A stretch of DNA of 64,000 bases from assembly GCF_023073335.1 (NCBI RefSeq), contig NZ_JADPJG010000002.1:94159-158158 (forward strand), given 5' to 3'. Under the pieces are notes generated by a model. That model worked only from the letters and a program-made list of their open reading frames with translations. It had not been told where the DNA came from and searched no databases. The DNA comes from Bradyrhizobium sp. 21. Lineage in GTDB: Bacteria; Pseudomonadota; Alphaproteobacteria; Rhizobiales; Xanthobacteraceae. The position numbers and the translations under genes were made by a program. The first letter of the stretch is position 1, and each line of letters opens with the position of its first letter. Positions 1 through 64,000 of this stretch are shown here, in pieces.

Positions 1-1584
1 GACGAACTCGGACAGATCCTCGTGCCGCTTGTAGGGATCCGGATGGAGCGCGCGCCTGAGTGCGCCATCGACCCACACAGGCACGTTGTGGTCGCCGTCG
101 GCCGGGCGATATTTGAGCCTCCGCACGTCGGCCTTTTGCCGGATCCTGGCGATTTGGCTGCCGTAGGGAAGCTTTCCGGTGAGCATCTGGTAGCAAATCA
201 CGGCGAGCGAAAACATATCGGAGCGCGGCGAGCCGCCTTGCCCGAGAAAATACTCCGGCGCCGTATACTGGACCGTTCCCAGGATGTCGCCGGTCTCGTC
301 CTGCGGCGCGGCCTCGGTCACGCCGGCCACCCTGACCGATCCGAAGTCGATGATTTTCGCCGTGCCGGTCTTGTCGATCAGGATGTTGTCGGGCCTCAGA
401 TCCTGATGCAGCATCTCCATGCGGTGGAAAGCGCGCAGGCCCGCGGCGATCTGCTCGACCAGTCCGCGGACGGTTTCGAGATCGGGGCGCGGATTGTCGG
501 TCATCCACTGCGTCAGGGTCTGCCCTTCGATGAACTCGGTCGCAACGTAGAGGTAGCTGCGCCGTCTCGACTGTGACAGCGGCTTCAGCACGTGCGGGCT
601 GTCGATCCGGCGCGCGATCCATTCCTCCATCAGGAAGCGCTTGCGATAGGCGGCATCGTCGCGCAGGTCGATCGACGGCAGCTTGAGCGCGACCGGCGCG
701 TCGGTCTCCGCATCGACGGCAAGGTAGATATGACTGCGGCTGCTGCCGTGGATCTCCCGGACGATCCTGTAGCCGTCGAACATCGCTCGCGGCTCCGGCA
801 GCGCCGGAAGCGGCAGTTCGGAGGTCCGGTTGAAGATGCCGGCGGGGTCCCGCTGCGGCACCGCATCGATGCGGAGGATCTGGACGGTGATGTTGTCGTC
901 GCTGCCGCGCCGGTATGCTTCCTCGACGATCGCCTTCGCCGCTCCGTCGAGCTCGCCTGCATGTTCGCCGAGCGCGCTGGTGACGAAACGGGGATCGACG
1001 AATTCGTAGGCGCCGTCGGTTGCCAGGATGAAGGTATCGCCAGCCTCGATCTCGAACGCCTGGTAGTCGATCTCGAGCTGCGGATTGATGCCGAGCGCGC
1101 GGCCGAGATAGGTCTGCTCCGACGAGACGATGATCCGGTGGTCGTCGGTCAGCTGCTCGAGCGCCTTGCCGGCGACGCGATAGACGCGGCAGTCACCGAC
1201 ATGGAAGATGTGCGCGGTGGTCGCCTTGATGACCATCGCGGTCAGGGTGCAGACGTAGCCCTTGTCGCGGTCATAGGCGAATTGGCTCTTCCGCGTCTGC
1301 GCGTGCAGCCAGGAATTGGTGGCTTCCAGCACACGGCGGGCGGACGTCTTCACCGTCCAGGTTTCCGACGTGCAGTAATAGTCCATCAGGAAGCTCTTGA
1401 CCGCCGACTCGCTGGCGATCTGGCTCACCGTACTGCTCGAGATGCCGTCGGCCAGCACGGCGGCCATCCCCTTCAGGCTCAACAGCGGCTCCGCCGGAAT
1501 GAGGACGCCGTGAAAATCCTGATTGACCGGCTTGCGCCCCTTGTCGGAGTGCTGCCCGATCGAAATTTGCAGCCCGCCGCTCAT
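1..1584 (-). CDS. PP2C phosphatase / Ser-Thr protein kinase fusion (3' end outside window)
   Basis: Reading the minus strand from an ATG at 1584 gives 528 codons open to the window edge, so the C-terminus is missing. Residues 1 to about 240 form a PP2C phosphatase: NQD at 21-23, ADG with metal-binding Asp46, then GDCRVYR, LATDGAYEFV and SDDNITV. Residues from about 260 onward form a Hanks-type kinase: VALKL lysine, HQDLRPDN with catalytic Asp near 395, DFG near 413, and TAPEYF as the activation-segment APE. All catalytic motifs of both domains are intact, so it should both phosphorylate and dephosphorylate Ser/Thr. It lies 66 bp downstream of the formate/nitrite channel on the same strand, beside nitrate genes. 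Pseudomonas aeruginosa PA1782, a similar kinase, also lies next to a nitrate transporter and nirB. A role in nitrate assimilation is inferred; the substrate is unknown. Confidence 0.88.
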   Translation of the reverse strand, partial: MSGGLQISIGQHSDKGRKPVNQDFHGVLIPAEPLLSLKGMAAVLADGISSSTVSQIASESAVKSFLMDYYCTSETWTVKTSARRVLEATNSWLHAQTRKSQFAYDRDKGYVCTLTAMVIKATTAHIFHVGDCRVYRVAGKALEQLTDDHRIIVSSEQTYLGRALGINPQLEIDYQAFEIEAGDTFILATDGAYEFVDPRFVTSALGEHAGELDGAAKAIVEEAYRRGSDDNITVQILRIDAVPQRDPAGIFNRTSELPLPALPEPRAMFDGYRIVREIHGSSRSHIYLAVDAETDAPVALKLPSIDLRDDAAYRKRFLMEEWIARRIDSPHVLKPLSQSRRRSYLYVATEFIEGQTLTQWMTDNPRPDLETVRGLVEQIAAGLRAFHRMEMLHQDLRPDNILIDKTGTAKIIDFGSVRVAGVTEAAPQDETGDILGTVQYTAPEYFLGQGGSPRSDMFSLAVICYQMLTGKLPYGSQIARIRQKADVRRLKYRPADGDHNVPVWVDGALRRALHPDPYKRHEDLSEFV

Positions 1585-1600
1585 CCTCGCCACCAATACA

Positions 1601-1634
1601 AAGGGAGCCTCACCTTAACAGGCGAGGCTCCCTT
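1601..1634 (-). terminator. Stem-loop between nitrite channel and kinase gene
   Basis: AAGGGAGCCTC at 1601-1611 is perfectly repeated inverted as GAGGCTCCCTT at 1624-1634. On the minus strand the stem is followed by TTTGTATTGG, a poor U-tract. It follows the channel gene stop (1651) and precedes the kinase start (1584), so it may be a leaky terminator or mRNA-stabilising hairpin that lowers kinase expression relative to the channel. Confidence 0.6.
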
Positions 1635-1650
1635 GTTGAGCATGAATTGA

Positions 1651-2487
1651 TCAGGCCGCGGCGCGGCTTTTCGCAACCGGCTCGCGCTTCGGCTTCGTGA
1701 GCACATGCGTGGCATAGAGGGTCAAGCCGGTGAAGGCGAGGCCGCCGACGAGGTTGCCGAGCACGGTCGGAATCTCGTTCCAGATCAAATAATCCATGAT
1801 CGAGAATTTCGCATGCAGCATCAGACCCGACGGAAACAGGAACATGTTCACGACGGAATGCTCGAACACCATGTAGAAGAACACCAGGATCGGCATCCAC
1901 ATCGCGATGACCTTGCCGGGAACGGACGTGGAGATCATGGCGCCGACGACGCCCGTGGAGACCATCCAGTTGCAGAGCATGCCGCGGATGAACAGCGTCG
2001 CCATGCCGGCTGCGCCGTGCGCAGCGTAGCCGAGCGTGCGGCCCTCACCGATATTTCCGATGGCCGTGCCCACCTTGTCCGGATCCTGCGTGAAGCCGAA
2101 TGTCGTGACGAAGGCCATCATGAAGGCGACTGTGAGCGCGCCCGCGAAGTTGCCGACGAAGACCAGGCCCCAGTTGCGCAGAACGCCGCCGAGCGTGACG
2201 CCCGGACGTTTGTCGATCAGGGCCAGCGGCGCTAGCACGAACACGCCGGTCAGGAGGTCGAAGCCCAGGAGATAGAGCATGGAGAATCCGACCGGAAACA
2301 GCAGCGCGCCGATGATCGGCTGGCCGGTATTCACGTTGATCGTGACGGCGAACCAGGCCGCGAGTGCCAGGATCGCGCCGGCCATGTACGCGCGGATGAT
2401 GGTATCCCGGGTGGACATGAAGATCTTGGATTCACCCGCGTCGACCATTTTGGTGACGAATTCCGAAGGCGCGAGATACGACATCAT
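1651..2487 (-). CDS. Formate/nitrite transporter (FNT) family channel
   Basis: A 278-residue protein with six hydrophobic segments, the size expected for FocA/NirC pentameric channel subunits of the inner membrane. Family features include the GFDLLTGVF stretch near residues 74-82, FVGNFAGAL near 111-119 and LCNWMV near 171-176, which correspond to the conserved FNT loops. Start is ATG 2487, with AAAGGAAAC just upstream as ribosome-binding site; a second Met follows directly. Next to nrtABC and narK it most likely moves nitrite (NirC-like) rather than formate. It has its own sigma-54 promoter on the minus strand at 2740-2756 and a leader of about 240 nt with a hairpin suited to NasT, so it should be co-induced with the nitrate genes. 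The formate alternative cannot be excluded from sequence. Confidence 0.9.
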   Translation of the reverse strand: MMSYLAPSEFVTKMVDAGESKIFMSTRDTIIRAYMAGAILALAAWFAVTINVNTGQPIIGALLFPVGFSMLYLLGFDLLTGVFVLAPLALIDKRPGVTLGGVLRNWGLVFVGNFAGALTVAFMMAFVTTFGFTQDPDKVGTAIGNIGEGRTLGYAAHGAAGMATLFIRGMLCNWMVSTGVVGAMISTSVPGKVIAMWMPILVFFYMVFEHSVVNMFLFPSGLMLHAKFSIMDYLIWNEIPTVLGNLVGGLAFTGLTLYATHVLTKPKREPVAKSRAAA

Positions 2488-2708
2488 GTTTCCTTTTGCT
2501 CGTGTGAAAAGATAGCGCGGCGGTTTCGGACGGTGCCGTTGTCAGGACACTGCCTCGCGCGTACCGGCGAACCGGGAACGTACGGGCCAAAGGAATTCGA
2601 AATCTCGCATGGGATCGCGTAACGACGACTGCGCCCAATGGGCTCAGCGAAGCAAAATTGCTCTCCCCGAGTTTCGGCCTTTGCGGGCCTCAACATTTCG
2701 GTGAACCG

Positions 2709-2724
2709 CAGTCGTCGTTGACTG
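2709..2724 (-). promoter_or_regulatory. ANTAR-type hexaloop hairpin in channel leader RNA
   Basis: On the minus strand CAGTC-AACGAC-GACTG forms a perfect 5-bp stem closing a six-base loop with A at position 1 and G at position 4, as recognised by ANTAR-domain antiterminators (NasR, NasT, EutV). It begins about 6 nt after the predicted start. Its loop and 3' arm (2707-2719) are also fully complementary to 2621-2633, allowing an alternative 13-bp helix. Confidence 0.6.
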
Positions 2725-2739
2725 AGTGATGACTTCAAA

Positions 2740-2756
2740 AGCAATCCACGTGCCAC
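2740..2756 (-). promoter_or_regulatory. Sigma-54 (RpoN) promoter of the nitrite channel gene
   Basis: Minus strand reads TGGCAC-GTGGA-TTGCT, matching the RpoN consensus TGGCAC-N5-TTGCW at every fixed base (GG at -24, GC at -12). Transcription would start near 2730, leaving a leader of about 240 nt before the ATG at 2487. Confidence 0.85.
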
Positions 2757-2881
2757 AGAATAGGAAGTGGCATCTCAGCCGCCCAACGGGCGATTGAGGC
2801 CGCATTTGTGGGTCTTCCGGGGCTGAGCGGCGCTTTGAGCGGTCAGCCGCTCGATGCAATGGGAATGGCCTTGCCTAATTA

Positions 2882-2896
2882 TTGTGCGACGCACAA
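2882..2896. promoter_or_regulatory. Palindrome TTGTGCG-A-CGCACAA upstream of nrtA
   Basis: A perfect 7-bp palindrome around one base. Its centre (2889) is 113 bp before the -24 GG of the nrtA promoter. The same element is found before narK at nearly the same distance, so it is a candidate activator site. It is not the usual NtrC site, whose half-sites point the other way. Confidence 0.6.
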
Positions 2897-2999
2897 AGAC
2901 TGGGCGGCTCGCCAGATTTGAGAGCGTCTTTGGCTTCCGCACCAAATTCGGTTCCGGTGCAATCCCTTGTTTTCGTGATGTATTATGGAAATTGGCGAT

Positions 3000-3016
3000 C
3001 TGGCACGGTTCTTGTT
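3000..3016 (+). promoter_or_regulatory. Sigma-54 promoter of nrtABC
   Basis: CTGGCACGG-TTC-TTGTT matches the RpoN consensus except that the -12 C is T. The expected start is near 3026, about 145 nt before the nrtA ATG. Confidence 0.75.
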
Positions 3017-3027
3017 TGGCAAGGGCT

Positions 3028-3045
3028 GACGCCATCGATGCCGTC
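3028..3045 (+). promoter_or_regulatory. ANTAR-type hairpin at 5' end of nrtA mRNA
   Basis: GACGCC-ATCGAT-GCCGTC folds with one C-C mismatch into a stem closing the hexaloop ATCGAT (A1, G4). It begins 14 bases after the G of the sigma-54 TTG, exactly as in narK, and both are followed by CCTC. A second hairpin (3118-3126 with 3145-3153, 9 bp) ends just before the nrtA ribosome-binding site and could be the structure whose formation is controlled. Confidence 0.55.
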
Positions 3046-3170
3046 CCTCGAAGATCTCCATCCGAATTGTGCCTTCCGCCATCCGGGATCTCCGGAGACG
3101 CGCCGCCGTGCGCGTCTTGTGGCCGGCATGCGCGGATGGCTGCTCCGGTCACAAAGGATCATCACATTCA

Positions 3171-4625
3171 ATGACGAAAACAACTGATCAGTCCTCGCGC
3201 GGCGGCCGACACTCCGATGGAGCTGGCGCGAATGCGCCTGCGCCCTTCGACCGCCGCACGTTCCTCGCTGCAGGTACCGCCGCTGCGGCGTTTGCGATCG
3301 TTCCTGGTCGAGTCCGCGCCGCCGCACTCAAGCCCGAGAAGGAAGAGCTGAAGTTCGGCTTCATCAAGCTCACGGACATGGCGCCACTCGCAGTCGCAAA
3401 GGAGAACGGGTACTTCGAGGACGAAGGTTTGTTCGTCACGCTGGAGGCGCAGGCGAACTGGAAGGTTCTGCTCGATCGCGTCATCGGCGGCGAACTCGAC
3501 GGCGCGCACATGCTTGCCGGCCAGCCGCTCGCCGCGACGATCGGCTTCGGCACCAAGGCGCACATCATCACGCCGTTCTCAATGGACTTGAACGGCAATG
3601 CGATCACGGTGTCGAACGAAATCTTCGCAATGATGAAGCCGAATATTCCGAAGGATGCGAGCGGCAAGCTCATTCATCCGATCAAGGCCGATACATTGCG
3701 GCCGGCGATCGACAAGATGAAGGCGGACGGCAAGTCCTTCAAGATGGGCATGGTCTTCCCGGTCTCGACCCACAACTACGAGCTGCGCTACTGGCTTGCG
3801 TCGGGGGGCATCAATCCCGGCTACTATTCATCCGGCGACGTGACCGGAACGGTCGCGGCCGAAGCACTGCTGTCGGTGACGCCGCCGCCGCAGATGCCGG
3901 CGACGCTCGAAGCCGGCACCATCAACGGCTACTGTGTCGGCGAGCCCTGGAACCAGGCCGCCGTGTTCAAGGGCATCGGTGTGCCCGTGATCACCGACTA
4001 TGAGATATGGAAGAACAATCCGGAGAAGGTGTTCGGCATCACGGCGGCTTTCGCCGAGAAGAATCCGAATACGGTGCTTGCCTTGACCAAGGCGCTGATC
4101 CGCGCCGCGATATGGCTGGACGAGAACGCCAACGCCAACCGGACGAAGGCGGTCGAGCTATTGTCGAAGCCCGAATATGTCGGGGCTGACAAGGCGGTCA
4201 TCGCCAACTCGATGACCGGCACTTTCGAGTACGAGAAGGGCGACAAGCGCTCCATTCCCGACTTCAATGTGTTCTTCCGCTACTTCGCAACCTATCCCTA
4301 CTATTCCGACGCCGTCTGGTATCTGACCCAGATGCGCCGCTGGGGGCAGATCGAGGAGGCCAGGGACGATGCCTGGTACGCGGCAACGGCCAAGAGCGTG
4401 TACCGCCCTGACATCTATCTTTCCGCGGCAAAGCTCCTGGTCGCCGACGGCAAGGCGAAGAAGGAGGATTTCCCCTGGGAGACGGACGGCTACCGCGCGC
4501 CGACCTCCGAATTCATCGACGGGGTCACCTACGACGGTCGCAAGCCGAACGCCTACATCGACAGCCTGAAGATCGGTCTCAAGAGCAAGCAGAAGATCGA
4601 TGGCGCCAAGGTCATCGACGGCTGA
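3171..4625 (+). CDS. nrtA: NrtA-type nitrate ABC transporter substrate-binding protein
   Basis: A 484-residue periplasmic binding protein that captures nitrate and delivers it to NrtB. The N-terminus has a twin-arginine motif (RRTFLAAG, Arg28-Arg29) and a hydrophobic run ending in an Ala-rich cleavage region near 50, so Tat export is likely. The body has NrtA/CmpA/SsuA features: [19 protein letters not shown] near the start of the mature protein and [12 protein letters not shown] near residue 245. Start is ATG 3171 with AAGGA upstream; an earlier in-frame Met at 3069 lacks a ribosome-binding site and would bury the Tat signal. First gene of nrtABC. NrtA-length proteins also serve nitrite and cyanate; nitrate is supported by the neighbouring narK and nasC. 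Confidence 0.92.
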
Positions 4626-4635
4626 CGCGGAACGA

Positions 4636-4660
4636 GCCCGGCCGCCGTCAGGCCGGCCCG
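4636..4660 (+). other. GC-rich hairpin between nrtA and nrtB
   Basis: CCGGCC (4638-4643) pairs with GGCCGG (4651-4656) in the 80-bp nrtA-nrtB gap. There is no U-tract, so it fits an mRNA-protecting hairpin that raises binding-protein output better than a terminator. Confidence 0.4.
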
Positions 4661-4705
4661 GCCTCCTCACTCTAAGCCGGGCGATGAACGCCAAGGAACA
4701 AGGCT

Positions 4706-5794
4706 ATGGCAGTGGTTACCGACTACATCGACCTCAGCGCGGAGGACCGCAAGCGCGCCCGCCGGGAGCGAGTGTTCGCACGCATCAACGGAACGGCGAT
4801 CTATCTTAACATCCTCGGACTGGGATGGCTCGCGCCGCTGGCCCGCATCGCGGCCGGTGACAGCGTCAAGCCCCAGTTGAAGGAACTGCGTCAGGGATTG
4901 CTGGTGCCGCTGATCGGCATCGGCGTCTTCCTGTTGGCATGGACCTGGGCTGCGCCGCGGGTCAAGACGTCGCTCGGCGCGATCCCGGGTCCCGCCGCGG
5001 TCTGGACCCAGGCCGGAAACCTCTACGCCGACCACCTCGCCGAGCGCGCCAAGCGGGCGGCCTTCTACGAGCGTCAGGATGCGCGCAATGCCAAGTTGAC
5101 AGCCGACGGTCATCCCGAGGATGTGCGGCATCGCGGCTATGCCGGCAAGCCCACGTATTTCGACCAGATCCTGACCAGCCTCGTGACGGTGGCACTCGGC
5201 TTCGTCGTGGCGACGCTCGTCGCGGTGCCGCTCGGTATCCTCTGCGGCCTCTCCAGGACCATGAACGGTGCTCTCAACCCGCTGATCCAGATATTCAAGC
5301 CGGTGTCGCCGCTGGCGTGGCTGCCGATCGTGACCATGGTGGTATCGGCGCTTTATGTGAATCCGTCGGAGTTGCTGCCGAAGTCGCTGGTCATCTCCGC
5401 CATCACGGTGACGCTGTGCTCGCTATGGCCGACGCTGATCAACACGGCTCTCGGGGTGGCCTCGATCGACAAGGACCTCCTCAATGTCGGGCGCGTGCTG
5501 CAGCTTCCGACATGGCGCACCGTCACCAAGCTGGTTCTGCCGAGCTCGCTGCCGCTGATCTTCACCGGGTTGAGGCTGTCCCTCGGTGTCGGCTGGATGG
5601 TGCTGATCGCAGCCGAGATGCTGGCGCAGAATCCGGGCCTTGGAAAATTCGTCTGGGATGAATTTCAGAACGGCTCGTCGCAGTCGCTGGCACGGATCAT
5701 CGTGGCCGTGCTGACCATCGGCATCATCGGCTTCCTGCTTGATCGCGTGATGTACGCGCTCCAGTCCGCCTTCACCTTTTCCAGCCAGCGTTGA
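4706..5794 (+). CDS. nrtB: NrtB-type nitrate ABC transporter permease
   Basis: A 362-residue inner-membrane permease of the BPD-type family. It has about six transmembrane segments; the first lies near residue 70 and is followed by a long soluble stretch to about 150, then five more. The EAA-like coupling loop is represented by VGRVLQLPTWRTVTKLVLP near residues 255-275, with GWMVLIAAEMLA after it. The long N-terminal part (about 60 residues before the first segment) and the extracytoplasmic insert are typical of NrtB/CmpB rather than SsuC. It pairs with NrtA and the double ATPase, whose gene starts 9 bp downstream. Start ATG 4706 is preceded by GGAACAAGG. Confidence 0.92.
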   Translation: MAVVTDYIDLSAEDRKRARRERVFARINGTAIYLNILGLGWLAPLARIAAGDSVKPQLKELRQGLLVPLIGIGVFLLAWTWAAPRVKTSLGAIPGPAAVWTQAGNLYADHLAERAKRAAFYERQDARNAKLTADGHPEDVRHRGYAGKPTYFDQILTSLVTVALGFVVATLVAVPLGILCGLSRTMNGALNPLIQIFKPVSPLAWLPIVTMVVSALYVNPSELLPKSLVISAITVTLCSLWPTLINTALGVASIDKDLLNVGRVLQLPTWRTVTKLVLPSSLPLIFTGLRLSLGVGWMVLIAAEMLAQNPGLGKFVWDEFQNGSSQSLARIIVAVLTIGIIGFLLDRVMYALQSAFTFSSQR

Positions 5795-5803
5795 GGAGCC
5801 CTG

Positions 5804-7519
5804 ATGTCGTTCCTGTCGCTGAAGGGACTTTGCAAGAGCTACGGTACCGGCGCCCAGCGCACGAGCGTGCTGTCGAACGTCGATCTGGAGGTCAACGAGG
5901 GCGAGTTCATCGCCATCGTGGGTTTCTCGGGCAGCGGAAAGACGACGCTGATCTCGGCGATCGCCGGGCTGGTGCAGCCGGATGCCGGCGAGATCACGCT
6001 CAAGGGCAAACCGGTGACGGGGCCCGGACCGGACCGTGGCATCGTGTTCCAGTCCTACTCCCTGATGCCGTGGCTCACCGTGCGCGGCAATGTTGCACTT
6101 GCCGTCGATCAGGTGTTTGCCCGCGAAAGCAAAGCCCAGCGCACCGCGCGCGTCGAGCGCTACATCGACATGGTCGGATTGTCGCATGCGGCAACCCGCC
6201 TGCCGGCCGAGCTGTCCGGCGGCATGCGCCAGCGCGTCGCCGTTGCCCGCGCGCTTGCCACGAGTCCGGAGATCCTGCTGCTTGACGAGCCGCTGTCGGC
6301 GCTCGACGCGCTGACGCGCGCCAAACTGCAGGACGAGATCGTCGACATCTGGTCGCGCGACAAGCGCACGGTGGTGATGGTTACCAACGACGTCGACGAG
6401 GCGATTCTGCTCGCTGATCGCATCATTCCGTTGTTGCCAGGCCCGAACGCCACGCTGGGCCAGCAGTTCACGGTGGACCTCCCGCGGCCGCGCGACCGAT
6501 CCTCGATTAACGAGGATACGCATTTCAAGCGGTTGCGGCAGGCCGTCACCGGCTATCTCATGGACGTCGTGAACGAGCGCTCGGCCCACGCGGACGCGAC
6601 GGTCCGCACGCTGCCCAACGTTGTGTCCATCACGCAGATGGAGAAACCGCCGCCAGCCTACCAGAAGGCTGCCACCGCGGTGACCTTCAACACCGATCGT
6701 TATCTCGAATTCTCCCAGCTCTCGAAGGTCTACCCGACGCCGACGGGTCCGCTGACCATCGTGGAGAACTTCGATCTCAAGGTCCGCAAAGGCGAGTTCA
6801 TCTCGGTGATCGGTCATTCCGGCTGCGGCAAGTCGACGGTGCTGTCGATGACCGCAGGTCTCAACGAGGTCTCGCTCGGGGGCATCATTCTTGACGGCCG
6901 GGAGGTGACGACGGCCGGTCCCGACCGTGCGGTCGTATTCCAGGCGCCATCGCTGTTTCCCTGGCTCACGGCACGCGAGAACGTCGCGCTCGGTGTCGAC
7001 CGTGTCTATCCGCACGCCACGCGGCGGCAGCGCGACCAGATCGTCGACTATTATCTCGAGCGGGTCGGACTCGCGGACTCATTCGACAAGCCGGCCGCGG
7101 CGATGTCGAACGGCATGCGCCAGCGCGTCGGCATCGCGCGCGCCTTTGCGCTGTCGCCAAAACTGTTGCTGCTGGACGAGCCGTTCGGCATGCTCGACAG
7201 CCTCACCCGCTGGGATCTCCAGGAGGTGCTGATGGAAGTTTGGAAGCGCACGCAGGTGACGGCGATGTGCGTGACCCATGATGTTGACGAGGCGATCCTG
7301 CTTGCGGATCGGGTGGTGATGATGACCAATGGGCCCAACGCCCGGATCGGTCACATCATGGAGGTCGACATTCCGCGACCGCGCACGCGGAAGGCTCTGC
7401 TCGAGCATCCCAATTACTACCGATATCGTCGCGAGTTGCTCGACTTTCTCGAAGCCTACGAGCATGGAGCCGCACCCAAGGCGCCGGCGACGCCCGCGGC
7501 CAATCCGGAAGCCGCGTGA
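5804..7519 (+). CDS. nrtC: Nitrate ABC transporter ATPase, two fused nucleotide-binding domains
   Basis: A 571-residue protein with two complete ABC ATPase domains in one chain, joined by a linker near 255-300. Domain 1: Walker A GFSGSGKT (40-47), signature LSGGM (from 137), [11 protein letters not shown], and an H-loop in which the usual His is Asn195 (TNDVDEA). Domain 2: Walker [10 protein letters not shown] (337-345), signature degraded to MSNGM (from 434), [12 protein letters not shown], and intact H-loop His492 (THDVDEA). In the head-to-tail dimer both changes fall in the same ATP site, so one site looks degenerate and the other catalytic. Cyanobacterial NrtC is instead one ATPase plus a binding-protein domain, with NrtD separate. 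It energises NrtA-NrtB uptake. Start ATG 5804 follows GGAGCC. Confidence 0.92.
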
Positions 7520-7556
7520 GCGCAATCGCATGCGCGCTTAAATCCTTTGCATCAAG

Positions 7557-7587
7557 CTCAATCCTTGTGCGCCGCACAAGGATTGAG
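7557..7587. promoter_or_regulatory. 31-bp perfect palindrome upstream of narK
   Basis: CTCAATCCTTGTGCG at 7557-7571, one central C, then its exact inverse at 7573-7587. The core TTGTGCG-C-CGCACAA is the same as upstream of nrtA. The centre is 112 bp before the -24 GG. It could be an activator site, and because of its outer arms it might also act as a terminator for nrtC read-through, although no T-run follows. Confidence 0.65.
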
Positions 7588-7681
7588 CGAATCGCAAAAT
7601 TTGCATGCGAAAATGGTCTGCGAAAATTTCGGGCCGATTCAACAAGCCTCTGAATTCCCTGTATTTCTAGATCGCGCGCAA

Positions 7682-7698
7682 CTGGCACGGAAATTGAA
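7682..7698 (+). promoter_or_regulatory. Sigma-54 promoter of narK operon
   Basis: CTGGCACGG-AAA-TTGAA fits the RpoN consensus except for A in place of the -12 C. The narK-bjgb-flp-nasC unit of Bradyrhizobium is known to depend on RpoN/NtrC-type control, which agrees with this site. Confidence 0.75.
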
Positions 7699-7709
7699 AC
7701 ACCAGTTGC

Positions 7710-7727
7710 GACGCCAACGACGACGTC
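7710..7727 (+). promoter_or_regulatory. ANTAR-type hairpin at 5' end of narK mRNA
   Basis: GACGCC-AACGAC-GACGTC forms a stem with one C-A mismatch and the hexaloop AACGAC, identical to the loop in the channel leader. Outer bases GTTG and CAAC can extend it. A second copy of the loop on a 4-bp stem (CTGC-AACGAC-GCAG) lies at 7808-7821, about 25 nt before the ATG, giving the two-hairpin arrangement usual for ANTAR targets though unusually far apart. Confidence 0.55.
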
Positions 7728-7845
7728 CCTCAACATCATCAATCAGCATCGTGAACTCGCCACCGGGGCTTGGCCTCGGCGCGCGCCTCCTTGCCTGGAG
7801 GCTGAGCCTGCAACGACGCAGCGGTGAGCAAAGAAGGGATTAGCA

Positions 7846-9237
7846 ATGACGACGGATCCGACTCCGAAATCAACTTGGATTTCTGACTGGCGCCCCGAAG
7901 ACGAGGCGTTCTGGAATGCAGGCGGTAAAGTGATCGCCCGGCGCAATCTGATCTGGTCGATCGTGGCCGAACATATCGGCTTCTCGGTGTGGCTGATCTG
8001 GAGCATCGTTGCGACCAAGCTGCCGCAGGCGGGCTTCCACTACTCCACCGACGAGCTGTTCCAGCTCGTGGCGGTGCCGGGGCTGATTGGCGCATTGATG
8101 CGCTTTCCCTACACCTTCGCGGTCACGACCTTCGGCGGTCGCAACTGGACCATCTTCAGTGCGGCGATCCTGTTCATTCCGACGCTGTCGCTCGCCTATT
8201 TTGTCGGCCAGCCCGACACACCGTTCTGGCTGATGCTGCTGATCGCCTCGACCGCAGGTCTCGGCGGCGGCAATTTCGCCTCCAGCATGACCAACATCTC
8301 GTTCTTCTTCCCCGACAGGATGAAGGGATGGGCGCTGGGGCTGAACGCGGCCGGCGGCAATATCGGCGTCTCCAGCGTGCAGCTGCTGACCCCGATCCTG
8401 ATGACGCTCGCGGTCATCAATCTGTTCCAGGCAAACCCCGTCGGCGGCGTGTATCTGCAAAACGCCGGCCTGATGTGGGTGCTGCCGATCGCAATCGCGG
8501 TGTTCGGCGCGGTGTTCTTCATGAACAACCTCACCACGGCCAAGTCGTCGATCAAGAACCAGCTTGCCATCGTCAAGCGCAAGCACACCTGGATCATGGC
8601 GTATCTCTATATCGGCACGTTCGGATCCTTCATCGGTTACTCGGCTGCGTTTCCGCTGCTGATCAAGACGCAGTTTCCGCAGGTTACGATTGCGATCGCG
8701 TTCCTCGGACCGCTGGTCGGCTCGCTGTCGCGGCCGCTTGGCGGCTTGCTTGCCGACAAGATCGGCGGCTCCATCCTCACCTTCTGGAACTTCATGGCGA
8801 TGGCGGCAGCTACGGTCGGCGTGCTCTACTTCGTCGGGCACAAGGATTTCATCGGCTTCCTCGTGATGTTCCTGATCCTGTTCGTGACCACAGGCATCGG
8901 CAACGGCTCGACCTACCGCATGATCCCCTCGATCTTCCGCGAGCAGAACCTGTTCAAGGTCCGCGGCAAGGGCGATGCGGCGCGCGCGGCTGCCCTGAAG
9001 ACGGCGAGCATCGAGAGCGGTGCGGCGGTCGGCTTCATCGGCGCGGTCGGCGCCGTCGGCGGCTATCTGATCCCGAGCGGTTTTGGCAAGTCCATCGCCA
9101 TGACCGGCGGGCCGTCGCTCGCGCTCGCGATCTATCTCGGCTTCTACGCGTCCTGCCTCGCTTTGACCTGGTGGTTCTACCTGCGTCGCAGCCCGCAGGG
9201 TGAAGGCGCGTCAAGCCTCGCCGGAGCGCGGGTGTAG
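7846..9237 (+). CDS. narK: Nitrate/nitrite major facilitator transporter NarK
   Basis: A 463-residue inner-membrane MFS protein with about 12 transmembrane helices. It carries the glycine-rich nitrate signatures of the NNP family: AGLGGGNFASSM near residues 137-148 and ALGLNAAGGNIGVSS near 163-177, plus a second-half equivalent at GIGNGSTYRMIP near 350. It probably exports nitrite and/or imports nitrate. Start ATG 7846 has AAGGGATT upstream. It heads the narK-haemoglobin-flavoprotein-nasC operon, in which Bradyrhizobium NarK is described as a nitrite exporter that limits nitrite and nitric oxide stress. Together with nrtABC and the FNT channel this gives three separate nitrate/nitrite transport routes in one locus. 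Confidence 0.93.
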   Translation: MTTDPTPKSTWISDWRPEDEAFWNAGGKVIARRNLIWSIVAEHIGFSVWLIWSIVATKLPQAGFHYSTDELFQLVAVPGLIGALMRFPYTFAVTTFGGRNWTIFSAAILFIPTLSLAYFVGQPDTPFWLMLLIASTAGLGGGNFASSMTNISFFFPDRMKGWALGLNAAGGNIGVSSVQLLTPILMTLAVINLFQANPVGGVYLQNAGLMWVLPIAIAVFGAVFFMNNLTTAKSSIKNQLAIVKRKHTWIMAYLYIGTFGSFIGYSAAFPLLIKTQFPQVTIAIAFLGPLVGSLSRPLGGLLADKIGGSILTFWNFMAMAAATVGVLYFVGHKDFIGFLVMFLILFVTTGIGNGSTYRMIPSIFREQNLFKVRGKGDAARAAALKTASIESGAAVGFIGAVGAVGGYLIPSGFGKSIAMTGGPSLALAIYLGFYASCLALTWWFYLRRSPQGEGASSLAGARV

Positions 9238-9285
9238 AGCATGATCCGGAAAAGTGTGCAGCGGTTTTCCGGCAAGATCATGCTC
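9237..9285. repeat. Intergenic palindromic repeat (GAGCATGATC family)
   Basis: GAGCATGATC at 9237-9246 is inverted as GATCATGCTC at 9276-9285, with an inner CGGAAAA/TTTTCCGG pair. The left arm overlaps the narK stop codon. This element family recurs in rhizobial genomes between genes; a hairpin here could separate narK from the downstream haemoglobin message. Confidence 0.75.
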
Positions 9286-9415
9286 AAAAAATAGAGAGTG
9301 GTACGAATCTCGCTTCTCCCCGTACGCGGGGAGAAGCATTGCCCGACAGTTTGACCCATGAACCTGGTTCGCAACGGCGCGCACCAAGGCAAACCGAAAC
9401 AGGCAGGAGACCATC

Positions 9416-9844
9416 ATGACGCCCGAACAGATCACCCTCGTCCAGCAGAGCTTTTCCAAGGTCGCGCCGATTTCCGAAGCGGCCGCGGTGCTGTTCTACG
9501 ATCGCTTGTTCGAGGTCGCACCGTCCGTGCGCGCGATGTTTCCCGAGGACATGACCGAGCAGCGCAAGAAGCTGATGGGCATGCTCGCCGCCGTCGTCGG
9601 CGGCCTGTCGAATCTGGACTCGATTCTTCCCGCCGCCTCGGCGCTTGCGAAGCGGCACGTCGGCTATGGCGCCAAGGCCGAGCACTACCCCGTGGTCGGC
9701 GCGACCTTGCTGTGGACCCTAGAGAAGGGTCTTGGCGAGGCCTGGACACCCGAACTCGCCACGGCCTGGACCGACGCCTATGGCGTGCTGTCCGGCTACA
9801 TGATTTCCGAGGCCTACGGCGCACAGTCGCAGGCCGCCGAATAG
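9416..9844 (+). CDS. bjgb: Single-domain haemoglobin (Bjgb)
   Basis: A 142-residue globin of the flavohaemoglobin-type single-domain class. Proximal haem ligand is His81 in KRHVGYG; the Tyr in LFYDRLF (residue 28) fits the B10 position typical of nitric-oxide-handling globins. It ends without the FAD/NAD reductase module of Hmp, and the next gene encodes a separate flavoprotein that may reduce it. In Bradyrhizobium the equivalent protein is reported to protect against nitric oxide made during nitrate assimilation. Start ATG 9416 follows AGGAGA. Translation is probably coupled within the operon; the flavoprotein gene begins 10 bp later. Confidence 0.93.
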   Translation: MTPEQITLVQQSFSKVAPISEAAAVLFYDRLFEVAPSVRAMFPEDMTEQRKKLMGMLAAVVGGLSNLDSILPAASALAKRHVGYGAKAEHYPVVGATLLWTLEKGLGEAWTPELATAWTDAYGVLSGYMISEAYGAQSQAAE

Positions 9845-9854
9845 GAGACGCCTT

Positions 9855-11072
9855 GTGAGTGAACCGCTGGTCATCGTCGGTAACGGTATGGCGGCCGCGC
9901 GGCTTGTCGATGAGCTCGCCAAGTTCGCGCTGGGCCGCTACGCTGTTGCCGTTATCGGCGATGAGCCGCGGCTCGCTTACAACCGCGTGCTGCTCTCGTC
10001 CGTGCTTGCCGGCGAGACCGGCTCGCACGAAATCGAGCTCAGGCCCGCCGATTGGTGGCGCCATCGCGGCGTTACGGTGCGCTACGGCTATCGCGTCACC
10101 GAGGTCGATGTCGGCCGCCGCGAGCTCAAGATCGAGGGCGAAGAGAGCATGGAATATTCCAAGCTCGTGCTCGCCACCGGCTCGACGCCGCTGCGGCTCA
10201 ACGTGCCGGGCGCCGATCTCGCCGGCGTGCACACCTTCCGCGACACCCGCGACGTCGACCTGCTGCTGACGCTGGCAGCGGCGAAGAAACGCGTCGTCGT
10301 GGTCGGCGGTGGCTTGCTCGGGCTTGAAGCGGCCTACGGGCTGGCCAAGGCCGGCGCGCCGGTGACGTTGCTGCATCTGATGGACCGGCTGATGGAGCGC
10401 CAGCTCGATCTGCCGGCCGCCGACCTGCTCAAGACGCTGGTCGAGCGCAAGGGCATCCGCATCCTGCTCAACGCGAGCACCAAATGCATCCATGGCGAGG
10501 ACCATGTCGAAGCCGTCGAGCTTGCCGACGGCACTCGCATCGAGGCCGACGCCGTGATCTTCGCCGCCGGCATCAGGCCCAACATCGCGCTGGCCAGGGA
10601 CGCCGGCATCGCGGTCAACCGCGGCATCGTCGTCAACGACGAGATGCAGACGGCCTCGCCCGACATCTACGCGCTCGGCGAATGCGCCGAGCATCGCGGC
10701 ACCTGCTATGGCCTGGTCGAGCCGGCCTACGAGCAGGCGCGGGTGCTGGCGCGGCATCTCGCCGGCCGGCCCGCCTCCTACCAGGGCAGCGTGGTCTCGA
10801 CCAATCTGAAGGTCTCGGGTGTGAGCGTGTTTTCAGCCGGCGACTTCATGGGCGGGGAGGGCAGCGAGAGCCTCGTGCTCGCCGACCGCAGGCGCGGCAC
10901 CTACAAGAAGCTCGTCATTGCCGACGGCCGGCTCACCGGCGCCGTGCTGATCGGCGATACCGTCGATGCGCTCTGGTATCTCGAGCTGATCCGCAATCGC
11001 GAGAAAGTCGCGGCGATCCGCACCGACATGATGTTCGGCCGCGCGCTCGCGCGTCCTTCCAAGGCAGCTTGA
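9855..11072 (+). CDS. flp: FAD/NAD(P)H-dependent oxidoreductase of nitrate assimilation (Flp)
   Basis: A 405-residue flavoprotein resembling the N-terminal FAD/NADH part of NirB and the NasB/NasD reductases. An FAD dinucleotide fold starts at residues 4-10 (VIVGNGMAA), the second NAD-binding fold is VVVVGGGLLGLEAA near 145-158, and ATGSTP and the ALGECAEH FAD motif are present. No iron-sulphur cysteines are evident. It should pass electrons from NAD(P)H to the [2Fe-2S] domain at the end of NasC, and possibly to the haemoglobin. Start is GTG 9855 with TAGGAGA upstream, 10 bp after the haemoglobin stop. Rubredoxin or ferredoxin reductases are related alternatives, but operon context favours the nitrate role. 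Confidence 0.9.
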   Translation: MSEPLVIVGNGMAAARLVDELAKFALGRYAVAVIGDEPRLAYNRVLLSSVLAGETGSHEIELRPADWWRHRGVTVRYGYRVTEVDVGRRELKIEGEESMEYSKLVLATGSTPLRLNVPGADLAGVHTFRDTRDVDLLLTLAAAKKRVVVVGGGLLGLEAAYGLAKAGAPVTLLHLMDRLMERQLDLPAADLLKTLVERKGIRILLNASTKCIHGEDHVEAVELADGTRIEADAVIFAAGIRPNIALARDAGIAVNRGIVVNDEMQTASPDIYALGECAEHRGTCYGLVEPAYEQARVLARHLAGRPASYQGSVVSTNLKVSGVSVFSAGDFMGGEGSESLVLADRRRGTYKKLVIADGRLTGAVLIGDTVDALWYLELIRNREKVAAIRTDMMFGRALARPSKAA

Positions 11073-11086
11073 CGGGGCGGCTCGAG

Positions 11087-13792
11087 ATGACGGTGATCGA
11101 TCCAACGCTGCGCGCCACCAAGACGACCTGCCCCTATTGCGGCGTCGGCTGCGGCGTGCTGGCAACGCCCGACGGCAAGGGTGCTGCTGCAATCGCGGGC
11201 GATCCCGATCATCCCGCCAATTTCGGCCGGCTGTGCTCGAAGGGCTCGGCGCTCGGCGAGACCGTCGGGCTGGAAAGCCGGCTGCTCTATCCGATGATCC
11301 GCTGCAAAGGCGTGCTCGAACGCGTCGCCTGGAGCGATGCGCTCGACCACGTCGCCCACCGCATGCAGCACATCGTCGCGCGCGACGGCGCCGACGCGGT
11401 TGCATTCTATCTCTCCGGCCAGCTCCTGACCGAGGACTATTACGTCGCCAACAAGCTGATGAAGGGATTCGTCGGCACGGCCAATGTCGACACCAATTCG
11501 CGGTTGTGCATGTCGTCCTCGGTCGCCGGCCATCGCCGCGCCTTCGGTGCCGACACCGTGCCCGGCTGCTACGAGGATCTCGACCAGGCCGATTTGCTCG
11601 TCTTCGTCGGCTCGAACGCGGCCTGGTGCCATCCGGTGCTGTTCCAGCGCATGATCAAGAACCGGCAGGAGCGCGGCGCGCGGATGATCGTGATCGATCC
11701 GCGCCGCACCGATACGGCGGGCGACGTCGATCTGTTCCTGGGCCTCAAGCCCGGCACCGACACCGCGTTGTTCTCCGGTCTGTTCGTCCATCTCGCCGAC
11801 AATGGTGCACTGGACCGGGACTACATCGCGCGCAACACGTCGGGATTCGACGATGCGCTGGCGCGTGCGCGCAGCATCGCCGGCAGCGCGACCGCGACCG
11901 CGCTTGCCACCGGCCTCACCGAGCAGGACGTCGCAAGCTTCTTCAAGATGTTCCGCGACACGCCGCGTGTCGTCACGCTGTATTCGCAGGGCGTCAACCA
12001 GTCGGCGCAGGGCACCGACAAGGTCAACGCGATCCTCAACTGTCACCTCGCCACGGGGCGTATCGGCAAGCTTGGCGCTTCGCCGTTTTCGCTCACGGGC
12101 CAGCCCAATGCGATGGGCGGCCGCGAGGTCGGCGGCCTCGCCAACCAGCTCGCCGCGCATATGAATTTCACGCCGCCCGACATCGACCGCGTGCGGCGGT
12201 TCTGGAAGGCGCCGCGCATCGCCACCCATGAGGGGCTGAAGGCGGTACAGCTGTTCGAGGCGATCAACCGCGGCGAGGTCAAGGCGCTGTGGGTGATGGG
12301 CACCAACCCGGTGGTGTCGCTGCCCGACGCCGACTTCGTGCGCGAGGCGCTGAAGAAGCTCGAACTATTCGTGGTCTCCGAGAACGTGCTCTCCAACGAC
12401 ACGGTCGAGGCGGGCCCGCATGTGCTTTTGCCCGCGCTTGCCTGGGGCGAGAAGTCGGGCACCGTCACCAATTCCGAGCGCCGGATCTCGCGCCAGCGCG
12501 CGTTCCTGCCGGCGCCGGGCGAAGCGCGGCCGGATTGGTGGGTCGTGAGCGAGACCGCCAAGCGCCTCGGCTTCGGCGACAGTTTTGACTACAAATCGGC
12601 CGCGGATATCTTCCGCGAGCATGCCGCGCTCTCGGCCTTCGAGAACAATGGCAGCCGTGATTTCGACATCGGCGCGCTCACCGGGCTGTCCGACGAAGCC
12701 TTCGATGCGTTGAAGCCCGTGCTTTGGCCCGCGCGCGAGGGCGAGGCGCCCGGCGAACGGTTCTTTGCCGAGGGCGGCTTCTTCACCAATGACGGCAAGG
12801 GCCGTTTCATTGCGCCGGAAATGCCGGCGTTGCGCGGCGAGACCGGCCCGTCGCGGCCGCTACGGCTCAACACCGGGCGCATCCGCGACCAGTGGCACAC
12901 CATGACGCGCACGGGCCTGAGCCAGCGGCTGGGCGCACATCTGCCGGAGCCCTTCGTCGAGATCCATCCCGACGACGCTAACAAATACAACATCGCTCAC
13001 GGTGGCTTTGCTCGCATCACCACCGACCACGGCCAGTGCATCCTGAAGGTGGCCGTCAGCGAGCGGCAGCAGCGCGGCACGCTGTTCGCGCCGATCCACT
13101 GGAGCGCGATGAACGCCTCGCACGGCCGCGTCGGCGCGCTGGTCGCTCCCTTCACCGATCCGTTCTCGGGGCAGCCGGAGTCGAAGGCGACGCCGGCCGC
13201 GATCGCGCCGTATGAATACGTCTTCCGCGGCTTCGCGCTGTCGCGCAAGCAGCTCGATCTGCCGTCCAACCTGCTGTGGACCCGCGTCACGGTCGCCGGC
13301 GGCTTCGGCTATCTCTTCGCCGACAATGCGGATCTTTCGCGCTGGCCGGCCTGGCTCGATGGCGTCGCGGGCGAGGATGTCGCCGACTACCGCGACTTCG
13401 GCGGCGGGGTCTATCGTGCGGCGTCTTTCGCGGGCGACCGCATCGAGACCTGCCTGTTCGTCGGCCCCGCGCATGATGCTGGCGACTGGGAGGTGGTGAA
13501 GAGCCTGTTCGTCGCCGATCACGTCACCGATGAGCAGCGCCGCATGCTGCTCTCCGGCAAATCCAGCGAAGGCGCCGCCGCGACCGGCCCCATCGTCTGC
13601 GCCTGCTTCGGCGTCGGCCGCGGCACCATCTGCGAGACCATCGCCGCCGGTGCGCGCACGGCGGCCGAGATCGGCGTAAAGCTCAAGGCCGGCACCAATT
13701 GCGGTTCCTGCATCCCCGAACTGAAGCGCCTGATCGCGACGACGGAAGTGGCGCCTGCGAACCAGGTCAAGCTCGCGGGCGCGGCGGGGTAG
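11087..13792 (+). CDS. nasC: Assimilatory nitrate reductase, molybdenum catalytic subunit
   Basis: A 901-residue cytoplasmic molybdopterin oxidoreductase reducing nitrate to nitrite. The N-terminal [4Fe-4S] ligands are Cys15, Cys18, Cys22 and Cys50; DTNSRLCMSS and the QPNAMGGREVGG stretch match bis-MGD nitrate reductases; the C-terminal third holds the cofactor-binding domain. The last 70 residues form a BFD-like [2Fe-2S] domain (CACFGVG with NCGSC), as in NasA-type enzymes that take electrons from a flavoprotein. No signal peptide is present. The frame is open back to 10484 inside flp, but residues before ATG 11087 are an out-of-frame shadow of flp; the chosen start follows flp by 14 bp. Nitrite reductase is not in this window and must be encoded elsewhere. 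Confidence 0.94.
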   Translation: MTVIDPTLRATKTTCPYCGVGCGVLATPDGKGAAAIAGDPDHPANFGRLCSKGSALGETVGLESRLLYPMIRCKGVLERVAWSDALDHVAHRMQHIVARDGADAVAFYLSGQLLTEDYYVANKLMKGFVGTANVDTNSRLCMSSSVAGHRRAFGADTVPGCYEDLDQADLLVFVGSNAAWCHPVLFQRMIKNRQERGARMIVIDPRRTDTAGDVDLFLGLKPGTDTALFSGLFVHLADNGALDRDYIARNTSGFDDALARARSIAGSATATALATGLTEQDVASFFKMFRDTPRVVTLYSQGVNQSAQGTDKVNAILNCHLATGRIGKLGASPFSLTGQPNAMGGREVGGLANQLAAHMNFTPPDIDRVRRFWKAPRIATHEGLKAVQLFEAINRGEVKALWVMGTNPVVSLPDADFVREALKKLELFVVSENVLSNDTVEAGPHVLLPALAWGEKSGTVTNSERRISRQRAFLPAPGEARPDWWVVSETAKRLGFGDSFDYKSAADIFREHAALSAFENNGSRDFDIGALTGLSDEAFDALKPVLWPAREGEAPGERFFAEGGFFTNDGKGRFIAPEMPALRGETGPSRPLRLNTGRIRDQWHTMTRTGLSQRLGAHLPEPFVEIHPDDANKYNIAHGGFARITTDHGQCILKVAVSERQQRGTLFAPIHWSAMNASHGRVGALVAPFTDPFSGQPESKATPAAIAPYEYVFRGFALSRKQLDLPSNLLWTRVTVAGGFGYLFADNADLSRWPAWLDGVAGEDVADYRDFGGGVYRAASFAGDRIETCLFVGPAHDAGDWEVVKSLFVADHVTDEQRRMLLSGKSSEGAAATGPIVCACFGVGRGTICETIAAGARTAAEIGVKLKAGTNCGSCIPELKRLIATTEVAPANQVKLAGAAG

Positions 13793-13814
13793 AAACCCTC
13801 CCTCTTCTCCTCTT

Positions 13815-13900
13815 GTAGCCCGGATGCAGCGAAACGAAATCCGGGACCTCGCTGCCGCCTCGCGAGAAACCCCGATTGCGCTTCGCTGCATCCGGGCTAC
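13815..13900. repeat. Intergenic palindromic repeat (TAGCCCGGATG family)
   Basis: A perfect 19-bp inverted pair: GTAGCCCGGATGCAGCGAA (13815-13833) and its inverse at 13882-13900, with a further partial CCGGG arm inside. Elements with this sequence are common between genes in Bradyrhizobium. It lies just after nasC and could form a transcript-ending hairpin. Confidence 0.8.
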
Positions 13901-13944
13901 GAGGTCCTTCGGTGTTGATGCAGCCAAGCGCGATATCTCCTTAT

Positions 13945-14068
13945 CGTCGTCCTGGCGAAAGCCAGGACCCATTAGCCCGGGTTAGTGTTGTTAAAGCACG
14001 GTGTGGCCACCATCTACCGCGGCAACATCTGCTTGTGGTAATGGGTCCTGGCTTTCGCCAGGACGACG
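13945..14068. repeat. Intergenic palindromic repeat (CGTCGTCCTGGCGAAAGCCAGGACCC family), copy 1
   Basis: The 30-bp arms at 13945-13974 and 14039-14068 are exact inverses, and each arm is itself a small hairpin (CCTGGCGAAAGCCAGG). A second copy lies at 41921-42047. The right arm ends 19 bp before the aldo/keto reductase start, so the element forms most of that gene's 5' region. Confidence 0.85.
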
Positions 14069-14087
14069 TCTGGAGATCGGAGCAGAC

Positions 14088-14927
14088 ATGAAGACCAAAC
14101 CCTTCGGCAAAACCAGCACCAACGTTTCCGTCATCGGGCAGGGCACCTGGTATCTCGACCACGGCGACCGCAAACGCGCGATCGCGGCGCTTCAGCGCGG
14201 GCTCGATCTCGGCATGACCCACATCGACACCGCCGAGATGTATGGCGATGCCGAGCTCGTCATTGCCGATGCGATCGCGGGCCGTCGCGACGAGGTGTTT
14301 CTGGTCTCAAAGGTGCTGCCGAGCAACGCTTCGCGGCGAGGAACCATCACCGCCTGCGAGCGCTCGCTGAAGCGGCTGAAGACCGATCGGCTCGACTGCT
14401 ACCTGCTGCATTGGCGCGGCTCGTATCCGCTGGAGGACACCGTCGCCGCGTTCGAGGATCTAGTGAAGGCCGGCAAGATCAAATCCTGGGGCGTCTCCAG
14501 TTTCGATGCCGACGATCTCGATGAAATTCTCGACGTTGCCGGCGAAGACCGCATCGCCTGCAATCAGGTGCTCTATCATCTCAAGGAGCGTGCGATCGAG
14601 CATGCGGTGGTTCCGTGGTGCGAACGGCATGGCGTCTCTGTGGTCGCCTATTCGCCGTTCGGCCACGACGATTTCCCGACGAGCAACAGCAAGGGCGGCG
14701 CCGTGCTTGCGCGCATCGCAGAAGCACGGCTCGTGACGCCGCGTCAGGTCGCGCTGAGTTTCCTCACCCGTGCGACTACGGTGTTTGCGATCCCGAAGGC
14801 TTCGTCGGCGGAACATGCCGGCGAAAATGCGGCCGCTGGCGATCTTGAGCTGACGAGAGAAGAGATTGCCGCGCTCGACGCGGCGTTTCCGCGAGGTCCG
14901 AAGCCGCACGGCCTGCCCATGCTGTAG
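14088..14927 (+). CDS. Aldo/keto reductase
   Basis: A 279-residue NADPH-type aldo/keto reductase with the TIM-barrel family pattern: GQGTWYLD near the N-terminus, HIDTAEMYG carrying the catalytic Asp and Tyr, VSKVLPSN carrying the Lys, and CYLLHWRG carrying the His. The C-terminal cofactor region is VFAIPKASSAEHAGENAAA. It should reduce aldehydes or ketones, or oxidise alcohols, in the cytoplasm; the substrate is not evident. The ATG at 14088 follows GGAGCAGAC; an in-frame upstream start at 14001 would read through the palindromic repeat and is rejected. It is a single gene with no clear operon partner; the transporter downstream starts 77 bp later. Confidence 0.9.
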   Translation: MKTKPFGKTSTNVSVIGQGTWYLDHGDRKRAIAALQRGLDLGMTHIDTAEMYGDAELVIADAIAGRRDEVFLVSKVLPSNASRRGTITACERSLKRLKTDRLDCYLLHWRGSYPLEDTVAAFEDLVKAGKIKSWGVSSFDADDLDEILDVAGEDRIACNQVLYHLKERAIEHAVVPWCERHGVSVVAYSPFGHDDFPTSNSKGGAVLARIAEARLVTPRQVALSFLTRATTVFAIPKASSAEHAGENAAAGDLELTREEIAALDAAFPRGPKPHGLPML

Positions 14928-15004
14928 CGCACAAAAGCCTATTATTAATGGAGTCTTGACGCGCGCGGACGTGAGCGCATATCGGCATCCTGTTTTCGGA
15001 AGTT

Positions 15005-16054
15005 GTGAAAGCGGCGCAATTGTCGTTTTTTACGACCGTTCCCGATTCGCATTTCCCAGGTTTAGCCGTGACCCCGCCGCCCGCCGTAGCCGCAAGGCTC
15101 GACAGTATTCCCATGCCCGTGCCGGAGAAGAAGCAGGAGGCCCGCCGCGCGCCTGCGCGCGTCGATCATCCCTTCAAAGGCATCGCGCTGATCCTGCTGT
15201 CGACCGTGTTCCTCGGCTGTTCCGACGTCACCGCGAAATATTTGTCGACGAGTCTGCCCTCGATCGAGATTACCTGGATCCGCTTTCTCACCTTCGCCCT
15301 GATCATGGTGCCGGCGATGCTGCCGGGCTCGCCGCTCTATGCGATGCGCACCAAACGGCTCGGCACGCACGTGATGCGCGGCGCGGCGCTGCTTGGCTCC
15401 TCGCTGTTCTTCATCACCGGACTTGGCTTCCTGCCGATTGCGGAGGCTTCGGCGACCGGCTTCGTCGCACCGCTGTTCGTCACCGCGCTGTCGATCGTCT
15501 TCCTCGGCGAGAAGGTCGGCTTGCGCCGCTGGTTCGCCACCGCGCTCGGGCTCGTCGGCGTGCTGATCATCCTGCGCCCCGGCACCAACGCGTTTCATGC
15601 GGCCGCGTTCTTCCCGGTCGTCTCGGCGGCGTGCTGGGCCGGCACGCTGATCCTGACGCGCATGATGAGCGGCCGCGAGGCGGTCATCACGACCATGGCC
15701 TATTCATCGCTCACGGGCCTCGTGATCCTCACCGCGATCGTCCCGTTCGTCTGGGTCACGCCGTCCTGGAGCGCGATTGCGCTCGGCATCTTCATCGGCG
15801 TCGCCTCCACCGCGGGGCAATGGATCGTCGTGCTGGCCTATCGCTATGGCGATGCCTCGGTGCTGGCGCCGTTCTCCTACACGCAATTGCTGTGGGTCAG
15901 CATTTTGGGCTTCTTCATCTTCGGCGAATTGCCCGACGTCTGGACCATCACCGGCGCGGCCTTCATCGTCGCCAGCGGTCTCTACATCGCCCATCGCGAG
16001 CGCGTGCGCCGCACCCAGCTCCTGGTGCTCGAAGAACGTTCGCCGAACGCCTGA
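15005..16054 (+). CDS. EamA/DMT-family transporter
   Basis: A membrane protein of 349 residues if GTG 15005 is used; starts at GTG 15068 or ATG 15113 are also possible and give shorter N-termini before the first helix near residue 60. About ten transmembrane segments in two EamA repeats are seen, the second ending in YTQLLWVSILGFFIFGE, the usual end-of-repeat motif. Drug/metabolite transporters of this class export amino acids, bases or other small metabolites across the inner membrane. It overlaps no neighbour and no substrate clue is present. The 61-bp gap to the alcohol dehydrogenase downstream allows co-transcription. Confidence 0.85.
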   Translation: MKAAQLSFFTTVPDSHFPGLAVTPPPAVAARLDSIPMPVPEKKQEARRAPARVDHPFKGIALILLSTVFLGCSDVTAKYLSTSLPSIEITWIRFLTFALIMVPAMLPGSPLYAMRTKRLGTHVMRGAALLGSSLFFITGLGFLPIAEASATGFVAPLFVTALSIVFLGEKVGLRRWFATALGLVGVLIILRPGTNAFHAAAFFPVVSAACWAGTLILTRMMSGREAVITTMAYSSLTGLVILTAIVPFVWVTPSWSAIALGIFIGVASTAGQWIVVLAYRYGDASVLAPFSYTQLLWVSILGFFIFGELPDVWTITGAAFIVASGLYIAHRERVRRTQLLVLEERSPNA

Positions 16055-16114
16055 CGCAATATCCCGAACCCGGCTTCGTGCTATCAACGGCCCCGACGAA
16101 GCGGGAGGAGCCGG

Positions 16115-17194
16115 ATGCGCGCTGCGATTTTCAGGAACGGAGAGATTGTCGTCGACCGGATGGCTGAGCCGAAGCCGGGCTCCGGCCAGGTGCTGGTCAA
16201 GACGCTTGCCTGCGGCATCTGCGGCTCCGATCTGCATGCGCGCCAACACGCTCACCGCATGGTGGAGATGGCGCGGAAGACCGGGCGCAAGCCGATGGAT
16301 CTCACCCGCGACGTCGTGTTCGGCCATGAATTCTGCTGCGAGGTCGTCGACTACGGTCCCGGCACCGCGCGCAAGTTCAAGCCGGGCACGCGCGTATGCT
16401 CGCTGCCGGCCCTGGTGACGCCTGAGGGTATCGAGGGCATCGGCTATTCCAACGACAATATTGGCGGCTATGCCGAGGCGATGCTGCTGAGCGAAGCTTT
16501 GCTGCTCGAGGTGCCCAATGGTCTCGCGCCGGAGCATGCCGCGCTCACCGAGCCGCTCGCGGTCGGTGTTCACGCCGTGGCCAAGGCCAATATTCGCGGC
16601 GGCGAGGTGCCGCTGGTGATCGGCTGCGGCCCGGTCGGGCTCGCGGTGATCGCCGCGCTCAGGATCAGGGGCCTGCACCCGATCGTCGCCGCCGACTATT
16701 CACCGGCGCGGCGCGCGCTTGCCGCCAGGCTCGGCGCCGACATCGTCGTCGATCCCAAGGTGTCGCAGCCCTATGCGACCTGGGCCGAGCACGCGCAGAT
16801 GTCGGACGCGGAGAAAGCGGCGCGGCCGCCGCTCCAGGCCATGCTCCCGGCACTGAAGCCCGCGATCATCTTCGAATGCGTCGGCGTGCCCGGCCTGTTG
16901 CAGCAGGTGTTCGAGGGTGCGCCGCGCGATGCGAGGATCGTCGTGGTCGGCGTCTGCATGGAGAGCGACAGAAGCGAACCCATGCTCGGCATCATGAAGG
17001 AGCTCAACGTTCAATATGTGCTCGGCTACACACCGGACGAATTCGCGGCATCGCTGCGCCTGATCGCGGAAGGGCAGGTGGATGCCGCGTCCATGGTGAC
17101 GGCGGAAGTCGGTATCGACGGCGTCGCAAAAGCCTTCGCCGATCTCGCCAGCCCTGAAGCCCACACCAAGATCATCGTGCAGCCGTGGCGGTGA
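16115..17194 (+). CDS. Zinc-dependent alcohol dehydrogenase (MDR family)
   Basis: A 359-residue medium-chain dehydrogenase. Catalytic zinc ligands are seen in CGICGSDLH (Cys near 37) and GHEFCCE (His-Glu near 71); the Rossmann fold has GCGPVGLAVIAAL near 170. The four-cysteine structural zinc loop of classical alcohol dehydrogenases is missing; an insertion rich in charged residues (HAHRMVEMARKTGRK) lies between the catalytic Cys and the GHE motif. It oxidises an unidentified alcohol or polyol with NAD(P). Start ATG 16115 has GGGAGGAG just upstream, a strong ribosome-binding site. Sorbitol- or threonine-dehydrogenase-like substrates are possible but not shown. Confidence 0.88.
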   Translation: MRAAIFRNGEIVVDRMAEPKPGSGQVLVKTLACGICGSDLHARQHAHRMVEMARKTGRKPMDLTRDVVFGHEFCCEVVDYGPGTARKFKPGTRVCSLPALVTPEGIEGIGYSNDNIGGYAEAMLLSEALLLEVPNGLAPEHAALTEPLAVGVHAVAKANIRGGEVPLVIGCGPVGLAVIAALRIRGLHPIVAADYSPARRALAARLGADIVVDPKVSQPYATWAEHAQMSDAEKAARPPLQAMLPALKPAIIFECVGVPGLLQQVFEGAPRDARIVVVGVCMESDRSEPMLGIMKELNVQYVLGYTPDEFAASLRLIAEGQVDAASMVTAEVGIDGVAKAFADLASPEAHTKIIVQPWR

Positions 17195-17200
17195 CGGCTG

Positions 17201-17282
17201 GTAGGGTGGGTTAGCCGCGGGCGTAACCCACCTCTTATGCGGCAATAAAAGCGGTGGGTTACGCTTCGCTAACCCACCCTAC
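17201..17282. repeat. Intergenic palindromic repeat (GTAGGGTGGGTTAGC family), copy 1
   Basis: GTAGGGTGGGTTAGC at 17201-17215 is inverted at 17268-17282, with GCGTAACCCACC and GGTGGGTTACGC as inner arms. It lies between convergent genes (alcohol dehydrogenase and ppk2), where it can act as a two-way terminator. A second copy is at 23051-23139. Confidence 0.85.
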
Positions 17283-17293
17283 GAGGCCTCTGG

Positions 17294-18208
17294 TCAATAC
17301 TTCGACGGCACGTACATCTCCGGCGGAATCGGGCCGCGGTGATAATCGGGATTGCGGACGCGCGGCGGCAGCACCACCGGCGCGCGGGCAACCTCCTGGT
17401 ACGGCATCTGGCTCAGGAGGTGCGAGATGCAGTTGAGACGCGCGCGCTTCTTGTCCACGGCATCGACGATCCACCACGGCGAGTCCGGCAGGTGCGTATG
17501 CTCCAGCATCGTCTCCTTGGCCTTGGTGTACGCCTCCCAGCGGCTGCGCGCCTCGACGTCCATCGGGCTCAGCTTCCACTGCTTCAGCGGATCGCGGATG
17601 CGCATGGTGAAGCGGAACTGCTGCGTGTCGTCGGTGATCGAGAACCAGTACTTGATCAGGATGGTGCCCGAGCGGATCAGCATCCGCTCGAATTCCGGCA
17701 CCGACTGGAAGAATTCCTGGTACTGCTCGTCGGTGCAGAAGCCCATCACGCGCTCGACGCCGGCGCGGTTGTACCAGCTGCGGTCGAACAGCACGATCTC
17801 GCCGCCCGCGGGCAGATGCGACACGTAACGCTGAAAGTACCATTGCGTGCGCTCGCGCTCGCTCGGCGCCGGCAGGGCCGCGACACGGCAGATGCGGGGA
17901 TTGAGGCGCTGGGTGATGCGCTTGATCACGCCGCCCTTGCCTGCGGAATCGCGGCCTTCGAACAGCACGACGACCTTCTTCTTCTCGCTCTGCACCCAGT
18001 CCTGGAGCTTGACAAGCTCGCCCTGGAGCCGGAGCAATTCCCTGAAATAGAGCCTGCGATCCACCGTCGGAGTGAGCGTGCCGGTCTCGTCCAGAAGCTC
18101 ATCGAGACGGGCGTCGTCGAGCTCCATCTCCAGCTCCTCGTCGAGATCATCGGCCATCTCCCGGAGGATGCGCTCGCGCTTGGCGGTTTGGGAGGTGCGG
18201 TCGGTCAT
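17294..18208 (-). CDS. ppk2: Polyphosphate kinase 2 (PPK2)
   Basis: A 304-residue PPK2 family enzyme that transfers phosphate between polyphosphate and nucleoside diphosphates. Walker A is FEGRDSAGKGG and Walker B is FDRSWYNRAGVE, with the lid stretch RICRVAALPAPSERERTQWYFQRYV between them. It is a one-domain (class I-like) PPK2; an acidic helix (DDLDEELEMELDD) precedes the core. Start is ATG 18208 with GAGAAGAGC upstream; an earlier Met at 18271 lacks such a site. The Lrp-type regulator lies upstream on the same strand with an 88-bp gap. Whether it mainly makes ATP or GTP cannot be read from the sequence. Confidence 0.93.
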   Translation of the reverse strand: MTDRTSQTAKRERILREMADDLDEELEMELDDARLDELLDETGTLTPTVDRRLYFRELLRLQGELVKLQDWVQSEKKKVVVLFEGRDSAGKGGVIKRITQRLNPRICRVAALPAPSERERTQWYFQRYVSHLPAGGEIVLFDRSWYNRAGVERVMGFCTDEQYQEFFQSVPEFERMLIRSGTILIKYWFSITDDTQQFRFTMRIRDPLKQWKLSPMDVEARSRWEAYTKAKETMLEHTHLPDSPWWIVDAVDKKRARLNCISHLLSQMPYQEVARAPVVLPPRVRNPDYHRGPIPPEMYVPSKY

Positions 18209-18296
18209 GGGCTCTTCTCTCGGCTTGGATACGCGTGATCCACGACCATCAGCGGGGTTTGTTGCACGCATGTGACAGCGGTGGCTCGATAGGCTG

Positions 18297-18758
18297 TCAC
18301 ACCGGCAGCGCGATCGAATATTTCACCTGGCTGAGCGCAAAGCTCGACTCGATCGAGGCGATGCCGTCGAGCCGGGTCAGCTTGGTCTTGAGGAAAGTCT
18401 CGTAGGAGGCGAGATCGGCGGCGACCACGCGAAGCAGATAGTCGCGGTTGCCGGTCATCAGATAACACTCCAGCACCTCGTCCCATTTCGAGATCGCGCG
18501 GGCAAAGCGGTTGAGATCCTCCTCCTTCTGCCGCGCCAGCTTGATAGAGATGAAGACGCTGACATGCAGCCCCAGCGCCTTCTGGTCCACGGTCGCGATG
18601 TAGCGCGAGATCACGCCGCGCTCTTCCAATAGCTTGACGCGGCGGTGGCAGGGCGAGACCGAGAGCCCGACCTTGTCGGCGAGCTCCTGCATGGTCAGCC
18701 GGCTGTCGTTCTGGAGCAACGCGAGGATTTTTCGGTCGATGGTGTCGAGCGCGGTCAT
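18297..18758 (-). CDS. Lrp/AsnC family transcriptional regulator
   Basis: A 153-residue regulator: N-terminal winged helix (LDTIDRKILALLQNDSRLTMQELADKVGLS, about residues 3-32) and a C-terminal RAM ligand-binding domain ending in a beta-rich AsnC fold. Start ATG 18758 follows GGGATGATACC in transcript sense poorly but fits the family N-terminus; a longer frame from 18806 would extend into the operator-like region. It is divergent from the AceE-like transketolase gene, with 135 bp between, which suggests it controls that gene and itself. Amino acids are the usual ligands of the family; the ligand here is unknown. Confidence 0.93.
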   Translation of the reverse strand: MTALDTIDRKILALLQNDSRLTMQELADKVGLSVSPCHRRVKLLEERGVISRYIATVDQKALGLHVSVFISIKLARQKEEDLNRFARAISKWDEVLECYLMTGNRDYLLRVVAADLASYETFLKTKLTRLDGIASIESSFALSQVKYSIALPV

Positions 18759-18787
18759 TGGGATGATACCTGTAGTTTTGGCGTATT

Positions 18788-18808
18788 TATTGGAATGATA
18801 TCCCAATA
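18788..18808. promoter_or_regulatory. Candidate Lrp/AsnC operator
   Basis: TATTGG and CCAATA are inverted around a 9-bp AT-rich centre (AATGATATC) in the Lrp-transketolase divergent gap. AT-rich 15-21-bp dyads of this kind are usual Lrp family targets. It sits 30 bp before the Lrp ATG, so binding could repress its own gene. Confidence 0.5.
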
Positions 18809-18893
18809 TCTGCGGGTATGACGCGAAAAATTGAGAAATCTGGTGCCTCCCGCAGGCGTATCATCGCGTGACCTGTTTTCCGGGAGCATTGCC

Positions 18894-21257
18894 ATGCCCG
18901 TTGATTCCGCTCGTCTCGAAACCCTGTCCGCGCTGGCCCGCAAGGCCTTGTGGCTGTCGTCCTGGACCATTCATCACGCCAACCACATCCGCTCCAATTC
19001 GGACGGCCTGAAGGTCGGCGGCCACCAGGCCTCGTCGGCCTCGCTCGCCACCATCATGTCGGCGCTGTATTTCCATGTGCTGAAACCTGAGGATCGCGTC
19101 GCGGTGAAGCCGCATGCGAGCCCGGTGTTCCACGCCATCCAATATCTGTTCGGCCGGCAAACCCGCGAGAAGCTGGAGAATTTCCGCGGGTTCAAGGGCG
19201 CGCAGTCCTATCCCTCGCGCACCAAGGACGTCGACGACGTCGATTTCTCGACCGGCTCGGTCGGCCTCGGCGTCGCGCAGACGCTGTTCGCCTCGCTGGT
19301 GCAGGACTACGTCAAGGCGCATGGCTGGATGAAGGATCGCCGCGAAGGGCGGATGATCGCGCTGGTCGGCGATGCCGAGATGGATGAGGGCAACATCTTC
19401 GAGGCGCTCGCGGAGGGCTGGAAGCACGGCCTCCGCAACACCTGGTGGGTGGTCGACTACAACCGCCAGTCGCTCGACGCTGTCGTGCGTGAAGGTCTCT
19501 GGGAGAAGTTCGAGACCATGTTCCGCAATTTCGGCTGGGACGTGGTGATCGTGAAATACGGCCGCCTGATGCGCGAGGCCTTTGCCGAGTCCGGCGGCGA
19601 GGCGCTGAAGCGCTGGATCGACAATTGCCCGAACGCGCTCTACGCCGCGCTGTGCTTCCAGGGCGGCGCTGCGTTCCGCAAATATCTGCATGACGAGATC
19701 GGAGATCAGGGGCCCATCACGAAACTGATCGACAAGCGCAGCGACGACGAGCTGCTGGCTCTGATGTCGAATCTCGGCGGCCACGACATGGCGAGCGTGC
19801 TGGAGGCGTTCGAGTCCATCGACCACGATCGCCCGGTCTGCTTCATCGCCTACACCATCAAGGGCGTCGGCCTGCCGTTCCAGGGCCACAAGGACAACCA
19901 TGCCGGCCTGATGACGGTCGCGCAGATGGAGAAATATCGCGAGAGCCAGAATATCCGTCCCGGCCACGAATGGGACAGATACGAGGGCCTCGCGCAAGGC
20001 GCCGCCGAGCTCGACGCCTTCCTCGCGCGCGTGCCGTTCAACCAGGATGGCCGCCGGCTGACCGCCCCCGTCGTCGAGGTGCCGGCGCAGCTTGCGTTCA
20101 AGCCGGCGACGCAGATGTCGACGCAGCAGGGTTTCGGGTTGGTGCTGAACGAGATCGCGCGGGGCGACAGCGAATTGGCCAGGCGCATCGTGACGACGTC
20201 GCCAGACGTCACCGTCTCGACCAATCTCGGCCCGTGGGTCAACCGGCGCGGCCTGTTCGCGCGCGGCGAGAAAGCGGACTTATTCCGCAGCGAGAAAATT
20301 CCGTCCACATTCAATTGGGACTTCTCGCCCAAGGGTCAACATCTCGAGCTCGGCATCGCCGAGATGAATTTATTCATCATGCTCTCGGCACTCGGTCTGT
20401 CGCACCAGATCAATGGCGAGCGGCTGTTGCCGGTCGGCACGCTCTACGATCCTTTCATCGAGCGCGGCCTCGATGCGCTGAACTATGCCTGCTACCAGGA
20501 TGCGCGCTTCATGGTGGCGGCGACGCCGTCAGGTATCACGCTTGCGCCCGAAGGCGGCGCGCACCAGTCGATCGCGACGCCGCTGATCGGCATGGCGCAG
20601 GATGGCCTCGCCTCGTTCGAGCCCGCCTTCGTCGACGAGCTCGCCGTGATCATGGGTTGGGGATTCAACCACATGCAGCGGGATCCGGGCGAGGGCGGTT
20701 CCGTCTATCTGCGCCTGTCGACGCGCAGCATCGAGCAGGCGCAGCGCATCATGTCGCCGGAACTGCAGCAGGGCATCACCGAGGGCGCTTACTGGCTGCG
20801 CAAGCCGGGCCCCAATGCCGAACTCGTGATTGCCTATACCGGCGCCGTCGCGCCGGAAGCGATCGAAGCCACCGGCTTCATTGGTGAGAGTCGTCGCGAC
20901 ATCGGCCTGCTCGCGATCACCTCGGCGGATCGCCTGCATGCGGGCTGGACCGCCGCACGGACATTGCGCCGTGATCGGAGAGGCGTGCAGCACCTCAGCC
21001 ACATTGAAAAACTGCTGGCGCCGTTGCCGCGCGACTGCGGCATCGTGACCGTGATCGACGGCCATCCGGCCGCGCTCGGCTGGCTCGGCAGTGTCCGCGG
21101 CCATCGCGTCGAGGCGCTCGGCGTCGAGCAGTTCGGCCAGACCGGCACGATCGCTGATCTCTACCGTCACCACGGCATCGACGCCAACGCCATCATCGAT
21201 GCGGCCGAAAGCCTCACCACTGGAGCGCCGGTGCTGCATCGGAAGATGGCGGTGTAG
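18894..21257 (+). CDS. Transketolase-like protein related to pyruvate dehydrogenase E1 (AceE type)
   Basis: A 787-residue thiamine-diphosphate enzyme. The cofactor motif GDAEMDEGNIFEAL followed by WWVVDYNRQSLD (about residues 158-195) matches homodimeric E1 proteins (AceE) more closely than sugar transketolases; the middle domain with TNLGPWVNRRG and the C-terminal transketolase fold follow. It is about 100 residues shorter than enterobacterial AceE, and no dihydrolipoyl acyltransferase (E2) or E3 gene is adjacent. It therefore may act on a 2-oxo acid on its own or borrow distant E2/E3 subunits. Start ATG 18894 has CGGGAGC upstream; upstream frame from 18831 is not needed. A divergent Lrp regulator suggests amino-acid-linked control. 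The substrate is uncertain. Confidence 0.85.
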   Translation: MPVDSARLETLSALARKALWLSSWTIHHANHIRSNSDGLKVGGHQASSASLATIMSALYFHVLKPEDRVAVKPHASPVFHAIQYLFGRQTREKLENFRGFKGAQSYPSRTKDVDDVDFSTGSVGLGVAQTLFASLVQDYVKAHGWMKDRREGRMIALVGDAEMDEGNIFEALAEGWKHGLRNTWWVVDYNRQSLDAVVREGLWEKFETMFRNFGWDVVIVKYGRLMREAFAESGGEALKRWIDNCPNALYAALCFQGGAAFRKYLHDEIGDQGPITKLIDKRSDDELLALMSNLGGHDMASVLEAFESIDHDRPVCFIAYTIKGVGLPFQGHKDNHAGLMTVAQMEKYRESQNIRPGHEWDRYEGLAQGAAELDAFLARVPFNQDGRRLTAPVVEVPAQLAFKPATQMSTQQGFGLVLNEIARGDSELARRIVTTSPDVTVSTNLGPWVNRRGLFARGEKADLFRSEKIPSTFNWDFSPKGQHLELGIAEMNLFIMLSALGLSHQINGERLLPVGTLYDPFIERGLDALNYACYQDARFMVAATPSGITLAPEGGAHQSIATPLIGMAQDGLASFEPAFVDELAVIMGWGFNHMQRDPGEGGSVYLRLSTRSIEQAQRIMSPELQQGITEGAYWLRKPGPNAELVIAYTGAVAPEAIEATGFIGESRRDIGLLAITSADRLHAGWTAARTLRRDRRGVQHLSHIEKLLAPLPRDCGIVTVIDGHPAALGWLGSVRGHRVEALGVEQFGQTGTIADLYRHHGIDANAIIDAAESLTTGAPVLHRKMAV

Positions 21258-21274
21258 TGGACGTAACCGGGTCG

Positions 21275-21407
21275 CGTGGGCCCCGGCTCTGCAGCGCACC
21301 GCTGAAGTAGCGCTGCGCTGCGTCCGGATGATCCGGCTCGGTGCAATCTCGTGTCCCGGACGCGGCGCGGCATGAAATGACGCGACGCTGAGCCGGGACC
21401 CACGGCG
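21275..21407. repeat. Imperfect palindromic repeat (GTGGGCCCCGGCTC family)
   Basis: GCGTGGGCCCCGGCTC near 21274-21289 is inverted, with one mismatch, as GAGCCGGGACCCACG near 21390-21404, and inner arms around GCGCTGCGCTGCGTCCGG and CCGGACGCGGCGC also pair. It fills most of the 290-bp gap between the transketolase and aldehyde dehydrogenase genes. Nothing else was seen in that gap. Confidence 0.65.
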
Positions 21408-21547
21408 CTTGCCCCGGTTCAAACCAAGTCCCATATTCCGCCCGTCCGCCGCAACGCTGGCCCCGCATATGGCGGGTTCAATTGCCGGCGCTTTCGTGCA
21501 AGGATGCCTGCCGAAACGCCCCCTCCAAGCCCAAGAAGAGGTTCACA

Positions 21548-22978
21548 ATGGTCAATCGCTTGCAATTCTACATCGACGGCGCCTGGGTCGATCCCGCCGT
21601 CAAGAAGTCCACCGCTGTCGTCAATCCGGCGACGGAAGAGGCGATGTACGAGGTTGCGCTGGGCTCCAAGGCTGACGTCGACAAGGCCGTTGCCGCCGCC
21701 AAGCGCGCGTTCGTGACGTTCTCCCAGACCAGCCGTGACGAGCGCGTGGCGCTGCTTACGAAAGTGATCGAGATCTACAAGGGCCGCCTCAAGGAGATCG
21801 GCGCCGCCGTCTCCGACGAGATGGGCGCGCCGCTGCCGATGGCCGAAAAGCTCCAGGCCGGCGCCGGCCTCGGCCATCTCATGACCACGCTCGACGTGCT
21901 CAAGAACTACCATTTCGAGGAACCGGTCGGCACCGCCATGGTGCTGCGCGAGCCGGTCGGCGTGGTCGGCATGATCACGCCCTGGAACTGGCCGCTCAAC
22001 CAGATCGCCTGCAAGGTCGCGCCCGCGCTCGCTGCCGGCTGCACCATGATCCTGAAGCCGTCGGAGTTCACCCCGACCTCGGCGCTGATCTTCGCGGAAA
22101 TCCTCCATGAAGCCGGCGTGCCGAAGGGCGTGTTCAACCTCGTCAACGGTCTTGGTCCCGAGGTCGGCGCCGCCATGAGCGAGCACCCCGACATCGACAT
22201 GATCTCGTTCACCGGCTCGACCCGCGCCGGCATCGACGTGGCCAAGCGCGCGGCTCCGACCGTGAAGCGCGTCAGCCAGGAGCTCGGCGGCAAGTCGCCG
22301 AACGTCATCCTCGAAGGCGCCGATTTGCAGAAGGCGGTGACCGGCGGCGTGATGCACATGTTCAACAACTCCGGCCAGTCCTGCAATGCGCCCTCGCGCA
22401 TGATCGTGCCGCTGTCGAAGATGAAGGACGTCGCCGCGATCGCCAAGGCCGTCGCCGACAAGACCAAGGCGGGCGATCCCCGCGCCGAAGGCACCACCAT
22501 TGGTCCGGTCGTCAACCGCGGCCAGTGGGACAAGATCCAGGGCCTGATCAAGAAGGGCATCGACGAGGGCGCAACGCTCGTCGCCGGCGGCCCGGGCCTG
22601 CCCGAAGGCGTCAACAAGGGCTTCTACGTTCGTCCGACCATCTTCGCCGACGTCACCCCTGACATGACGATCGCCCGCGAAGAGATCTTCGGACCGGTGC
22701 TGACCATCATCGGTGCCAAGGACGAAGCCGAGGCCGTGCACATCGCCAACGACACGCCCTACGGGCTTGCCGGCTATGTCTCGGGTGCCTCGGTCGAGGA
22801 CGCCAAGCGCGTCGGCCGCCAAATCCGTGCCGGCAACGTCAATCTCCAGGGCGTGCCCAACGATCGCAGCGCGCCGTTCGGCGGCTACAAGCAGTCGGGC
22901 AACGGCCGCGAGTGGGGCAAGTACGGCCTCGAGGACTTCCTCGAAGTGAAGGCCGTCGCCGGCTTCAACGCGGCATAA
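21548..22978 (+). CDS. Aldehyde dehydrogenase family protein
   Basis: A 476-residue NAD(P)-dependent aldehyde dehydrogenase oxidising an aldehyde to its acid. Active-site features: TPWNWPLNQ for cofactor binding, FTGSTRAG, the general-base Glu in QELGGKSPN (about 245) and the nucleophile Cys279 in GQSCNAPSR; EEIFGPVLT and NDTPYGLAG close the fold. Start ATG 21548 lies after AAGAAGAGG; a frame from 21482 extends upstream without support. A strong terminator follows at 23003-23036, so this gene is the end of its transcript. The substrate is not indicated by neighbours. Confidence 0.93.
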   Translation: MVNRLQFYIDGAWVDPAVKKSTAVVNPATEEAMYEVALGSKADVDKAVAAAKRAFVTFSQTSRDERVALLTKVIEIYKGRLKEIGAAVSDEMGAPLPMAEKLQAGAGLGHLMTTLDVLKNYHFEEPVGTAMVLREPVGVVGMITPWNWPLNQIACKVAPALAAGCTMILKPSEFTPTSALIFAEILHEAGVPKGVFNLVNGLGPEVGAAMSEHPDIDMISFTGSTRAGIDVAKRAAPTVKRVSQELGGKSPNVILEGADLQKAVTGGVMHMFNNSGQSCNAPSRMIVPLSKMKDVAAIAKAVADKTKAGDPRAEGTTIGPVVNRGQWDKIQGLIKKGIDEGATLVAGGPGLPEGVNKGFYVRPTIFADVTPDMTIAREEIFGPVLTIIGAKDEAEAVHIANDTPYGLAGYVSGASVEDAKRVGRQIRAGNVNLQGVPNDRSAPFGGYKQSGNGREWGKYGLEDFLEVKAVAGFNAA

Positions 22979-23001
22979 GTTTTAGCGCCTGAACGAACAT
23001 G

Positions 23002-23036
23002 ACGCCGGAGTGGGAAACCGCTCCGGCGTTTTTTGT
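23002..23036 (+). terminator. Rho-independent terminator after aldehyde dehydrogenase
   Basis: CGCCGGAG (23003-23010) pairs with CTCCGGCG (23021-23028), followed by TTTTTTG and more T residues. This is a classical intrinsic terminator 24 bp after the stop codon. Confidence 0.92.
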
Positions 23037-23050
23037 TTTTGCTGACTTTC

Positions 23051-23139
23051 GTAGGGTGGATTAGCGAAGCGTAATCCACCACTTCTCTCTCCGGCGAAGC
23101 GGGCATTGGTGGGTTACGCCTTCGGCTAACCCACCCTAC
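23051..23139. repeat. Intergenic palindromic repeat (GTAGGGTGG family), copy 2
   Basis: GTAGGGTGGATTAGC at 23051-23065 is inverted with one mismatch as GCTAACCCACCCTAC ending at 23139, and inner GCGTAATCCACC / GGTGGGTTACGC arms pair too. Like copy 1 it lies between convergent genes. Confidence 0.85.
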
Positions 23140-23160
23140 GAGATCGTCACAGCGAAAGCG

Positions 23161-24138
23161 CTATCCCCCAACCGCGCCCTGCGTATTCACATACAGCGCA
23201 TAGATCGACTGGCTCGCCGCCATGAACAGGCGGTTGCGTTGGACGCCGCCGAAGCAGAGATTGGCGCAGCGTTCCGGCAGCGCGATGCGGCCGATCATGA
23301 CGCCGTCGGGCGCGAACACCACGACGCCGTCGAGCTCGGGGTCGCCCATGCCCCAGCCGCACCAGAGATTGCCGTCGATGTCGCAGCGCATGCCGTCGGG
23401 CGTGCCAGGACCTGCATCGATGAAGACGCGCTTGTTGGAGATCGTGGCGCCGTCGGCCGAAACGTCATAGGCGAGGATTTTTCGGTTTGGCACCCCGCGG
23501 GATTCCACGACATAGAGGATTTTCTCGTCCGGCGAAAAGCACAGGCCGTTCGGCCCGAGCACGCCTTCGGCGACGATGGTGGCCTTGCCGGTCGCGGGAT
23601 CGAGCCGGTAGACATTCGGCTCGATCTCGGGCTCGGCCTTGTAGCCCTCGTAATTGCCGAGCAGGCCGAAGGTGGGATCGGTGAACCAGACCGCGCCGTC
23701 GGATTTGACGACGACGTCGTTGGGCGAGTTCAGCCGCTTGCCGCCAAACGAATCCATCAGCACCGTGATGGTGCCGTCATATTCGGTGCGGGTCACGCGT
23801 CGGCCGCCATGCTCGCAGGTGACGAGCCGGCCCTGACGGTCGCGCGTGTTGCCATTGGCGAAGTTCGAGGGCTTTCGGAACACGCTGACAGCGCCGGTCT
23901 CCTCCTCCCACTTGATAATGCGCTGGTTGGGGATGTCACTGCACAGGAGATAGCGCCCGTCACCGAACCACACCGGACCCTCCGCCCAGCGCAGCCCGGT
24001 CGCCAGCCGCTCCACGGCGGACAATTTCAACCAGTATTTTTCGAAGCGGGGATCGAGGGCGTGAATGGCCGGATCAGGATAGTAGCTCGCCGGCCGCCAG
24101 CCCGACCGCTCCTGGGTGTGAGACGATGCCTCATTCAT
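23161..24138 (-). CDS. SMP-30/gluconolactonase family lactonase
   Basis: A 325-residue six-bladed beta-propeller lactonase. Family motifs present are WAEGPVWFGDGRYLLCSD (metal-binding Glu near residue 46), LNSPNDVVVKSDGAVWFTDP (Asn and Asp ligands), GPNGLCFSPDEKILYVVE and DGMRCDIDGNLW. It hydrolyses a sugar lactone to the free acid. Start ATG 24138 follows GAGAGAACC; a longer frame from 24213 is less likely. It is divergent, 89 bp apart, from the uronate dehydrogenase-like gene, whose expected product is an aldarolactone; the pair would oxidise a uronic acid and open the lactone. Gluconolactone is the other family substrate. Confidence 0.9.
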   Translation of the reverse strand: MNEASSHTQERSGWRPASYYPDPAIHALDPRFEKYWLKLSAVERLATGLRWAEGPVWFGDGRYLLCSDIPNQRIIKWEEETGAVSVFRKPSNFANGNTRDRQGRLVTCEHGGRRVTRTEYDGTITVLMDSFGGKRLNSPNDVVVKSDGAVWFTDPTFGLLGNYEGYKAEPEIEPNVYRLDPATGKATIVAEGVLGPNGLCFSPDEKILYVVESRGVPNRKILAYDVSADGATISNKRVFIDAGPGTPDGMRCDIDGNLWCGWGMGDPELDGVVVFAPDGVMIGRIALPERCANLCFGGVQRNRLFMAASQSIYALYVNTQGAVGG

Positions 24139-24227
24139 GTCGGTTCTCTCGTTTCGTTCCCTCTGGACAATCCTGCTATCATTAGAGACACGTGACGGCA
24201 AATTGGTCACCAACGGCGAGGGAAGAC

Positions 24228-25052
24228 ATGCCGCGTATTTTGATGACGGGAGCTTCGGGCGGGATCGGAACGCGCTTGCGCAAACTGCTGCCGCCGATTT
24301 ATCCGGACCTGCTGCTCTCTGACATCCGCCCGCCCAAGGATCTCGGGGCGGACGAGCAGTTCAAGGCGGCGGATCTGGCCGACCTCGCGCAGTGTGAGGC
24401 GCTCTGCGAGGGCGTCGATGGCATCATCCATTTCGGCGGGTACTCCGTCGAGGGCCCCTGGGACGATATTCTCCAGGCCAACATCATCGGCGGCTACAAT
24501 CTGTTCGAGGCGGCGTACCGCAAGGGCGTCAAGCGCGTGGTGTTCGCCTCGTCCAATCACGTGGTCGGCTTCTACCCGCGCCACCACAAGATCGGCACCG
24601 ACGTCACCGTGCGCCCCGACGGCCGCTACGGCGTCAGCAAGGTGTTCGGCGAAGCCGTGGGCGCGCTCTATGCCGACAAGCACGGGCTGAAGGTGACCTG
24701 CATCCGCATCGGCAATTGCGACGAGCGGCCGCTCGACCATCGCCGCATCTCGATGTGGCTGAAGCCGGAAGACCTGGTGCAGCTCTGCCAGATCGGGCTC
24801 GAGCATCCCGACATTCATTTCGAGGTGTTCTACGGCGTGTCCCTGAATGAGCGCGCCTGGTGGGACAATCACCGCGCCTACGAGTTCGGCTACCGCCCCA
24901 CGGGTCGCTCCGAGGATCACGTGACGCACGCGATGGCCGAGCAGGCCAAGCTCAAGCCCGATCCGATTGCAGAGCACTATCAGGGCGGCTCGTTCGCCAG
25001 CCTGGAGTTCGATGGCGATGCAAGTCGCATCATCGACTGGACCAAGCGGTAG
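24228..25052 (+). CDS. udh: NAD-dependent uronate dehydrogenase-like epimerase/dehydratase family protein
   Basis: A 274-residue extended short-chain dehydrogenase. The NAD motif TGASGGIGTRL begins at residue 6, DLADLAQCEAL and DGIIHFGGYSVEGPWD follow, FASSNHVVGFYPR holds the active Ser region, and YGVSK carries the catalytic Tyr-Lys. The order and wording of these motifs, including GNIIGGYN-like NIIGGYNLFEAA and SLNERAWWDN, match uronate dehydrogenases, which convert galacturonate or glucuronate to the aldarolactone. Start ATG 24228 has GAGGGAAG upstream. A decayed copy of its last 43 codons lies at 30008-30138. The exact sugar acid is inferred only. Confidence 0.82.
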   Translation: MPRILMTGASGGIGTRLRKLLPPIYPDLLLSDIRPPKDLGADEQFKAADLADLAQCEALCEGVDGIIHFGGYSVEGPWDDILQANIIGGYNLFEAAYRKGVKRVVFASSNHVVGFYPRHHKIGTDVTVRPDGRYGVSKVFGEAVGALYADKHGLKVTCIRIGNCDERPLDHRRISMWLKPEDLVQLCQIGLEHPDIHFEVFYGVSLNERAWWDNHRAYEFGYRPTGRSEDHVTHAMAEQAKLKPDPIAEHYQGGSFASLEFDGDASRIIDWTKR

Positions 25053-25138
25053 CTGTTGTCGGGATAGATCGAGCTGCGCCCCCGCACGCAGGCGGACTCC
25101 CTCGCCCCGTTCTTACGGGAGAGGGGAAAACCGCTGCC

Positions 25139-26404
25139 TTAAACCACGCGCTTGCCAGCTTTTGCCGCGATGGGCCTCTGCACGAAATACATCAGGACCA
25201 GGGACATTACCGCCGTCGTCACGACGACGTATCCAAGCCGGTCGAAATGCCGGAGCGTGCCGTCGGCATCCTGTGCGATGAGGGCTGCGGCGAGCACGGA
25301 GCCGAGCCCGCCGGAGAGTTGTTGCAAGGAGGCGCCGACCGCACTGAAGGAGCCGCGTTGCGACGGCTCCGGGATTGACGAAATCAACGCCTGCGACGGG
25401 ATCATGCGTGAGAAGATGCCGACGAACATCAGGACGTTGACCAGGATCGCAACCGTCAAACTCACCTGACCGAGATGCGTGTAGATCAGCACCATGACGA
25501 TGGACATGGCGCTGCCGAAGGCAAAAACGGGGTATTTGCCGAAAGCATCGCTCGCGCGTCCGACCAAGGGGCCGATGACGATGCTGAACAGGCCGGAGAC
25601 GAGATAGATCGTCGGTAGGTGAACGATATCGATGCCGAGGTTGTGCACCGTGTAGGCGCTGCCGAACGGCATCAGCATGTAGCCGCCGGTCGCCAGCAGC
25701 GTCGTCACCGCGAATGCCATCCAATAGCGTGGCTGTGCCACCGTTGCGATGAGGTGCCGGAACGGGTTTCTATCCTGCTTCAGCAGCAGATGGCCGTTCA
25801 CCGGTTTCATCAGGAACAGCACGGCGACCATCCCGATGACCGACAGGCCGACCAACGCGCCGAACGCGACGTGCCAGCTCCAATGGTTGGAGAGAAAAAG
25901 ACCGGCCGGGATACCCAGCACCTGGCTTGCGGCGAAGGCGGTCTGCACGAAGCCCATGACGCGACCGCGCAATTGCAGCGCAAAGAGATCGGTCACGATG
26001 GCGAGCACGACGGAGCCGATCACGCCGCCGAACAAGCCGGTCACGATCCGCCCGAGCAGCAGCACATGATAGTTGGGCGCCATCGCGCAAAGCGCCGTTC
26101 CCAGGGTAAAGCCGACATAGAAAAACAACAGCAGCCATTTGCGATCGAACTGGTCGGCGAAGCCGGCCGCCAGGATTCCGGAAATGCCCGCGCTGAATGC
26201 GTAGGCCGAAACCGCCACCCCGAACTGGGCGGCTGAAATATCGAGCGCCGGCATGATGATGGCGCCGAGCGGCGACATGATCATGAAGTCGATGATGATG
26301 GTGAACTGGACCATCGCCAGCAGCGCAACGAGAATTGACTGGTAGCGCGAAAAGCCGCGGGACAGCGGCTCAGCAATCGGCTCAGTCAGGGTTTGTTCGG
26401 TCAT
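25139..26404 (-). CDS. MFS transporter
   Basis: A 421-residue major facilitator protein with about 12 hydrophobic segments. A motif-A-like loop, GFADQFDRKWLL, lies between helices 2 and 3 near residue 80, and LGRIVTGLFGGVIGSV is the fourth-helix region typical of DHA1-type drug exporters. The transported compound is unknown. Start ATG 26404 is preceded in transcript sense by GGAATGAAATGCC without a strong ribosome-binding site. It is convergent with the udh-like gene; the 86-bp gap includes a weak CCCTCGCC/GGGAGAGGGG hairpin. A link with uronate metabolism is possible only by position. Confidence 0.85.
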   Translation of the reverse strand: MTEQTLTEPIAEPLSRGFSRYQSILVALLAMVQFTIIIDFMIMSPLGAIIMPALDISAAQFGVAVSAYAFSAGISGILAAGFADQFDRKWLLLFFYVGFTLGTALCAMAPNYHVLLLGRIVTGLFGGVIGSVVLAIVTDLFALQLRGRVMGFVQTAFAASQVLGIPAGLFLSNHWSWHVAFGALVGLSVIGMVAVLFLMKPVNGHLLLKQDRNPFRHLIATVAQPRYWMAFAVTTLLATGGYMLMPFGSAYTVHNLGIDIVHLPTIYLVSGLFSIVIGPLVGRASDAFGKYPVFAFGSAMSIVMVLIYTHLGQVSLTVAILVNVLMFVGIFSRMIPSQALISSIPEPSQRGSFSAVGASLQQLSGGLGSVLAAALIAQDADGTLRHFDRLGYVVVTTAVMSLVLMYFVQRPIAAKAGKRVV

Positions 26405-26615
26405 GGCATTTCATTCGGGAGGGAAGAGGGGTGTGGACGTCGGATGCGCCGTCGGACGCCGGTCCCTATTTAGTTTCGGCTCCACCAAATTTCGACGGCT
26501 TGACAAAACGGTTTTAATGCCTGCCGCCGACCCGGCAAGTTGGATCGGCTCGGTATGGACGATGGCAAGAGCCGCCAGCCGGGCGCTTTTTCGGTCGCAG
26601 GCCCCCGAAAACGTC
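26405..26615. other. Gap between MFS transporter and AI-2E family gene
   Basis: This 211-bp stretch sits between the 5' end of the MFS gene and the 3' end of the next minus-strand gene, so it must hold the MFS promoter. No conserved site, repeat or coding sequence was recognised. Confidence 0.4.
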
Positions 26616-28607
26616 TCAAGCGGCGGCGGTGGTGGACTTTTCCTGCGTAGAGGCCGCGATGGACTGCTGCGCCGCGGCCGCAGCTTCTGTGCAAAGCTTT
26701 ACAGTCTGCCCCAGGCTCGCTGCTGCCAGATCGGCCTTGGCGTTGTCCCGCAACACTTCCAGCGCGTCTGGATCGATGTCTTTGACCCAGCAGCCCAGGA
26801 TAATGGTTGCCTTCGGGAGCTTGCGCCGAAGGCGCCGAACCGAGTAGCGCATATGCGCGGGTCCACTCGAATCGAGATAGACCAGGACGACGATTACGAC
26901 GCCGGTGGCCTCGAGCCGGAAAACGTTCGTGCTTGAGAGCGAGTCGGCGCCTTCGACCCTTGCCGCGAGACCATGTGCGGTCGAAAGCTGGGCAAACATG
27001 ATCGCAGCCGCTTCGTCGATGAGACTGCGTCCAGCCAGGCAGAGGACTGGATACTCGCCGAGCCAATCGGAGGGCAGGTCTTCCTTGCTGATAACGGGCA
27101 GGTATTCGTCGGCGGCATTTTCGGCGACGCTTTCCAATGCAGACGAGGCTTCTGCATCGGTGGTCAATTGAAGTCTCGCCGACGGCCTGTCGTCTTGATC
27201 GGCAACGTCGCTCGAGAATTCTCTGACTGCATCCCGAATTTTCGTGAGACGCTCAGGGTCCAGGGCTCCGCGCGCGGCATCAATCTGCGCCAGTTGCAAA
27301 CCCTTCAAGGCGACCTCGTCATAATACGAGGCCAGAGAACGTTCCTTCAGGAACTGCTCGGCCTTTTCGGCCGCTTCTGCCGGGTCGCCCGCAAGCATGC
27401 GCTGGTAGAAGATTTCGGGCGGAGAAAGGGCCGGGCGGTCCCCGAACATGACGTCAAGGAACTCCAGGCGTTCGACATGGCGCCCGAGTACGACAAGGCA
27501 TACCGTCAAAGGCGTGGCGAGGACGAGGCCAATCGGTCCCCAAAGTGCGGTCCAGAACGTGGCCGCCGCAACCACGGCAACGGGAGAAAGCCCGGTGCTA
27601 TGACCATAGACCATCGGCTCGATGACGTGGCCCACGATCGGCTCGACGGTGAGAAAGAGCGCGAGCGTCCATAACAGCATGGTCCAGCCAGGATCGACCG
27701 CGACGGCTAGCGCAAGCGGGAATGCGGCCGCGATGACCGCGCCGATATAGGGCACGAAACGAAGGACCGTCGCCAGAATGCCCCACACGATCGCGCTCGG
27801 CGTGCCGATGACCCACAGGCCTAACCCGATCACGACGCCGAATGCGCTGTTCAAGATAAGCTGGGTCAGGAAAAGCCGGCTAAGGCGTCTCGCCGCGTCG
27901 TCCAGCGCCGCGGTGGTTCGCTGCAAGTCGTAGGAGCCGGCCAGACGAATGAGCCGATTACGGAGATCTTCACGTTGCAGCAGAATGAAGATCACGAAGA
28001 TGATGATGATGCCGGTTGTTGCGAGGGGGTGAACAAGCGGAGAGATCAAGGTCCGCAGGTTCTCCAGAGCACCGGGATCGGGCAGGCGTACTTCGACCGG
28101 AACAGGGACCGGCGATCCCGAGGTGCTCGGACCGACCATCGAGTTTGGTCCGCGCGCGGATCCAGACTCTTTCGGCCGATCGATCTCTTTGCTGAGATCT
28201 TTCAACATATCGGAGGCACGTTCAAGCGTGCCTCTACCGGCTCTTGTATCTCGAAAAGCCTGTATTTTTTCGCTGATCGTCGATTGATATCGTGGGAGAT
28301 CTCCTGCGAGCTGCGTCAATTGCGTCGCGAGTAGGCTCCCCATTGCAAAAATGAATGCGAACGCAAGCAGAGCCACACTCACGACTGCTAATCCGCGCGG
28401 CACGTGGATGCGCTGCAGTATGAGGACCGCCGGCGCCAAGACGAAGCTGAGAAGAATCGCCAATGCGACGGGCACGAAGATTTCACGGCCAAAGTAGAGC
28501 ATCGCGACAATGATGACAGCCAGGATGGCGGTGGCCACTGTGCTGAGCAACGCCACAAGCTCGTCGGTCGTGCGCGCTTTGAACGGTTGTCTGGATACAG
28601 GCGTCAT
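26616..28607 (-). CDS. AI-2E/PerM family membrane protein with long C-terminal extension
   Basis: A 663-residue protein from the preferred ATG at 28607; ATG 28664 would add 19 residues but contains a TATATAAAAT stretch that looks like a promoter -10. Residues 1 to about 370 form the PerM/AI-2E transporter domain: two N-terminal helices, a soluble region, then helices around residues 210-370 including LRFVPYIGAVIAAAFPLAL and GHVIEPMVYG, both family hallmarks. The remaining 290 residues are soluble, twice the usual family size, with an Ala-rich helical end. Members export small molecules or ions; the AI-2 name is historical. The extension may bind a partner. It stands alone on the minus strand. 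Confidence 0.82.
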   Translation of the reverse strand: MTPVSRQPFKARTTDELVALLSTVATAILAVIIVAMLYFGREIFVPVALAILLSFVLAPAVLILQRIHVPRGLAVVSVALLAFAFIFAMGSLLATQLTQLAGDLPRYQSTISEKIQAFRDTRAGRGTLERASDMLKDLSKEIDRPKESGSARGPNSMVGPSTSGSPVPVPVEVRLPDPGALENLRTLISPLVHPLATTGIIIIFVIFILLQREDLRNRLIRLAGSYDLQRTTAALDDAARRLSRLFLTQLILNSAFGVVIGLGLWVIGTPSAIVWGILATVLRFVPYIGAVIAAAFPLALAVAVDPGWTMLLWTLALFLTVEPIVGHVIEPMVYGHSTGLSPVAVVAAATFWTALWGPIGLVLATPLTVCLVVLGRHVERLEFLDVMFGDRPALSPPEIFYQRMLAGDPAEAAEKAEQFLKERSLASYYDEVALKGLQLAQIDAARGALDPERLTKIRDAVREFSSDVADQDDRPSARLQLTTDAEASSALESVAENAADEYLPVISKEDLPSDWLGEYPVLCLAGRSLIDEAAAIMFAQLSTAHGLAARVEGADSLSSTNVFRLEATGVVIVVLVYLDSSGPAHMRYSVRRLRRKLPKATIILGCWVKDIDPDALEVLRDNAKADLAAASLGQTVKLCTEAAAAAQQSIAASTQEKSTTAAA

Positions 28608-28718
28608 CTGCTCGCCCAGCCGGTTGTCGCGAATGATTTTATATAGCGCGCTCGGGCACGGCATCGCGTTGGAAGAACATGAGACGCGCCCCTGTGCCGT
28701 TTAGCCGTCAGCAACGAA

Positions 28719-28740
28719 AGGCCGCCCCGAAGGGCGGCCC
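28719..28740 (-). terminator. Terminator of the DUF1236 gene
   Basis: On the minus strand GGCCGCCC-TTCG-GGGCGGCC forms an 8-bp stem with a stable TTCG tetraloop (28720-28739), followed by TTTCGTTG. It lies just past the stop of the DUF1236 gene at 28748. Confidence 0.85.
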
Positions 28741-28747
28741 ATGGTTG

Positions 28748-29164
28748 TTATTCGACAATCTCGACGATCCGGCGTGTTCTTGGTTCGACGAGTACTGTGC
28801 GACCATTCACCACCGTGTAACGATACTCGCGGGCGCCATACTCGGGCGGCACCTCGTAGTAGCTAACCCCCTCTTCGGGAAGCACAGCTCCAACTCTTAC
28901 ATCTTCGCGATATTGGTACGACGGGCGCCTCTGCTCGACGACGTAGGAGTGAAAGTGAGGACGCTGGTCGACACCAAGGACCCCTGCTACGCCGCCAACG
29001 ACGCCGCCGACCACTCCACCGACAACTGCTCCGACCGGGCCTGCTGCTCGCTCACCATCCCGCGCACCCCGCTCGACGCCTCCCGGGACACCCTGGGCTT
29101 GGGCCGCTAAGGGAAGTAGGACCGCGACAGCAATAGCGGCGGCTCCGACAAAACGGCCAATCAT
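28748..29164 (-). CDS. DUF1236 family secreted protein
   Basis: A 138-residue exported protein. Signal peptide: MIGRFVGAAAIAVAVLLPLAAQAQG with cleavage expected after AQA near residue 23. A Gly/Val-rich repetitive stretch (residues 41-64, GAVVGGVVGGVVGG) follows, resembling glycine-zipper membrane-active segments, then the DUF1236 domain ending in YRYTVVNGRTVLVEPRTRRIVEIVE. Such proteins are abundant in Bradyrhizobium and Methylobacterium but have no assigned role; location in the periplasm or outer membrane is inferred. Start ATG 29164 follows TAGGAGCTATC. It has its own terminator and is monocistronic. Confidence 0.85.
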   Translation of the reverse strand: MIGRFVGAAAIAVAVLLPLAAQAQGVPGGVERGARDGERAAGPVGAVVGGVVGGVVGGVAGVLGVDQRPHFHSYVVEQRRPSYQYREDVRVGAVLPEEGVSYYEVPPEYGAREYRYTVVNGRTVLVEPRTRRIVEIVE

Positions 29165-29586
29165 GATAGCTCCTAAGGTGTGGGATTAGTGAGTAGACAA
29201 ATACCAAGGGAGCAATAGGTTCCTTCAGATTTCGGAAATGCTGCGGAATCCGTTCACGATACCGGTTGGTGACCGCCGGTAGCCTTTTGGGGCGAACAGG
29301 GTCCCACGGTTGATAACGAAAGATCAGCCAGGCTGTCGCGATCTCGCAAAGCGAGACGCTCCAGGACCCATCGACATTCATCGCATCCAGATCGTGTTCT
29401 GGTTCTGCATGATTTCGACGGCTTGAAAAACAATCTTGATACCGCTCTCGACGCCGTAGGCCGACCGTCGCTGCCCATTGATTTAGATCAACGCGGCTCA
29501 GGACGTCGTCTGGCTCTAGATTTGTGCGATCGTAATTCAGCAGCTGCCTTGACCGCGGTTCAACGGCGCCGGCGAGAGCCACGACA
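29165..29586. promoter_or_regulatory. Divergent gap with a FixK/FNR-type box
   Basis: This 422-bp region lies between the DUF1236 gene and a small secreted-protein gene transcribed away from it. The one clear element is the box at 29478-29491. The rest looks like possibly decayed sequence; short frames on both strands resemble no family. Confidence 0.5.
29478..29491. promoter_or_regulatory. Perfect FNR/FixK-type box TTGAT-TTAG-ATCAA
   Basis: TTGATTTAGATCAA is an exact match to the TTGAT-N4-ATCAA consensus bound by FNR, FixK and NnrR regulators under low oxygen. Its centre is 102 bp before the ATG at 29587. If it acts at the usual -40.5, transcription starts near 29525, leaving a 60-nt leader. 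It is much farther from the DUF1236 start (about 320 bp). Confidence 0.7.
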
Positions 29587-30000
29587 ATGAAGATCAAACT
29601 GCCAGCCGTTGCGATGCTCGCGATGATCGTGTCAGGACCGGCGCGAGCCGCGACACTCAGCGACGCCGAAACAACCTTCCTCGACCAGCTCGTCACCGCA
29701 TCCGCAGTGCTCGAACAGCGATGCGACGGGTACGAGGTCGACGGTGCCGGCAGCGTTCAACTCGGCGCCCGGCTTCTCGGCAGCCCTGATGCGGCGATGG
29801 CGATGATCGACGCCTTTTCCGCGGCGATAAAGGTCCGCGATGGTGAGAGCTATGATCCCGGCAAATTCCGCAGCGAGGTGTCCGAGGCGGCCAGCAAGAC
29901 GTTCAGGCGAGTCCGGGCGCATTTGATCGACGAGCCGAAAGGAGCGTGTGCCGACTATGGCGATACCAGCGTGGAGCGCGGCCTGCTGAGACGGTACTGA
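29587..30000 (+). CDS. Small exported protein of unknown function
   Basis: A 137-residue protein that I do not recognise. A signal peptide is clear: MKIKLPAVAMLAMIVSGPARAA, cleaved near residue 22. The mature part is mainly helical, with two cysteines (in EQRCDGYEV and GACADYG) that could form a disulphide in the periplasm. Codon use is similar to the neighbours. Start ATG 29587 follows GCGAGAGCC. A perfect FixK-type box lies upstream, so it may be induced under low oxygen. The pseudogene fragment directly downstream is not part of it. Confidence 0.7.
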   Translation: MKIKLPAVAMLAMIVSGPARAATLSDAETTFLDQLVTASAVLEQRCDGYEVDGAGSVQLGARLLGSPDAAMAMIDAFSAAIKVRDGESYDPGKFRSEVSEAASKTFRRVRAHLIDEPKGACADYGDTSVERGLLRRY

Positions 30001-30007
30001 ATATTCG

Positions 30008-30138
30008 AGGACGACGTGCAGCCCGCCATGGCCAAGCAGGCCGGGCTGGAGCCGGATCTGATCGGTGACTATTTCCAGGCGATACGCTCTGCAGCAACGA
30101 GTTCGATGGTGACACAAGTCGGATCACTGGAATAAGTG
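30008..30138 (+). pseudogene. Decayed 3' fragment of a uronate dehydrogenase-like gene
   Basis: Translated in frame from 30008, the fragment reads EDDVQPAMAKQAGLEPDLI, corresponding to EDHVTHAMAEQAKLKPDPI near the end of the intact gene at 24228-25052. After a frame change the match resumes as EFDGDTSRI, corresponding to EFDGDASRI. The DNA is clearly similar but diverged, and there is no start or N-terminal part. It is therefore an old remnant of a paralogue, lying just before the sugar-acid GntR/dehydratase cluster. Confidence 0.75.
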
Positions 30139-30230
30139 GTAGGGTTCGTAATCATGCGATACCGCTCCTCTGCTGACCCAGGCACGAAAAAGCCAATTTC
30201 TAAGAAGTCCGTCAGAAAGAGGAACGTGTC

Positions 30231-30905
30231 CTATTCGCCCGCAATCCGCGCCAGATAATCCTTCTTGCTGAATTGCATGTGATCCACGCAAAGCTGCGCC
30301 AGGGCCCAGCTGTCGCGGCCCTTCAGAAGCTCGATCATCAACTCGTGCTGGCGCCGCGACTGCGCCAGCCCGTCGCGGTCGGCGAGGTTCTTCGCACGCA
30401 TCGGCAGCGTCAGGTTCATGTAGTCCTGGAGCGAGCGCACCAGATACGGGTTTCCGCAGGCCGCAAACAGCGTGACATGGAAGGCGTCGTTGGCCTCGTG
30501 GATGCCGCGCAAATCCTGCACATCCGCCTTCGCGCAATATTGCCGTTGCAGCACGGTCAGCTCGTCAGTCAGGCTGTGTGGCGCGGGCAGGGGGATCATC
30601 AGCGCGGCCTGCCGCGTCAGCATCTCCCGGACCTCGTAGATCTGCCGGACCTCGTCAGCCGAGTAGAACCGCACGGTGGCGCCGACGTTCTTCTCGCGGC
30701 GGACGATGCCGCGGCGCTCGGCATCGACCAGCGCCTGGCGCACGAAGTGCCTGGAGGTGCCATAGGCCGACATCAGCGCGTCTTCGGTGAGGCGCGCCCC
30801 CGGGGGCAGGCGCCCGAAGATGATGTCCTCTTCCAGTCGCGCGACAACGTCGTCCGGATCGTCGCGCCGGACCGGCAGTGCCTCAGCGGTGCGAATGTCG
30901 GACAT
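30231..30905 (-). CDS. GntR family (FadR/FCD type) transcriptional regulator
   Basis: A 224-residue regulator: winged helix at about residues 20-85 (GRLPPGARLTEDALMSAYGTSRHFVRQALVDAERRGIV read in segments), then an FCD all-helical ligand domain containing the Asp/His metal-binding pattern (EANDAFHVTLFAACGN and HELMIELL). Start ATG 30905 has GGGAGGCAGAGG upstream; the longer frame to 31097 would run through the promoter. It is divergent from the dehydratase gene, with 169 bp between that contain inverted operator-like repeats. It probably represses the dehydratase-TRAP operon until a sugar acid or its breakdown product binds. Confidence 0.92.
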   Translation of the reverse strand: MSDIRTAEALPVRRDDPDDVVARLEEDIIFGRLPPGARLTEDALMSAYGTSRHFVRQALVDAERRGIVRREKNVGATVRFYSADEVRQIYEVREMLTRQAALMIPLPAPHSLTDELTVLQRQYCAKADVQDLRGIHEANDAFHVTLFAACGNPYLVRSLQDYMNLTLPMRAKNLADRDGLAQSRRQHELMIELLKGRDSWALAQLCVDHMQFSKKDYLARIAGE

Positions 30906-30955
30906 GCCCTCTGCCTCCCGGCGCCTGGGTGCATCCTGTGGAGCAGGGAAGTTGG

Positions 30956-31033
30956 CGATTGTCAATAATTTGATCGTTTGACAGCGCGGTAGTCCAGATT
31001 TGTCAACGTAGCCACCTATCTTATTGACAATCG
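30956..31033. promoter_or_regulatory. Paired inverted operator sites in GntR-dehydratase gap
   Basis: CGATTGTCAATAA (30956-30968) is perfectly inverted as TTATTGACAATCG (31021-31033), 65 bp centre to centre; further TTTGACA and TTGTCAA half-sites lie between. The right copy contains a -35-like TTGACA for the dehydratase promoter. This layout suits a GntR dimer pair that blocks transcription, possibly with DNA looping. Confidence 0.65.
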
Positions 31034-31074
31034 GGGGGTAGGCTGTACGACAATAGCCGGGTGAATGGAGTGGC

Positions 31075-32787
31075 ATGATGACGAGTGGCTTGCGCAAAGG
31101 GCTGACGAGCTATGGCGATGCCGGCTTCTCGCTGTTCCTGCGCAAGGCATTCATCAAGGCCATGGGCTATTCCGACGATGCGCTGGAGCGCCCGATCGTC
31201 GGCATCACCAACACTTATAGCGATTACAATCCCTGCCACGGCAACGTCCCGCAGATCATCGAGGCCGCCAAGCGCGGCGTGATGCTGTCGGGCGCGATGC
31301 CGTTCGTGTTCCCCACCATCTCGATCGCCGAAAGCTTTGCGCATCCGACCTCGATGTATCTGCGCAATCTCATGGCGATGGACACAGAAGAGATGATCCG
31401 GGCCCAGCCGATGGATTCGGTGATCGTGATCGGCGGCTGCGACAAGACCTTGCCTGCGCAGGTGATGGCCGCGATCAGCGCCGATTTGCCGACCGTCGTC
31501 ATTCCGGTCGGGCCTATGGTGGTCGGCCATCACAAGGGCGAGGTGCTTGGTGCCTGCACCGATTGCCGGCGGCTGTGGGGAAAGTATCGCGCCGGCGAGA
31601 TCGACGACGTCGAGATCGAGGCGGTGAACGGCCGCCTTGCGCCCTCCGTCGGCACCTGCATGGTGATGGGCACGGCGTCGACCATGGCCTGCATGATCGA
31701 GGCCATGGGCCTGTCGCTGCCGATGAGCGCGACGATCCCGGCGCCGCATGCCGAACGCTTTCGCCTCGCCGAAGCCAGCGGCAGGGTTGCCGCCGAGATG
31801 GCCAAGACCAAGGGGCCGAAGCCGAGCGAGTTGCTGACGCCGGCCTCGTTCAAGAACGCGCAGGTCGTGCTCCAGGCGATCGGCGGCTCGACCAACGGCC
31901 TGATCCATCTCACCGCGATGGCGCACCGTTCGCCGCACCGGCTCGACCTCGGGGTATTCGACCAGATCGGCCGCGAGGTGCCGGTGCTGGTCGATCTCAA
32001 GCCGTCGGGCGAGCACTATATGGAGCATTTCCACCACGCCGGCGGCGTGCCGAAACTGCTGGCGCAGCTTGGCGACCTCGTCGATCTCGACGCGAAGACG
32101 ATCATGGGCCAGAGCCTGCGCGATGTCGTCGCCAATGCAGAAGACGTGCCCGGCCAGGACGCGATCCGTCCCCGCAGCAATCCGATCAAGAAGGAAGGCG
32201 GCCTTGCTGTCCTGCACGGCAATCTCGCGCCGCGCGGTGCGGTCATCAAGCAATCCGCCGCGAGCCCGAAGCTGTTGCAGCATACGGGCCGGGCGGTGGT
32301 GTTCGAATCCGTCGAGGACATGACGTTGCGGGTCGATGATCCCGATCTCGACGTCACCGCCGACGACGTGCTGGTGCTGCGCAATGCCGGCCCCAAGGGC
32401 GCGCCGGGCATGCCCGAGGCGGGCTATCTGCCGATCCCCAAGAAACTCGCGCGCGGCGGCACCAAGGACATGGTGCGCATATCCGATGCGCGCATGAGTG
32501 GCACGGCGTTCGGCACCATCGTTCTCCACATTACGCCGGAATCCGCCGTCGGCGGGCCGCTGGCGCTGGTGAAGAATGGCGACATGATCCGGCTCGACGT
32601 TGCAAAACGCAGCATCGAGCTGCTGGTCGATCCCGCTGAGCTGGAACGTCGACGCGCCGCGTTGAAGCCGGTGGCTGCGCCGGACGAAGCGCGACGCGGC
32701 TACGCCTGGCTGTTCAACGAGACCATCATGCAGGCCGACGAGGGCTGCGACTTCGATTTCATGCAGAGAACTGGCAAGACGACTTAG
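31075..32787 (+). CDS. IlvD/Edd family dehydratase, probable sugar-acid dehydratase
   Basis: A 570-residue iron-sulphur dehydratase. The three cluster cysteines expected for IlvD/Edd enzymes are Cys54 (NPCHGN), Cys122 (GGCDKT) and Cys195 (GTCMVMG). The C-terminal domain has SDARMSGTAFGTIVLHITPE. The neighbours (sugar-acid-type GntR, TRAP transporter, PfkB kinases, uronate dehydrogenase remnant) favour an aldonic-acid dehydratase such as arabonate or xylonate dehydratase over the dihydroxy-acid dehydratase of branched-chain amino acid synthesis, to which the family also belongs. Start ATG 31075 has GGAGTGGC upstream; a second ATG follows at 31078. It makes a 2-keto-3-deoxy acid from its substrate. 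Confidence 0.88.
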   Translation: MMTSGLRKGLTSYGDAGFSLFLRKAFIKAMGYSDDALERPIVGITNTYSDYNPCHGNVPQIIEAAKRGVMLSGAMPFVFPTISIAESFAHPTSMYLRNLMAMDTEEMIRAQPMDSVIVIGGCDKTLPAQVMAAISADLPTVVIPVGPMVVGHHKGEVLGACTDCRRLWGKYRAGEIDDVEIEAVNGRLAPSVGTCMVMGTASTMACMIEAMGLSLPMSATIPAPHAERFRLAEASGRVAAEMAKTKGPKPSELLTPASFKNAQVVLQAIGGSTNGLIHLTAMAHRSPHRLDLGVFDQIGREVPVLVDLKPSGEHYMEHFHHAGGVPKLLAQLGDLVDLDAKTIMGQSLRDVVANAEDVPGQDAIRPRSNPIKKEGGLAVLHGNLAPRGAVIKQSAASPKLLQHTGRAVVFESVEDMTLRVDDPDLDVTADDVLVLRNAGPKGAPGMPEAGYLPIPKKLARGGTKDMVRISDARMSGTAFGTIVLHITPESAVGGPLALVKNGDMIRLDVAKRSIELLVDPAELERRRAALKPVAAPDEARRGYAWLFNETIMQADEGCDFDFMQRTGKTT

Positions 32788-32869
32788 AAGCAGACGGAGA
32801 AGGGGTGATCAACCACCCGAACGAGCGCTCAGACCGCACAAGCGGCGGGCGATAAAACAGGGGGAAACG

Positions 32870-33865
32870 ATGATTGCACGATCCATGCGTGGGTTGGTGG
32901 CCATTGCCGCCGTTCTTTTCGTCACCGGGGCCGGCGCGCAGGAGGTGAAGCATTATCGCTTTGCCTACGACCAGCCGCGCAACACCGGCTATTCCATCGC
33001 AGGCGACCTGTTTGCCGACAAGCTCAAGGAATTGAGCAAAGGCACCATGATCATCGATCAATATCCGGGCGCGCAGCTCGGGCAGGAGCCGCAGGTGCTC
33101 CAGCTCGTGAAAGCGGGCGACGTCGAATTTGCGATTATCTCCTCGGCGAACACCGCGACCATTTCGCCGCAGGCGGGCGTGATGTCGTTGCACTTCCTAT
33201 TCCGCGACGAGAACCACGTGGTCAAGGGTCTGGCCGATCCAAAAGTGTTCGACGCGCTCAAGACTATGATCGACGAGACCACGCAGGGCTTGCATGTGAT
33301 CGCGACGGGCTCGCAAGGCGTGCGCCACATGTACTCGAAGCGGGAGATCCACAATGTCGGCGACATCAAGGGCCTGAAGATCCGCGTGCAGGCGACCGCC
33401 ACCGAGGACACCATGTTCCCGGCCTATGGCGCCCAGACCGTGCACATGCCGTTCGGCAGCGTCTACACGAGCTTGCAAACCGGCGTCGTTGACGTCGCCG
33501 AGAACAGCATCAACGTCTATCTCGTCAACAAGCACTACGAGGTCGCCCCTGTCCTGAACATCACCGAGCACGAGGCCAACAACGCGCTGGTGTTCATCTC
33601 CGACAAGCTCTGGCAGAGCCTCTCGGCAGAGCAGAAGGGGTGGGTGCGGGCGGCGGGGAACGAGGTCAGCTCCAAGGAGCCGCAGAAGGCCTTCGACCTC
33701 GAACGCACCGCCGCCGAGAAGCTGAAGAAGATGGGTGTCAAGATCGTCGACAACGTCGACAAGAAGAGTTTTACGGCGATCGCCGATCCCTATCTCGACA
33801 AGCTCGCCAAGGATCTCGGCCCGCATGCCGAGAAGATCAAGGATCTGATCCGGTCGATTAATTAA
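32870..33865 (+). CDS. TRAP transporter substrate-binding protein (DctP family)
   Basis: A 331-residue periplasmic binding protein. Signal peptide MIARSMRGLVAIAAVLFVTGAGAQ is cleaved near residue 24. Conserved DctP features are KGLKIRVQATATEDTMFPAYGAQTVHMPFGSVYTSLQTGVVDVAENS read in segments; the Arg in KIRVQ is the carboxylate-binding residue of most TRAP binding proteins, so the ligand is an organic or sugar acid. Start ATG 32870 has GGGGGAAACG upstream. It is followed after a palindromic repeat by dctQ and dctM. The dehydratase upstream likely uses the imported acid. Confidence 0.92.
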   Translation: MIARSMRGLVAIAAVLFVTGAGAQEVKHYRFAYDQPRNTGYSIAGDLFADKLKELSKGTMIIDQYPGAQLGQEPQVLQLVKAGDVEFAIISSANTATISPQAGVMSLHFLFRDENHVVKGLADPKVFDALKTMIDETTQGLHVIATGSQGVRHMYSKREIHNVGDIKGLKIRVQATATEDTMFPAYGAQTVHMPFGSVYTSLQTGVVDVAENSINVYLVNKHYEVAPVLNITEHEANNALVFISDKLWQSLSAEQKGWVRAAGNEVSSKEPQKAFDLERTAAEKLKKMGVKIVDNVDKKSFTAIADPYLDKLAKDLGPHAEKIKDLIRSIN

Positions 33866-33888
33866 CGCGATTCCGGATGACGGTGCGC

Positions 33889-34013
33889 CCCCTCTCCCGC
33901 CTGCGGGAGAGGGTCGGGGAGAGGGGTATCACCGCAATGGGATACTTCCCCCGAGGAAAGAACCCTCACCCGCGTCGCTTCGCTCCGCGACCTCTCCCGC
34001 AAGCGGGAGAGGT
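33889..34013. repeat. Double-hairpin repeat (CCTCTCCCGC family), copy 1
   Basis: Two hairpins with the same arms, CCTCTCCCGC-CT-GCGGGAGAGG at 33891-33912 and CCTCTCCCGC-AA-GCGGGAGAGG at 33991-34012, with ACCCTCACC between. A second copy is at 44935-45051. Inside the TRAP operon it may stop or slow part of the transcripts after the binding protein, or protect that message. Confidence 0.85.
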
Positions 34014-34040
34014 GTAGCCAACCCGCAGCCGAGAGCAACA

Positions 34041-34619
34041 ATGGCCATCGCCGACAAACTGCTGGTGCAACGGCAACGTCACCTGAAGTGGCGCAGGCTC
34101 GACTGGCTCGAGCTTGCGCTCATGATCCTCTGCGGCGTGCTCTGCTTCGGCTTCTCGCTGTCGGTCACCGCCGACATCGTCACCCGCACCATCGGCCATC
34201 CCTGGCTGTGGCTCCAGGAGGTCACCTCGACGCTGTTCATCTATGCGATCTTCGTCGGCACGGCAGCCGCAACGCGCCGCAACGATCACCTTTATCTCAC
34301 CGCGATCTCCGAGGCGATGCACGGCACGCCGCGGATCGTCGTCGAAATCATCATCCGCCTCGTCGTCCTCGGCGTTGCCTTCTGCCTGATCTGGTACGGC
34401 TATCAGAACTATCTTCGCGGTTTCGGCAGTTTTCGCCTGCCGTCGGGCACGCCGATCGCCTCGCTCTACGCGATCATCCCGTTGTCCGGCGTGCTGATCG
34501 GCCTCTTCACCATCGAGCAGCTCGTCAATGGCCTGCGCAACGGCTTTGACCATCCCGAGCCGCCCGACGAGGATGCAGTGCCGGTCGTGACCGACGCACA
34601 GATGAGGGCGCAGCCGTGA
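34041..34619 (+). CDS. TRAP transporter small permease (DctQ family)
   Basis: A 192-residue inner-membrane protein with four hydrophobic segments (near 28-50, 60-80, 105-125 and 145-170), matching the DctQ fold that links the binding protein to DctM. The family pattern is weak by nature, so identification rests on size, topology and its position between dctP and dctM. A charged, acidic tail ends the protein. Its stop overlaps the GTG start of dctM by four bases, showing translational coupling. Start ATG 34041 follows GAGAGCAAC. Confidence 0.88.
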   Translation: MAIADKLLVQRQRHLKWRRLDWLELALMILCGVLCFGFSLSVTADIVTRTIGHPWLWLQEVTSTLFIYAIFVGTAAATRRNDHLYLTAISEAMHGTPRIVVEIIIRLVVLGVAFCLIWYGYQNYLRGFGSFRLPSGTPIASLYAIIPLSGVLIGLFTIEQLVNGLRNGFDHPEPPDEDAVPVVTDAQMRAQP

Positions 34620-35956
34620 GCGCACCCATCGTCCTGACGCTGATGACGATCTGCTTCCTGTCCTTCGGCTATCTCGGCGTGCCCGTGCCGTTCTCGCTGA
34701 TGGCCGGCGTTTTCATCGGCGCGATCCTGTCGGACGTGTCGCTCGCCGCGATCATCCAAAAGATCTTTGACGGCGTCGATTCCGAGGCGCTGCTGGCGAT
34801 CCCGTTCTTCCTCCTGGTCGGCGAGCTCATGAGCTCGGCGAACGTGGTGGTGCGGATCGCCAACCTGTCGGTGTCGCTGGTCGGGCACATCAGGGGCGGG
34901 CTGTCGCAGGTCGTGGTCGTCTTCAGCATGTTCTTCTCGGAGATGTCGGGCTCGACCACCGCCGACGTCGCCGTGATGAGCCGCGCGCTGGGCGGCCCGA
35001 TGAAGCGCGAAGGCTACGAGCCCGCCTTCATCGCCGCCATCATCGCATCCGCCTCGACCATCGCAGCGCTGGTGCCGCCGAGCATCACAGCGGTGGTCTA
35101 CGGCGCCGTCGGCAACGTCTCGATCGCCGGCCTGTTCATGGCGGGTGTCGTGCCGGGCCTGATGATCGGCTTCGGTCTGATGATCTACTGCTATTTCTTC
35201 GGCCCGTCGGGTTTGCGCAAGCCGCGCGCCCCGCTGCGGCAGGTGGTGTTCGCGGCCGGCGATGCCGCGCTGCCGCTGATGATCCCGGTGATCCTGTTAG
35301 GGGGCATCCTGACCGGCTGGTTCACGCCGACGGAAGCCGGCGTCGTCGCGGTGGTCTGGATCGTCGTCGTCGTGATCCCCGCGCTCAACCGCGGACACTT
35401 CAGGAAGATCCCCTACGATTTCTGCCTCGCCGGCCTGATCTTCTCGCTGCCGCTGATCACGATCGGCGCTGCCAACGCTTTCGGCTGGATGCTCGCTTAT
35501 CTGCGCGGTGCAAGCTACATCGCCGAGATGATCACCTCGATCGCCGGCAACGACCCGCATCTGATCATGCTCCTGATGGTGCTGCTGTTCACCGTGGTCG
35601 GCGACTTCATCGAGCCGGTGCCGACCATCATCATCTTCATGCCGCTCGTCAACACACTGACGGAAGCGGGCGACATCAACGGCGTCCATATGGGCGTGGT
35701 GCTGATCGCGACGCTTGCCTTTGGGCTGATCACGCCACCCTATGGACTTGTGCTGCTGATGGCGTCGAAATTCGTCGGCGTCAGTTTTGCCAAGGCGCTG
35801 CGCGCGGCGCTGCCCATCTATGTCGTCTTCTTCGCCACCATCGCGTTCGCGATCTACTTCCCCAGCGTCGTGCTGTGGCTGCCGCAACATGTGCTGCCGG
35901 AATCGGTCGGCTGCTTCAAATCGCCGGCGGGGACCGGCTACATCTGTCCCAAGTGA
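34616..35956 (+). CDS. TRAP transporter large permease (DctM family)
   Basis: A 446-residue inner-membrane protein with about 12-13 hydrophobic segments. DctM hallmarks include LLAIPFFLLVGELMSSANVVVRI read in segments, SEMSGSTTADVAVMSRALGGPMKREGY, ASASTIAALVPPSI and the late FIEPVPTIIIFMPL. It is the ion-coupled transport subunit that works with DctPQ on a carboxylate or sugar acid. Start GTG 34616 overlaps the dctQ stop. The last 40 residues extend past the final helix with a CFKSPAGTGYICPK tail. It is convergent with the enoyl-CoA hydratase gene, only 9 bp away. Confidence 0.93.
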   Translation: MSAPIVLTLMTICFLSFGYLGVPVPFSLMAGVFIGAILSDVSLAAIIQKIFDGVDSEALLAIPFFLLVGELMSSANVVVRIANLSVSLVGHIRGGLSQVVVVFSMFFSEMSGSTTADVAVMSRALGGPMKREGYEPAFIAAIIASASTIAALVPPSITAVVYGAVGNVSIAGLFMAGVVPGLMIGFGLMIYCYFFGPSGLRKPRAPLRQVVFAAGDAALPLMIPVILLGGILTGWFTPTEAGVVAVVWIVVVVIPALNRGHFRKIPYDFCLAGLIFSLPLITIGAANAFGWMLAYLRGASYIAEMITSIAGNDPHLIMLLMVLLFTVVGDFIEPVPTIIIFMPLVNTLTEAGDINGVHMGVVLIATLAFGLITPPYGLVLLMASKFVGVSFAKALRAALPIYVVFFATIAFAIYFPSVVLWLPQHVLPESVGCFKSPAGTGYICPK

Positions 35957-35965
35957 GCGCTGCGC

Positions 35966-36760
35966 TCACTTCCCCTTGCTCGTGAATTTCTTCACGGCGG
36001 CGCGGAATTCGTCGGTGTTCATCGCCATGATGATCTTGTGCTCCTCGGCGTCGAGCTGCTGCTTCACCGACGTCGTGGCGGCCTGGTAGACCAGCGATTT
36101 TGTTCCCGCGATCGCGGCTGGCGGGTTTTGTGCGAGGCGCTCTGCGAGTTGCCGCGTCGCGGCTTTCAACTCCGCCGCGGGGACGATCTTGGCGACCAGG
36201 CCCCATTCATAAGCCTGCTGCGCGGTAAAATTGTCCTCGGCCAGGAAGATCTGGAGCGCGCGGCGGGAGCCGACCGTGTTGACGATGCCGACCGTCGAGC
36301 CGCCGTCCGGCGAGACGCCGATCTTGGCGTAGGCCGGCGTGAATCTGGCATCTTCCGCGGCGATGCAGAGATCGGTGACGAAGGCGAGGCCCATGCCGGC
36401 GCCGGCGGCCGAGCCGTGGACGCTCGACAGCGAGATTTTCGGCATGCGCCGGATGATCTCGATGAACGCGTGGTAGTGCTTCAACAGTTCGCCGACGACG
36501 GGCGTCACAGTATTGGCCTCGGCCGCAGCGCCGATGGTCTGCAGATCGCCGCCGGCCGAGAAGGCGCGGCCTTCGCCCTCGATCAGCACGACTTTGATGT
36601 CATCAGCGCTTTCGATGTAGGCCGCGAGCTGCTCGAGCTTTTGCGCAATCGCCAGATTGATCGCGTTGAACGCGGCGGGACGGTTGAGCGTGATGGTCGC
36701 GATCGGGCCGTCGATCCGCAGCAGAGCGGGGTCGTTGGGTTGGGAGATTGGAGCTGGCAT
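35966..36760 (-). CDS. Enoyl-CoA hydratase/isomerase family protein
   Basis: A 264-residue crotonase-fold enzyme. It has GEGRAFSAGGDLQTIG, where the first oxyanion-hole residue lies, and HGSAAGAGMGLAFVTDLCIAAEDARF for the second; the paired catalytic acid positions near GVSPDGGSTVGIVN carry Asp rather than the two Glu of classical hydratases, so it may be an isomerase, hydrolase or hydratase variant. It acts on an unknown acyl-CoA. Start ATG 36760 has GGGGATTTT upstream; ATG 36778 is an alternative and the longer frame to 36952 is unlikely. It stands alone, convergent with dctM. Confidence 0.88.
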   Translation of the reverse strand: MPAPISQPNDPALLRIDGPIATITLNRPAAFNAINLAIAQKLEQLAAYIESADDIKVVLIEGEGRAFSAGGDLQTIGAAAEANTVTPVVGELLKHYHAFIEIIRRMPKISLSSVHGSAAGAGMGLAFVTDLCIAAEDARFTPAYAKIGVSPDGGSTVGIVNTVGSRRALQIFLAEDNFTAQQAYEWGLVAKIVPAAELKAATRQLAERLAQNPPAAIAGTKSLVYQAATTSVKQQLDAEEHKIIMAMNTDEFRAAVKKFTSKGK

Positions 36761-36988
36761 CTTGAAAATCCCCGGCATGAGGTCGCTGCTGCAACTAAAT
36801 CGCAGAAGGCGAGGGGTGACAATCCCCGCGGACCGCCCTTGCGCATCACGGAATGATGGGCTCAAATGGGCCTGCCTTTGCCAAGGGACGGACACGAGCG
36901 CCGGCTCCTCGTAAGGCCAGCAAATCAAAATCAGCGAGAGAGGAGACGACATGGGTCACGCTCGTGCCTCCGGAAGTGGGCTGTTCCA

Positions 36989-38209
36989 ATGACCGACGGT
37001 CCGGTCATCATTGTCGGGGCCGGCCATGGCGGCTACCAGGTCGCGGCGTCCCTGCGCCAGGCGGGATTTTCAGGGCGCATCTGCCTCATCAATGACGAAG
37101 CGCATCTGCCGTATCAGCGGCCGCCTTTGTCCAAGGCCTATATCAAGGGCTCGGCCGGGCCGGAGAGCCTGATGTTCCGGCCGGAGAAATTCTACCAGGA
37201 CCAGACCATCGAGCTGATCGCCGGCCGCGTCGTGTCGATCGACCGCGCGGGGCGCAAGGTGCTGCTCGCGTCGGGCGAGACGCTGCCCTATGGCCACCTC
37301 GCGCTGGCGACAGGCGCCCGCAACCGGCTGCTCGACCTGCCCAACGCCAATCTGCCCGACGTGAAATATCTGCGCATCCTCGACGAAAGCGATGCGCTGC
37401 GACAGATCATCCCCTCGAAGACGCGGGTGGTGGTGATCGGCGCCGGCTTCATCGGCCTCGAATTCGCGGCCACTGCCCGCATCAAGGGGCTGGAGGTGGA
37501 CGTGCTCGAGCTCGCCCCGCGCGTGATGGCGCGCGCGGTAACGGCGGAGGTCTCCGATTATTTCCAGCAGCGTCATCGCGAGGCCGGCATCCGCATTCAT
37601 CTCGGTGTGCAGGCAACCTCGATCGAGGTGGAGAGAGGTAAGGTCACCGGCGTCTCCTTGAGCGACGGACGGCATTTGCCCGCCGATCTCGTCGTGGTCG
37701 GCGTCGGCGTGCTGCCGAATATCGAGCTCGCGGCCGAGGCGGGGCTGCCGGTCGCCGCCGGCATCATCGTCGACGAATATCTTGCGACGGCCGATCCCGA
37801 TATTTCCGCGATCGGCGATTGCGCGTTGTTCGCAAGCCCGCGCTTCGGCGGATCACAGCGGCTGGAATCGGTGCAGAACGCCACCGATCACGCCCGCTGC
37901 CTCGCGGCGCGGCTGACCGGCGACCGGAAGCCCTATGACAGCCATCCCTGGTTCTGGAGCGACCAGGGCGAGGACAAGCTCCAGATCGCAGGCCTCACCA
38001 CTGGCTACGACCGTGTCGTGCTGCGGGGGAGCATTACGAACAAGGCGTTCTCGGCGTTCTGCTACAAGGGCGACAAGCTGCTCGGCATCGAGTCCATCAA
38101 CCGCGCCGGCGACCATATGTTCGGCCGCCGCCTGTTCGGCATGGACCGCTCGATCACGCCGGAGCAGGCCGCCGATGAAAATTTTGACCTGAAGAGCGCG
38201 CTGGCGTGA
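36989..38209 (+). CDS. NAD(P)/FAD-dependent ferredoxin or rubredoxin-type reductase
   Basis: A 406-residue flavoprotein. FAD-binding fold IIVGAGHGGYQVAASL starts at residue 7; ATGARNR, VVVIGAGFIGLEFAA (NAD fold, near 150) and SAIGDCALF are in place, and the C-terminal domain matches putidaredoxin/rhodocoxin reductase-type enzymes. The PPLSKAY stretch near residue 45 is typical of that group. It would move electrons from NAD(P)H to a ferredoxin or rubredoxin, as needed by P450 or dioxygenase systems; a P450 is encoded at 49856-51076, but no ferredoxin gene is adjacent. Start ATG 36989 is chosen because the upstream frame from 36866 has no domain. Confidence 0.9.
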   Translation: MTDGPVIIVGAGHGGYQVAASLRQAGFSGRICLINDEAHLPYQRPPLSKAYIKGSAGPESLMFRPEKFYQDQTIELIAGRVVSIDRAGRKVLLASGETLPYGHLALATGARNRLLDLPNANLPDVKYLRILDESDALRQIIPSKTRVVVIGAGFIGLEFAATARIKGLEVDVLELAPRVMARAVTAEVSDYFQQRHREAGIRIHLGVQATSIEVERGKVTGVSLSDGRHLPADLVVVGVGVLPNIELAAEAGLPVAAGIIVDEYLATADPDISAIGDCALFASPRFGGSQRLESVQNATDHARCLAARLTGDRKPYDSHPWFWSDQGEDKLQIAGLTTGYDRVVLRGSITNKAFSAFCYKGDKLLGIESINRAGDHMFGRRLFGMDRSITPEQAADENFDLKSALA

Positions 38210-39127
38210 TCAGTTCGCATTGAGAACGGCGGCGACTTCCGCCGCCGTCGGCATCGACGGCCCCGCGCCCATGCGCTGCACGGAGATCGAGGCGGCGGCG
38301 TTGGCGAAGGCGAGGGCGGCGCGCAACGCTCCGCCTTCGGCCAATTGCGCCGCGAGCGCGCCCACAAAACAATCGCCCGCGCCTGTAGTGTCGACCGCCT
38401 GCACCGCGCGGCCGGGCACCGAAATCTCCTCGCGTCCGGCGAGCGCCAGCACGCCGCGCTTGCCGAGTGTGACGCAGATGGTCTGGTCCTCGCGCGCCTG
38501 AAGTTTTCGCGCCACGTCGATGATCCGCGCAGCTTCGTCACTCTCAGACAACTCCGCGCCGGCGAGGAAGCCGAGCTCGGTCTCGTTCAGCACGAGGATG
38601 TCGACGAATGCGAGCAACTCGCCGGACATGTTTTGCGCCGGCGCCGGGTTGAGCAGCGTGGTCGCGCCAGCCTCACGCGCTCGCGCAAAGAATGCTGCAA
38701 TCGTCGGCAACGGGATCTCGAACTGGCTGACCGCGACATCGCCCTTTGCCAGCGCAATTTCCGCGACATCGTCGGCGCTGACCAGCGCATTGCTGCCGGG
38801 AATGACGACGATGGTGTTGTCGGCCTCCGCCACCGTGATGATGGCGGTGCCGGTATGCGCCTCGGTCATTTGCACGACGTGGCCGAGGTCAATGCCCTGC
38901 GCGCCGAGAAAGGCCTTCAGCTCGGCGCCGAAGGAATCTGTCCCCAGCCGCCCGATCAGCGTGGTGCTCGCGCCAAGACGTGATGCCGCGACCGCCTGGT
39001 TCGCGCCTTTGCCGCCGGGAAAATACAGTACCTGCCGGCCGGCCACGGTCTCGCCGACCTTGGGGTGGCGATCGGCCGTCGCCACCACATCCATGTTGAT
39101 GCTGCCGGCGACGAAGACGCGCCCCAT
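38210..39127 (-). CDS. Ribokinase (PfkB family)
   Basis: A 305-residue PfkB sugar kinase with ribokinase-type motifs: GSINMDVVA at residues 8-16, FPGGKGANQAVAASRLGA (about 36-53), NPAPAQN and the catalytic DTTGAGDCFVGALAAQLAEG near 245-264, where Asp is the base and GAGD forms the anion hole. It phosphorylates ribose or a related sugar with ATP. It ends one base after the convergent reductase stop and begins 18 bp after the second PfkB gene on the same strand, so the two kinases share a transcript. Start ATG 39127. Confidence 0.9.
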   Translation of the reverse strand: MGRVFVAGSINMDVVATADRHPKVGETVAGRQVLYFPGGKGANQAVAASRLGASTTLIGRLGTDSFGAELKAFLGAQGIDLGHVVQMTEAHTGTAIITVAEADNTIVVIPGSNALVSADDVAEIALAKGDVAVSQFEIPLPTIAAFFARAREAGATTLLNPAPAQNMSGELLAFVDILVLNETELGFLAGAELSESDEAARIIDVARKLQAREDQTICVTLGKRGVLALAGREEISVPGRAVQAVDTTGAGDCFVGALAAQLAEGGALRAALAFANAAASISVQRMGAGPSMPTAAEVAAVLNAN

Positions 39128-39145
39128 CGGAAACCCCAGCGAAGC

Positions 39146-40039
39146 CTACACCTTGACCTCGAACTCGTGCCTGACCTTGGCGATGTCGACGAGGGTCGGC
39201 AGGCCGGCCTCGTTGCCGAGGCGCTGGATCTTGAAAGTCGAGGCAGCGCGGGCAAAATCGAAGTGCTCGCGCCAGCTTTTGCCGGGATGGGCGAGGTAGG
39301 AATAGACATAGGCGCCGTGGAAGACGTCGCCGGCACCGTTGGTGTCGATCACGCGCTCGCGCGGGATCGGCATCGCCGGCATTGTCTCGACCGTACCTGT
39401 TTCATTGTACCAAAGCAGGCCCTTCTCGCCCATGGTGATGCCGCCGATCTTGCAGCCGCGGCTCTTGAGATAGTCGAGCATCTTCTCCGGCGTCAGGTCC
39501 ATCTGCTCGCACAGGCGCTCGGCAACGATGGCGACGTCGATGAATTCGAGCAGCTCATGGGTATTGGTGCGCAGGCCACCGCCGTCGAGCGAGGTCAAAA
39601 TGCCGGCCTCGCGGCACACCTTGGCATAGTGGATCGCGGCATCCGGCTGATGGCCGTCGATGTGCAGCACCCGGCAGCCGCCGAGGTTGAGCATCGGGAA
39701 CGGATGGATGTGCTCGTCGTCGCGGCAGCGGACGATGGCGCGCTTGCCGTCCTTGGGCATGATGAAGGAGAGCGAGGACTGGTTCACCTTCCGCCCGTGC
39801 AGGGAGATCGCGTATTTCGCGCACATGTCCTGGAACATGCGCCCCAGCCAGTCATTGGCCGCCGTGGCGATCAGGTCGGGCACGATGCCGAGCTTGGCGC
39901 AACAAAACGCCGCCGTCACCGCATTGCCGCCGAAGGAAACCGCGTAGTCGGAGGCCACGTGCTTCTCGTCGCCGGTTGGCATGTGGTCGGTAATGAAGAC
40001 GACGTCGATATAGGTCTGTCCGATAAAGAGAGCCTGCAT
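39146..40039 (-). CDS. PfkB family carbohydrate kinase
   Basis: A 297-residue sugar kinase distinct from its neighbour. It has FIGQTYIDVVFITD at the N-terminus, SFGGNAVTAAFCCAKLG near 40, SLDGGGLRTN in the middle and the catalytic DTNGAGDVFHGAYVYSYL near 240-257. Sequence resembles KdgK/sulfofructose-kinase-like members without settling the substrate. Given the probable sugar-acid dehydratase and TRAP uptake in the region, phosphorylation of a 2-keto-3-deoxy acid is one reasonable role. Start ATG 40039 is preferred over 40126, which would add a basic, non-conserved 29 residues. First gene of a two-kinase unit. Confidence 0.88.
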   Translation of the reverse strand: MQALFIGQTYIDVVFITDHMPTGDEKHVASDYAVSFGGNAVTAAFCCAKLGIVPDLIATAANDWLGRMFQDMCAKYAISLHGRKVNQSSLSFIMPKDGKRAIVRCRDDEHIHPFPMLNLGGCRVLHIDGHQPDAAIHYAKVCREAGILTSLDGGGLRTNTHELLEFIDVAIVAERLCEQMDLTPEKMLDYLKSRGCKIGGITMGEKGLLWYNETGTVETMPAMPIPRERVIDTNGAGDVFHGAYVYSYLAHPGKSWREHFDFARAASTFKIQRLGNEAGLPTLVDIAKVRHEFEVKV

Positions 40040-40249
40040 TGCTTGTCCGTGATGCGCTTTGTGGTCCCGGCCGGCGCGCTTACTGTAGCACCGGTTCCGG
40101 TGAGAGGCCGCTGAAATTATTCGCAAAACTGCCGTCCGAAGCGCTTGAGGTCGGCATGGTGCCGGAATACGACCATGACAGCGTCATGCCAAGCCCGGGC
40201 AAATGCCGTGTTTCGGCCCATGGTTCCGGGCCGATCAAAGGGGGGGAAT

Positions 40250-41098
40250 ATGATCACCGGCCTCGATCACGTCGTCGCTCTGGTCAGGGATATCGGTGCG
40301 GCCAAGGCGGCTTATCAGACCCTATTGGGGCGCGCGCCGGCCTGGCAGAATTCGGGCGAGGGTGCCGACCGGGTGCTGTTCACCCTCCAGAACATGACGA
40401 TCGAGTTGATGGCGCCGAACGGCTTCAGCGTGACCGCCGACCGGATGCGCGCGCTGCTCGACGACCAGGAGGGCGTGCTTGCCAGCATGTGCTTTCGTGT
40501 CGCCGACATGGGCAAGATGCACCGGCGGCTGGAGCGGGTGGCGCTCAAGCCGGATGGTGTCGCCGAGGTCGAGAGCTGCGACGCGGAGAGCGGCGCGGTG
40601 CTGCATTGGAAGCGCACGCGTGCCGCCACGGAGCTCACGCGCGGCGTGCGCCTGTTCTTCCTCGAACTGGCTGACGAGCGTCCGCTCTCGCCGGCGACCG
40701 AGATCGCGCCGATCGACGCGCTCGACCACGTCGTCATCACCACCGAGGACTCAGAGCGCGCCGCCGCGCTCTACGGCGCGCGGCTCGGGCTCGATCTGGC
40801 GCTGGATCGTTCGCACCAGGATTGGGGCCAGCTGATGTTCTTCCGCTGCGGCGATCTCGTCGTCGAATTGGTGCGCCGTCCCGTCGCGGGCGGCGACTCC
40901 CTGCATGACCGTCTCTGGGGCCTGAGCTGGCGGGTGTCCGATATCGACGCCACGCGCGCCCGCCTGATCGCCGCCGGCCTCGACGTCACCGAAGTGCGCA
41001 ACGGCCGCAAGCCGGGCACGCGGGTGATGACGGTCAGGACCGGCACCTGCGGCATCCAGACGGTGCTGCTGGAGCGCTCGCCGAAGCCGGTGGATTGA
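40250..41098 (+). CDS. VOC (glyoxalase/dioxygenase fold) protein, two-domain
   Basis: A 282-residue protein with two VOC modules: residues 1-130 begin with ITGLDHVVALVRDI and residues 155-282 begin with IDALDHVVITTEDSERAAALYG. Metal ligands are suggested by His in each LDHV and Glu in TIELMAPN and VVELVRRP. VOC proteins include glyoxalases, extradiol dioxygenases and resistance proteins; the substrate is unknown. Start ATG 40250 is fixed by GGGGGG just upstream, and the frame before it has no domain. The TetR gene starts about 36 bp downstream on the same strand, suggesting joint transcription. Confidence 0.85.
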   Translation: MITGLDHVVALVRDIGAAKAAYQTLLGRAPAWQNSGEGADRVLFTLQNMTIELMAPNGFSVTADRMRALLDDQEGVLASMCFRVADMGKMHRRLERVALKPDGVAEVESCDAESGAVLHWKRTRAATELTRGVRLFFLELADERPLSPATEIAPIDALDHVVITTEDSERAAALYGARLGLDLALDRSHQDWGQLMFFRCGDLVVELVRRPVAGGDSLHDRLWGLSWRVSDIDATRARLIAAGLDVTEVRNGRKPGTRVMTVRTGTCGIQTVLLERSPKPVD

Positions 41099-41134
41099 CG
41101 AACTATGCGGCGCGCCGCGTGCATGATAAACGCG

Positions 41135-41872
41135 ATGTCGACGGTCACCCAGCGAGCAACCGGTTTGGCAAAGGCAAAGCGAACTCTGAAATGGCAGCGC
41201 GACCCTGAAGGCATGCGGCTGCGCATTCTCGAAGCGGCCAAGCAGGAGTTTTCCGCCCACGGGCTTGCCGGCGCGCGCGTCGACCGCATTGCGGTCAAGG
41301 CCGGCGCCAACAAGCGCATGCTCTACTATCACGTCGGCAACAAGGACGAACTCTATCTGGCGGTGCTCGAAGGCGCCTATGACAAGATCCGCAGCGAGGA
41401 GCGCGGGCTCGACCTCGAACATCTCGACCCACCCGAGGCCATCAGGCGCCTGATCGAGTTCACCTGGAATTATTTCCTGCGCAACCCGGAATTCCTGTCG
41501 CTGCTCCAGACCGAGAACCTCGCGCGCGCAAAGCACCTGAAGCGGTCGACCAAGGTCAAGTCGATGCACTCGCCCTTCGTCGAGATGATCCGCACCGTGG
41601 TGCGGCGCGGCGTCGACAGCGGCGACTTCCAGGTCGCGGTCGATCCGGTGCAGCTATACATCTCGATCGCCGGGCTTTGCTTCTTTTATCTCTCGAACTC
41701 GGCGACGCTCAGCGTGATCTTCGGCCGCGACCTGCTGGACAAGAAAGCCAAGGACGAGCGGCTGGACCACATGGTCGGCCTGGTGCTTGCAGCGCTTACG
41801 GGGCAGTCGGCCGCGCTGTTAGCCATGACGAAGGCGCCGAGGTCGCGCGCCGCGGTGGCGCAGACGGTTTAG
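41135..41872 (+). CDS. TetR/AcrR family transcriptional regulator
   Basis: A 245-residue regulator. The DNA-binding helix-turn-helix covers about residues 28-75: MRLRILEAAKQEFSAHG, ARVDRIAVKAGANKRMLYYHVGNKDELYLAVL. The C-terminal part is helical and RutR-like (FTWNYFLRNPEFLSLLQTEN). Start ATG 41135 is preferred, but in-frame ATGs at 41105 and 41123 are possible and none has a clear ribosome-binding site. It lies before the ABC importer cluster, separated by a palindromic repeat, and may control either the VOC gene or the importer operon. RutR-like regulators often sense pyrimidines, which would agree with a THI5-type importer; this is inference. Confidence 0.88.
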   Translation: MSTVTQRATGLAKAKRTLKWQRDPEGMRLRILEAAKQEFSAHGLAGARVDRIAVKAGANKRMLYYHVGNKDELYLAVLEGAYDKIRSEERGLDLEHLDPPEAIRRLIEFTWNYFLRNPEFLSLLQTENLARAKHLKRSTKVKSMHSPFVEMIRTVVRRGVDSGDFQVAVDPVQLYISIAGLCFFYLSNSATLSVIFGRDLLDKKAKDERLDHMVGLVLAALTGQSAALLAMTKAPRSRAAVAQTV

Positions 41873-41920
41873 TGCTGCTGCCGCTTCGTCTCGTTGTTTG
41901 AGGCGATCTGCGTCCTCAAC

Positions 41921-42047
41921 GTCGTCCTGGCGAACGCCAGGACCCATACCGCGTGATCCATCGATCGCGCGTGGTGCCAATCCCGAACGACCAGCCTTCG
42001 CCAAACTTCACCCTGTGGCTATGGGTCCTGGCGTTCGCCAGGACGAC
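41921..42047. repeat. Intergenic palindromic repeat (GTCGTCCTGGCG family), copy 2
   Basis: The 28-bp arms at 41921-41948 and 42020-42047 are exact inverses. The sequence matches copy 1 at 13945-14068 apart from the small loop (GAAC in place of GAAA) and the spacer. It fills half the 308-bp gap between the TetR and ABC permease genes; the remaining 130 bp must hold the importer promoter, in which I recognise no motif. Confidence 0.85.
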
Positions 42048-42180
42048 ACCGGGGATTTGGCACGGTCTTCAAATCCCAGCCCGAAACCCCCGGCGCAAAA
42101 CGTCACAGGAAAACCTCTGGACAGTATTTATCCAATCGGTTAATTTCTCCCGCAAGGAACAAGACGACCGGGAGTGAGGC

Positions 42181-42990
42181 GTGGCTGAGCTAAAGCCGCA
42201 GAGTGCGGTGTCCAAGATGCTGAACGCGGCCTGGATTCGGCCGTTCCTGTTCCTGGTCTTCATCGTCGTGGCCTGGGATCTTGCGATCCGGCTGTTCAGG
42301 ATTCCCGCCTACCAGATCCCGTCGCCCCTCGACGTCGTCGCGGTGCTGCGCACGGAATGGCCGGAGCTGCTGCGCCAGTCCTGGCCGACCACCTACGCGA
42401 CCGTCTGCGGCTTCCTGCTCTCGGCGCTGTTCGGCATTCCCGTCGCGATGCTGATCGCGGGCTCAAAGACGGTGGAGAGCTACGTCTATCCGCTGCTGGT
42501 GTTTTCCCAATCCGTGCCGAAGATCGCGATCGCGCCACTGTTCGTCGTGTGGTTCGGCTTCGGCATTATTCCAAAGGTGATCTCGGCGTTCCTGCTCGGC
42601 TTTTTCCCCGTCGTGGTCTCGGCCGTGCAGGGCTTCAAATCGGTCGACCCCGACATGGTCGACCTCGCCCGCGCCATGCAGGGCAGCCGCTTCCAGGTAT
42701 TTTGTGCGGTGAACCTGCCCCATGCGCTGCCGGCGATCTTCTCCGGTCTCAAGGTCTCGGTGACGCTCGCCGTGGTCGGCGCCGTCGTCGGCGAGTTCGT
42801 CGGCTCCAATTCCGGCATCGGCTATGTGATGCAGCGCTCGATCGGAACCTTCGACCTGCCGACGATGTTCGCAGCCCTCGTGATCTTGGCGCTGCTCGGC
42901 GTGATCCTGTTCTGGATCGTTGACCGTATCGAGAAGCTGATCATTCCCTGGCATGTCAGCCAGCGCGAGGACGTGATTTTCGCCTCTTGA
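42181..42990 (+). CDS. ABC transporter permease (nitrate/sulfonate/taurine/pyrimidine type)
   Basis: A 269-residue inner-membrane permease with six transmembrane segments. The BPD-type coupling loop is DLARAMQGSRFQVFCAVNLPHALPAIFSGL near residues 160-190 read in segments; VVGEFVGSNSGIGYVM follows. This matches SsuC/TauC/ThiX permeases. Start is GTG 42181, supported by GGGAGTGAGGC directly upstream. It heads a run of seven genes on one strand with short gaps or overlaps: permease, binding protein, ATPase, enolase-type enzyme, dehydrogenase, DUF993 protein and TIM-barrel protein. Confidence 0.92.
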   Translation: MAELKPQSAVSKMLNAAWIRPFLFLVFIVVAWDLAIRLFRIPAYQIPSPLDVVAVLRTEWPELLRQSWPTTYATVCGFLLSALFGIPVAMLIAGSKTVESYVYPLLVFSQSVPKIAIAPLFVVWFGFGIIPKVISAFLLGFFPVVVSAVQGFKSVDPDMVDLARAMQGSRFQVFCAVNLPHALPAIFSGLKVSVTLAVVGAVVGEFVGSNSGIGYVMQRSIGTFDLPTMFAALVILALLGVILFWIVDRIEKLIIPWHVSQREDVIFAS

Positions 42991-43052
42991 ACAACACTAA
43001 AGAAACGAACGGCCATCAACGGCCGACGCAACAACGACAAGGGAGAGTGACG

Positions 43053-44045
43053 ATGAAGCGGTGGATAGGAGCTGTCTCTGCGGCGCTGATGGTATTTGCG
43101 GCGATGCCGGCGCAGGCGGCCGACAAGGTCGTGCTGATGCTCAATTGGTACGTCTATGGCGAGCATGCGCCGTTCTATTACGGCAAGGCCAAGGGCATCT
43201 ATGCGGCCGAGGGTATCGACCTCGAAATCCAGGAAGGCCGCGGCTCGGCGGCGACCACGCAGGCTGTTGCCGCAAAGACCGCCGATTTTGGCTATGTCGA
43301 CGTCCCCACCATGATGCGCGCCGCGATCAAGGGCGCGCCTGTGGTCGCGACCGGCGTGCTGCTCCAGACCAGCCCGATGTCCGCCATGGGTTTCGTCGAC
43401 AAGAACATCAGGAAGCCCGAGGACATCAAGGGCAAGACGGTGGCGATCACGCCGGCCGATTCCATGACCCAGATCTGGCCGCTGTTCCTGAAGAAGACCG
43501 GCCTGAAGGAGAGCGACTTCACCACCGTTGCCGGCGATGGTCAGACCAAGCTCAACGCCGTCATCAATGGCCAGGCTGACCTGCTGCTCGGCTACGTCAT
43601 GGACCAGTCGATGAAGATCAAGGACGCCACCGGCAAGGACGTCTATCCGATCAAGTTCGCCGACTACGGCATCAACATGGTCTCCTCGGGCATCATCGCC
43701 AATGCTGACTATGTGAAAACCAATGCCGATCTGGTCCGCCGCTTCATGTCGGCGACAACGAAGGCGGTCGAAGCAGCCGAGAAGGAGCCGAAGGCGGCGG
43801 CACAATCGATCCTCGATGCCAATCCCAAAGGCGGCAAGATCGACACCCTGACGCAGGGCTTTGAGCTGACCATTCCGCTCTACCGAACCGCGGAGACCAA
43901 GAGCAAGCGGCCGTTCCAGGTGACCGACCAGAATATGACGGATTCCGTCAACCTGATGGTCGAATATGGCGGGCTCGATGCCAAGGCCAAGGAGAACCCG
44001 AAGGTCTTCTACACCAACGATTACCTCCCGAAGAGCGGCTCGTGA
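43053..44045 (+). CDS. ABC transporter substrate-binding protein (NMT1/THI5-like)
   Basis: A 330-residue periplasmic protein. Signal peptide MKRWIGAVSAALMVFAAMPAQA is cleaved near residue 22. The NMT1/THI5 pattern is clear: VLMLNWYVYGEHAPFYYGKAKGIYAAEGIDLEI, GSAATTQAVAAKTADFGYVD and DIKGKTVAITPADS, each read in segments. Proteins of this type bind thiamine pyrimidines, sulfonates, nitrate or aromatic acids; WYVYGEHAPFYYGKAKG favours a pyrimidine or cyclic organic ligand over nitrate. Start ATG 43053 has AAGGGAGAG upstream. Its last codon overlaps the ATPase GTG start. Confidence 0.9.
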   Translation: MKRWIGAVSAALMVFAAMPAQAADKVVLMLNWYVYGEHAPFYYGKAKGIYAAEGIDLEIQEGRGSAATTQAVAAKTADFGYVDVPTMMRAAIKGAPVVATGVLLQTSPMSAMGFVDKNIRKPEDIKGKTVAITPADSMTQIWPLFLKKTGLKESDFTTVAGDGQTKLNAVINGQADLLLGYVMDQSMKIKDATGKDVYPIKFADYGINMVSSGIIANADYVKTNADLVRRFMSATTKAVEAAEKEPKAAAQSILDANPKGGKIDTLTQGFELTIPLYRTAETKSKRPFQVTDQNMTDSVNLMVEYGGLDAKAKENPKVFYTNDYLPKSGS

Positions 44046-44890
44046 AACAAGCCGCAGTATCGAGTGAAACCGGGCAGCCGGCCGCGCATCTGAGACTGGT
44101 GAGCGACCGGGCGGCCGGCGAGGCGTCAGGCATCAAATTGTCCGGCGTGTCCAAAACCTACCGGACACGCGACGGCGACGTGCCGTCGTTGCGGCCGCTC
44201 GATTTCCACATCAACGACGGCGAGTTCTTCGTCGTGGTCGGCCCGTCCGGTTGCGGCAAGTCCACGCTGCTCAAGCTGATCTCGGGATTGCTGCCGCCGA
44301 CATCAGGCGAGATCCTGGTCGAGGGCGAGAAGGTGACGAAGCCGCACGGCAATGTCGGCATCGTCTTCCAGAACGCGCTGTTGCTGCCCTGGCGCAACAT
44401 CCTGTCCAACGTCATGCTGCCGATCGACATGAAGCGGCTGCCGCGGCAAACATATCTCGACCGTGCCAAGGCGCTGTTGAAGCTGGTCGGGCTGGAGGGT
44501 TTCGAGAAGAAGCTGCCGTGGCAACTCTCCGGCGGCATGCAGCAGCGCGCCTCGATCTGCCGCGCGCTGGTGCACGATCCCAGGATCATGCTGATGGACG
44601 AGCCGTTCGGCGCGCTCGATGCGCTGACGCGGGAGCGCATGAATGTCGAGCTGATGCGGATCCAGCGCGAGACCAGGAAGACCGTGCTGCTGATCACGCA
44701 TTCGATCCCCGAGGCCGTGTTCCTCGCTGACCGTGTGCTGGTGATGACCGAACGGCCCGGCGCGATCGCCGCGATCTACGACGTGCCGCTGCCGCGCCCA
44801 CGCTCGCTCGATGTGATGGCCGACCCTGTCTTCACCGAGCTCGTGCAACGCATCCGCAAGCATTTCTTTTCGCAGGGTGCATTGGATTAG
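44042..44890 (+). CDS. ABC transporter ATP-binding protein (SsuB/TauB type)
   Basis: A 282-residue ATPase. Walker A is GPSGCGKSTLLK near residues 67-75, Q-loop is FQNALLLPWR, signature LSGGMQQRASICRAL, Walker B LMDEPFGALD, and H-loop LLITHSIPEAVFLADR. All are intact, so it is active. It energises the permease and binding protein upstream. Start GTG 44042 overlaps the preceding stop by four bases, showing translational coupling. A 30-residue N-terminal extension before the fold is slightly long for the family. The next gene follows after a palindromic repeat. Confidence 0.93.
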   Translation: MKQAAVSSETGQPAAHLRLVSDRAAGEASGIKLSGVSKTYRTRDGDVPSLRPLDFHINDGEFFVVVGPSGCGKSTLLKLISGLLPPTSGEILVEGEKVTKPHGNVGIVFQNALLLPWRNILSNVMLPIDMKRLPRQTYLDRAKALLKLVGLEGFEKKLPWQLSGGMQQRASICRALVHDPRIMLMDEPFGALDALTRERMNVELMRIQRETRKTVLLITHSIPEAVFLADRVLVMTERPGAIAAIYDVPLPRPRSLDVMADPVFTELVQRIRKHFFSQGALD

Positions 44891-44934
44891 GACGATGATG
44901 TGTCCTCCGACCGCAACCGCACGAACGGTGCGCT

Positions 44935-45051
44935 CCCTCCCCCGCCTGCGGGGGAGGGTTGGGGAGAGGGTATCTCCGCTCGCGAGAACCCCCCAGAGAA
45001 CAAAACCCTCACCCGGCACTTCGTGCCGACCTCTCCCGCAAGCGGGAGAGG
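44935..45051. repeat. Double-hairpin repeat (CCTCTCCCGC family), copy 2
   Basis: Hairpins CCCTCCCCCGC-CT-GCGGGGGAGGG (44935-44958) and CCTCTCCCGC-AA-GCGGGAGAGG (45030-45051), with ACCCTCACC between, as in copy 1. Placed between the importer ATPase and the enzyme genes, it may partly uncouple their expression. Confidence 0.85.
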
Positions 45052-45093
45052 TGCACCGCCGCCTGAGCCGCATCTCGGGAGCCAAGTAGCACC

Positions 45094-46491
45094 ATGTCAC
45101 CCCGCCTGAAGCTGCGAGACATCGCATTCTTCGAACGTCCCGTGCATTTCGCGCGGCCGTTCCGCTTCGGCGCGATCACCATCAACGCGACGCCGCAGCT
45201 GTTCGTGCGGGTCGAAATCGAGGTCGAAGGCAAGGGGACCGCGGTCGGTGCCAGCGCCGAGCTTCTGGTGCCGAAATGGTTCGACAAGCGACCGGAGCTA
45301 TCGCCGACGCAGACGGTCGATGGCTTGCGCCGATCGCTGCAGATTGCGCGCGGGCTTTATCTGGCGCGGACGGGATTCCTGACCGCGTTCGATCTGCATG
45401 CCTCGTGCATCGGTGCCCAGGTTGCGATGTGTGCGAAAAAGAACATTCCAGCGCTTGCTGCGGCTTATGGCCCCGCCGAGATCGACAAGGCGATCCTCGA
45501 TGCGCTGCTGCGCGCCGCCGAGACGAACTTCTTCGACGGCATGGCCGGCAACATTGCCGGCATCGATGCGCGGCTTTCGCCTGACCTGACGGAAGCGGAT
45601 CTTGCGACGTTTCTCGCCGATCGGAAACCGCTGCCGCGCGTGGCTATCAGGCATACCGTCGGTCTCGATGACACCGTGGAAGGTGAGGGCGGTGTTGCCG
45701 ATGCCCGTGAGAACTCCGGTGCAAGATACTTCAAGCTGAAGCTGTCGGGTGACCCCGTGGCCGATGCGACGCGGCTGGCGCGCATCGGCAAGGAGCTCGA
45801 TGCGCTGGATCGTGACACCAAGGTGACGCTCGATGCGAACGAACAATATGCCGATCTCGCAGCGCTGCAGGCGCTGATCGACCGGCTCAACCATGATCCC
45901 GCATTGCGACCGATCACGTCCCGGTTGCTTTATGTCGAGCAGCCGATGCCGCGCGACATCACGCGGCAGGCGCCGCTCGGCTCGCTTGCCGCGCGCGGCT
46001 TCATCATCGATGAAGCCGACGATTCCTATGACGCCTTCCCGGCGGCGCGCGCGCTCGGCTATCGCGGCATTTCCTCGAAATCCTGCAAGGGCCTGTACAA
46101 GTCCATCGTCAACGCGACGCGGGCGGCGAAATGGAGCGCAGGCGGCGAAAAGTTCTTCGTGACCGGCGAGGACCTGACCTGCCAGGCCGGCCTCGCCGTG
46201 CAGCAGGATCTCGCGCTCGGCGCGTTCATCGGCGTCACCCACGCCGAGCGCAACGGCCATCACTATGTCGACGGTTTTGGCGAGACGCCTGCCGCCGAAG
46301 CGCAGGCGTTCGCGGCCGCGCATCCCGATCTCTATGCCGATGCCGGGCGAGGCATCCGGCTTTCCATTCACAAAGGCGATCTCCTGACGGGATCGCTTCA
46401 CAGCAAGGGCTTTGCGACGTCGGTCCATCCGGACTGGTCGGCGCTCGCCCTGCTCGAACAGCCAAAATCACCTCAGGAGCAATTGGCATGA
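45094..46491 (+). CDS. Enolase-superfamily enzyme (mandelate racemase/muconate lactonizing-like)
   Basis: A 465-residue protein, about 80 residues longer than typical members. The barrel ligands can be followed: FKLKLSG (KxK base), VTLDANEQY (first metal Asp), LLYVEQPM (Glu), FIIDEADDSYD (third acid) and GISSKSCKGLYKS (opposite Lys), the arrangement of the muconate lactonizing subgroup. These enzymes abstract a proton next to a carboxylate for dehydration, racemisation or cycloisomerisation. The substrate is not known. Start ATG 45094 follows AGCCAAGTAGCACC with no strong ribosome-binding site. Its stop overlaps the next gene as ATGA. Confidence 0.83.
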   Translation: MSPRLKLRDIAFFERPVHFARPFRFGAITINATPQLFVRVEIEVEGKGTAVGASAELLVPKWFDKRPELSPTQTVDGLRRSLQIARGLYLARTGFLTAFDLHASCIGAQVAMCAKKNIPALAAAYGPAEIDKAILDALLRAAETNFFDGMAGNIAGIDARLSPDLTEADLATFLADRKPLPRVAIRHTVGLDDTVEGEGGVADARENSGARYFKLKLSGDPVADATRLARIGKELDALDRDTKVTLDANEQYADLAALQALIDRLNHDPALRPITSRLLYVEQPMPRDITRQAPLGSLAARGFIIDEADDSYDAFPAARALGYRGISSKSCKGLYKSIVNATRAAKWSAGGEKFFVTGEDLTCQAGLAVQQDLALGAFIGVTHAERNGHHYVDGFGETPAAEAQAFAAAHPDLYADAGRGIRLSIHKGDLLTGSLHSKGFATSVHPDWSALALLEQPKSPQEQLA

Positions 46492-47639
46492 CCACCCAAC
46501 GCCTCGGCCTCATCATGAACGGCGTCACCGGCCGCATGGGGCTCAACCAGCATCTGATCCGCTCGATCGTCGCGATCCGCGAGCAGGGCGGCGTCCTCTT
46601 GAAGAATGGCGACCGCGTGATGCCCGATCCGATCCTGGTCGGCCGCAGCGCCGAGAAGGTCGAGACGCTTGCCAGGCGCTACAACATCACGCGCTGGACC
46701 ACCGATCTCGACGCCGCGCTCGCCGACAAGAACGACACCATGTTCTTCGATGCCGCGACCACGCAGGCACGGCCGGGCCTTCTGACCCAGGCCATCAATG
46801 CAGGCAAGCACGTCTATTGCGAGAAGCCGATCGCGACGAACTTCGAGGCGGCGCTCGAGGTCGTCAAGCTCGCCAATGCCAAGGGCGTCAAGCACGGCAC
46901 GGTGCAGGACAAGCTGTTCCTGCCCGGCCTGAAGAAGATCGCCTTCCTGCGCGATTCCGGTTTCTTCGGCCGCATCCTCTCGGTGCGCGGCGAGTTCGGC
47001 TATTGGGTGTTCGAAGGCGGCTGGCAGGAAGCGCAGCGGCCGTCCTGGAACTACCGCGACGAGGACGGCGGCGGCATCATTTTGGACATGGTCTGCCACT
47101 GGCGCTACGTGCTCGACAACCTCTTCGGCGAGGTCGAGAGCGTGAGCTGCATCGGCAACACCGATATCCCCGAACGCTATGACGAGCAGGGCAAGAAGTA
47201 CAAGGCGACGGCCGACGACTCGGCTTATGCGACGTTCCAGCTCAAGGGCGGCGCCATCGCACATATCAACATGTCCTGGGTGACGCGCGTCTATCGCGAC
47301 GACCTTGTCACCTTCCAGGTCGACGGTACGCTCGGCTCGGCCGTCGCCGGCCTGTCGGACTGCATGATTCAGGCGCGGCAGGCGACGCCCCGGCCGGTGT
47401 GGAATCCCGATGAGAAGCGGCTGCATGATTTCTACGGCGACTGGCAGAAGCTGCCGGACAACGTCACCTACGACAACGGCTTCAAGGAACAGTGGGAGAT
47501 GTTCATCCGCCACGTCTACGAGGATGCGCCCTACAAGTTCACGCTGCTCGAAGGCGTCAAGGGCGTGCAGCTCGCCGAATGCGCGCTGAAGAGCTGGAAG
47601 GAGCGGCGCTGGATCGACGTCGCCCCGATCAAGGCCTGA
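46488..47639 (+). CDS. Gfo/Idh/MocA family oxidoreductase
   Basis: A 383-residue NAD(P)-dependent dehydrogenase. The Rossmann start is atypical, LGLIMNGVTGRMGLNQHL (residues 6-23), close to the GxxGRMG of dihydrodipicolinate reductases; KHVYCEKPIATNFEAAL (catalytic Lys of the EKP motif near 112) and the GGGIILDMVCHWRYVL region, with the family Asp-x-x-x-His, identify the Gfo/Idh/MocA family. It oxidises a sugar, inositol or a cyclic polyol at one hydroxyl. Start ATG 46488 overlaps the enolase-type stop. DUF993 begins 10 bp later. Substrate unknown. Confidence 0.9.
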   Translation: MTTQRLGLIMNGVTGRMGLNQHLIRSIVAIREQGGVLLKNGDRVMPDPILVGRSAEKVETLARRYNITRWTTDLDAALADKNDTMFFDAATTQARPGLLTQAINAGKHVYCEKPIATNFEAALEVVKLANAKGVKHGTVQDKLFLPGLKKIAFLRDSGFFGRILSVRGEFGYWVFEGGWQEAQRPSWNYRDEDGGGIILDMVCHWRYVLDNLFGEVESVSCIGNTDIPERYDEQGKKYKATADDSAYATFQLKGGAIAHINMSWVTRVYRDDLVTFQVDGTLGSAVAGLSDCMIQARQATPRPVWNPDEKRLHDFYGDWQKLPDNVTYDNGFKEQWEMFIRHVYEDAPYKFTLLEGVKGVQLAECALKSWKERRWIDVAPIKA

Positions 47640-47649
47640 GGAGGGACAC

Positions 47650-48855
47650 ATGAACAAGCCCGTCCTGCCCAAACCTGTTCCTTCAATGTCGTCGTTGTCG
47701 TTGAAATTGCCGAAAGCCGATCGCTCGATCGAGACCTACCGGCTTGCGGCCTCACGAACGTTCCCGGCAAAGCTTGAGGGGCCGCTGAACCGAATCGCCT
47801 TCTCGGCGGTGCATACCGTGGTCGATCCCTTCGCGGACAACGATCCCTGGCTTTCGGTTGCCGTTGACTGGGACAAGACCATCGCCTTCCGCGAGCACGT
47901 CTGGGACCTCGGGCTCGGCGTCGCCGAAGCCATGGACACCGCGCAGCGCGGCATGGGTTTGGACTGGCCGACCTCGCTGGAGCTGATCACGCGTTCGGTA
48001 TCAGCCGCCAAGCGCCGCAACGCGCTGGTGTTCTCCGGTGCCGGCACCGATCACCTCGCGGTCGAGGACGCCAAGAGCCTCGACGACGTGATCCGCGCCT
48101 ATGAGGAGCAGATCTCGGCTGTCGAGAAGGTCGGCGGCCGCATCATCTTGATGGCGTCGCGCGCGCTGGCGAAGCTGGGCCGCAATGCCGACGATTACGC
48201 AAAAGTCTATGACCGCGTGCTGTCGCAGGTTCGCGAGCCTGCCATCATCCACTGGCTCGGCGACATGTTCGATCCGGCGCTGACGGGCTATTGGGGCACC
48301 AACGATCTCGACAAGGCGATGGACACGGCCGTCACCGTCATCAACGGCAACGCGGCCAAGATCGACGGCGTCAAGGTCTCGCTGCTCGACAAGCAGCGCG
48401 AGATCGACATGCGCCGTCGTCTCGACAAGCGCATCAAGATGTATACCGGCGACGACTTCAATTATGCGGAGCTGATCGCCGGCGACAGCGAAGGCTTTTC
48501 GCACGCGCTGCTCGGCATTTTTGACGCGATCGCGCCGGCGGCGTCGTACGCCTTGTCGCGGCTGGCAGCGGGTGACGAAGCGGGCTTCCACGACGTGCTT
48601 GGGCCGACGGTGCCACTGTCGCGGCACATCTTCAAGGCGCCGACGCGGTTCTACAAGACCGGCGTGGTGTTCATGGCCTATCTCAACGGCCACCAGGATC
48701 ATTTCACCATGGTCGGCGGGCAGGAGAGCACGCGCTCGACGCTGCATCTGGCCGAGTTGTTCCGGTTGGCTGACAAGGCCGGGCTGCTTGCCGATCCGGA
48801 GCTGGCGACGCGGCGGATGAGGGCGGTGCTGTCAACGCACGGAATCGAATCCTGA
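47650..48855 (+). CDS. DUF993 / dihydrodipicolinate synthase-like aldolase family protein
   Basis: A 401-residue protein of the DUF993 group, which is built on the dihydrodipicolinate synthase TIM barrel. Visible stretches include AFSAVHTVVDPFADNDPW near the N-terminus, FSGAGTDHLA, AIIHWLGDMFDPALTGYWG and KIDGVKVSLLDK, where the Lys in VKVSLLD occupies the position expected of a Schiff-base lysine. It is longer than DapA (about 290). It may cleave or form a carbon-carbon bond in a keto-sugar breakdown route; no activity is established to my knowledge. Start ATG 47650 follows GAGGAGGGACAC. Its stop overlaps the next start by one base. Confidence 0.85.
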   Translation: MNKPVLPKPVPSMSSLSLKLPKADRSIETYRLAASRTFPAKLEGPLNRIAFSAVHTVVDPFADNDPWLSVAVDWDKTIAFREHVWDLGLGVAEAMDTAQRGMGLDWPTSLELITRSVSAAKRRNALVFSGAGTDHLAVEDAKSLDDVIRAYEEQISAVEKVGGRIILMASRALAKLGRNADDYAKVYDRVLSQVREPAIIHWLGDMFDPALTGYWGTNDLDKAMDTAVTVINGNAAKIDGVKVSLLDKQREIDMRRRLDKRIKMYTGDDFNYAELIAGDSEGFSHALLGIFDAIAPAASYALSRLAAGDEAGFHDVLGPTVPLSRHIFKAPTRFYKTGVVFMAYLNGHQDHFTMVGGQESTRSTLHLAELFRLADKAGLLADPELATRRMRAVLSTHGIES

Positions 48856-49718
48856 TGCGCGATTTTTCCTCCGACCACCGCTGGCTGTCGCTCAACACGG
48901 CGACAGTTCGCAAGCAGGGTGATTTGGTCGAGATCATTGATGCTTGCGCCAGGCATGGCATCCGCGCCATCGATCCCTGGCGCGACCAGGTCGCGGCCGT
49001 CGGGCTGGAACGTGCCGCGCGCGCGGTGCGCGATGCCGGTCTCGAGCTGTCGGGCTATTGCCGTGGTGGCATGTTCACCTCGGATGCGTCGCGCCGGGGC
49101 GAGGTGCGTGACGACAACCGCCGCTGCGTCGATGAAGCCAAGGCGCTGGGCGCGCCCTGCATCGTTCTCGTCGTCGGCGGCCTGCCGCAATATTCGCGAC
49201 CGGGCAGCGAGGCGTCCAAGGACATCGTTGCCGCGCGCGGGCAAGTCGAGGAAGCTCTCGCCGAGATGCTCGACTACGCCAGACAGGCAAAGCTGCCGCT
49301 CGCGATCGAACCGCTGCATCCGGCCTATGCGGCCGACCGGGCCTGCGTGAACACTACAAAGCAGGCGCTCGACATCTGCGACCGGCTCGATCCCAGCCGT
49401 ACCGGCCTGCTCGGCGTCGCGCTCGACGTCTATCACATCTGGTGGGACCCCGAGTTGCTGGGGCAGATCGCGCGCGCCGCCCGAGACCGCCTGCTCGCCT
49501 TCCATGTCTGCGACTGGCTGGTGCCGACAAAAGACATCCTCAACGACCGCGGCATGATGGGTGACGGCGTGATCGACATCAAATCGGTGCGCGAAGCGGT
49601 CGAAGCGCAGGGCTTTGCCGGCTATTCGGAGATCGAAATCTTCTCCAACGAGTGGTGGAGCAAACCCATCGACGAGGTGCTGCAAACCTGCATCACGCGG
49701 CACAAGACGGCGGTTTAG
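48855..49718 (+). CDS. Sugar phosphate isomerase/epimerase family protein (AP2Ec TIM barrel)
   Basis: A 287-residue xylose-isomerase-like TIM barrel. Metal-binding positions are suggested by the Glu in LAIEPLHPAY, Asp in GVALDVYHIWWD with its His, His in LLAFHVCDWL and the final Glu in YSEIEIFSNEWW. Family members isomerise or epimerise sugars or keto-sugars, or cleave 3-keto-glycosides. Last gene of the importer-enzyme operon; start ATG 48855 overlaps the DUF993 stop (TGATG), indicating coupled translation. The 137 bp after it, before the convergent P450 gene, shows no clear terminator. Confidence 0.9.
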   Translation: MRDFSSDHRWLSLNTATVRKQGDLVEIIDACARHGIRAIDPWRDQVAAVGLERAARAVRDAGLELSGYCRGGMFTSDASRRGEVRDDNRRCVDEAKALGAPCIVLVVGGLPQYSRPGSEASKDIVAARGQVEEALAEMLDYARQAKLPLAIEPLHPAYAADRACVNTTKQALDICDRLDPSRTGLLGVALDVYHIWWDPELLGQIARAARDRLLAFHVCDWLVPTKDILNDRGMMGDGVIDIKSVREAVEAQGFAGYSEIEIFSNEWWSKPIDEVLQTCITRHKTAV

Positions 49719-49855
49719 GCCTTTTCGGAATTGTTGCGCGCAACGGCGCCGATGGCCTGAGATGTCAAATGGTTGCGCGGGATCACCGGCGCATCGCGCG
49801 GCGGTGACCTTCTACTGTGCATGGGGTTGTTTTCGCGTTTTTATGTTTGAGGCCC

Positions 49856-51076
49856 TCAGCCGATCGTGCAGGGCACGCTCAAAAAGCCGCGGAACCGTAC
49901 CCGTCCGCCCCGCACCGGCTTTCCGCTCACGGTGTAGTTCGGGAAGCGCGCCAGAAAGCGCGAGACCGCGATGGCGCCTTCCAGCCGCGCCAGCGCCATG
50001 CCGGCGCATTGATGCGCGCCGGTGGCGAAGGCGAGATGCCGGTTCGGCGTGCGCGCGATGTCGAAGCGCTCGGCGTCCGGAAACTGCGCCGGATCGCGGT
50101 TGGCCGCACCGATGCACAGCGTGATCGATGTGCCGGCATCGAGCATGACGCCGCCGAGTTCGACCCGCTCCGTGGTCATGCGGTTGCCGAGTTGGTTCGA
50201 ACTCTCGTAGCGCAGCATCTCTTCGACGGCGGTCTTGATCATGTCGGGATTGTCGATCAGCCGCCGCTTCTGGTCCGGATTCCGGTCGAGCGCCACGAGG
50301 CCGTTGCCGATCAGGTTGGTGGTGGTCTCGTGGCCGGCATTGAGCAGGAAGATGCAGTTGTGCAGCAGCTCCTTCTCGGTCAGCCGCTCGCCGTTCTCCT
50401 CGCCCTGTATGAGACGCGTCAGCACGTTGCGCTCGGGATTGCCCGGCCTCTCGCGACGGCGTGCGACCAGCGTTGCGAGATAGGTGAGAAAATCCGTAAC
50501 TGCCTTGTTGCCGCGCGCGGCCACGTCAGGCGGCACCACGGGTTCGAGTGCGCCGAGGATCGCCAGCGACCAGTCGCGCAGCGGCTCACGTTCATCGTGG
50601 GGCACGTCGAGCAGATTGCCGATCACCTCGATGGGGATCGACGCTGCAAAGTCGTCGATCAGTTCGCAAGCGCCCTTGGCGGCGATGGCGTCGAGCAGGC
50701 CGTCGACCAGCTTGACGATATCAGGCTCCATCCCGGCGATCGCGCGCGGCGACAGCGCGCCCATGATCAGGCGCCGCACACGCGTATGCGCCGGCGGATC
50801 GTTGAAGACGAGGCTCGTGGTGTGGTGCTCGTAGAGCGGGGTGTCGCCGTATTTCGGCGCGAACTCGCGCTTCTTGTCCGAGCTGAACGATTTTGTGTTC
50901 TTGTAGGTCGTGACGAGATCGTCATAGCGGGTCAGGAACACGGTGCCGTTGCGCAGGCGCTTGACCGGCTCGTTCTCCCGCAGTGCACGATAGGTCGGAT
51001 AGGGATCGTCGTAGAATTCCGCCGTCAGCTTCTCCAGATCGAACTTGGCCGCCAGTTCTTTCGCATCTGCGTTCAT
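49856..51076 (-). CDS. Cytochrome P450
   Basis: A 406-residue soluble bacterial P450. The haem-binding loop is FATGAHQCAGMALARLEG with the ligand Cys near residue 355; the I-helix oxygen-activation motif is NAGHETT (near 244-250); ExxR is EEMLRYES; and FNDPPAHTRVRRLI is the C-helix region. It hydroxylates an unknown compound and needs a redox partner; a possible reductase lies at 36989-38209. Start ATG 51076 is chosen over GTG 51139, giving the standard length. It is divergent from the split thiamine-diphosphate decarboxylase, 107 bp away, which suggests a common pathway or regulator. Confidence 0.93.
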   Translation of the reverse strand: MNADAKELAAKFDLEKLTAEFYDDPYPTYRALRENEPVKRLRNGTVFLTRYDDLVTTYKNTKSFSSDKKREFAPKYGDTPLYEHHTTSLVFNDPPAHTRVRRLIMGALSPRAIAGMEPDIVKLVDGLLDAIAAKGACELIDDFAASIPIEVIGNLLDVPHDEREPLRDWSLAILGALEPVVPPDVAARGNKAVTDFLTYLATLVARRRERPGNPERNVLTRLIQGEENGERLTEKELLHNCIFLLNAGHETTTNLIGNGLVALDRNPDQKRRLIDNPDMIKTAVEEMLRYESSNQLGNRMTTERVELGGVMLDAGTSITLCIGAANRDPAQFPDAERFDIARTPNRHLAFATGAHQCAGMALARLEGAIAVSRFLARFPNYTVSGKPVRGGRVRFRGFLSVPCTIG

Positions 51077-51183
51077 GCCGCCATACTCGCCGGTTGAGAC
51101 CGATATGCTGTTTTCGCTCTTTCGAGCAGCGCGGGTCACCGTCTACAGTCGAGCCGTGATTTGCAAGCCGACCGGACAGGAAA

Positions 51184-51738
51184 ATGCACGCCCGCGCTGA
51201 CGCTGCCGACACGGCCACCGAATCTGGCACTCGTTGGCCCGACGATATTTTCGCGACCTTGCAACGCTTCGACGTTCGCCAAGTGCCTTACGTGCCCGAT
51301 GCCGGCCATGCGACGCTGATCCAGCGCGTGCTGGAGTCGCCGACGATGCGCGGCATTCCGCTGACGACGGAGGAGGAGGGTGTGGCGCTTCTCGCCGGCG
51401 CCTGGGCCGGCGGCCAGCGCGGTGTCTTGCTGATGCAGTCGAGCGGTGTCGGCAATTGCATCAACATGCTCTCGCTGATCCCGATCCTGCGCTTTCCGTT
51501 CCTCACGCTCGTGACCATGCGCGGCGAGTGGGGCGAGTTCAATCCATGGCAGGTGCCGATGGGATCGACCACGCAGGGCGTGTTCGAACTCTCGGGCGTC
51601 AAGGTGCTGCGGGCCTCGAACGCAGCCGACGTGCCGGCCGTGTTGGAGGCCGCCGCCGCCCAGGCCTACAACGCGCTCACCCCGACCGCTGTCCTGTTGT
51701 CGCAGCGCCTGATCGGCGCCAAGGTCTTCACCAAATGA
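51184..51738 (+). CDS. Thiamine-diphosphate decarboxylase alpha subunit (sulfo-/phosphonopyruvate decarboxylase type)
   Basis: A 184-residue PYR-domain protein. It has TTEEEGVALLAGAWAGGQRG, with the conserved Glu that activates the thiamine ring, followed by MQSSGVGNCINML and LVTMRGEWGEFNPWQ. Size and motifs match the alpha chain of ComDE sulfopyruvate decarboxylase and the N-terminal half of phosphonopyruvate decarboxylase. It needs the beta subunit encoded immediately downstream, whose start overlaps its stop (ATGA). Start ATG 51184 follows ACAGGAAA. Family members release CO2 from a 2-oxo acid bearing a sulfonate or phosphonate; here the substrate is unknown. Confidence 0.88.
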   Translation: MHARADAADTATESGTRWPDDIFATLQRFDVRQVPYVPDAGHATLIQRVLESPTMRGIPLTTEEEGVALLAGAWAGGQRGVLLMQSSGVGNCINMLSLIPILRFPFLTLVTMRGEWGEFNPWQVPMGSTTQGVFELSGVKVLRASNAADVPAVLEAAAAQAYNALTPTAVLLSQRLIGAKVFTK

Positions 51739-52325
51739 GCAAGGCCAATCTTCTCGACCGCCGTCAGGTGGTGTCCACGCTGCTCGCGGACCGCAAGGAC
51801 GTCGTTGCCATCGGCGGCCTCGGCGCCTCCACCAACGACATCTGTGCGGCCGGCGACCATGCCCGCAATTTCTATCTCTGGGGCGGCATGGGCGGCGCTG
51901 CGATGATCGGGCTCGGGCTCGCGCTGGCGCAGCCGAGGCTGCCGGTGCTGGTCATCACCGGCGACGGCGAGATGCTGATGGGGATGGGCAGCCTCGCCAC
52001 AATCGGCCTGCAAAAGCCGTCCAACCTCTCGATCGCGGTGCTCGACAATGAGGCCTATGGCGAGACCGGCGGCCAGACCAGCCACACCTCCGCCGCCGTC
52101 GACCTCGTCGGCGTTGCCGGGGCCTGCGGCATCAAGGACAGCCGGGCTGTCACGACCATGGCCGAGGTCGAGGCCTTTGCGAAGGCGGTCCATGACGTCG
52201 CCACCGGGCCGCGCTTCGCCAATATCAAGATCGACAGCGCCAACGTTGAACGCATTCTGCCCACCCGGGACGGGACCTACATCGTCAACCGGATGCGCGG
52301 CGATCTCGGCTTCCAGCCAATCTGA
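51735..52325 (+). CDS. Thiamine-diphosphate decarboxylase beta subunit
   Basis: A 196-residue PP-domain protein with the thiamine-diphosphate/magnesium motif GDGEMLMGMGSLATIG ending in VLDNEAYGETGGQTSHT near residues 76-112. WGGMGGAAMIGLGLALA precedes it. It completes the active site with the alpha subunit upstream. Together the two equal the length of one phosphonopyruvate or sulfopyruvate decarboxylase. No phosphonate mutase or coenzyme M genes lie nearby, so the usual assignments may not hold. Start ATG 51735 overlaps the alpha stop. Confidence 0.88.
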   Translation: MSKANLLDRRQVVSTLLADRKDVVAIGGLGASTNDICAAGDHARNFYLWGGMGGAAMIGLGLALAQPRLPVLVITGDGEMLMGMGSLATIGLQKPSNLSIAVLDNEAYGETGGQTSHTSAAVDLVGVAGACGIKDSRAVTTMAEVEAFAKAVHDVATGPRFANIKIDSANVERILPTRDGTYIVNRMRGDLGFQPI

Positions 52326-52432
52326 TTCCACCCGCCTCGGGCGCGCCCCGCCCCCAGGGAGAAGGCACGGCCGTTTTCTGTTGAATCTACAACCCACTTA
52401 GGTTGCGATGCAGCATTCTGCTTGACTTTTGC

Positions 52433-52456
52433 GTGGGTGAGTGCTTACTCACTCAC
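52433..52456. promoter_or_regulatory. TetR operator directly abutting the start codon
   Basis: GTGGGTGAGT-GCTT-ACTCACTCAC is a 10-bp inverted repeat with one mismatch, ending one base before the ATG at 52457. TTGACT at 52422-52427 is a -35 candidate and the right arm overlaps the -10. Dyads with ACTCACTC half-sites are usual for TetR repressors of RND pumps, so self-repression is likely. Confidence 0.75.
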
Positions 52457-53158
52457 ATGAGCTCATTGCGTATGACGAGCGACCTGAGGCGTCAATTGAT
52501 CCTCGGCGCCGCAAAGCGCTGCTTTGCCCGACACGGCTATACCGGCACCACGACCAAGAGCGTGGCGGCCGCCGCTGCCATTTCCGAAGCGCTGCTGTTC
52601 AAGCACTTCCCGTCCAAGGCCGCGCTTTACGCCGAAATCCTCAGCGACGAATGCGAGGCCGATCCGGCGCTCATGGATCTGCTCGAGCGGGAGCCCTCGA
52701 CCGCCACGCTGGTCGAACTGATCCGCGGCATGGTCCAGCATTTCCTTCACATCGCCGACGGGCCCGACCAGCAAGAGGCCCAGCGCCTGCGACTGATGGC
52801 CACGAGCCATCTGGATGACGGCGAATTCGCCCGTTTGCTATATGCCAAGATCGAGACGCTGATCGGGGCGGTCTTCGTCGCCTCGCTCGAGCATGCGGTG
52901 GCCGCTTGGGACGCGCGGCCATTCAGTGGCGATCCGCTCAACCTGTTCTGGTTTGCGCATCACACCGTGATGACGGCTGCGCTGACCAGGCTGCCGGCCA
53001 CGCCGTGTCTCGCTTACGGCAAGGCGGACGACCTCGAGCGGCAGCTCTGTGAGTTTCTCCTGAGGGGTATCGGACTTAACGACGCCGCAATTGCTTCGCA
53101 TTTGGGCCGCGATCAGGCCGCGGGTGCGGGCAAGACGGCGATTGCAGAAAGCGCATGA
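52457..53158 (+). CDS. TetR family regulator of RND efflux operon
   Basis: A 233-residue regulator. The helix-turn-helix is at about residues 12-58: LILGAAKRCFARHGYTGTTTKSVAAAAAISEALLFKHFPSK read in segments. The C-terminal domain is helical and ligand-binding. ATG 52457 sits directly after the operator, leaving no room for a ribosome-binding site, so the message may be leaderless; ATG 52472 (MTSDLRR) is an alternative start. The stop codon lies one base before the start of the membrane fusion gene, so the three genes form one operon. It most likely represses the pump until a toxic compound binds. Confidence 0.92.
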   Translation: MSSLRMTSDLRRQLILGAAKRCFARHGYTGTTTKSVAAAAAISEALLFKHFPSKAALYAEILSDECEADPALMDLLEREPSTATLVELIRGMVQHFLHIADGPDQQEAQRLRLMATSHLDDGEFARLLYAKIETLIGAVFVASLEHAVAAWDARPFSGDPLNLFWFAHHTVMTAALTRLPATPCLAYGKADDLERQLCEFLLRGIGLNDAAIASHLGRDQAAGAGKTAIAESA

Positions 53159-53159
53159 C

Positions 53160-54353
53160 ATGAACATCGTAACCGAGCACAAGATTTCGGGCGAACCGAT
53201 CGACAGCAAGGCTCCCAAGCGTCCGGTCCGGCCGGTGCTGTGGTTCATCATCGTCGGCACGCTTCTTGGCGTGCTCGTCGGTGGCCTCGTCTGGTTCAAT
53301 TATTTCCGCGGCCAGATGATCAAGCAGTTCTTCGCCAACAACAAGCCGCCGCCGACAGCAGTCAGCGCGGCCGAGGCGAAGTCCGAAGTGGTGCCGAACC
53401 TGCTCACCGCGGTCGGCAGCCTCGTCGCCGTGCATCAAGTCGACGTCAGCGCCGACGTCAATGGCCGCGTCACCGAGATCAAGTTCGAGCCGGGCGCGCA
53501 TGTCGAAGCCGGCATGCCGCTGGTGCAGCTGTTCGACGCTCCGGATCAGGGCGACCTCGCCAACTATAAGGCGCAGTCGACCGTCGCGCAGCTGTCGCTC
53601 GACCGCGCCAAGCAACTGGCATCGCGCCAGTTCGGTCCGCAGGCGACCGTCGATTCCGCGCAGGCCGCCTACGACCAGGCGCAGGCGGGCATCGCCAAGA
53701 CCGAGGCGCTGATCTCGCAGAAGCTGGTGCGCGCACCGTTCTCCGGCGACCTCGGCGTCCGCAAGGTCGAGGTCGGCCAATATCTCACCGCCGGCACGGC
53801 CATCGTGTCGCTGACCGATCTGTCGGAGCTGTGGGCCAACTTCACCGTGACGGAAAAGGACTCGGGCAACCTCAAGGTCGGCCAGGCGGTTCGCCTGAAG
53901 GTCGACGCCTATCCGGGCCGCATTTTCGACGCCAAGATCACCACGATCGAGCCGCAGATCTCGACCGACACCCGCAACATCCGCGTGCAGGCGACCGTCT
54001 CCAATCCGGAGAAGATCCTGAAGCCCGGCATGTTCGTGACCACCACGGTGGTGCTGCCGGACAAGCCGGCGGTGATCACCGTGCCGGAGACGGCGGTCGA
54101 CTACACGCTGTATGGCGACTCGGTGTTCGTGATCACTGAGAAGAAGGGAGAGGACGGCAAGACCAGCCTCTCCGCGGTGCGCACCTTCGTGCAGACCGGC
54201 AGCCGGGTCGAGGGTCGCGTCGAAATCATCAAGGGCGTCAAGCCGGGCGACAAGGTCGTCGCCGTCGGCCAGCTCAAGCTGCAATCGGGCGCGGCGGTGT
54301 CGATTTCGACCGACCCGGCCCCGCAGATCCCGGCGCAGCCGCCCCGCTACTGA
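53160..54353 (+). CDS. RND efflux membrane fusion protein (HlyD/AcrA family)
   Basis: A 397-residue periplasmic adaptor. One N-terminal membrane anchor (VLWFIIVGTLLGVLVGGLVWF, shown in part, near residues 24-44) is followed by the barrel-sandwich halves VDVSADVNGRVTEIKFEPGAHVEAG and KLVRAPFSGDLGVRKVEVGQYLTAG, read in segments, and an alpha-hairpin between them, then the beta-barrel and membrane-proximal domains. It links the RND pump to an outer-membrane channel, which is not encoded here and must come from elsewhere. Start ATG 53160 is one base after the TetR stop. Confidence 0.93.
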   Translation: MNIVTEHKISGEPIDSKAPKRPVRPVLWFIIVGTLLGVLVGGLVWFNYFRGQMIKQFFANNKPPPTAVSAAEAKSEVVPNLLTAVGSLVAVHQVDVSADVNGRVTEIKFEPGAHVEAGMPLVQLFDAPDQGDLANYKAQSTVAQLSLDRAKQLASRQFGPQATVDSAQAAYDQAQAGIAKTEALISQKLVRAPFSGDLGVRKVEVGQYLTAGTAIVSLTDLSELWANFTVTEKDSGNLKVGQAVRLKVDAYPGRIFDAKITTIEPQISTDTRNIRVQATVSNPEKILKPGMFVTTTVVLPDKPAVITVPETAVDYTLYGDSVFVITEKKGEDGKTSLSAVRTFVQTGSRVEGRVEIIKGVKPGDKVVAVGQLKLQSGAAVSISTDPAPQIPAQPPRY

Positions 54354-54367
54354 CCGCTCACGTCGCA

Positions 54368-54394
54368 GCATGATCCGGCACGGCCGGGTCATGC
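54368..54394. other. Hairpin between membrane fusion and RND genes
   Basis: GCATGATCCGG-CACGG-CCGGGTCATGC is an 11-bp inverted pair with one mismatch in the 74-bp gap. It starts like the GAGCATGATCCGG repeat at 9237 and may be a shortened relative. It lies in the middle of an operon, so it is more likely to adjust mRNA stability than to terminate. Confidence 0.5.
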
Positions 54395-54427
54395 GCTTTG
54401 CAAGTCAACGAAATCGAGATCGCCGCG

Positions 54428-57400
54428 ATGCGCTTCACTGATATTTTCATCAAACGCCCGGTTCTGTCGGTCGTCGTCAGCCTGCTGATCCTGCTGATCG
54501 GCCTGCGCGCGGCGATGGTGCTGCCGATCCGGCAATATCCGAAGCTGTCGAACACGGTCATCAACATCACGACCGTCTATCCCGGCGCCTCCGCCGACCT
54601 GATCCAGGGCTTCATCACCACGCCGATCGAGCAGGCCGTCGCGTCCGCCGAGGGCGTCGATTACATGACTTCGTCCTCGGTGCTCGGCACCTCGACGATC
54701 CAGGTCTACATCAAGCTGAACTTCGATCCGAGCCAGGCGCTCACCGAGGTGCTGGCCAAGACCAACTCGGTCAAATATCTGATCCCGAAGGAATCCAACG
54801 ACCCGATCGTCACCAAGACCACAGGCCAGACCACGGCCGTGATGTATCTCGGCTTCTCCTCCGAGGAGCTGTCGGGCTCGGCGATTTCGGACTATCTCAC
54901 GCGCGTGGTGCAGCCGGTGCTGTCGACCGTCGACGGCGTCGCGTCCGCCGACATTCTCGGCGCCCAGAATTTTGCGATGCGGCTGTGGCTCGATCCCATG
55001 AAGATGGCCGGCCGCAACGTATCGCCAGCGGATGTGTCGGCTGCTATCGCCGCCAACAACTTCCAGTCCGCGGCAGGTCAGACCAAGGGCTATCTCATCG
55101 TCTCGAACATCTCGACGAACACGGGCCTGACCGACGTCAACCAGTTCAAGAAGATGATCGTCAAGGCCAAGGACGGCGGCTTCGTGCGGATGGAGGACAT
55201 CGCATCCGTCGAGCTTGCGGCGCAGAGTACCGATGCGAGCGTCGCCTTCAACGGCGAACACGCGATCTTCATCGGCGTGCAGGCGACCCCGCAAGGCAAC
55301 CCGCTGACGCTGGTCAAGGGCGTGCGCGCACTGTTCCCCGAGCTCGAACGCAACCTGCCGCCGTCGATGAAGATGAAGGTCGCCTACGATTCGACCAAGT
55401 TCATTCAGTCCTCGATCGACGAGGTCGAGAAGACGCTGGGCGAAGCTATCATCATCGTGATCGTGGTCATCTTCCTGTTCTTGGCCTCGTTCCGCTCCGT
55501 CATCATTCCGGTCGTCACGATTCCGCTGTCGATGATCGGCGTCTGCACCTTGATGCTGGCGCTGGGCTTCAGCTTCAATCTCTTGACCCTGCTCGCAATG
55601 GTGCTCGCGATCGGCCTTGTGGTCGACGATGCCATCGTCGTGGTGGAGAACATCCATCGCCATCTGGAAGAAGGGAAGACGCCGGTCCAGGCGTCGCTTG
55701 AGGGGGCGCGCGAAATCGTCGGGCCCGTCGTCTCGATGACGATCACGCTCGCGGCCGTGTACGCGCCGATCGGCTTCCTCGGCGGCCTCACCGGTTCGTT
55801 GTTCCGCGAATTCGCCTTCACGCTCGCGGGTTCGGTGATCGTCTCCGGCATCATCGCTCTGACGCTGTCGCCGATGATGTGCTCGGTGCTGCTGAAGAAC
55901 ACCGAAGAAGGCCGCTTCGCCAAGCTCGTCAATAAGGTGTTCGGCGCGCTGACCCGCTGGTACGGGCGCAGGCTCGATCGCTCGCTCGACTACAAGGCGA
56001 TCACCGGCCTGTTCGCCGTGACGATCCTCGGACTCGTCGGCTTCCTCTACATGCACACCTCGAAGGAGCTGGCGCCTGAGGAAGACCAGGGCATCGTGTT
56101 CGCGGTCACCAAGGCGCCGAAATATGCCAACATCGACTATGTCGATTTCTATGGTGACAAGCTCGACAAGGAATTCCAGAAATTCCCCGAGACCGATCTG
56201 CGCTTCGTGCTCAACGGCATCAACGGCCCGCAGGGCGGTATCGCCGGCATGCTGCTGAAGTCGTGGGACGAGCGTAAGCGGTCGTCGATCGCGTTGAAGC
56301 CCTTGGTCCAGGCCGAACTTTCCAAAATCGAGGGCGTGCAAGCTTTCGCTTTCAACCTGCCGCCGCTGCCGGGTGGCCCGGGCGGTCTGCCGGTGCAGAT
56401 GGTCATCAACTCCACCGCCAGTTTCCAGACTGTTTATGAGCAGATGGAGAAGCTGAAGGACGCTGCGCGCAAGAGCGGCATGTTCATCGTCTCCGACAGC
56501 GACCTCGCCTATAATCAGCCGAACGTGCAGGTCACGATCGACCGCACCAAGGCGCAGGATCTCGGCGTCAACATGCAGAACCTCGGCAGCACGCTCGCGG
56601 TTCTGCTCGGCGGCAACTACATCAACCGTTTCAATCTCGAGGGCCGTTCCTATCAGGTGATCCCGCAGGTGCCGCGCGGCCAGCGGCTCTCGCCGGAATC
56701 GCTCGGCGGCTATTATGTGACCACTAATAGCGGGCAGCAGCTTCCGCTGTCGACCGTGGTCTCGATCAAGACCAAAACCGACCCGAATTCGCTGACGCAC
56801 TACAATCAGCTGAATTCAGCGACGTTCTCAGCCGTGCCGATGCCCGGCGTGACCGTCGGCGCTGCGGTGGACTTCCTCGAGGGCGAAGCCAAGAAGATGC
56901 CGCAGGGCTTCAGCCACGATTATCTCGCCGATAGCCGGCAATATGTTCAGGAAGGCAACCAGCTCGCGGTCACCTTCGGCTTCGCGCTGGTCATCATCTT
57001 CCTGGTGCTGGCGGCCCAATTCGAGAGTCTTCGCGATCCGCTCGTCATCATGATCTCGGTGCCGATGGCGATCGTGGGTGCGCTGATCCCGCTGTTCTTC
57101 GGCATGGCGACCATGAACATCTACACTCAGGTCGGCCTGCTGACCCTGGTGGGCCTGATCACCAAGCACGGCATCCTGATGGTGGAGTTCGCCAACGAAC
57201 TCCAGGTCAATGAGCGGCTCGACCGCCGCTCTGCGATCGAAATGTCGGCCCGTATCCGTCTCCGGCCGATCCTGATGACCACGGCCGCGATGGTGACGGG
57301 CCTTATCCCGCTCCTGACCGCGACCGGCGCGGGCGCGGCCAGCCGCTTCTCGATCGGTCTCGTGGTCGTCGCCGGCATGTCGATCGGCACGCTGTTCACG

Positions 57401-57523
57401 CTGTTCGTGCTTCCTGCGGTCTATGTAGTGCTGGCGACCGACCATCGCGCGGCGGCGGATTCCGAGCGAAACAAGCAGGTCAATGAGATTGACCTCGATT
57501 CCAAGGTGCTGCGGCCCACTTGA
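54428..57523 (+). CDS. RND efflux transporter permease (AcrB/MexF-like)
   Basis: A 1031-residue inner-membrane pump with the RND layout: helix 1 near residues 12-30, a large periplasmic loop, helices 2-6 around 330-500 including the proton-relay pair in GLVVDDAIVVVENI, a second loop, and the last helices near 860-1010. GKGFFGxF-like changes are not obvious. It extrudes drugs, solvents or other toxic compounds by proton antiport. Start ATG 54428 matches the usual MxFTDIFIKRPV N-terminus; the longer TTG frame from 54398 is rejected. It is followed by a strong terminator at 57547-57585. Confidence 0.94.
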   Translation: MRFTDIFIKRPVLSVVVSLLILLIGLRAAMVLPIRQYPKLSNTVINITTVYPGASADLIQGFITTPIEQAVASAEGVDYMTSSSVLGTSTIQVYIKLNFDPSQALTEVLAKTNSVKYLIPKESNDPIVTKTTGQTTAVMYLGFSSEELSGSAISDYLTRVVQPVLSTVDGVASADILGAQNFAMRLWLDPMKMAGRNVSPADVSAAIAANNFQSAAGQTKGYLIVSNISTNTGLTDVNQFKKMIVKAKDGGFVRMEDIASVELAAQSTDASVAFNGEHAIFIGVQATPQGNPLTLVKGVRALFPELERNLPPSMKMKVAYDSTKFIQSSIDEVEKTLGEAIIIVIVVIFLFLASFRSVIIPVVTIPLSMIGVCTLMLALGFSFNLLTLLAMVLAIGLVVDDAIVVVENIHRHLEEGKTPVQASLEGAREIVGPVVSMTITLAAVYAPIGFLGGLTGSLFREFAFTLAGSVIVSGIIALTLSPMMCSVLLKNTEEGRFAKLVNKVFGALTRWYGRRLDRSLDYKAITGLFAVTILGLVGFLYMHTSKELAPEEDQGIVFAVTKAPKYANIDYVDFYGDKLDKEFQKFPETDLRFVLNGINGPQGGIAGMLLKSWDERKRSSIALKPLVQAELSKIEGVQAFAFNLPPLPGGPGGLPVQMVINSTASFQTVYEQMEKLKDAARKSGMFIVSDSDLAYNQPNVQVTIDRTKAQDLGVNMQNLGSTLAVLLGGNYINRFNLEGRSYQVIPQVPRGQRLSPESLGGYYVTTNSGQQLPLSTVVSIKTKTDPNSLTHYNQLNSATFSAVPMPGVTVGAAVDFLEGEAKKMPQGFSHDYLADSRQYVQEGNQLAVTFGFALVIIFLVLAAQFESLRDPLVIMISVPMAIVGALIPLFFGMATMNIYTQVGLLTLVGLITKHGILMVEFANELQVNERLDRRSAIEMSARIRLRPILMTTAAMVTGLIPLLTATGAGAASRFSIGLVVVAGMSIGTLFTLFVLPAVYVVLATDHRAAADSERNKQVNEIDLDSKVLRPT

Positions 57524-57546
57524 GGCCGCAGGCAAGCTAACTTGGG

Positions 57547-57585
57547 GGGCGGCAGCGGCCGCCCGCTGCCGCCCTTTTCTATTTG
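57547..57585 (+). terminator. Rho-independent terminator of RND operon
   Basis: GGGCGGCAGCG (57547-57557) pairs perfectly with CGCTGCCGCCC (57564-57574) across a six-base loop, followed by TTTTCTATTT. It closes the tetR-mfp-rnd operon and separates it from the signalling operon. Confidence 0.93.
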
Positions 57586-57664
57586 CCGCGGGCACCGCGG
57601 CTGGCATTAGCCTTTCCCGCGCTCGCGAGAGACAAGGTCCGGTCTTCTTGCTAGGTTCGGCAGG

Positions 57665-60262
57665 ATGAGCCTTTCCCTCCATCCCGGCACCCCGCAAGCC
57701 AGGACGCTGCCGAGCGCGGCGCCGGATGGCGCCGCATCTGGCACGACGCCAGGGCAGGGGATCAGGACGCGGCTTTTCACCAAATATGTCGCGCTGTTCG
57801 TGGCCGTCGTCGCCATCGCGCTACTGGCCAACGGCTTGTTCGAGGTCTTCTTCTATTATCGCGAGCACAAAGCCGCGCTGATCCGGGTCCAGCATGAGCA
57901 GGCCGAGGCGGCCGCGGCCAAGATCGGTCAGTTCGTCAAGGAGATCGAGAGCCAGCTCGGCTGGACCACCCAGCTGCCCTGGTCGGCGGGTTCGATCGAG
58001 CAGCGCCGGTTCGACGCTCTGCGGCTGCTGCGCCAGGTGCCCGCAATCACCGAGCTCGCCCAGGTCGATTCGGCCGGCAGGGAGCGGCTGCGAGTCTCGC
58101 GGCTCGCCATGGACGCGATCGACAGCGGGATCGACCTGTCGGACGACCCCAAGTTCACCGAGGCGGTCGCGCACAAGGTCTATTACGGGCCGGTCTATTT
58201 CCGCAGGGAGTCCGAGCCCTACATGACACTGGCGCAGGCCGGGTCGCGCAAGGACGCAGGCGTCAGCATTGCGGAGGTCAATCTCAAGTTGATCTGGGAC
58301 GTCGTGTCCCAGATCAAGGTCGGCGAGCACGGGCACGCCTACGTGGTCGGCCCGGAGGGGCGCCTGATCGCGCATCCCGATATCAGCCTGGTCCTGCGCA
58401 ATACCGACATGTCTGGTCTGGCGCAGGTCCGCGCTGCGCAGGCTGGAGGCGGCACCATCTCCGACGTGCTTCCTGAAGCGCGCAACATCCAGGGCCAGAC
58501 GGTGCTGACCGCATCAGCCCCCATTGCGCCGCTGCACTGGACCATGTTCGTCGAGCTGCCCGTCGAGGAGGCCTATGCCGCGCTCTATGCCTCGTTGCAG
58601 CGGCTCGCGATCGTGCTGCTCGCAGCGTCCATCTTTGCGGTGCTTGCCGGGATATTTCTCGCGCGCCGCATGGTGGGCCCGATCCAGGCGCTGCGCAGCG
58701 GTGCCGAGCGGATCGGGGGCGGCGATTTCTCCCAGCGCATCAAGATCAGGACCGGTGACGAACTCGAAGGGCTCGCCGACCAGTTCAACGACATGGGCGC
58801 GCGTTTGCAGGAATCCTATGCGGATCTTGAAAAAAGGGTTGAGGTACGGACGGCTGAATTGACCGAGTCGCTCGAGCAGCAAACAGCTACTTCCGAGGTA
58901 TTACAGGTGATCAGTTCGTCTCCCGGCGAACTCACACCGGTGTTCCACAAGATGCTCGAGAATGCCACGCGGGTCTGTGGCGCGAGTTTCGGCATCATGA
59001 ATCTGTGGGACGGTGAAAGCTTTACCATCGCGGCGGATTACAACGTGCCGGCTGCGTTCGCGGCCTCGCGAAAAGACGTGGCGATCCGGCCTCGTCCGGA
59101 GAGCGGGCTCGCGGAGGTCGTCAGGACACGTGCGGTCGTCCATGTTCACGATGTGCGAAACACGCCTGCCTATCTTGCCGGTGGACCAGCCGTTCGCGCG
59201 ATCTCGGACGTCGCCGGCGCCCGTACCATCGTCATCGTGCCGATGCTGAAAGAGAGCGGGCTGATTGGCACGATCGCGGTCTATCGCAAGGAGGTCCGTC
59301 CGTTCACCGACAAACAGATCGCACTGGTCGAGAATTTCACCAAGCAGGCTGTGATCGCTATCGAAAACGCTCGGCTCCTCAAGCAGCTCCATGAGCGTAC
59401 CAAGGAGCTGTCGCAGTCCCTCGACGAGCTGCGCACCGCGCAGGACCGGCTCATTCAGACCGAGAAGCTGGCCTCGCTCGGCCAGCTCACCGCGGGCATC
59501 GCCCACGAGATCAAGAACCCGCTCAATTTCGTCAACAATTTCTCTTCGGTCTCCACCGAACTGATTGACGAGCTCAACGATGCCCTGAAGACAGCCTCGC
59601 TCGACGGCAAGACCAGGGAGGAGGTCGACGAGCTGACCAGTCTGCTCAGGAGCAATCTGGAGAAGGTGGTGCAGCACGGCAAGCGTGCCGATTCCATCGT
59701 CAGGAACATGCTGCTGCATTCGCGCGAGGGCTCCGGCGAGCATCGCGTCGTCGATATCAACGCGATCGTGGAGGAGAGCCTGAATCTGGCGTATCACGGC
59801 GCGCGCGCGGAGAGGCCCGGCTTCAACGTCACGCTCCAGCGTGACTTCGACCCGGCCGCCGGCATGGTCGATATCTATCCGCAAGAAATCACGCGCGTCC
59901 TGCTGAATCTGATCTCGAACGGTTTCTATGCAGCGACCAAGCGCAAGGAGAGTTCCGGCGACGGCTTTGAGCCGACCGTGAGCGCGACGACGAAAGACCT
60001 CGGCGGCGGCCTCGAGATTCGGATCCGCGACAACGGCACCGGGATTCCGCCCGAAGTGAAGGAGAGGATGTTCGATCCCTTCTTCACCACCAAGCCGGCC
60101 GGCGAGGGCACGGGGCTCGGCCTTTCCATGAGCCATGATATCGTCGTGAAACAGCACGGCGGCACGATCGACGTGAACACCGAGCCCGGCGTATTCACCG
60201 AATTCATCATCAGACTGCCGCGCATGATGGCGGCGGGCGGCACTCCTGGAGGCAGGACTTGA
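57665..60262 (+). CDS. Sensor histidine kinase (Cache-HAMP-GAF-HisKA-HATPase)
   Basis: An 865-residue membrane kinase. A transmembrane segment near residues 38-58 is followed by a periplasmic double-Cache-type sensor to about 315, a second segment near 316-335 and a HAMP linker (RRMVGPIQALRSGAERIGGG). A coiled coil and a GAF domain (about 420-575) follow, then the phospho-acceptor His614 in GIAHEIKNPLNF and an HATPase with NLISNGFY (N box), RDNGTGIP (G1), FDPFFTTKP (F) and GEGTGLGLSMS (G2). All are intact. The small-molecule signal is unknown. Start ATG 57665 follows GGCAGG. Its stop overlaps the TTG start of the response regulator. Confidence 0.93.
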   Translation: MSLSLHPGTPQARTLPSAAPDGAASGTTPGQGIRTRLFTKYVALFVAVVAIALLANGLFEVFFYYREHKAALIRVQHEQAEAAAAKIGQFVKEIESQLGWTTQLPWSAGSIEQRRFDALRLLRQVPAITELAQVDSAGRERLRVSRLAMDAIDSGIDLSDDPKFTEAVAHKVYYGPVYFRRESEPYMTLAQAGSRKDAGVSIAEVNLKLIWDVVSQIKVGEHGHAYVVGPEGRLIAHPDISLVLRNTDMSGLAQVRAAQAGGGTISDVLPEARNIQGQTVLTASAPIAPLHWTMFVELPVEEAYAALYASLQRLAIVLLAASIFAVLAGIFLARRMVGPIQALRSGAERIGGGDFSQRIKIRTGDELEGLADQFNDMGARLQESYADLEKRVEVRTAELTESLEQQTATSEVLQVISSSPGELTPVFHKMLENATRVCGASFGIMNLWDGESFTIAADYNVPAAFAASRKDVAIRPRPESGLAEVVRTRAVVHVHDVRNTPAYLAGGPAVRAISDVAGARTIVIVPMLKESGLIGTIAVYRKEVRPFTDKQIALVENFTKQAVIAIENARLLKQLHERTKELSQSLDELRTAQDRLIQTEKLASLGQLTAGIAHEIKNPLNFVNNFSSVSTELIDELNDALKTASLDGKTREEVDELTSLLRSNLEKVVQHGKRADSIVRNMLLHSREGSGEHRVVDINAIVEESLNLAYHGARAERPGFNVTLQRDFDPAAGMVDIYPQEITRVLLNLISNGFYAATKRKESSGDGFEPTVSATTKDLGGGLEIRIRDNGTGIPPEVKERMFDPFFTTKPAGEGTGLGLSMSHDIVVKQHGGTIDVNTEPGVFTEFIIRLPRMMAAGGTPGGRT

Positions 60263-60648
60263 ACGTTTACATTCTGGTCGTCGATGACGAGCCCGACGTC
60301 GAGGCGCTGTTCCGGCAGCAGTTCCGGCGCGACCTGCGCGCCGGCCGCTTCCAGATGGAATTCGCGCCGTCCGCGCCCGAGGCGCTGAAGCTCGCCGCCG
60401 AGGTTCGCGATCCCTCGTTGATCCTGATCCTGTCCGACATCAACATGCCCGGCATGAGCGGGCTCGACATGCTCCCGAAGGTGCGTGACGCGCATCCGAG
60501 CGTCCCCGTCATCATGATCACCGCCTACGGCGACGCCGAGACGCGCCGGAAGGCGATCGAGCGTGGCGCGGTCGGGCTCCTCACCAAGCCGATCGATTTC
60601 GCCCTGCTGCGGCAGGAGATCGACACGAGGCTCGAGCAAGCCGCATGA
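60259..60648 (+). CDS. Single-domain response regulator
   Basis: A 129-residue receiver protein with nothing but the REC fold. Acidic pocket Asp9-Asp10, phospho-acceptor Asp60 in LILSDINMPGMSG, the switch Thr in MITAYGD and Lys110 in LLTKPID are all present. With no output domain it probably works as a phosphate relay or sink, or by binding a partner. The start is TTG 60259, supported by GGAGGCAGGAC upstream and overlapping the kinase stop by four bases; the stop overlaps the next start likewise, so three proteins are made in tight coupling. Confidence 0.93.
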   Translation: MNVYILVVDDEPDVEALFRQQFRRDLRAGRFQMEFAPSAPEALKLAAEVRDPSLILILSDINMPGMSGLDMLPKVRDAHPSVPVIMITAYGDAETRRKAIERGAVGLLTKPIDFALLRQEIDTRLEQAA

Positions 60649-61895
60649 CCGCGACCATCCTCTTCGTCGATGACGAGCCGGACCTCGAGGCGTTGGTTCT
60701 GCAAAAATTCCGCAGGCAGATTCGCGATGGGCTGGTGACCATCATGTTTGCGCGCGACGGCCTCGAGGCGCTGCAATCGCTCGAGCAAAATCCACACGTC
60801 GACATGGTGGTCTCCGACATCAACATGCCGCGGATGGACGGGCTGTCGCTGCTGGCGAAGCTCCAGGAAGCCGAAGACAAGAAGTCCACCATCATCGTCT
60901 CGGCCTATGGCGACATGAGCAATATCCGCACCGCCATGAACCGCGGTGCGTTCGACTTCCTGACCAAACCGATCGACTTCGCCGATCTGGAGATGACGAT
61001 CCAGAAGACCATCCGTCACATCGAAATGCTGCGCGAGGTGCGCCGCCGCCAGGCGGAGGCCGAACGCGCCCATGCCTCGCTGTCGCGTTTCTTCTCGCCG
61101 GAAATCGCCAGGCGCCTGGCGGCGGATGTCGAGGGCAACGGCATGGAAGTGCAGTGGCGCGATGTCGCGACCATCTTCACCGATATCACCGGCTTTACAT
61201 CGCTGGTTGAGACTGCGCCGCCCGAGACGCTGGGTGAACTCCTCAACGAATATGTCGGCGGCATGACCGAGATCGTCTTCGCGCATGAGGGAACGGTCGC
61301 AAAAATCATCGGCGATGCGATCCAGGTGCTCTTCAACGCGCCCGGCGATCAGCCGGATTATGCGACACGAGCGGTCGCCTGCGCCCACGATCTCGATGCC
61401 TGGGCGCAGGATTTTTGTGCGCGCTGGAAGGCCAGGGGCGTAAATTTCGGCACCACCCGGATCGGCATTCACGCCGGGCCGGCACTGGTCGGCAATTTCG
61501 GTGGCAATCGGTTCTTCGACTACACCGCGTATGGGGACTCCATCAACATCGCGGCCCGGCTGGAAGCCGCGAACAAGCATCTGGGAACGCGCATTTGCGT
61601 CAGTGCCAGCGTCGCCAAGGCCGCCGAGAGCTTTCAAGGGCGCCCGGTCGGTGAGCTGATGCTGCGCGGACGCAGCGAGTCGTTGCGCGCCTTCGAGCCG
61701 CTGGCGCAAGCCCAATTCGCTGCGCCGGAAACGGCGCTGTATTCCCAGGCTTTTGCCAAGATGGAGGCCGGGGATGCCGCCGCCATGCCGGCCTTCGCCG
61801 CGCTGGTCGGGATGCATGCCGACGATTCCCTGGCCGGCTTTCACCTGAAACGCCTGCTCAATGGCGCCAAGGGCATTCGTATGCAACTGGAATAG
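60645..61895 (+). CDS. Response regulator fused to class III adenylate/guanylate cyclase
   Basis: A 416-residue protein. Residues 1-120 are a receiver domain (Asp9-Asp10, phospho-acceptor Asp58 in VVSDINMPRMDG, Lys108 in FLTKPID). A helical linker (EVRRRQAEAERAHASLSRFFSPEIARRL read in segments) leads to a class III cyclase domain: ATIFTDITGFTSL with the first metal Asp, KIIGDAIQVLFNAP with the second, and GIHAGPALVGNFGG and FDYTAYGDSINIAARLE with transition-state residues. It should make cAMP (or cGMP) when phosphorylated by the kinase two genes upstream. Start overlaps the previous stop (ATGA). A 60-residue tail follows the cyclase. Confidence 0.93.
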   Translation: MTATILFVDDEPDLEALVLQKFRRQIRDGLVTIMFARDGLEALQSLEQNPHVDMVVSDINMPRMDGLSLLAKLQEAEDKKSTIIVSAYGDMSNIRTAMNRGAFDFLTKPIDFADLEMTIQKTIRHIEMLREVRRRQAEAERAHASLSRFFSPEIARRLAADVEGNGMEVQWRDVATIFTDITGFTSLVETAPPETLGELLNEYVGGMTEIVFAHEGTVAKIIGDAIQVLFNAPGDQPDYATRAVACAHDLDAWAQDFCARWKARGVNFGTTRIGIHAGPALVGNFGGNRFFDYTAYGDSINIAARLEAANKHLGTRICVSASVAKAAESFQGRPVGELMLRGRSESLRAFEPLAQAQFAAPETALYSQAFAKMEAGDAAAMPAFAALVGMHADDSLAGFHLKRLLNGAKGIRMQLE

Positions 61896-61904
61896 GAGTC
61901 CGAC

Positions 61905-62651
61905 ATGACGCGCGAATTCTCCGCCGGCAATTACCGCTTCATTCCGTCTGTGTTCCAGTATTCGGCCGGCGCGGCCGCCGATGCCGGCTACGAGATCGAG
62001 CGCGTCCGCTTCGACCGTCTGGTGCCCTTGGCCGAGGGATTTGCGCTCGCGGCGAAGTATATCCAGGAAGCCGGCCGGCCGTTGACGGCGTTCTGTGCCT
62101 GCGAGCTGCGCTCACCGGCGGCCTTCAGCGAGGAAGGCTTTCGCGCGTTCAATCTGCATTATGTGAAGACGCTGTCCGAATGGGGCATCTTCGACGGCAC
62201 CACCAATCCGGTGGCGCGCAGCAATGTCTGTCCCGAGATCGACCCGCCGTCCGAGCCGTCGTTCTATGCCTTCTCCTTCACGCGCCCAACAAGCGCGAAG
62301 GCGCCGAGCTTCGTGATCGCTGGCGGCGCCGAGGCGCGCGAGGGCAGCGGCAGCTATGTCGAGCGCACGGTGCGCTACCGCGACCTCAGTCCGGAAGGCC
62401 TGCGCGAGAAGGTCCGCTTCACCACCACCTCGCAGATGGAGAACCGGCTAACGGCATTTGGTTTCGGCTGGAAGGACACGACCGGCGTGCAGGCCTATTC
62501 CGTGCACGACTTCCACCACGCGCTGGTCGACGAACTCGTCCGCCGCGGCGCGTTGCGCTCCGGCCTGACCTGGCATTTCGCCCGCCCGCCGGTGGTCGAT
62601 CTCGAATACGAGATGGATTGCCGCCGCGTGATGCGCGAGACCGTGATCTAA
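61905..62651 (+). CDS. Conserved protein of unknown function in signalling operon
   Basis: A 248-residue soluble protein without signal peptide or membrane segment. I do not recognise the fold with certainty. Visible stretches include FIPSVFQYSAGAAA, TAFCACELRSPAAF, GTTNPVARSNVCPE and VAGG-like FVIAGGAEARE; a RidA/YjgF-like deaminase fold, such as the CnbZ-type deaminases, is a weak possibility. Start ATG 61905 has AGGAGTCCGAC upstream, 9 bp after the cyclase, so it is translated from the same message. Its end overlaps the convergent peptide-importer permease stop by four bases. Confidence 0.75.
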   Translation: MTREFSAGNYRFIPSVFQYSAGAAADAGYEIERVRFDRLVPLAEGFALAAKYIQEAGRPLTAFCACELRSPAAFSEEGFRAFNLHYVKTLSEWGIFDGTTNPVARSNVCPEIDPPSEPSFYAFSFTRPTSAKAPSFVIAGGAEAREGSGSYVERTVRYRDLSPEGLREKVRFTTTSQMENRLTAFGFGWKDTTGVQAYSVHDFHHALVDELVRRGALRSGLTWHFARPPVVDLEYEMDCRRVMRETVI

Positions 62652-63535
62652 CGCTGGCGCGGATCGAGCGCGTCGCGCAGGCCGTCTCCGAGCAGGTTCA
62701 GCGACAGCACCACGAGGAAGATCGCAAGCCCCGGCCACATCGCCATCCAGGGCGCTTGGGTCAGGAAGCGTTGCGCGGCATTGAGCATGCTGCCCCAGGA
62801 CGGCGCCGGCGGCTGCTGGCCGAGGCCGAGGAATGACAGCGCGGCTTCGGCGATGATGGCGGTGGCGATCGAGAGCGTGGCCTGCACCAGCAGCGGGGGC
62901 AGGATGTTCGGCAGGATATGCGAGAATGCGATACGCCAAGGCGGATTGCCGAGCGCGCGGGCGGCCTCGACATAGTCCTCGGCCTTGACGTTCAACACCA
63001 GGCCGCGGGTGAGGCGGATGAAGATCGGCGTGGCCGAGATACCGATCGCGATCATGGCATTGCCGAGGCTGGGCCCGAGGAATGCGGCCAGCGCGATCGC
63101 CAGGATCAGGAACGGGCAGGCCAGCATTGCATCGGTGATCCGGCTGATCAGCGCATCCGTGAAGCCGCCGCGATAACCGGCGAGCAGGCCGAGGGGCACG
63201 CCGATGCCGAGCGCGATCGCAACCGAGATGAGGCCGGCAAGCAGCGACGCGCGCGCGCCATAGACGACGCGGCTCAGGATGTCGCGGCCGAGCTCGTCGG
63301 TGCCGAACCAGTGCGCCGCGGTGGGCGGCTTGCGAACCAGGCTCCAGCTCGTCGCGATGGGATCATAGGGCACCACGAGCGGCGCGAGGGCCGCAAGCAG
63401 GATGAACGCAGTGATCACGACAAGCCCGAACACGGCGGCCTTGCGCTTGAACAGCCGCCGCCGCGCGCGGCGCGCCGGGCTATCCAGTTCGTAGGCTTGA
63501 TTGGCGGGACTGGCCGGCAGCGCAGTGTCGGTCAT
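62648..63535 (-). CDS. ABC peptide/nickel transporter permease (DppC/OppC type)
   Basis: A 295-residue permease. The N-terminal cytoplasmic part (ARRARRRLFKRKAAVFGLV) precedes the first helix, then the DppC-family motif HWFGTDELGRDILSRVVYGARASL near 75-98 read in segments, and the coupling loop EDYVEAARALGNPPWRIAFSHILPNILP near 184-210. It pairs with the DppB-type permease whose gene ends 3 bp upstream on the same strand. Together they import dipeptides, oligopeptides, or nickel chelates. Start ATG 63535. Binding protein and ATPase genes are not in the window. Confidence 0.93.
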   Translation of the reverse strand: MTDTALPASPANQAYELDSPARRARRRLFKRKAAVFGLVVITAFILLAALAPLVVPYDPIATSWSLVRKPPTAAHWFGTDELGRDILSRVVYGARASLLAGLISVAIALGIGVPLGLLAGYRGGFTDALISRITDAMLACPFLILAIALAAFLGPSLGNAMIAIGISATPIFIRLTRGLVLNVKAEDYVEAARALGNPPWRIAFSHILPNILPPLLVQATLSIATAIIAEAALSFLGLGQQPPAPSWGSMLNAAQRFLTQAPWMAMWPGLAIFLVVLSLNLLGDGLRDALDPRQR

Positions 63536-63538
63536 CGC

Positions 63539-64000
63539 CTAGCCCCTTAGCCGCGGATTGACGAGGATGTAGGCGACGTCTGCGACCAGGTTCAGCATGA
63601 TGTAGACCGTGGCCGTCACCAGCACCACGCCCTGCACCACCGCGTAGTCACGGTTGAACACGGCATCCACGATCAGCTTGCCGAAGCCGGGAATGGAGAA
63701 GATCTGCTCGGTCAGCACGGCACCTGACAATAGCGTGCCAAGCTCGAGCGCGCCGAGCGTGATGATCGGCGTCAGCGCGTTGCGCATGGCATGCTTGAGG
63801 ATTACCGAGCGCTCGGACAAGCCCTTGGCGCGCGCGGTACGGACATAGTCGCTCTCCAGCACCTGGAGCATGGCGCTGCGGGTGTGTCGCATCAGGATCG
63901 CGGAGATCGCATTGCCGAGCACGAAGGCCGGCATGATAGTGGCGGCAAGGCTCGCCCGCCAGTTCTCGGTGAGCGGGACATAGCCCGAGGCCGGCAGCCA
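63539..64000 (-). CDS. ABC peptide/nickel transporter permease (DppB/OppB type), partial
   Basis: The C-terminal part (at least 153 residues) of a DppB-type permease; the N-terminus lies beyond the window. The coupling loop is VLESDYVRTARAKGLSERSVILKHAMRNALTPII read in segments, followed by GALLSGAVLTEQIF-like and FSIPGFGKLIVDAVFNRDYAVVQGVVL stretches of the family, and the VNPRLRG end common to DppB proteins. The short frame starting at Met 63934 is only the part after an internal methionine. The next permease gene starts 3 bp after its stop. Confidence 0.92.
   Translation of the reverse strand, partial: WLPASGYVPLTENWRASLAATIMPAFVLGNAISAILMRHTRSAMLQVLESDYVRTARAKGLSERSVILKHAMRNALTPIITLGALELGTLLSGAVLTEQIFSIPGFGKLIVDAVFNRDYAVVQGVVLVTATVYIMLNLVADVAYILVNPRLRG

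Follow-up and report, generated by a model that had tools for sequence, protein, structure and literature searches.

Seven genes of Bradyrhizobium sp. 21, lying one after another and all in one direction at 42181–49718 of the window (the whole stretch of 64,000 nucleotides that was analysed), are likely, going by their sequence, to form a TetR-controlled catabolic operon together with an upstream TetR-family gene and a palindromic site. One of the genes encodes a DUF993 protein, a family in which at least 8,000 database members match the profile, and this protein is probably a Schiff-base enzyme, judging by its residues and its modelled fold. It is a real, if uncertain, possibility that DUF993 represents a new class of Schiff-base lyase, with histidine instead of the DHDPS tyrosine and a novel motif for carboxylate binding, in a sugar-acid pathway that is widespread, has not been described before and leads to glycerate, with interchangeable partners, among them an outsized enolase that would open lactones, and a single TetR regulon. 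The predicted operator, the residue changes in DUF993, the full residue set of the muconate-lactonizing (MLE) type, a second operon and the glycerate kinase in some loci are new here.

DUF993 is present in 138 of the 146 sampled genomes of the genus, which would place it close to the core metabolism of these dominant soil and nodule bacteria and would make some compound common in plants or soil its probable substrate. Both the predicted operator and the set of exchangeable partners open a direct way to that substrate. The initial annotation knew of no established activity for DUF993, and no paper on the family was found in the CC-licensed full text of PMC; a subscription paper could exist. Among the papers listed by family-name searches of the same text none describes the operon, nor was any paper on it found there under 3QC0, 3JU2, 7VPF or 4NMY. 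In the available parts of one source, PF06187, 4DNH, 3OQB and SMc04130–04132 appear in table rows only and the operon is not described, and SMc04133–04140 were again found only in that source (PMC12542648).

Gene order

The genes and families listed in the initial annotation stand (Table 1), and the arrangement is beyond chance, the gene neighbourhood being conserved in relatives. The overlaps said to join the seven genes, however, are found at only three of the six junctions. On the transporter side, the permease and binding-protein genes are separated by 62 bp, the binding-protein and ATPase genes overlap by 4 bp, and a gap of 203 bp precedes the enolase-type gene. On the enzyme side, the enolase-type and Gfo/Idh genes overlap by 4 bp, 10 bp lie between Gfo/Idh and DUF993, and DUF993 overlaps the TIM-barrel gene by 1 bp.

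The 203 bp gap contains two copies of a palindrome that occurs twice more near 33.9 kb. Where this gap is measurable in relatives (32 loci), it does not exceed 30 bp in 21 and is 31–400 bp in the other 11, with a REP-type repeat in 5 of these. The REP-type pair between the ATPase and enolase-type genes is probably an insertion. A σ70 scan of 40900–50000 found no promoter-like site.

Table 1. Features of the candidate operon and its upstream region, with Pfam profiles
Feature	Position	Strand	Remarks
TetR-family regulator (TetR_C_29)	41105..41872	+	PF17938 144 bits, PF00440; start codon uncertain
Predicted TetR operator TTATCCAATCGGTTAA	42128..42143	+	11/12 match to TTAACC-N4-GGTTAA
ABC transporter permease, taurine/nitrate-type family	42181..42990	+	GTG start; PF00528
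NMT1/THI5-type binding protein (SBP)	43053..44045	+	PF09084 156 bits
ABC transporter ATPase	44042..44890	+	GTG start; PF00005
REP-type palindrome pair in ATPase-enolase gap	44936..45051	.	probable insertion
Enolase-superfamily enzyme, MLE type, 465 aa	45094..46491	+	PF13378 below cut-off
Gfo/Idh/MocA dehydrogenase	46488..47639	+	PF22725, PF02894, PF01408
DUF993 protein, DHDPS fold, predicted class-I (Schiff-base) lyase	47650..48855	+	PF06187 627 bits
AP_endonuc_2 TIM-barrel sugar isomerase/epimerase-like protein	48855..49718	+	PF01261 132 bits

Other genes were considered as parts of the operon and rejected. The upstream kinases (38210–40072) are on the opposite strand, and like the downstream P450 they lie at varying distances or have no match outside the Bradyrhizobium group. 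A glyoxalase was also rejected.

Distribution in relatives

The 113 loci compared include 13 plasmid loci, hand-picked from 60 of 147 plasmid records. The 80 genome-contig loci, nearest to the window's own DUF993, are the best 80 of at least 593 confirmed, and another 20 loci were taken from outside the genus, where 26 genomes were positive and 20 of these were used. The Bradyrhizobium/Tardiphaga group of 26 (L002–L024, L027, L028, L034) consists of Bradyrhizobium and Tardiphaga, MAGs close to these, and a single record that bears the label Frankia. Gene presence follows thresholds set for this analysis, and since five loci do not reach 9 kb, gene absences are partly contig ends. Some loci are not independent, as L113 and L119 seem to be one locus in two strains, and L128 and L129 are near-copies.

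Gfo/Idh, DUF993 and the TIM-barrel protein form a core that recurs in Alpha- and Betaproteobacteria as well as on two actinobacterial plasmids. In the 54 genome-contig loci outside the Bradyrhizobium/Tardiphaga group, Gfo/Idh is present in 50 and the TIM-barrel protein in 48. The predicted enolase-type gene is an exchangeable addition to this core, being found in 29 of these loci and missing in 25, some of which are cut by contig ends. The transporter, as assigned by family, is likewise exchangeable: a THI5-type permease is present in 15 of the 54 loci, a TctA tripartite permease in 14 others and both in none, with TctC in 11, so that a tripartite carboxylate-type system replaces the ABC type around the same enzymes. 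In many DUF993 loci a Gfo partner is lacking, and an SDR, GMC, CoA-transferase or aldehyde dehydrogenase is present instead. A second, unlinked operon in the Bradyrhizobium sp. 21 genome shares the type of regulator and of transporter, and its enzymes join the DUF993 module in other species.

The pyrimidine- or nucleoside-like substrate of the initial annotation finds no support, given that the THI5-type transporter does not always accompany the module and that the fused versions carry an extra enzyme that is keto-sugar-epimerase-like. Uptake and degradation of a pyrimidine, a thiamine precursor or a sulfonate would fit the NMT1/THI5- and SsuA-type matches, as it would RutR as the best match of the TetR protein (59 bits). 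It is nevertheless very improbable, since unrelated transporter types stand around the same enzymes, the RutR match is far under its 368-bit cut-off, and no pyrimidine or sulfonate enzyme is among the matches of the operon. The nearest solved structure to the binding protein is 4nmy, followed by THI5 (4h6d). The tripartite carboxylate-type transporters predicted in relatives' loci would count for a sugar-acid-like substrate.

Predicted regulation

The predicted operator ends 37 bp before the start of the permease gene. Neither it nor the TetR gene was part of the initial annotation. The TetR gene is a neighbour in 36 of the 54 loci outside the Bradyrhizobium/Tardiphaga group. With no more than one mismatch to the operator pattern there are two sites genome-wide, that at 42128–42143 and one within an ORF. 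In 87 loci, 28 of 38 operator sites precede a module gene match by no more than 170 bp, counting plus-strand genes only, while any of 25 shuffled half-sites gives at most 3.

The site is also found where module genes stand apart: before the enolase-type gene and before the divergent transporter genes in L075, before a separate TctC in L037, L039 and L051, before a separate Gfo/Idh in L036, L050 and L052, before a separate second DHDPS-like gene in L062, and before a separate ATPase-Gfo run in L125. This recurrence upstream of module genes elsewhere suggests that the regulation of enzymes and transporter is probably shared. The initial annotation had allowed that the enzyme genes might be regulated separately, which would have told against its reading; the operator survey suggests otherwise. 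The view of the seven genes as one catabolic unit is supported. In 115 sequences 67 operator-like sites were found against 22.7 expected from mono-nucleotide shuffles. With up to two mismatches the genome has 38 sites for the operator pattern, and a reversed control pattern gives 103, so that a weak site, or one standing alone, carries no evidential weight.

The DUF993 protein

DUF993 has the (β/α)8 fold of DHDPS, and its solved relative 4dnh (SMc04132, 64% identity) entered the PDB in 2012 as a hypothetical protein. The putative Schiff-base lysine for which a structure prediction had been suggested is in place: K242 is at the Schiff-base position on the sixth strand, is invariant in 88 of 88 DUF993 rows (partial rows L119 and L142 left out) and falls opposite the DapA lysine of the same genome in an alignment (hhalign E 1.3e-4, probability 53%). 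The DHDPS family, to which KdgD belongs, has its catalytic tyrosine in a YNxP motif and binds the keto-acid carboxylate by a GTTGE-type motif. In DUF993 the tyrosine is replaced by H201, again invariant (88/88), and the GTTGE-type motif is lost, the aligned stretch being MDTAQRG. Both features serve DHDPS enzymes in handling pyruvate-type acids, so a 2-keto-3-deoxy acid may not be the substrate of DUF993. There is no PF00701 match in DUF993, where the sole profile at E ≤0.001 is PF06187, and sequence profiles gave no significant link to the second DHDPS-like family (probability 0.9%).

The DHDPS fold also houses dehydratases and hydratase-aldolases, and the Foldseek matches of DUF993 include 7c0c (keto-deoxyarabonate dehydratase) and 6daq (PhdJ). 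Together with the histidine in place of tyrosine, this would fit a Schiff-base dehydratase, hydratase or decarboxylase in place of an aldolase, with the carbon chain staying whole at that step. Such a role is unlikely, however, as some DUF993 loci carry glycerate kinase, which speaks for a C3 product.

The enolase-type enzyme

As the initial annotation had it, the enolase-type enzyme is some 80 residues over normal length, with 465 aa against 338–388 residues in the 50 structural matches listed, an excess of about 80–130. Its only Pfam match is PF13378 (MR_MLE_C), at 20.6 bits under a 29.4-bit cut-off. A sequence-only search for solved relatives gave no good match (MLE at E 0.38), and a profile search reaches dipeptide epimerases and MLE. 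The structure model has the capping domain and the barrel fold.

The MLE subgroup is marked by three metal ligands, a KxK on the second strand and a lysine on the sixth. This set is complete in the enolase-type enzyme (D247, E282 and D306; K214/K216; K329), is invariant in alignments of 33 and 57 rows, and sits at the strand ends of the model, which upholds the muconate-lactonizing ligands read earlier and supports the proton abstraction predicted from them. The place given to the enzyme as last step of the chain has to be abandoned, because DUF993 and Gfo/Idh also occur without an enolase gene, which makes it an accessory step.

The existence of Gfo-DUF993-TIM without the enolase gene, including L112, L115 and L116 with glycerate kinase, would agree with a route without dehydration, where Gfo/Idh would give a 5-keto-hexonate or similar, the TIM-barrel protein would epimerise it, and DUF993 would release tartronate semialdehyde and dihydroxyacetone by retro-aldol cleavage, the enolase only epimerising a stereoisomer into the pathway. 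So would the additional ketose-3-epimerase/IolO-like protein in 14 of the 54 loci outside the Bradyrhizobium/Tardiphaga group, and a dihydroxyacetone kinase gene (dhaK) 6 kb from DUF993 in L114. This route is nonetheless rather unlikely: L114 is the one locus in 113 with dhaK, has an insertion element in between and has no Gfo/Idh of the operon's kind. Dihydroxyacetone as a product was rejected, one dhaK in 113 loci being too weak.

The Gfo/Idh and TIM-barrel enzymes

The Gfo/Idh protein has the Rossmann and C-terminal domains with the EKP lysine, and E112-K113-P114, D200 and H204 are in 90 of 90 rows. It matches the solved structure 3oqb (859 bits across residues 1–382), presumably from Bradyrhizobium japonicum, which was deposited as an oxidoreductase. 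In the TIM-barrel protein the E-D-H-E metal site is conserved, with E152, D191 and E261 in 89 of 89 rows and H217 in 87; solved relatives are 3ju2 (SMc04130, deposited as an uncharacterized protein), 3qc0 and 7vpf. The alignments for these two proteins and the enolase type kept only rows that passed fixed limits of identity and length, and co-divergence in them is r 0.56–0.89, uncorrected for shared ancestry.

The best named relatives of Gfo/Idh are inositol 2-dehydrogenase and levoglucosan dehydrogenase, and the TIM-barrel protein weakly matches IolO and IolI. This would be consistent with a cyclitol or 3-keto-glycoside-type pathway, in which Gfo/Idh would make a ring ketone, the TIM-barrel protein would act like IolE/IolI, and DUF993 would open the ring. 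The Gfo/Idh scores and the IolO match are, however, far under curated cut-offs, the annotated neighbours hold no inositol-pathway enzyme beyond the weak IolG-like Gfo/Idh and IolO-like TIM-barrel protein, and the TPP enzyme next to four loci is of the acetolactate-synthase type, all of which makes such a pathway distinctly improbable.

Proposed pathway

The reading preferred here, which is tentative and open to considerable doubt, is that the operon imports a small sugar-acid-like compound and breaks it down in three kinds of step: an oxidation, the opening of a ring and a cleavage of the aldol type. In the order that we infer, the THI5-type ABC transporter would import the compound and Gfo/Idh would oxidise one carbinol to give a lactone or keto acid. 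The MLE-type enolase would then abstract the proton adjoining the carboxylate, and β-elimination would open the lactone or anhydro ring to a 2-keto-3-deoxy acid, by analogy with Gci and anhydrogalactonate cycloisomerase. DUF993 would form a Schiff base through K242 and split the keto acid into pyruvate and a three-carbon aldehyde, as proposed for GudL. The metal-dependent TIM-barrel protein would act as epimerase or isomerase on an intermediate or on the C3 product (tartronate semialdehyde and hydroxypyruvate would be an example), and the C3 acid would enter metabolism as glycerate.

DUF993 must work without the enolase in the 25 loci that lack it, so no scheme in which it depends on the product of the enolase can hold generally. 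The scheme also does not explain the DUF993 loci with SDR, GMC, CoA-transferase and aldehyde dehydrogenase. Glycerate kinase matches are present in 12 of the 113 loci; the gene is complete and adjoins Gfo-DUF993-TIM in L112, L115 and L116, but only part or separate pieces are found in L111, L119 and L122. None of the matches is in the 26 Bradyrhizobium/Tardiphaga-group loci and one is in the other 54 genome-contig loci (L046), which counts against a scheme ending at glycerate. A tartronate-semialdehyde-reductase-like gene is present in 4 of the 113 loci.

Comparison with described pathways

The oxidative hexuronate route of Agrobacterium uses Udh, Gli, Gci and KdgD and, in the available part of its description, resembles the operon in its order of enzymes: a dehydrogenase is followed by a cycloisomerase of the enolase superfamily, and this by a DHDPS-family enzyme acting on a keto-deoxy acid (PMC6353982). 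It differs in that the dehydrogenase of the operon is of the Gfo/Idh type and DUF993 is not PF00701.

GudL of the gud/gar pathway is a DapA-like aldolase in which, according to the sections available, K167 is needed and the proposed product is tartronate semialdehyde, then glycerate (PMC11775122). DUF993 is likewise DapA-like, with the lysine that is essential in GudL and a C3 product proposed to pass to glycerate and glycerate kinase. Unlike GudL, it is without the DHDPS tyrosine and GTTGE motif, its linkage to glycerate kinase is seen in some lineages only, and no GudD/GarD-type dehydratase or GarR-type reductase is among the operon's matches.

The 3,6-anhydro-L-galactose route, in the portion of the account available, proceeds by oxidation and then ring opening by AHGA cycloisomerase to 2-keto-3-deoxygalactonate (PMC9706016). 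Oxidation followed by enolase-superfamily ring opening is shared with the proposal, whereas its aldehyde-dehydrogenase-type oxidation and agar-sugar substrate are not shared with the operon. Deoxyribonate oxidation, as far as the accessible text describes it, involves cleavage of a β-keto acid and glycerate kinase (PMC6365646). It has in common sugar-acid oxidation, carbon-carbon cleavage and glycerate kinase but differs in the cleavage enzyme, and on that partial account it is nearer to the DUF993 loci with an SDR and CoA-transferase than to the operon.

Gene set and junctions

All seven genes of the initial annotation, with the families it named, are found in the window by gene calls and profile matches: in order, an ABC permease, an NMT1/THI5 binding protein, an ATPase, an enolase type enzyme, a Gfo/Idh protein, DUF993, and a TIM barrel protein. 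Its description of overlaps throughout was too strong, there being three overlaps and three gaps (in order, 62 bp gap, 4 bp overlap, 203 bp gap, 4 bp overlap, 10 bp gap, and 1 bp overlap). The 203 bp ATPase-enolase gap contains a palindrome pair, of a kind present twice more elsewhere in the window. Since this spacing is at most 30 bp in 21 of the 32 measurable relatives, with a REP-type repeat present in 5 of the 11 where it is longer, the gap looks like an insertion into a predicted single transcription unit. The window has four matches to the REP-type palindrome, with 0.01 expected.

Features within and beyond the window (L-numbers are DUF993 loci of relatives, except L159, which covers part of C25; C25 lies elsewhere in the same genome as the window)
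Feature	Location	Remark
TetR gene	window 41105-41872	precedes operon
REP-type palindrome pair	window 33891-34012	
REP-type palindrome pair	window 44936-45051	
Adjoining genes resembling sulfopyruvate/phosphonopyruvate decarboxylase alpha and beta subunits	window 51184-52325	all below curated cut-offs
Second cluster	C25:40148-46475	= L159:9149-15476
PhyH-type dioxygenase	L054:3357-4112	
Acetolactate-synthase-type enzyme	L044:3257-4960	
Transhydrogenase subunit genes	L116:10925-13952	within Gfo-DUF993-TIM-glycerate kinase cluster

Conservation of the module

Of 146 sampled genomes from the window's genus, 138 have DUF993; a phylum-wide sample of 398 genomes yielded 36 with it, 10 of them from this genus, and it is absent from all 14 control genomes. 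Neighbourhoods were surveyed at the best 80 of at least 593 public-genome loci, those nearest to the window's DUF993: 26 from Bradyrhizobium, Tardiphaga, close MAGs, and one record labelled Frankia (the group), and 54 from outside it. The enzymes are the constant part of the module and the transporter is variable. The group loci have Gfo and TIM in 26, enolase and TetR in 25, and each transporter gene in 24; the outside loci have Gfo in 50, TIM in 48, TetR in 36, and enolase in 29, with THI5-type transporter genes in 15–16 and the tripartite permease TctA in 14, and none of the 54 has both the THI5-type permease and TctA. As annotated at single loci, a sugar ABC transporter is near L115 and L120, a TRAP transporter near L116, and a tripartite type near L123; at L063 a urea/branched-chain-type transporter matches below cut-offs. 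Among 13 plasmid records, selected for diversity from 60 listed of 147, Gfo-DUF993-TIM is also found in Actinobacteria (L112, L122), and L111 has a Gfo-DUF993 pair. A PhyH-type Fe/2-oxoglutarate dioxygenase, which might strip the substrate of a methyl or other group, recurs near the module (L054, L066, L074, L125), and a divergent thiamine-pyrophosphate enzyme of acetolactate-synthase type adjoins the TetR gene in L044 and three more loci.

Predicted TetR operator

Among relatives, the sequence ahead of the permease has diverged everywhere but in a single block. The Bradyrhizobium group carries this block as TTTATCCAACGGGTTAA, little altered, and Azospirillum has clean palindromes there, for example TTAACCAGCCGGTTAA. 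A scan with TTAACC-N4-GGTTAA (at least 10 of 12 matching) placed 24 of 27 sites in the 26 group loci no more than 170 bp ahead of the match to a module gene, as it did 28 of 38 sites (across 24 loci) in 87 loci outside the group; in the latter, none of 25 shuffled half-sites yielded more than 3 such sites. Where the module is split, the site lies between enolase and the divergently oriented transporter genes in L075, and it precedes the tricarboxylate receptor in L037, L039, and L051, Gfo in L036, L050, and L052, and a second DHDPS-like gene in L062; L125 carries it in front of both the permease and the ATPase-Gfo run, as well as in the interval from TetR to the binding protein. The window's genome has two sites with at most one mismatch: the operon's own, which ends 37 bp short of the permease, and another within an ORF. 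We infer that TetR binds the predicted operator before the permease.

Unlinked to the window operon, the C25 cluster encodes a TetR, THI5-type permease, extended SDR, GNAT protein, second DHDPS-like protein, and ATPase, with the NMT1 binding protein gene divergent and TCAACC-N4-GGTTGA about 70 bp before the permease. The C25-type DHDPS-like gene is within window-type module loci in L047, L054, L062, L073, L077, L078, and L125, five of which also have the SDR; a ketose-3-epimerase-like TIM protein is in five of the seven, and 14 of the 54 outside loci have one in total. The window and C25 operons probably act in linked pathways.

Possible pathway

Gfo and TIM conserve catalytic-type and metal residues in alignments of relatives, and all their matches to named NCBIfam profiles are far below cut-offs. 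The Gci (PMC6353982) and anhydrogalactonate (PMC9706016) routes each comprise oxidation and then enolase-type ring opening, and GudL, a DapA-like protein, is the proposed source of tartronate semialdehyde en route to glycerate (PMC11775122). On these precedents the preferred reading, of low confidence, is that the pathway would run through oxidation, enolase-type ring opening, and class-I cleavage to glycerate. A fixed chain is disfavoured because enolase is absent from 25 of the 54 outside relatives and DUF993 is without the carboxylate motif.

A glycerate-kinase match is near DUF993 in 8 of the 13 plasmid loci and 3 of 20 further loci from genomes outside the genus, being partial or in pieces in L111, L119, and L122, and with L113 and L119 looking like one locus counted twice; it is found in 1 of the 54 outside loci and none of the 26 group loci. 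In some lineages the product thus seems to be a C3 acid; extending this to the window operon would be an extrapolation. A search for the MOFRL type found one glycerate kinase in the window's genome, away from the operon. The transhydrogenase genes of L116 hint that the pathway affects NADP(H) balance.

Loci without Gfo

On a tree of 88 DUF993 proteins, having a Gfo neighbour changes 6 times against a shuffled mean of 19.6, and is therefore clustered, yet the loci without Gfo, some of them on short contigs (L042, L057), are not one clade. Most have an SDR, GMC oxidoreductase, CoA-transferase, enoyl-CoA hydratase, or aldehyde dehydrogenase; L135 and L136 have none of the enzyme types searched for. 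DUF993 proteins probably take part in at least two pathways. In plasmid loci L121 and L113, DUF993 is near acyl-CoA dehydrogenase, electron-transfer flavoprotein, CoA-transferase, enoyl-CoA hydratase, and SDR genes, which suggests a CoA-linked variant pathway.
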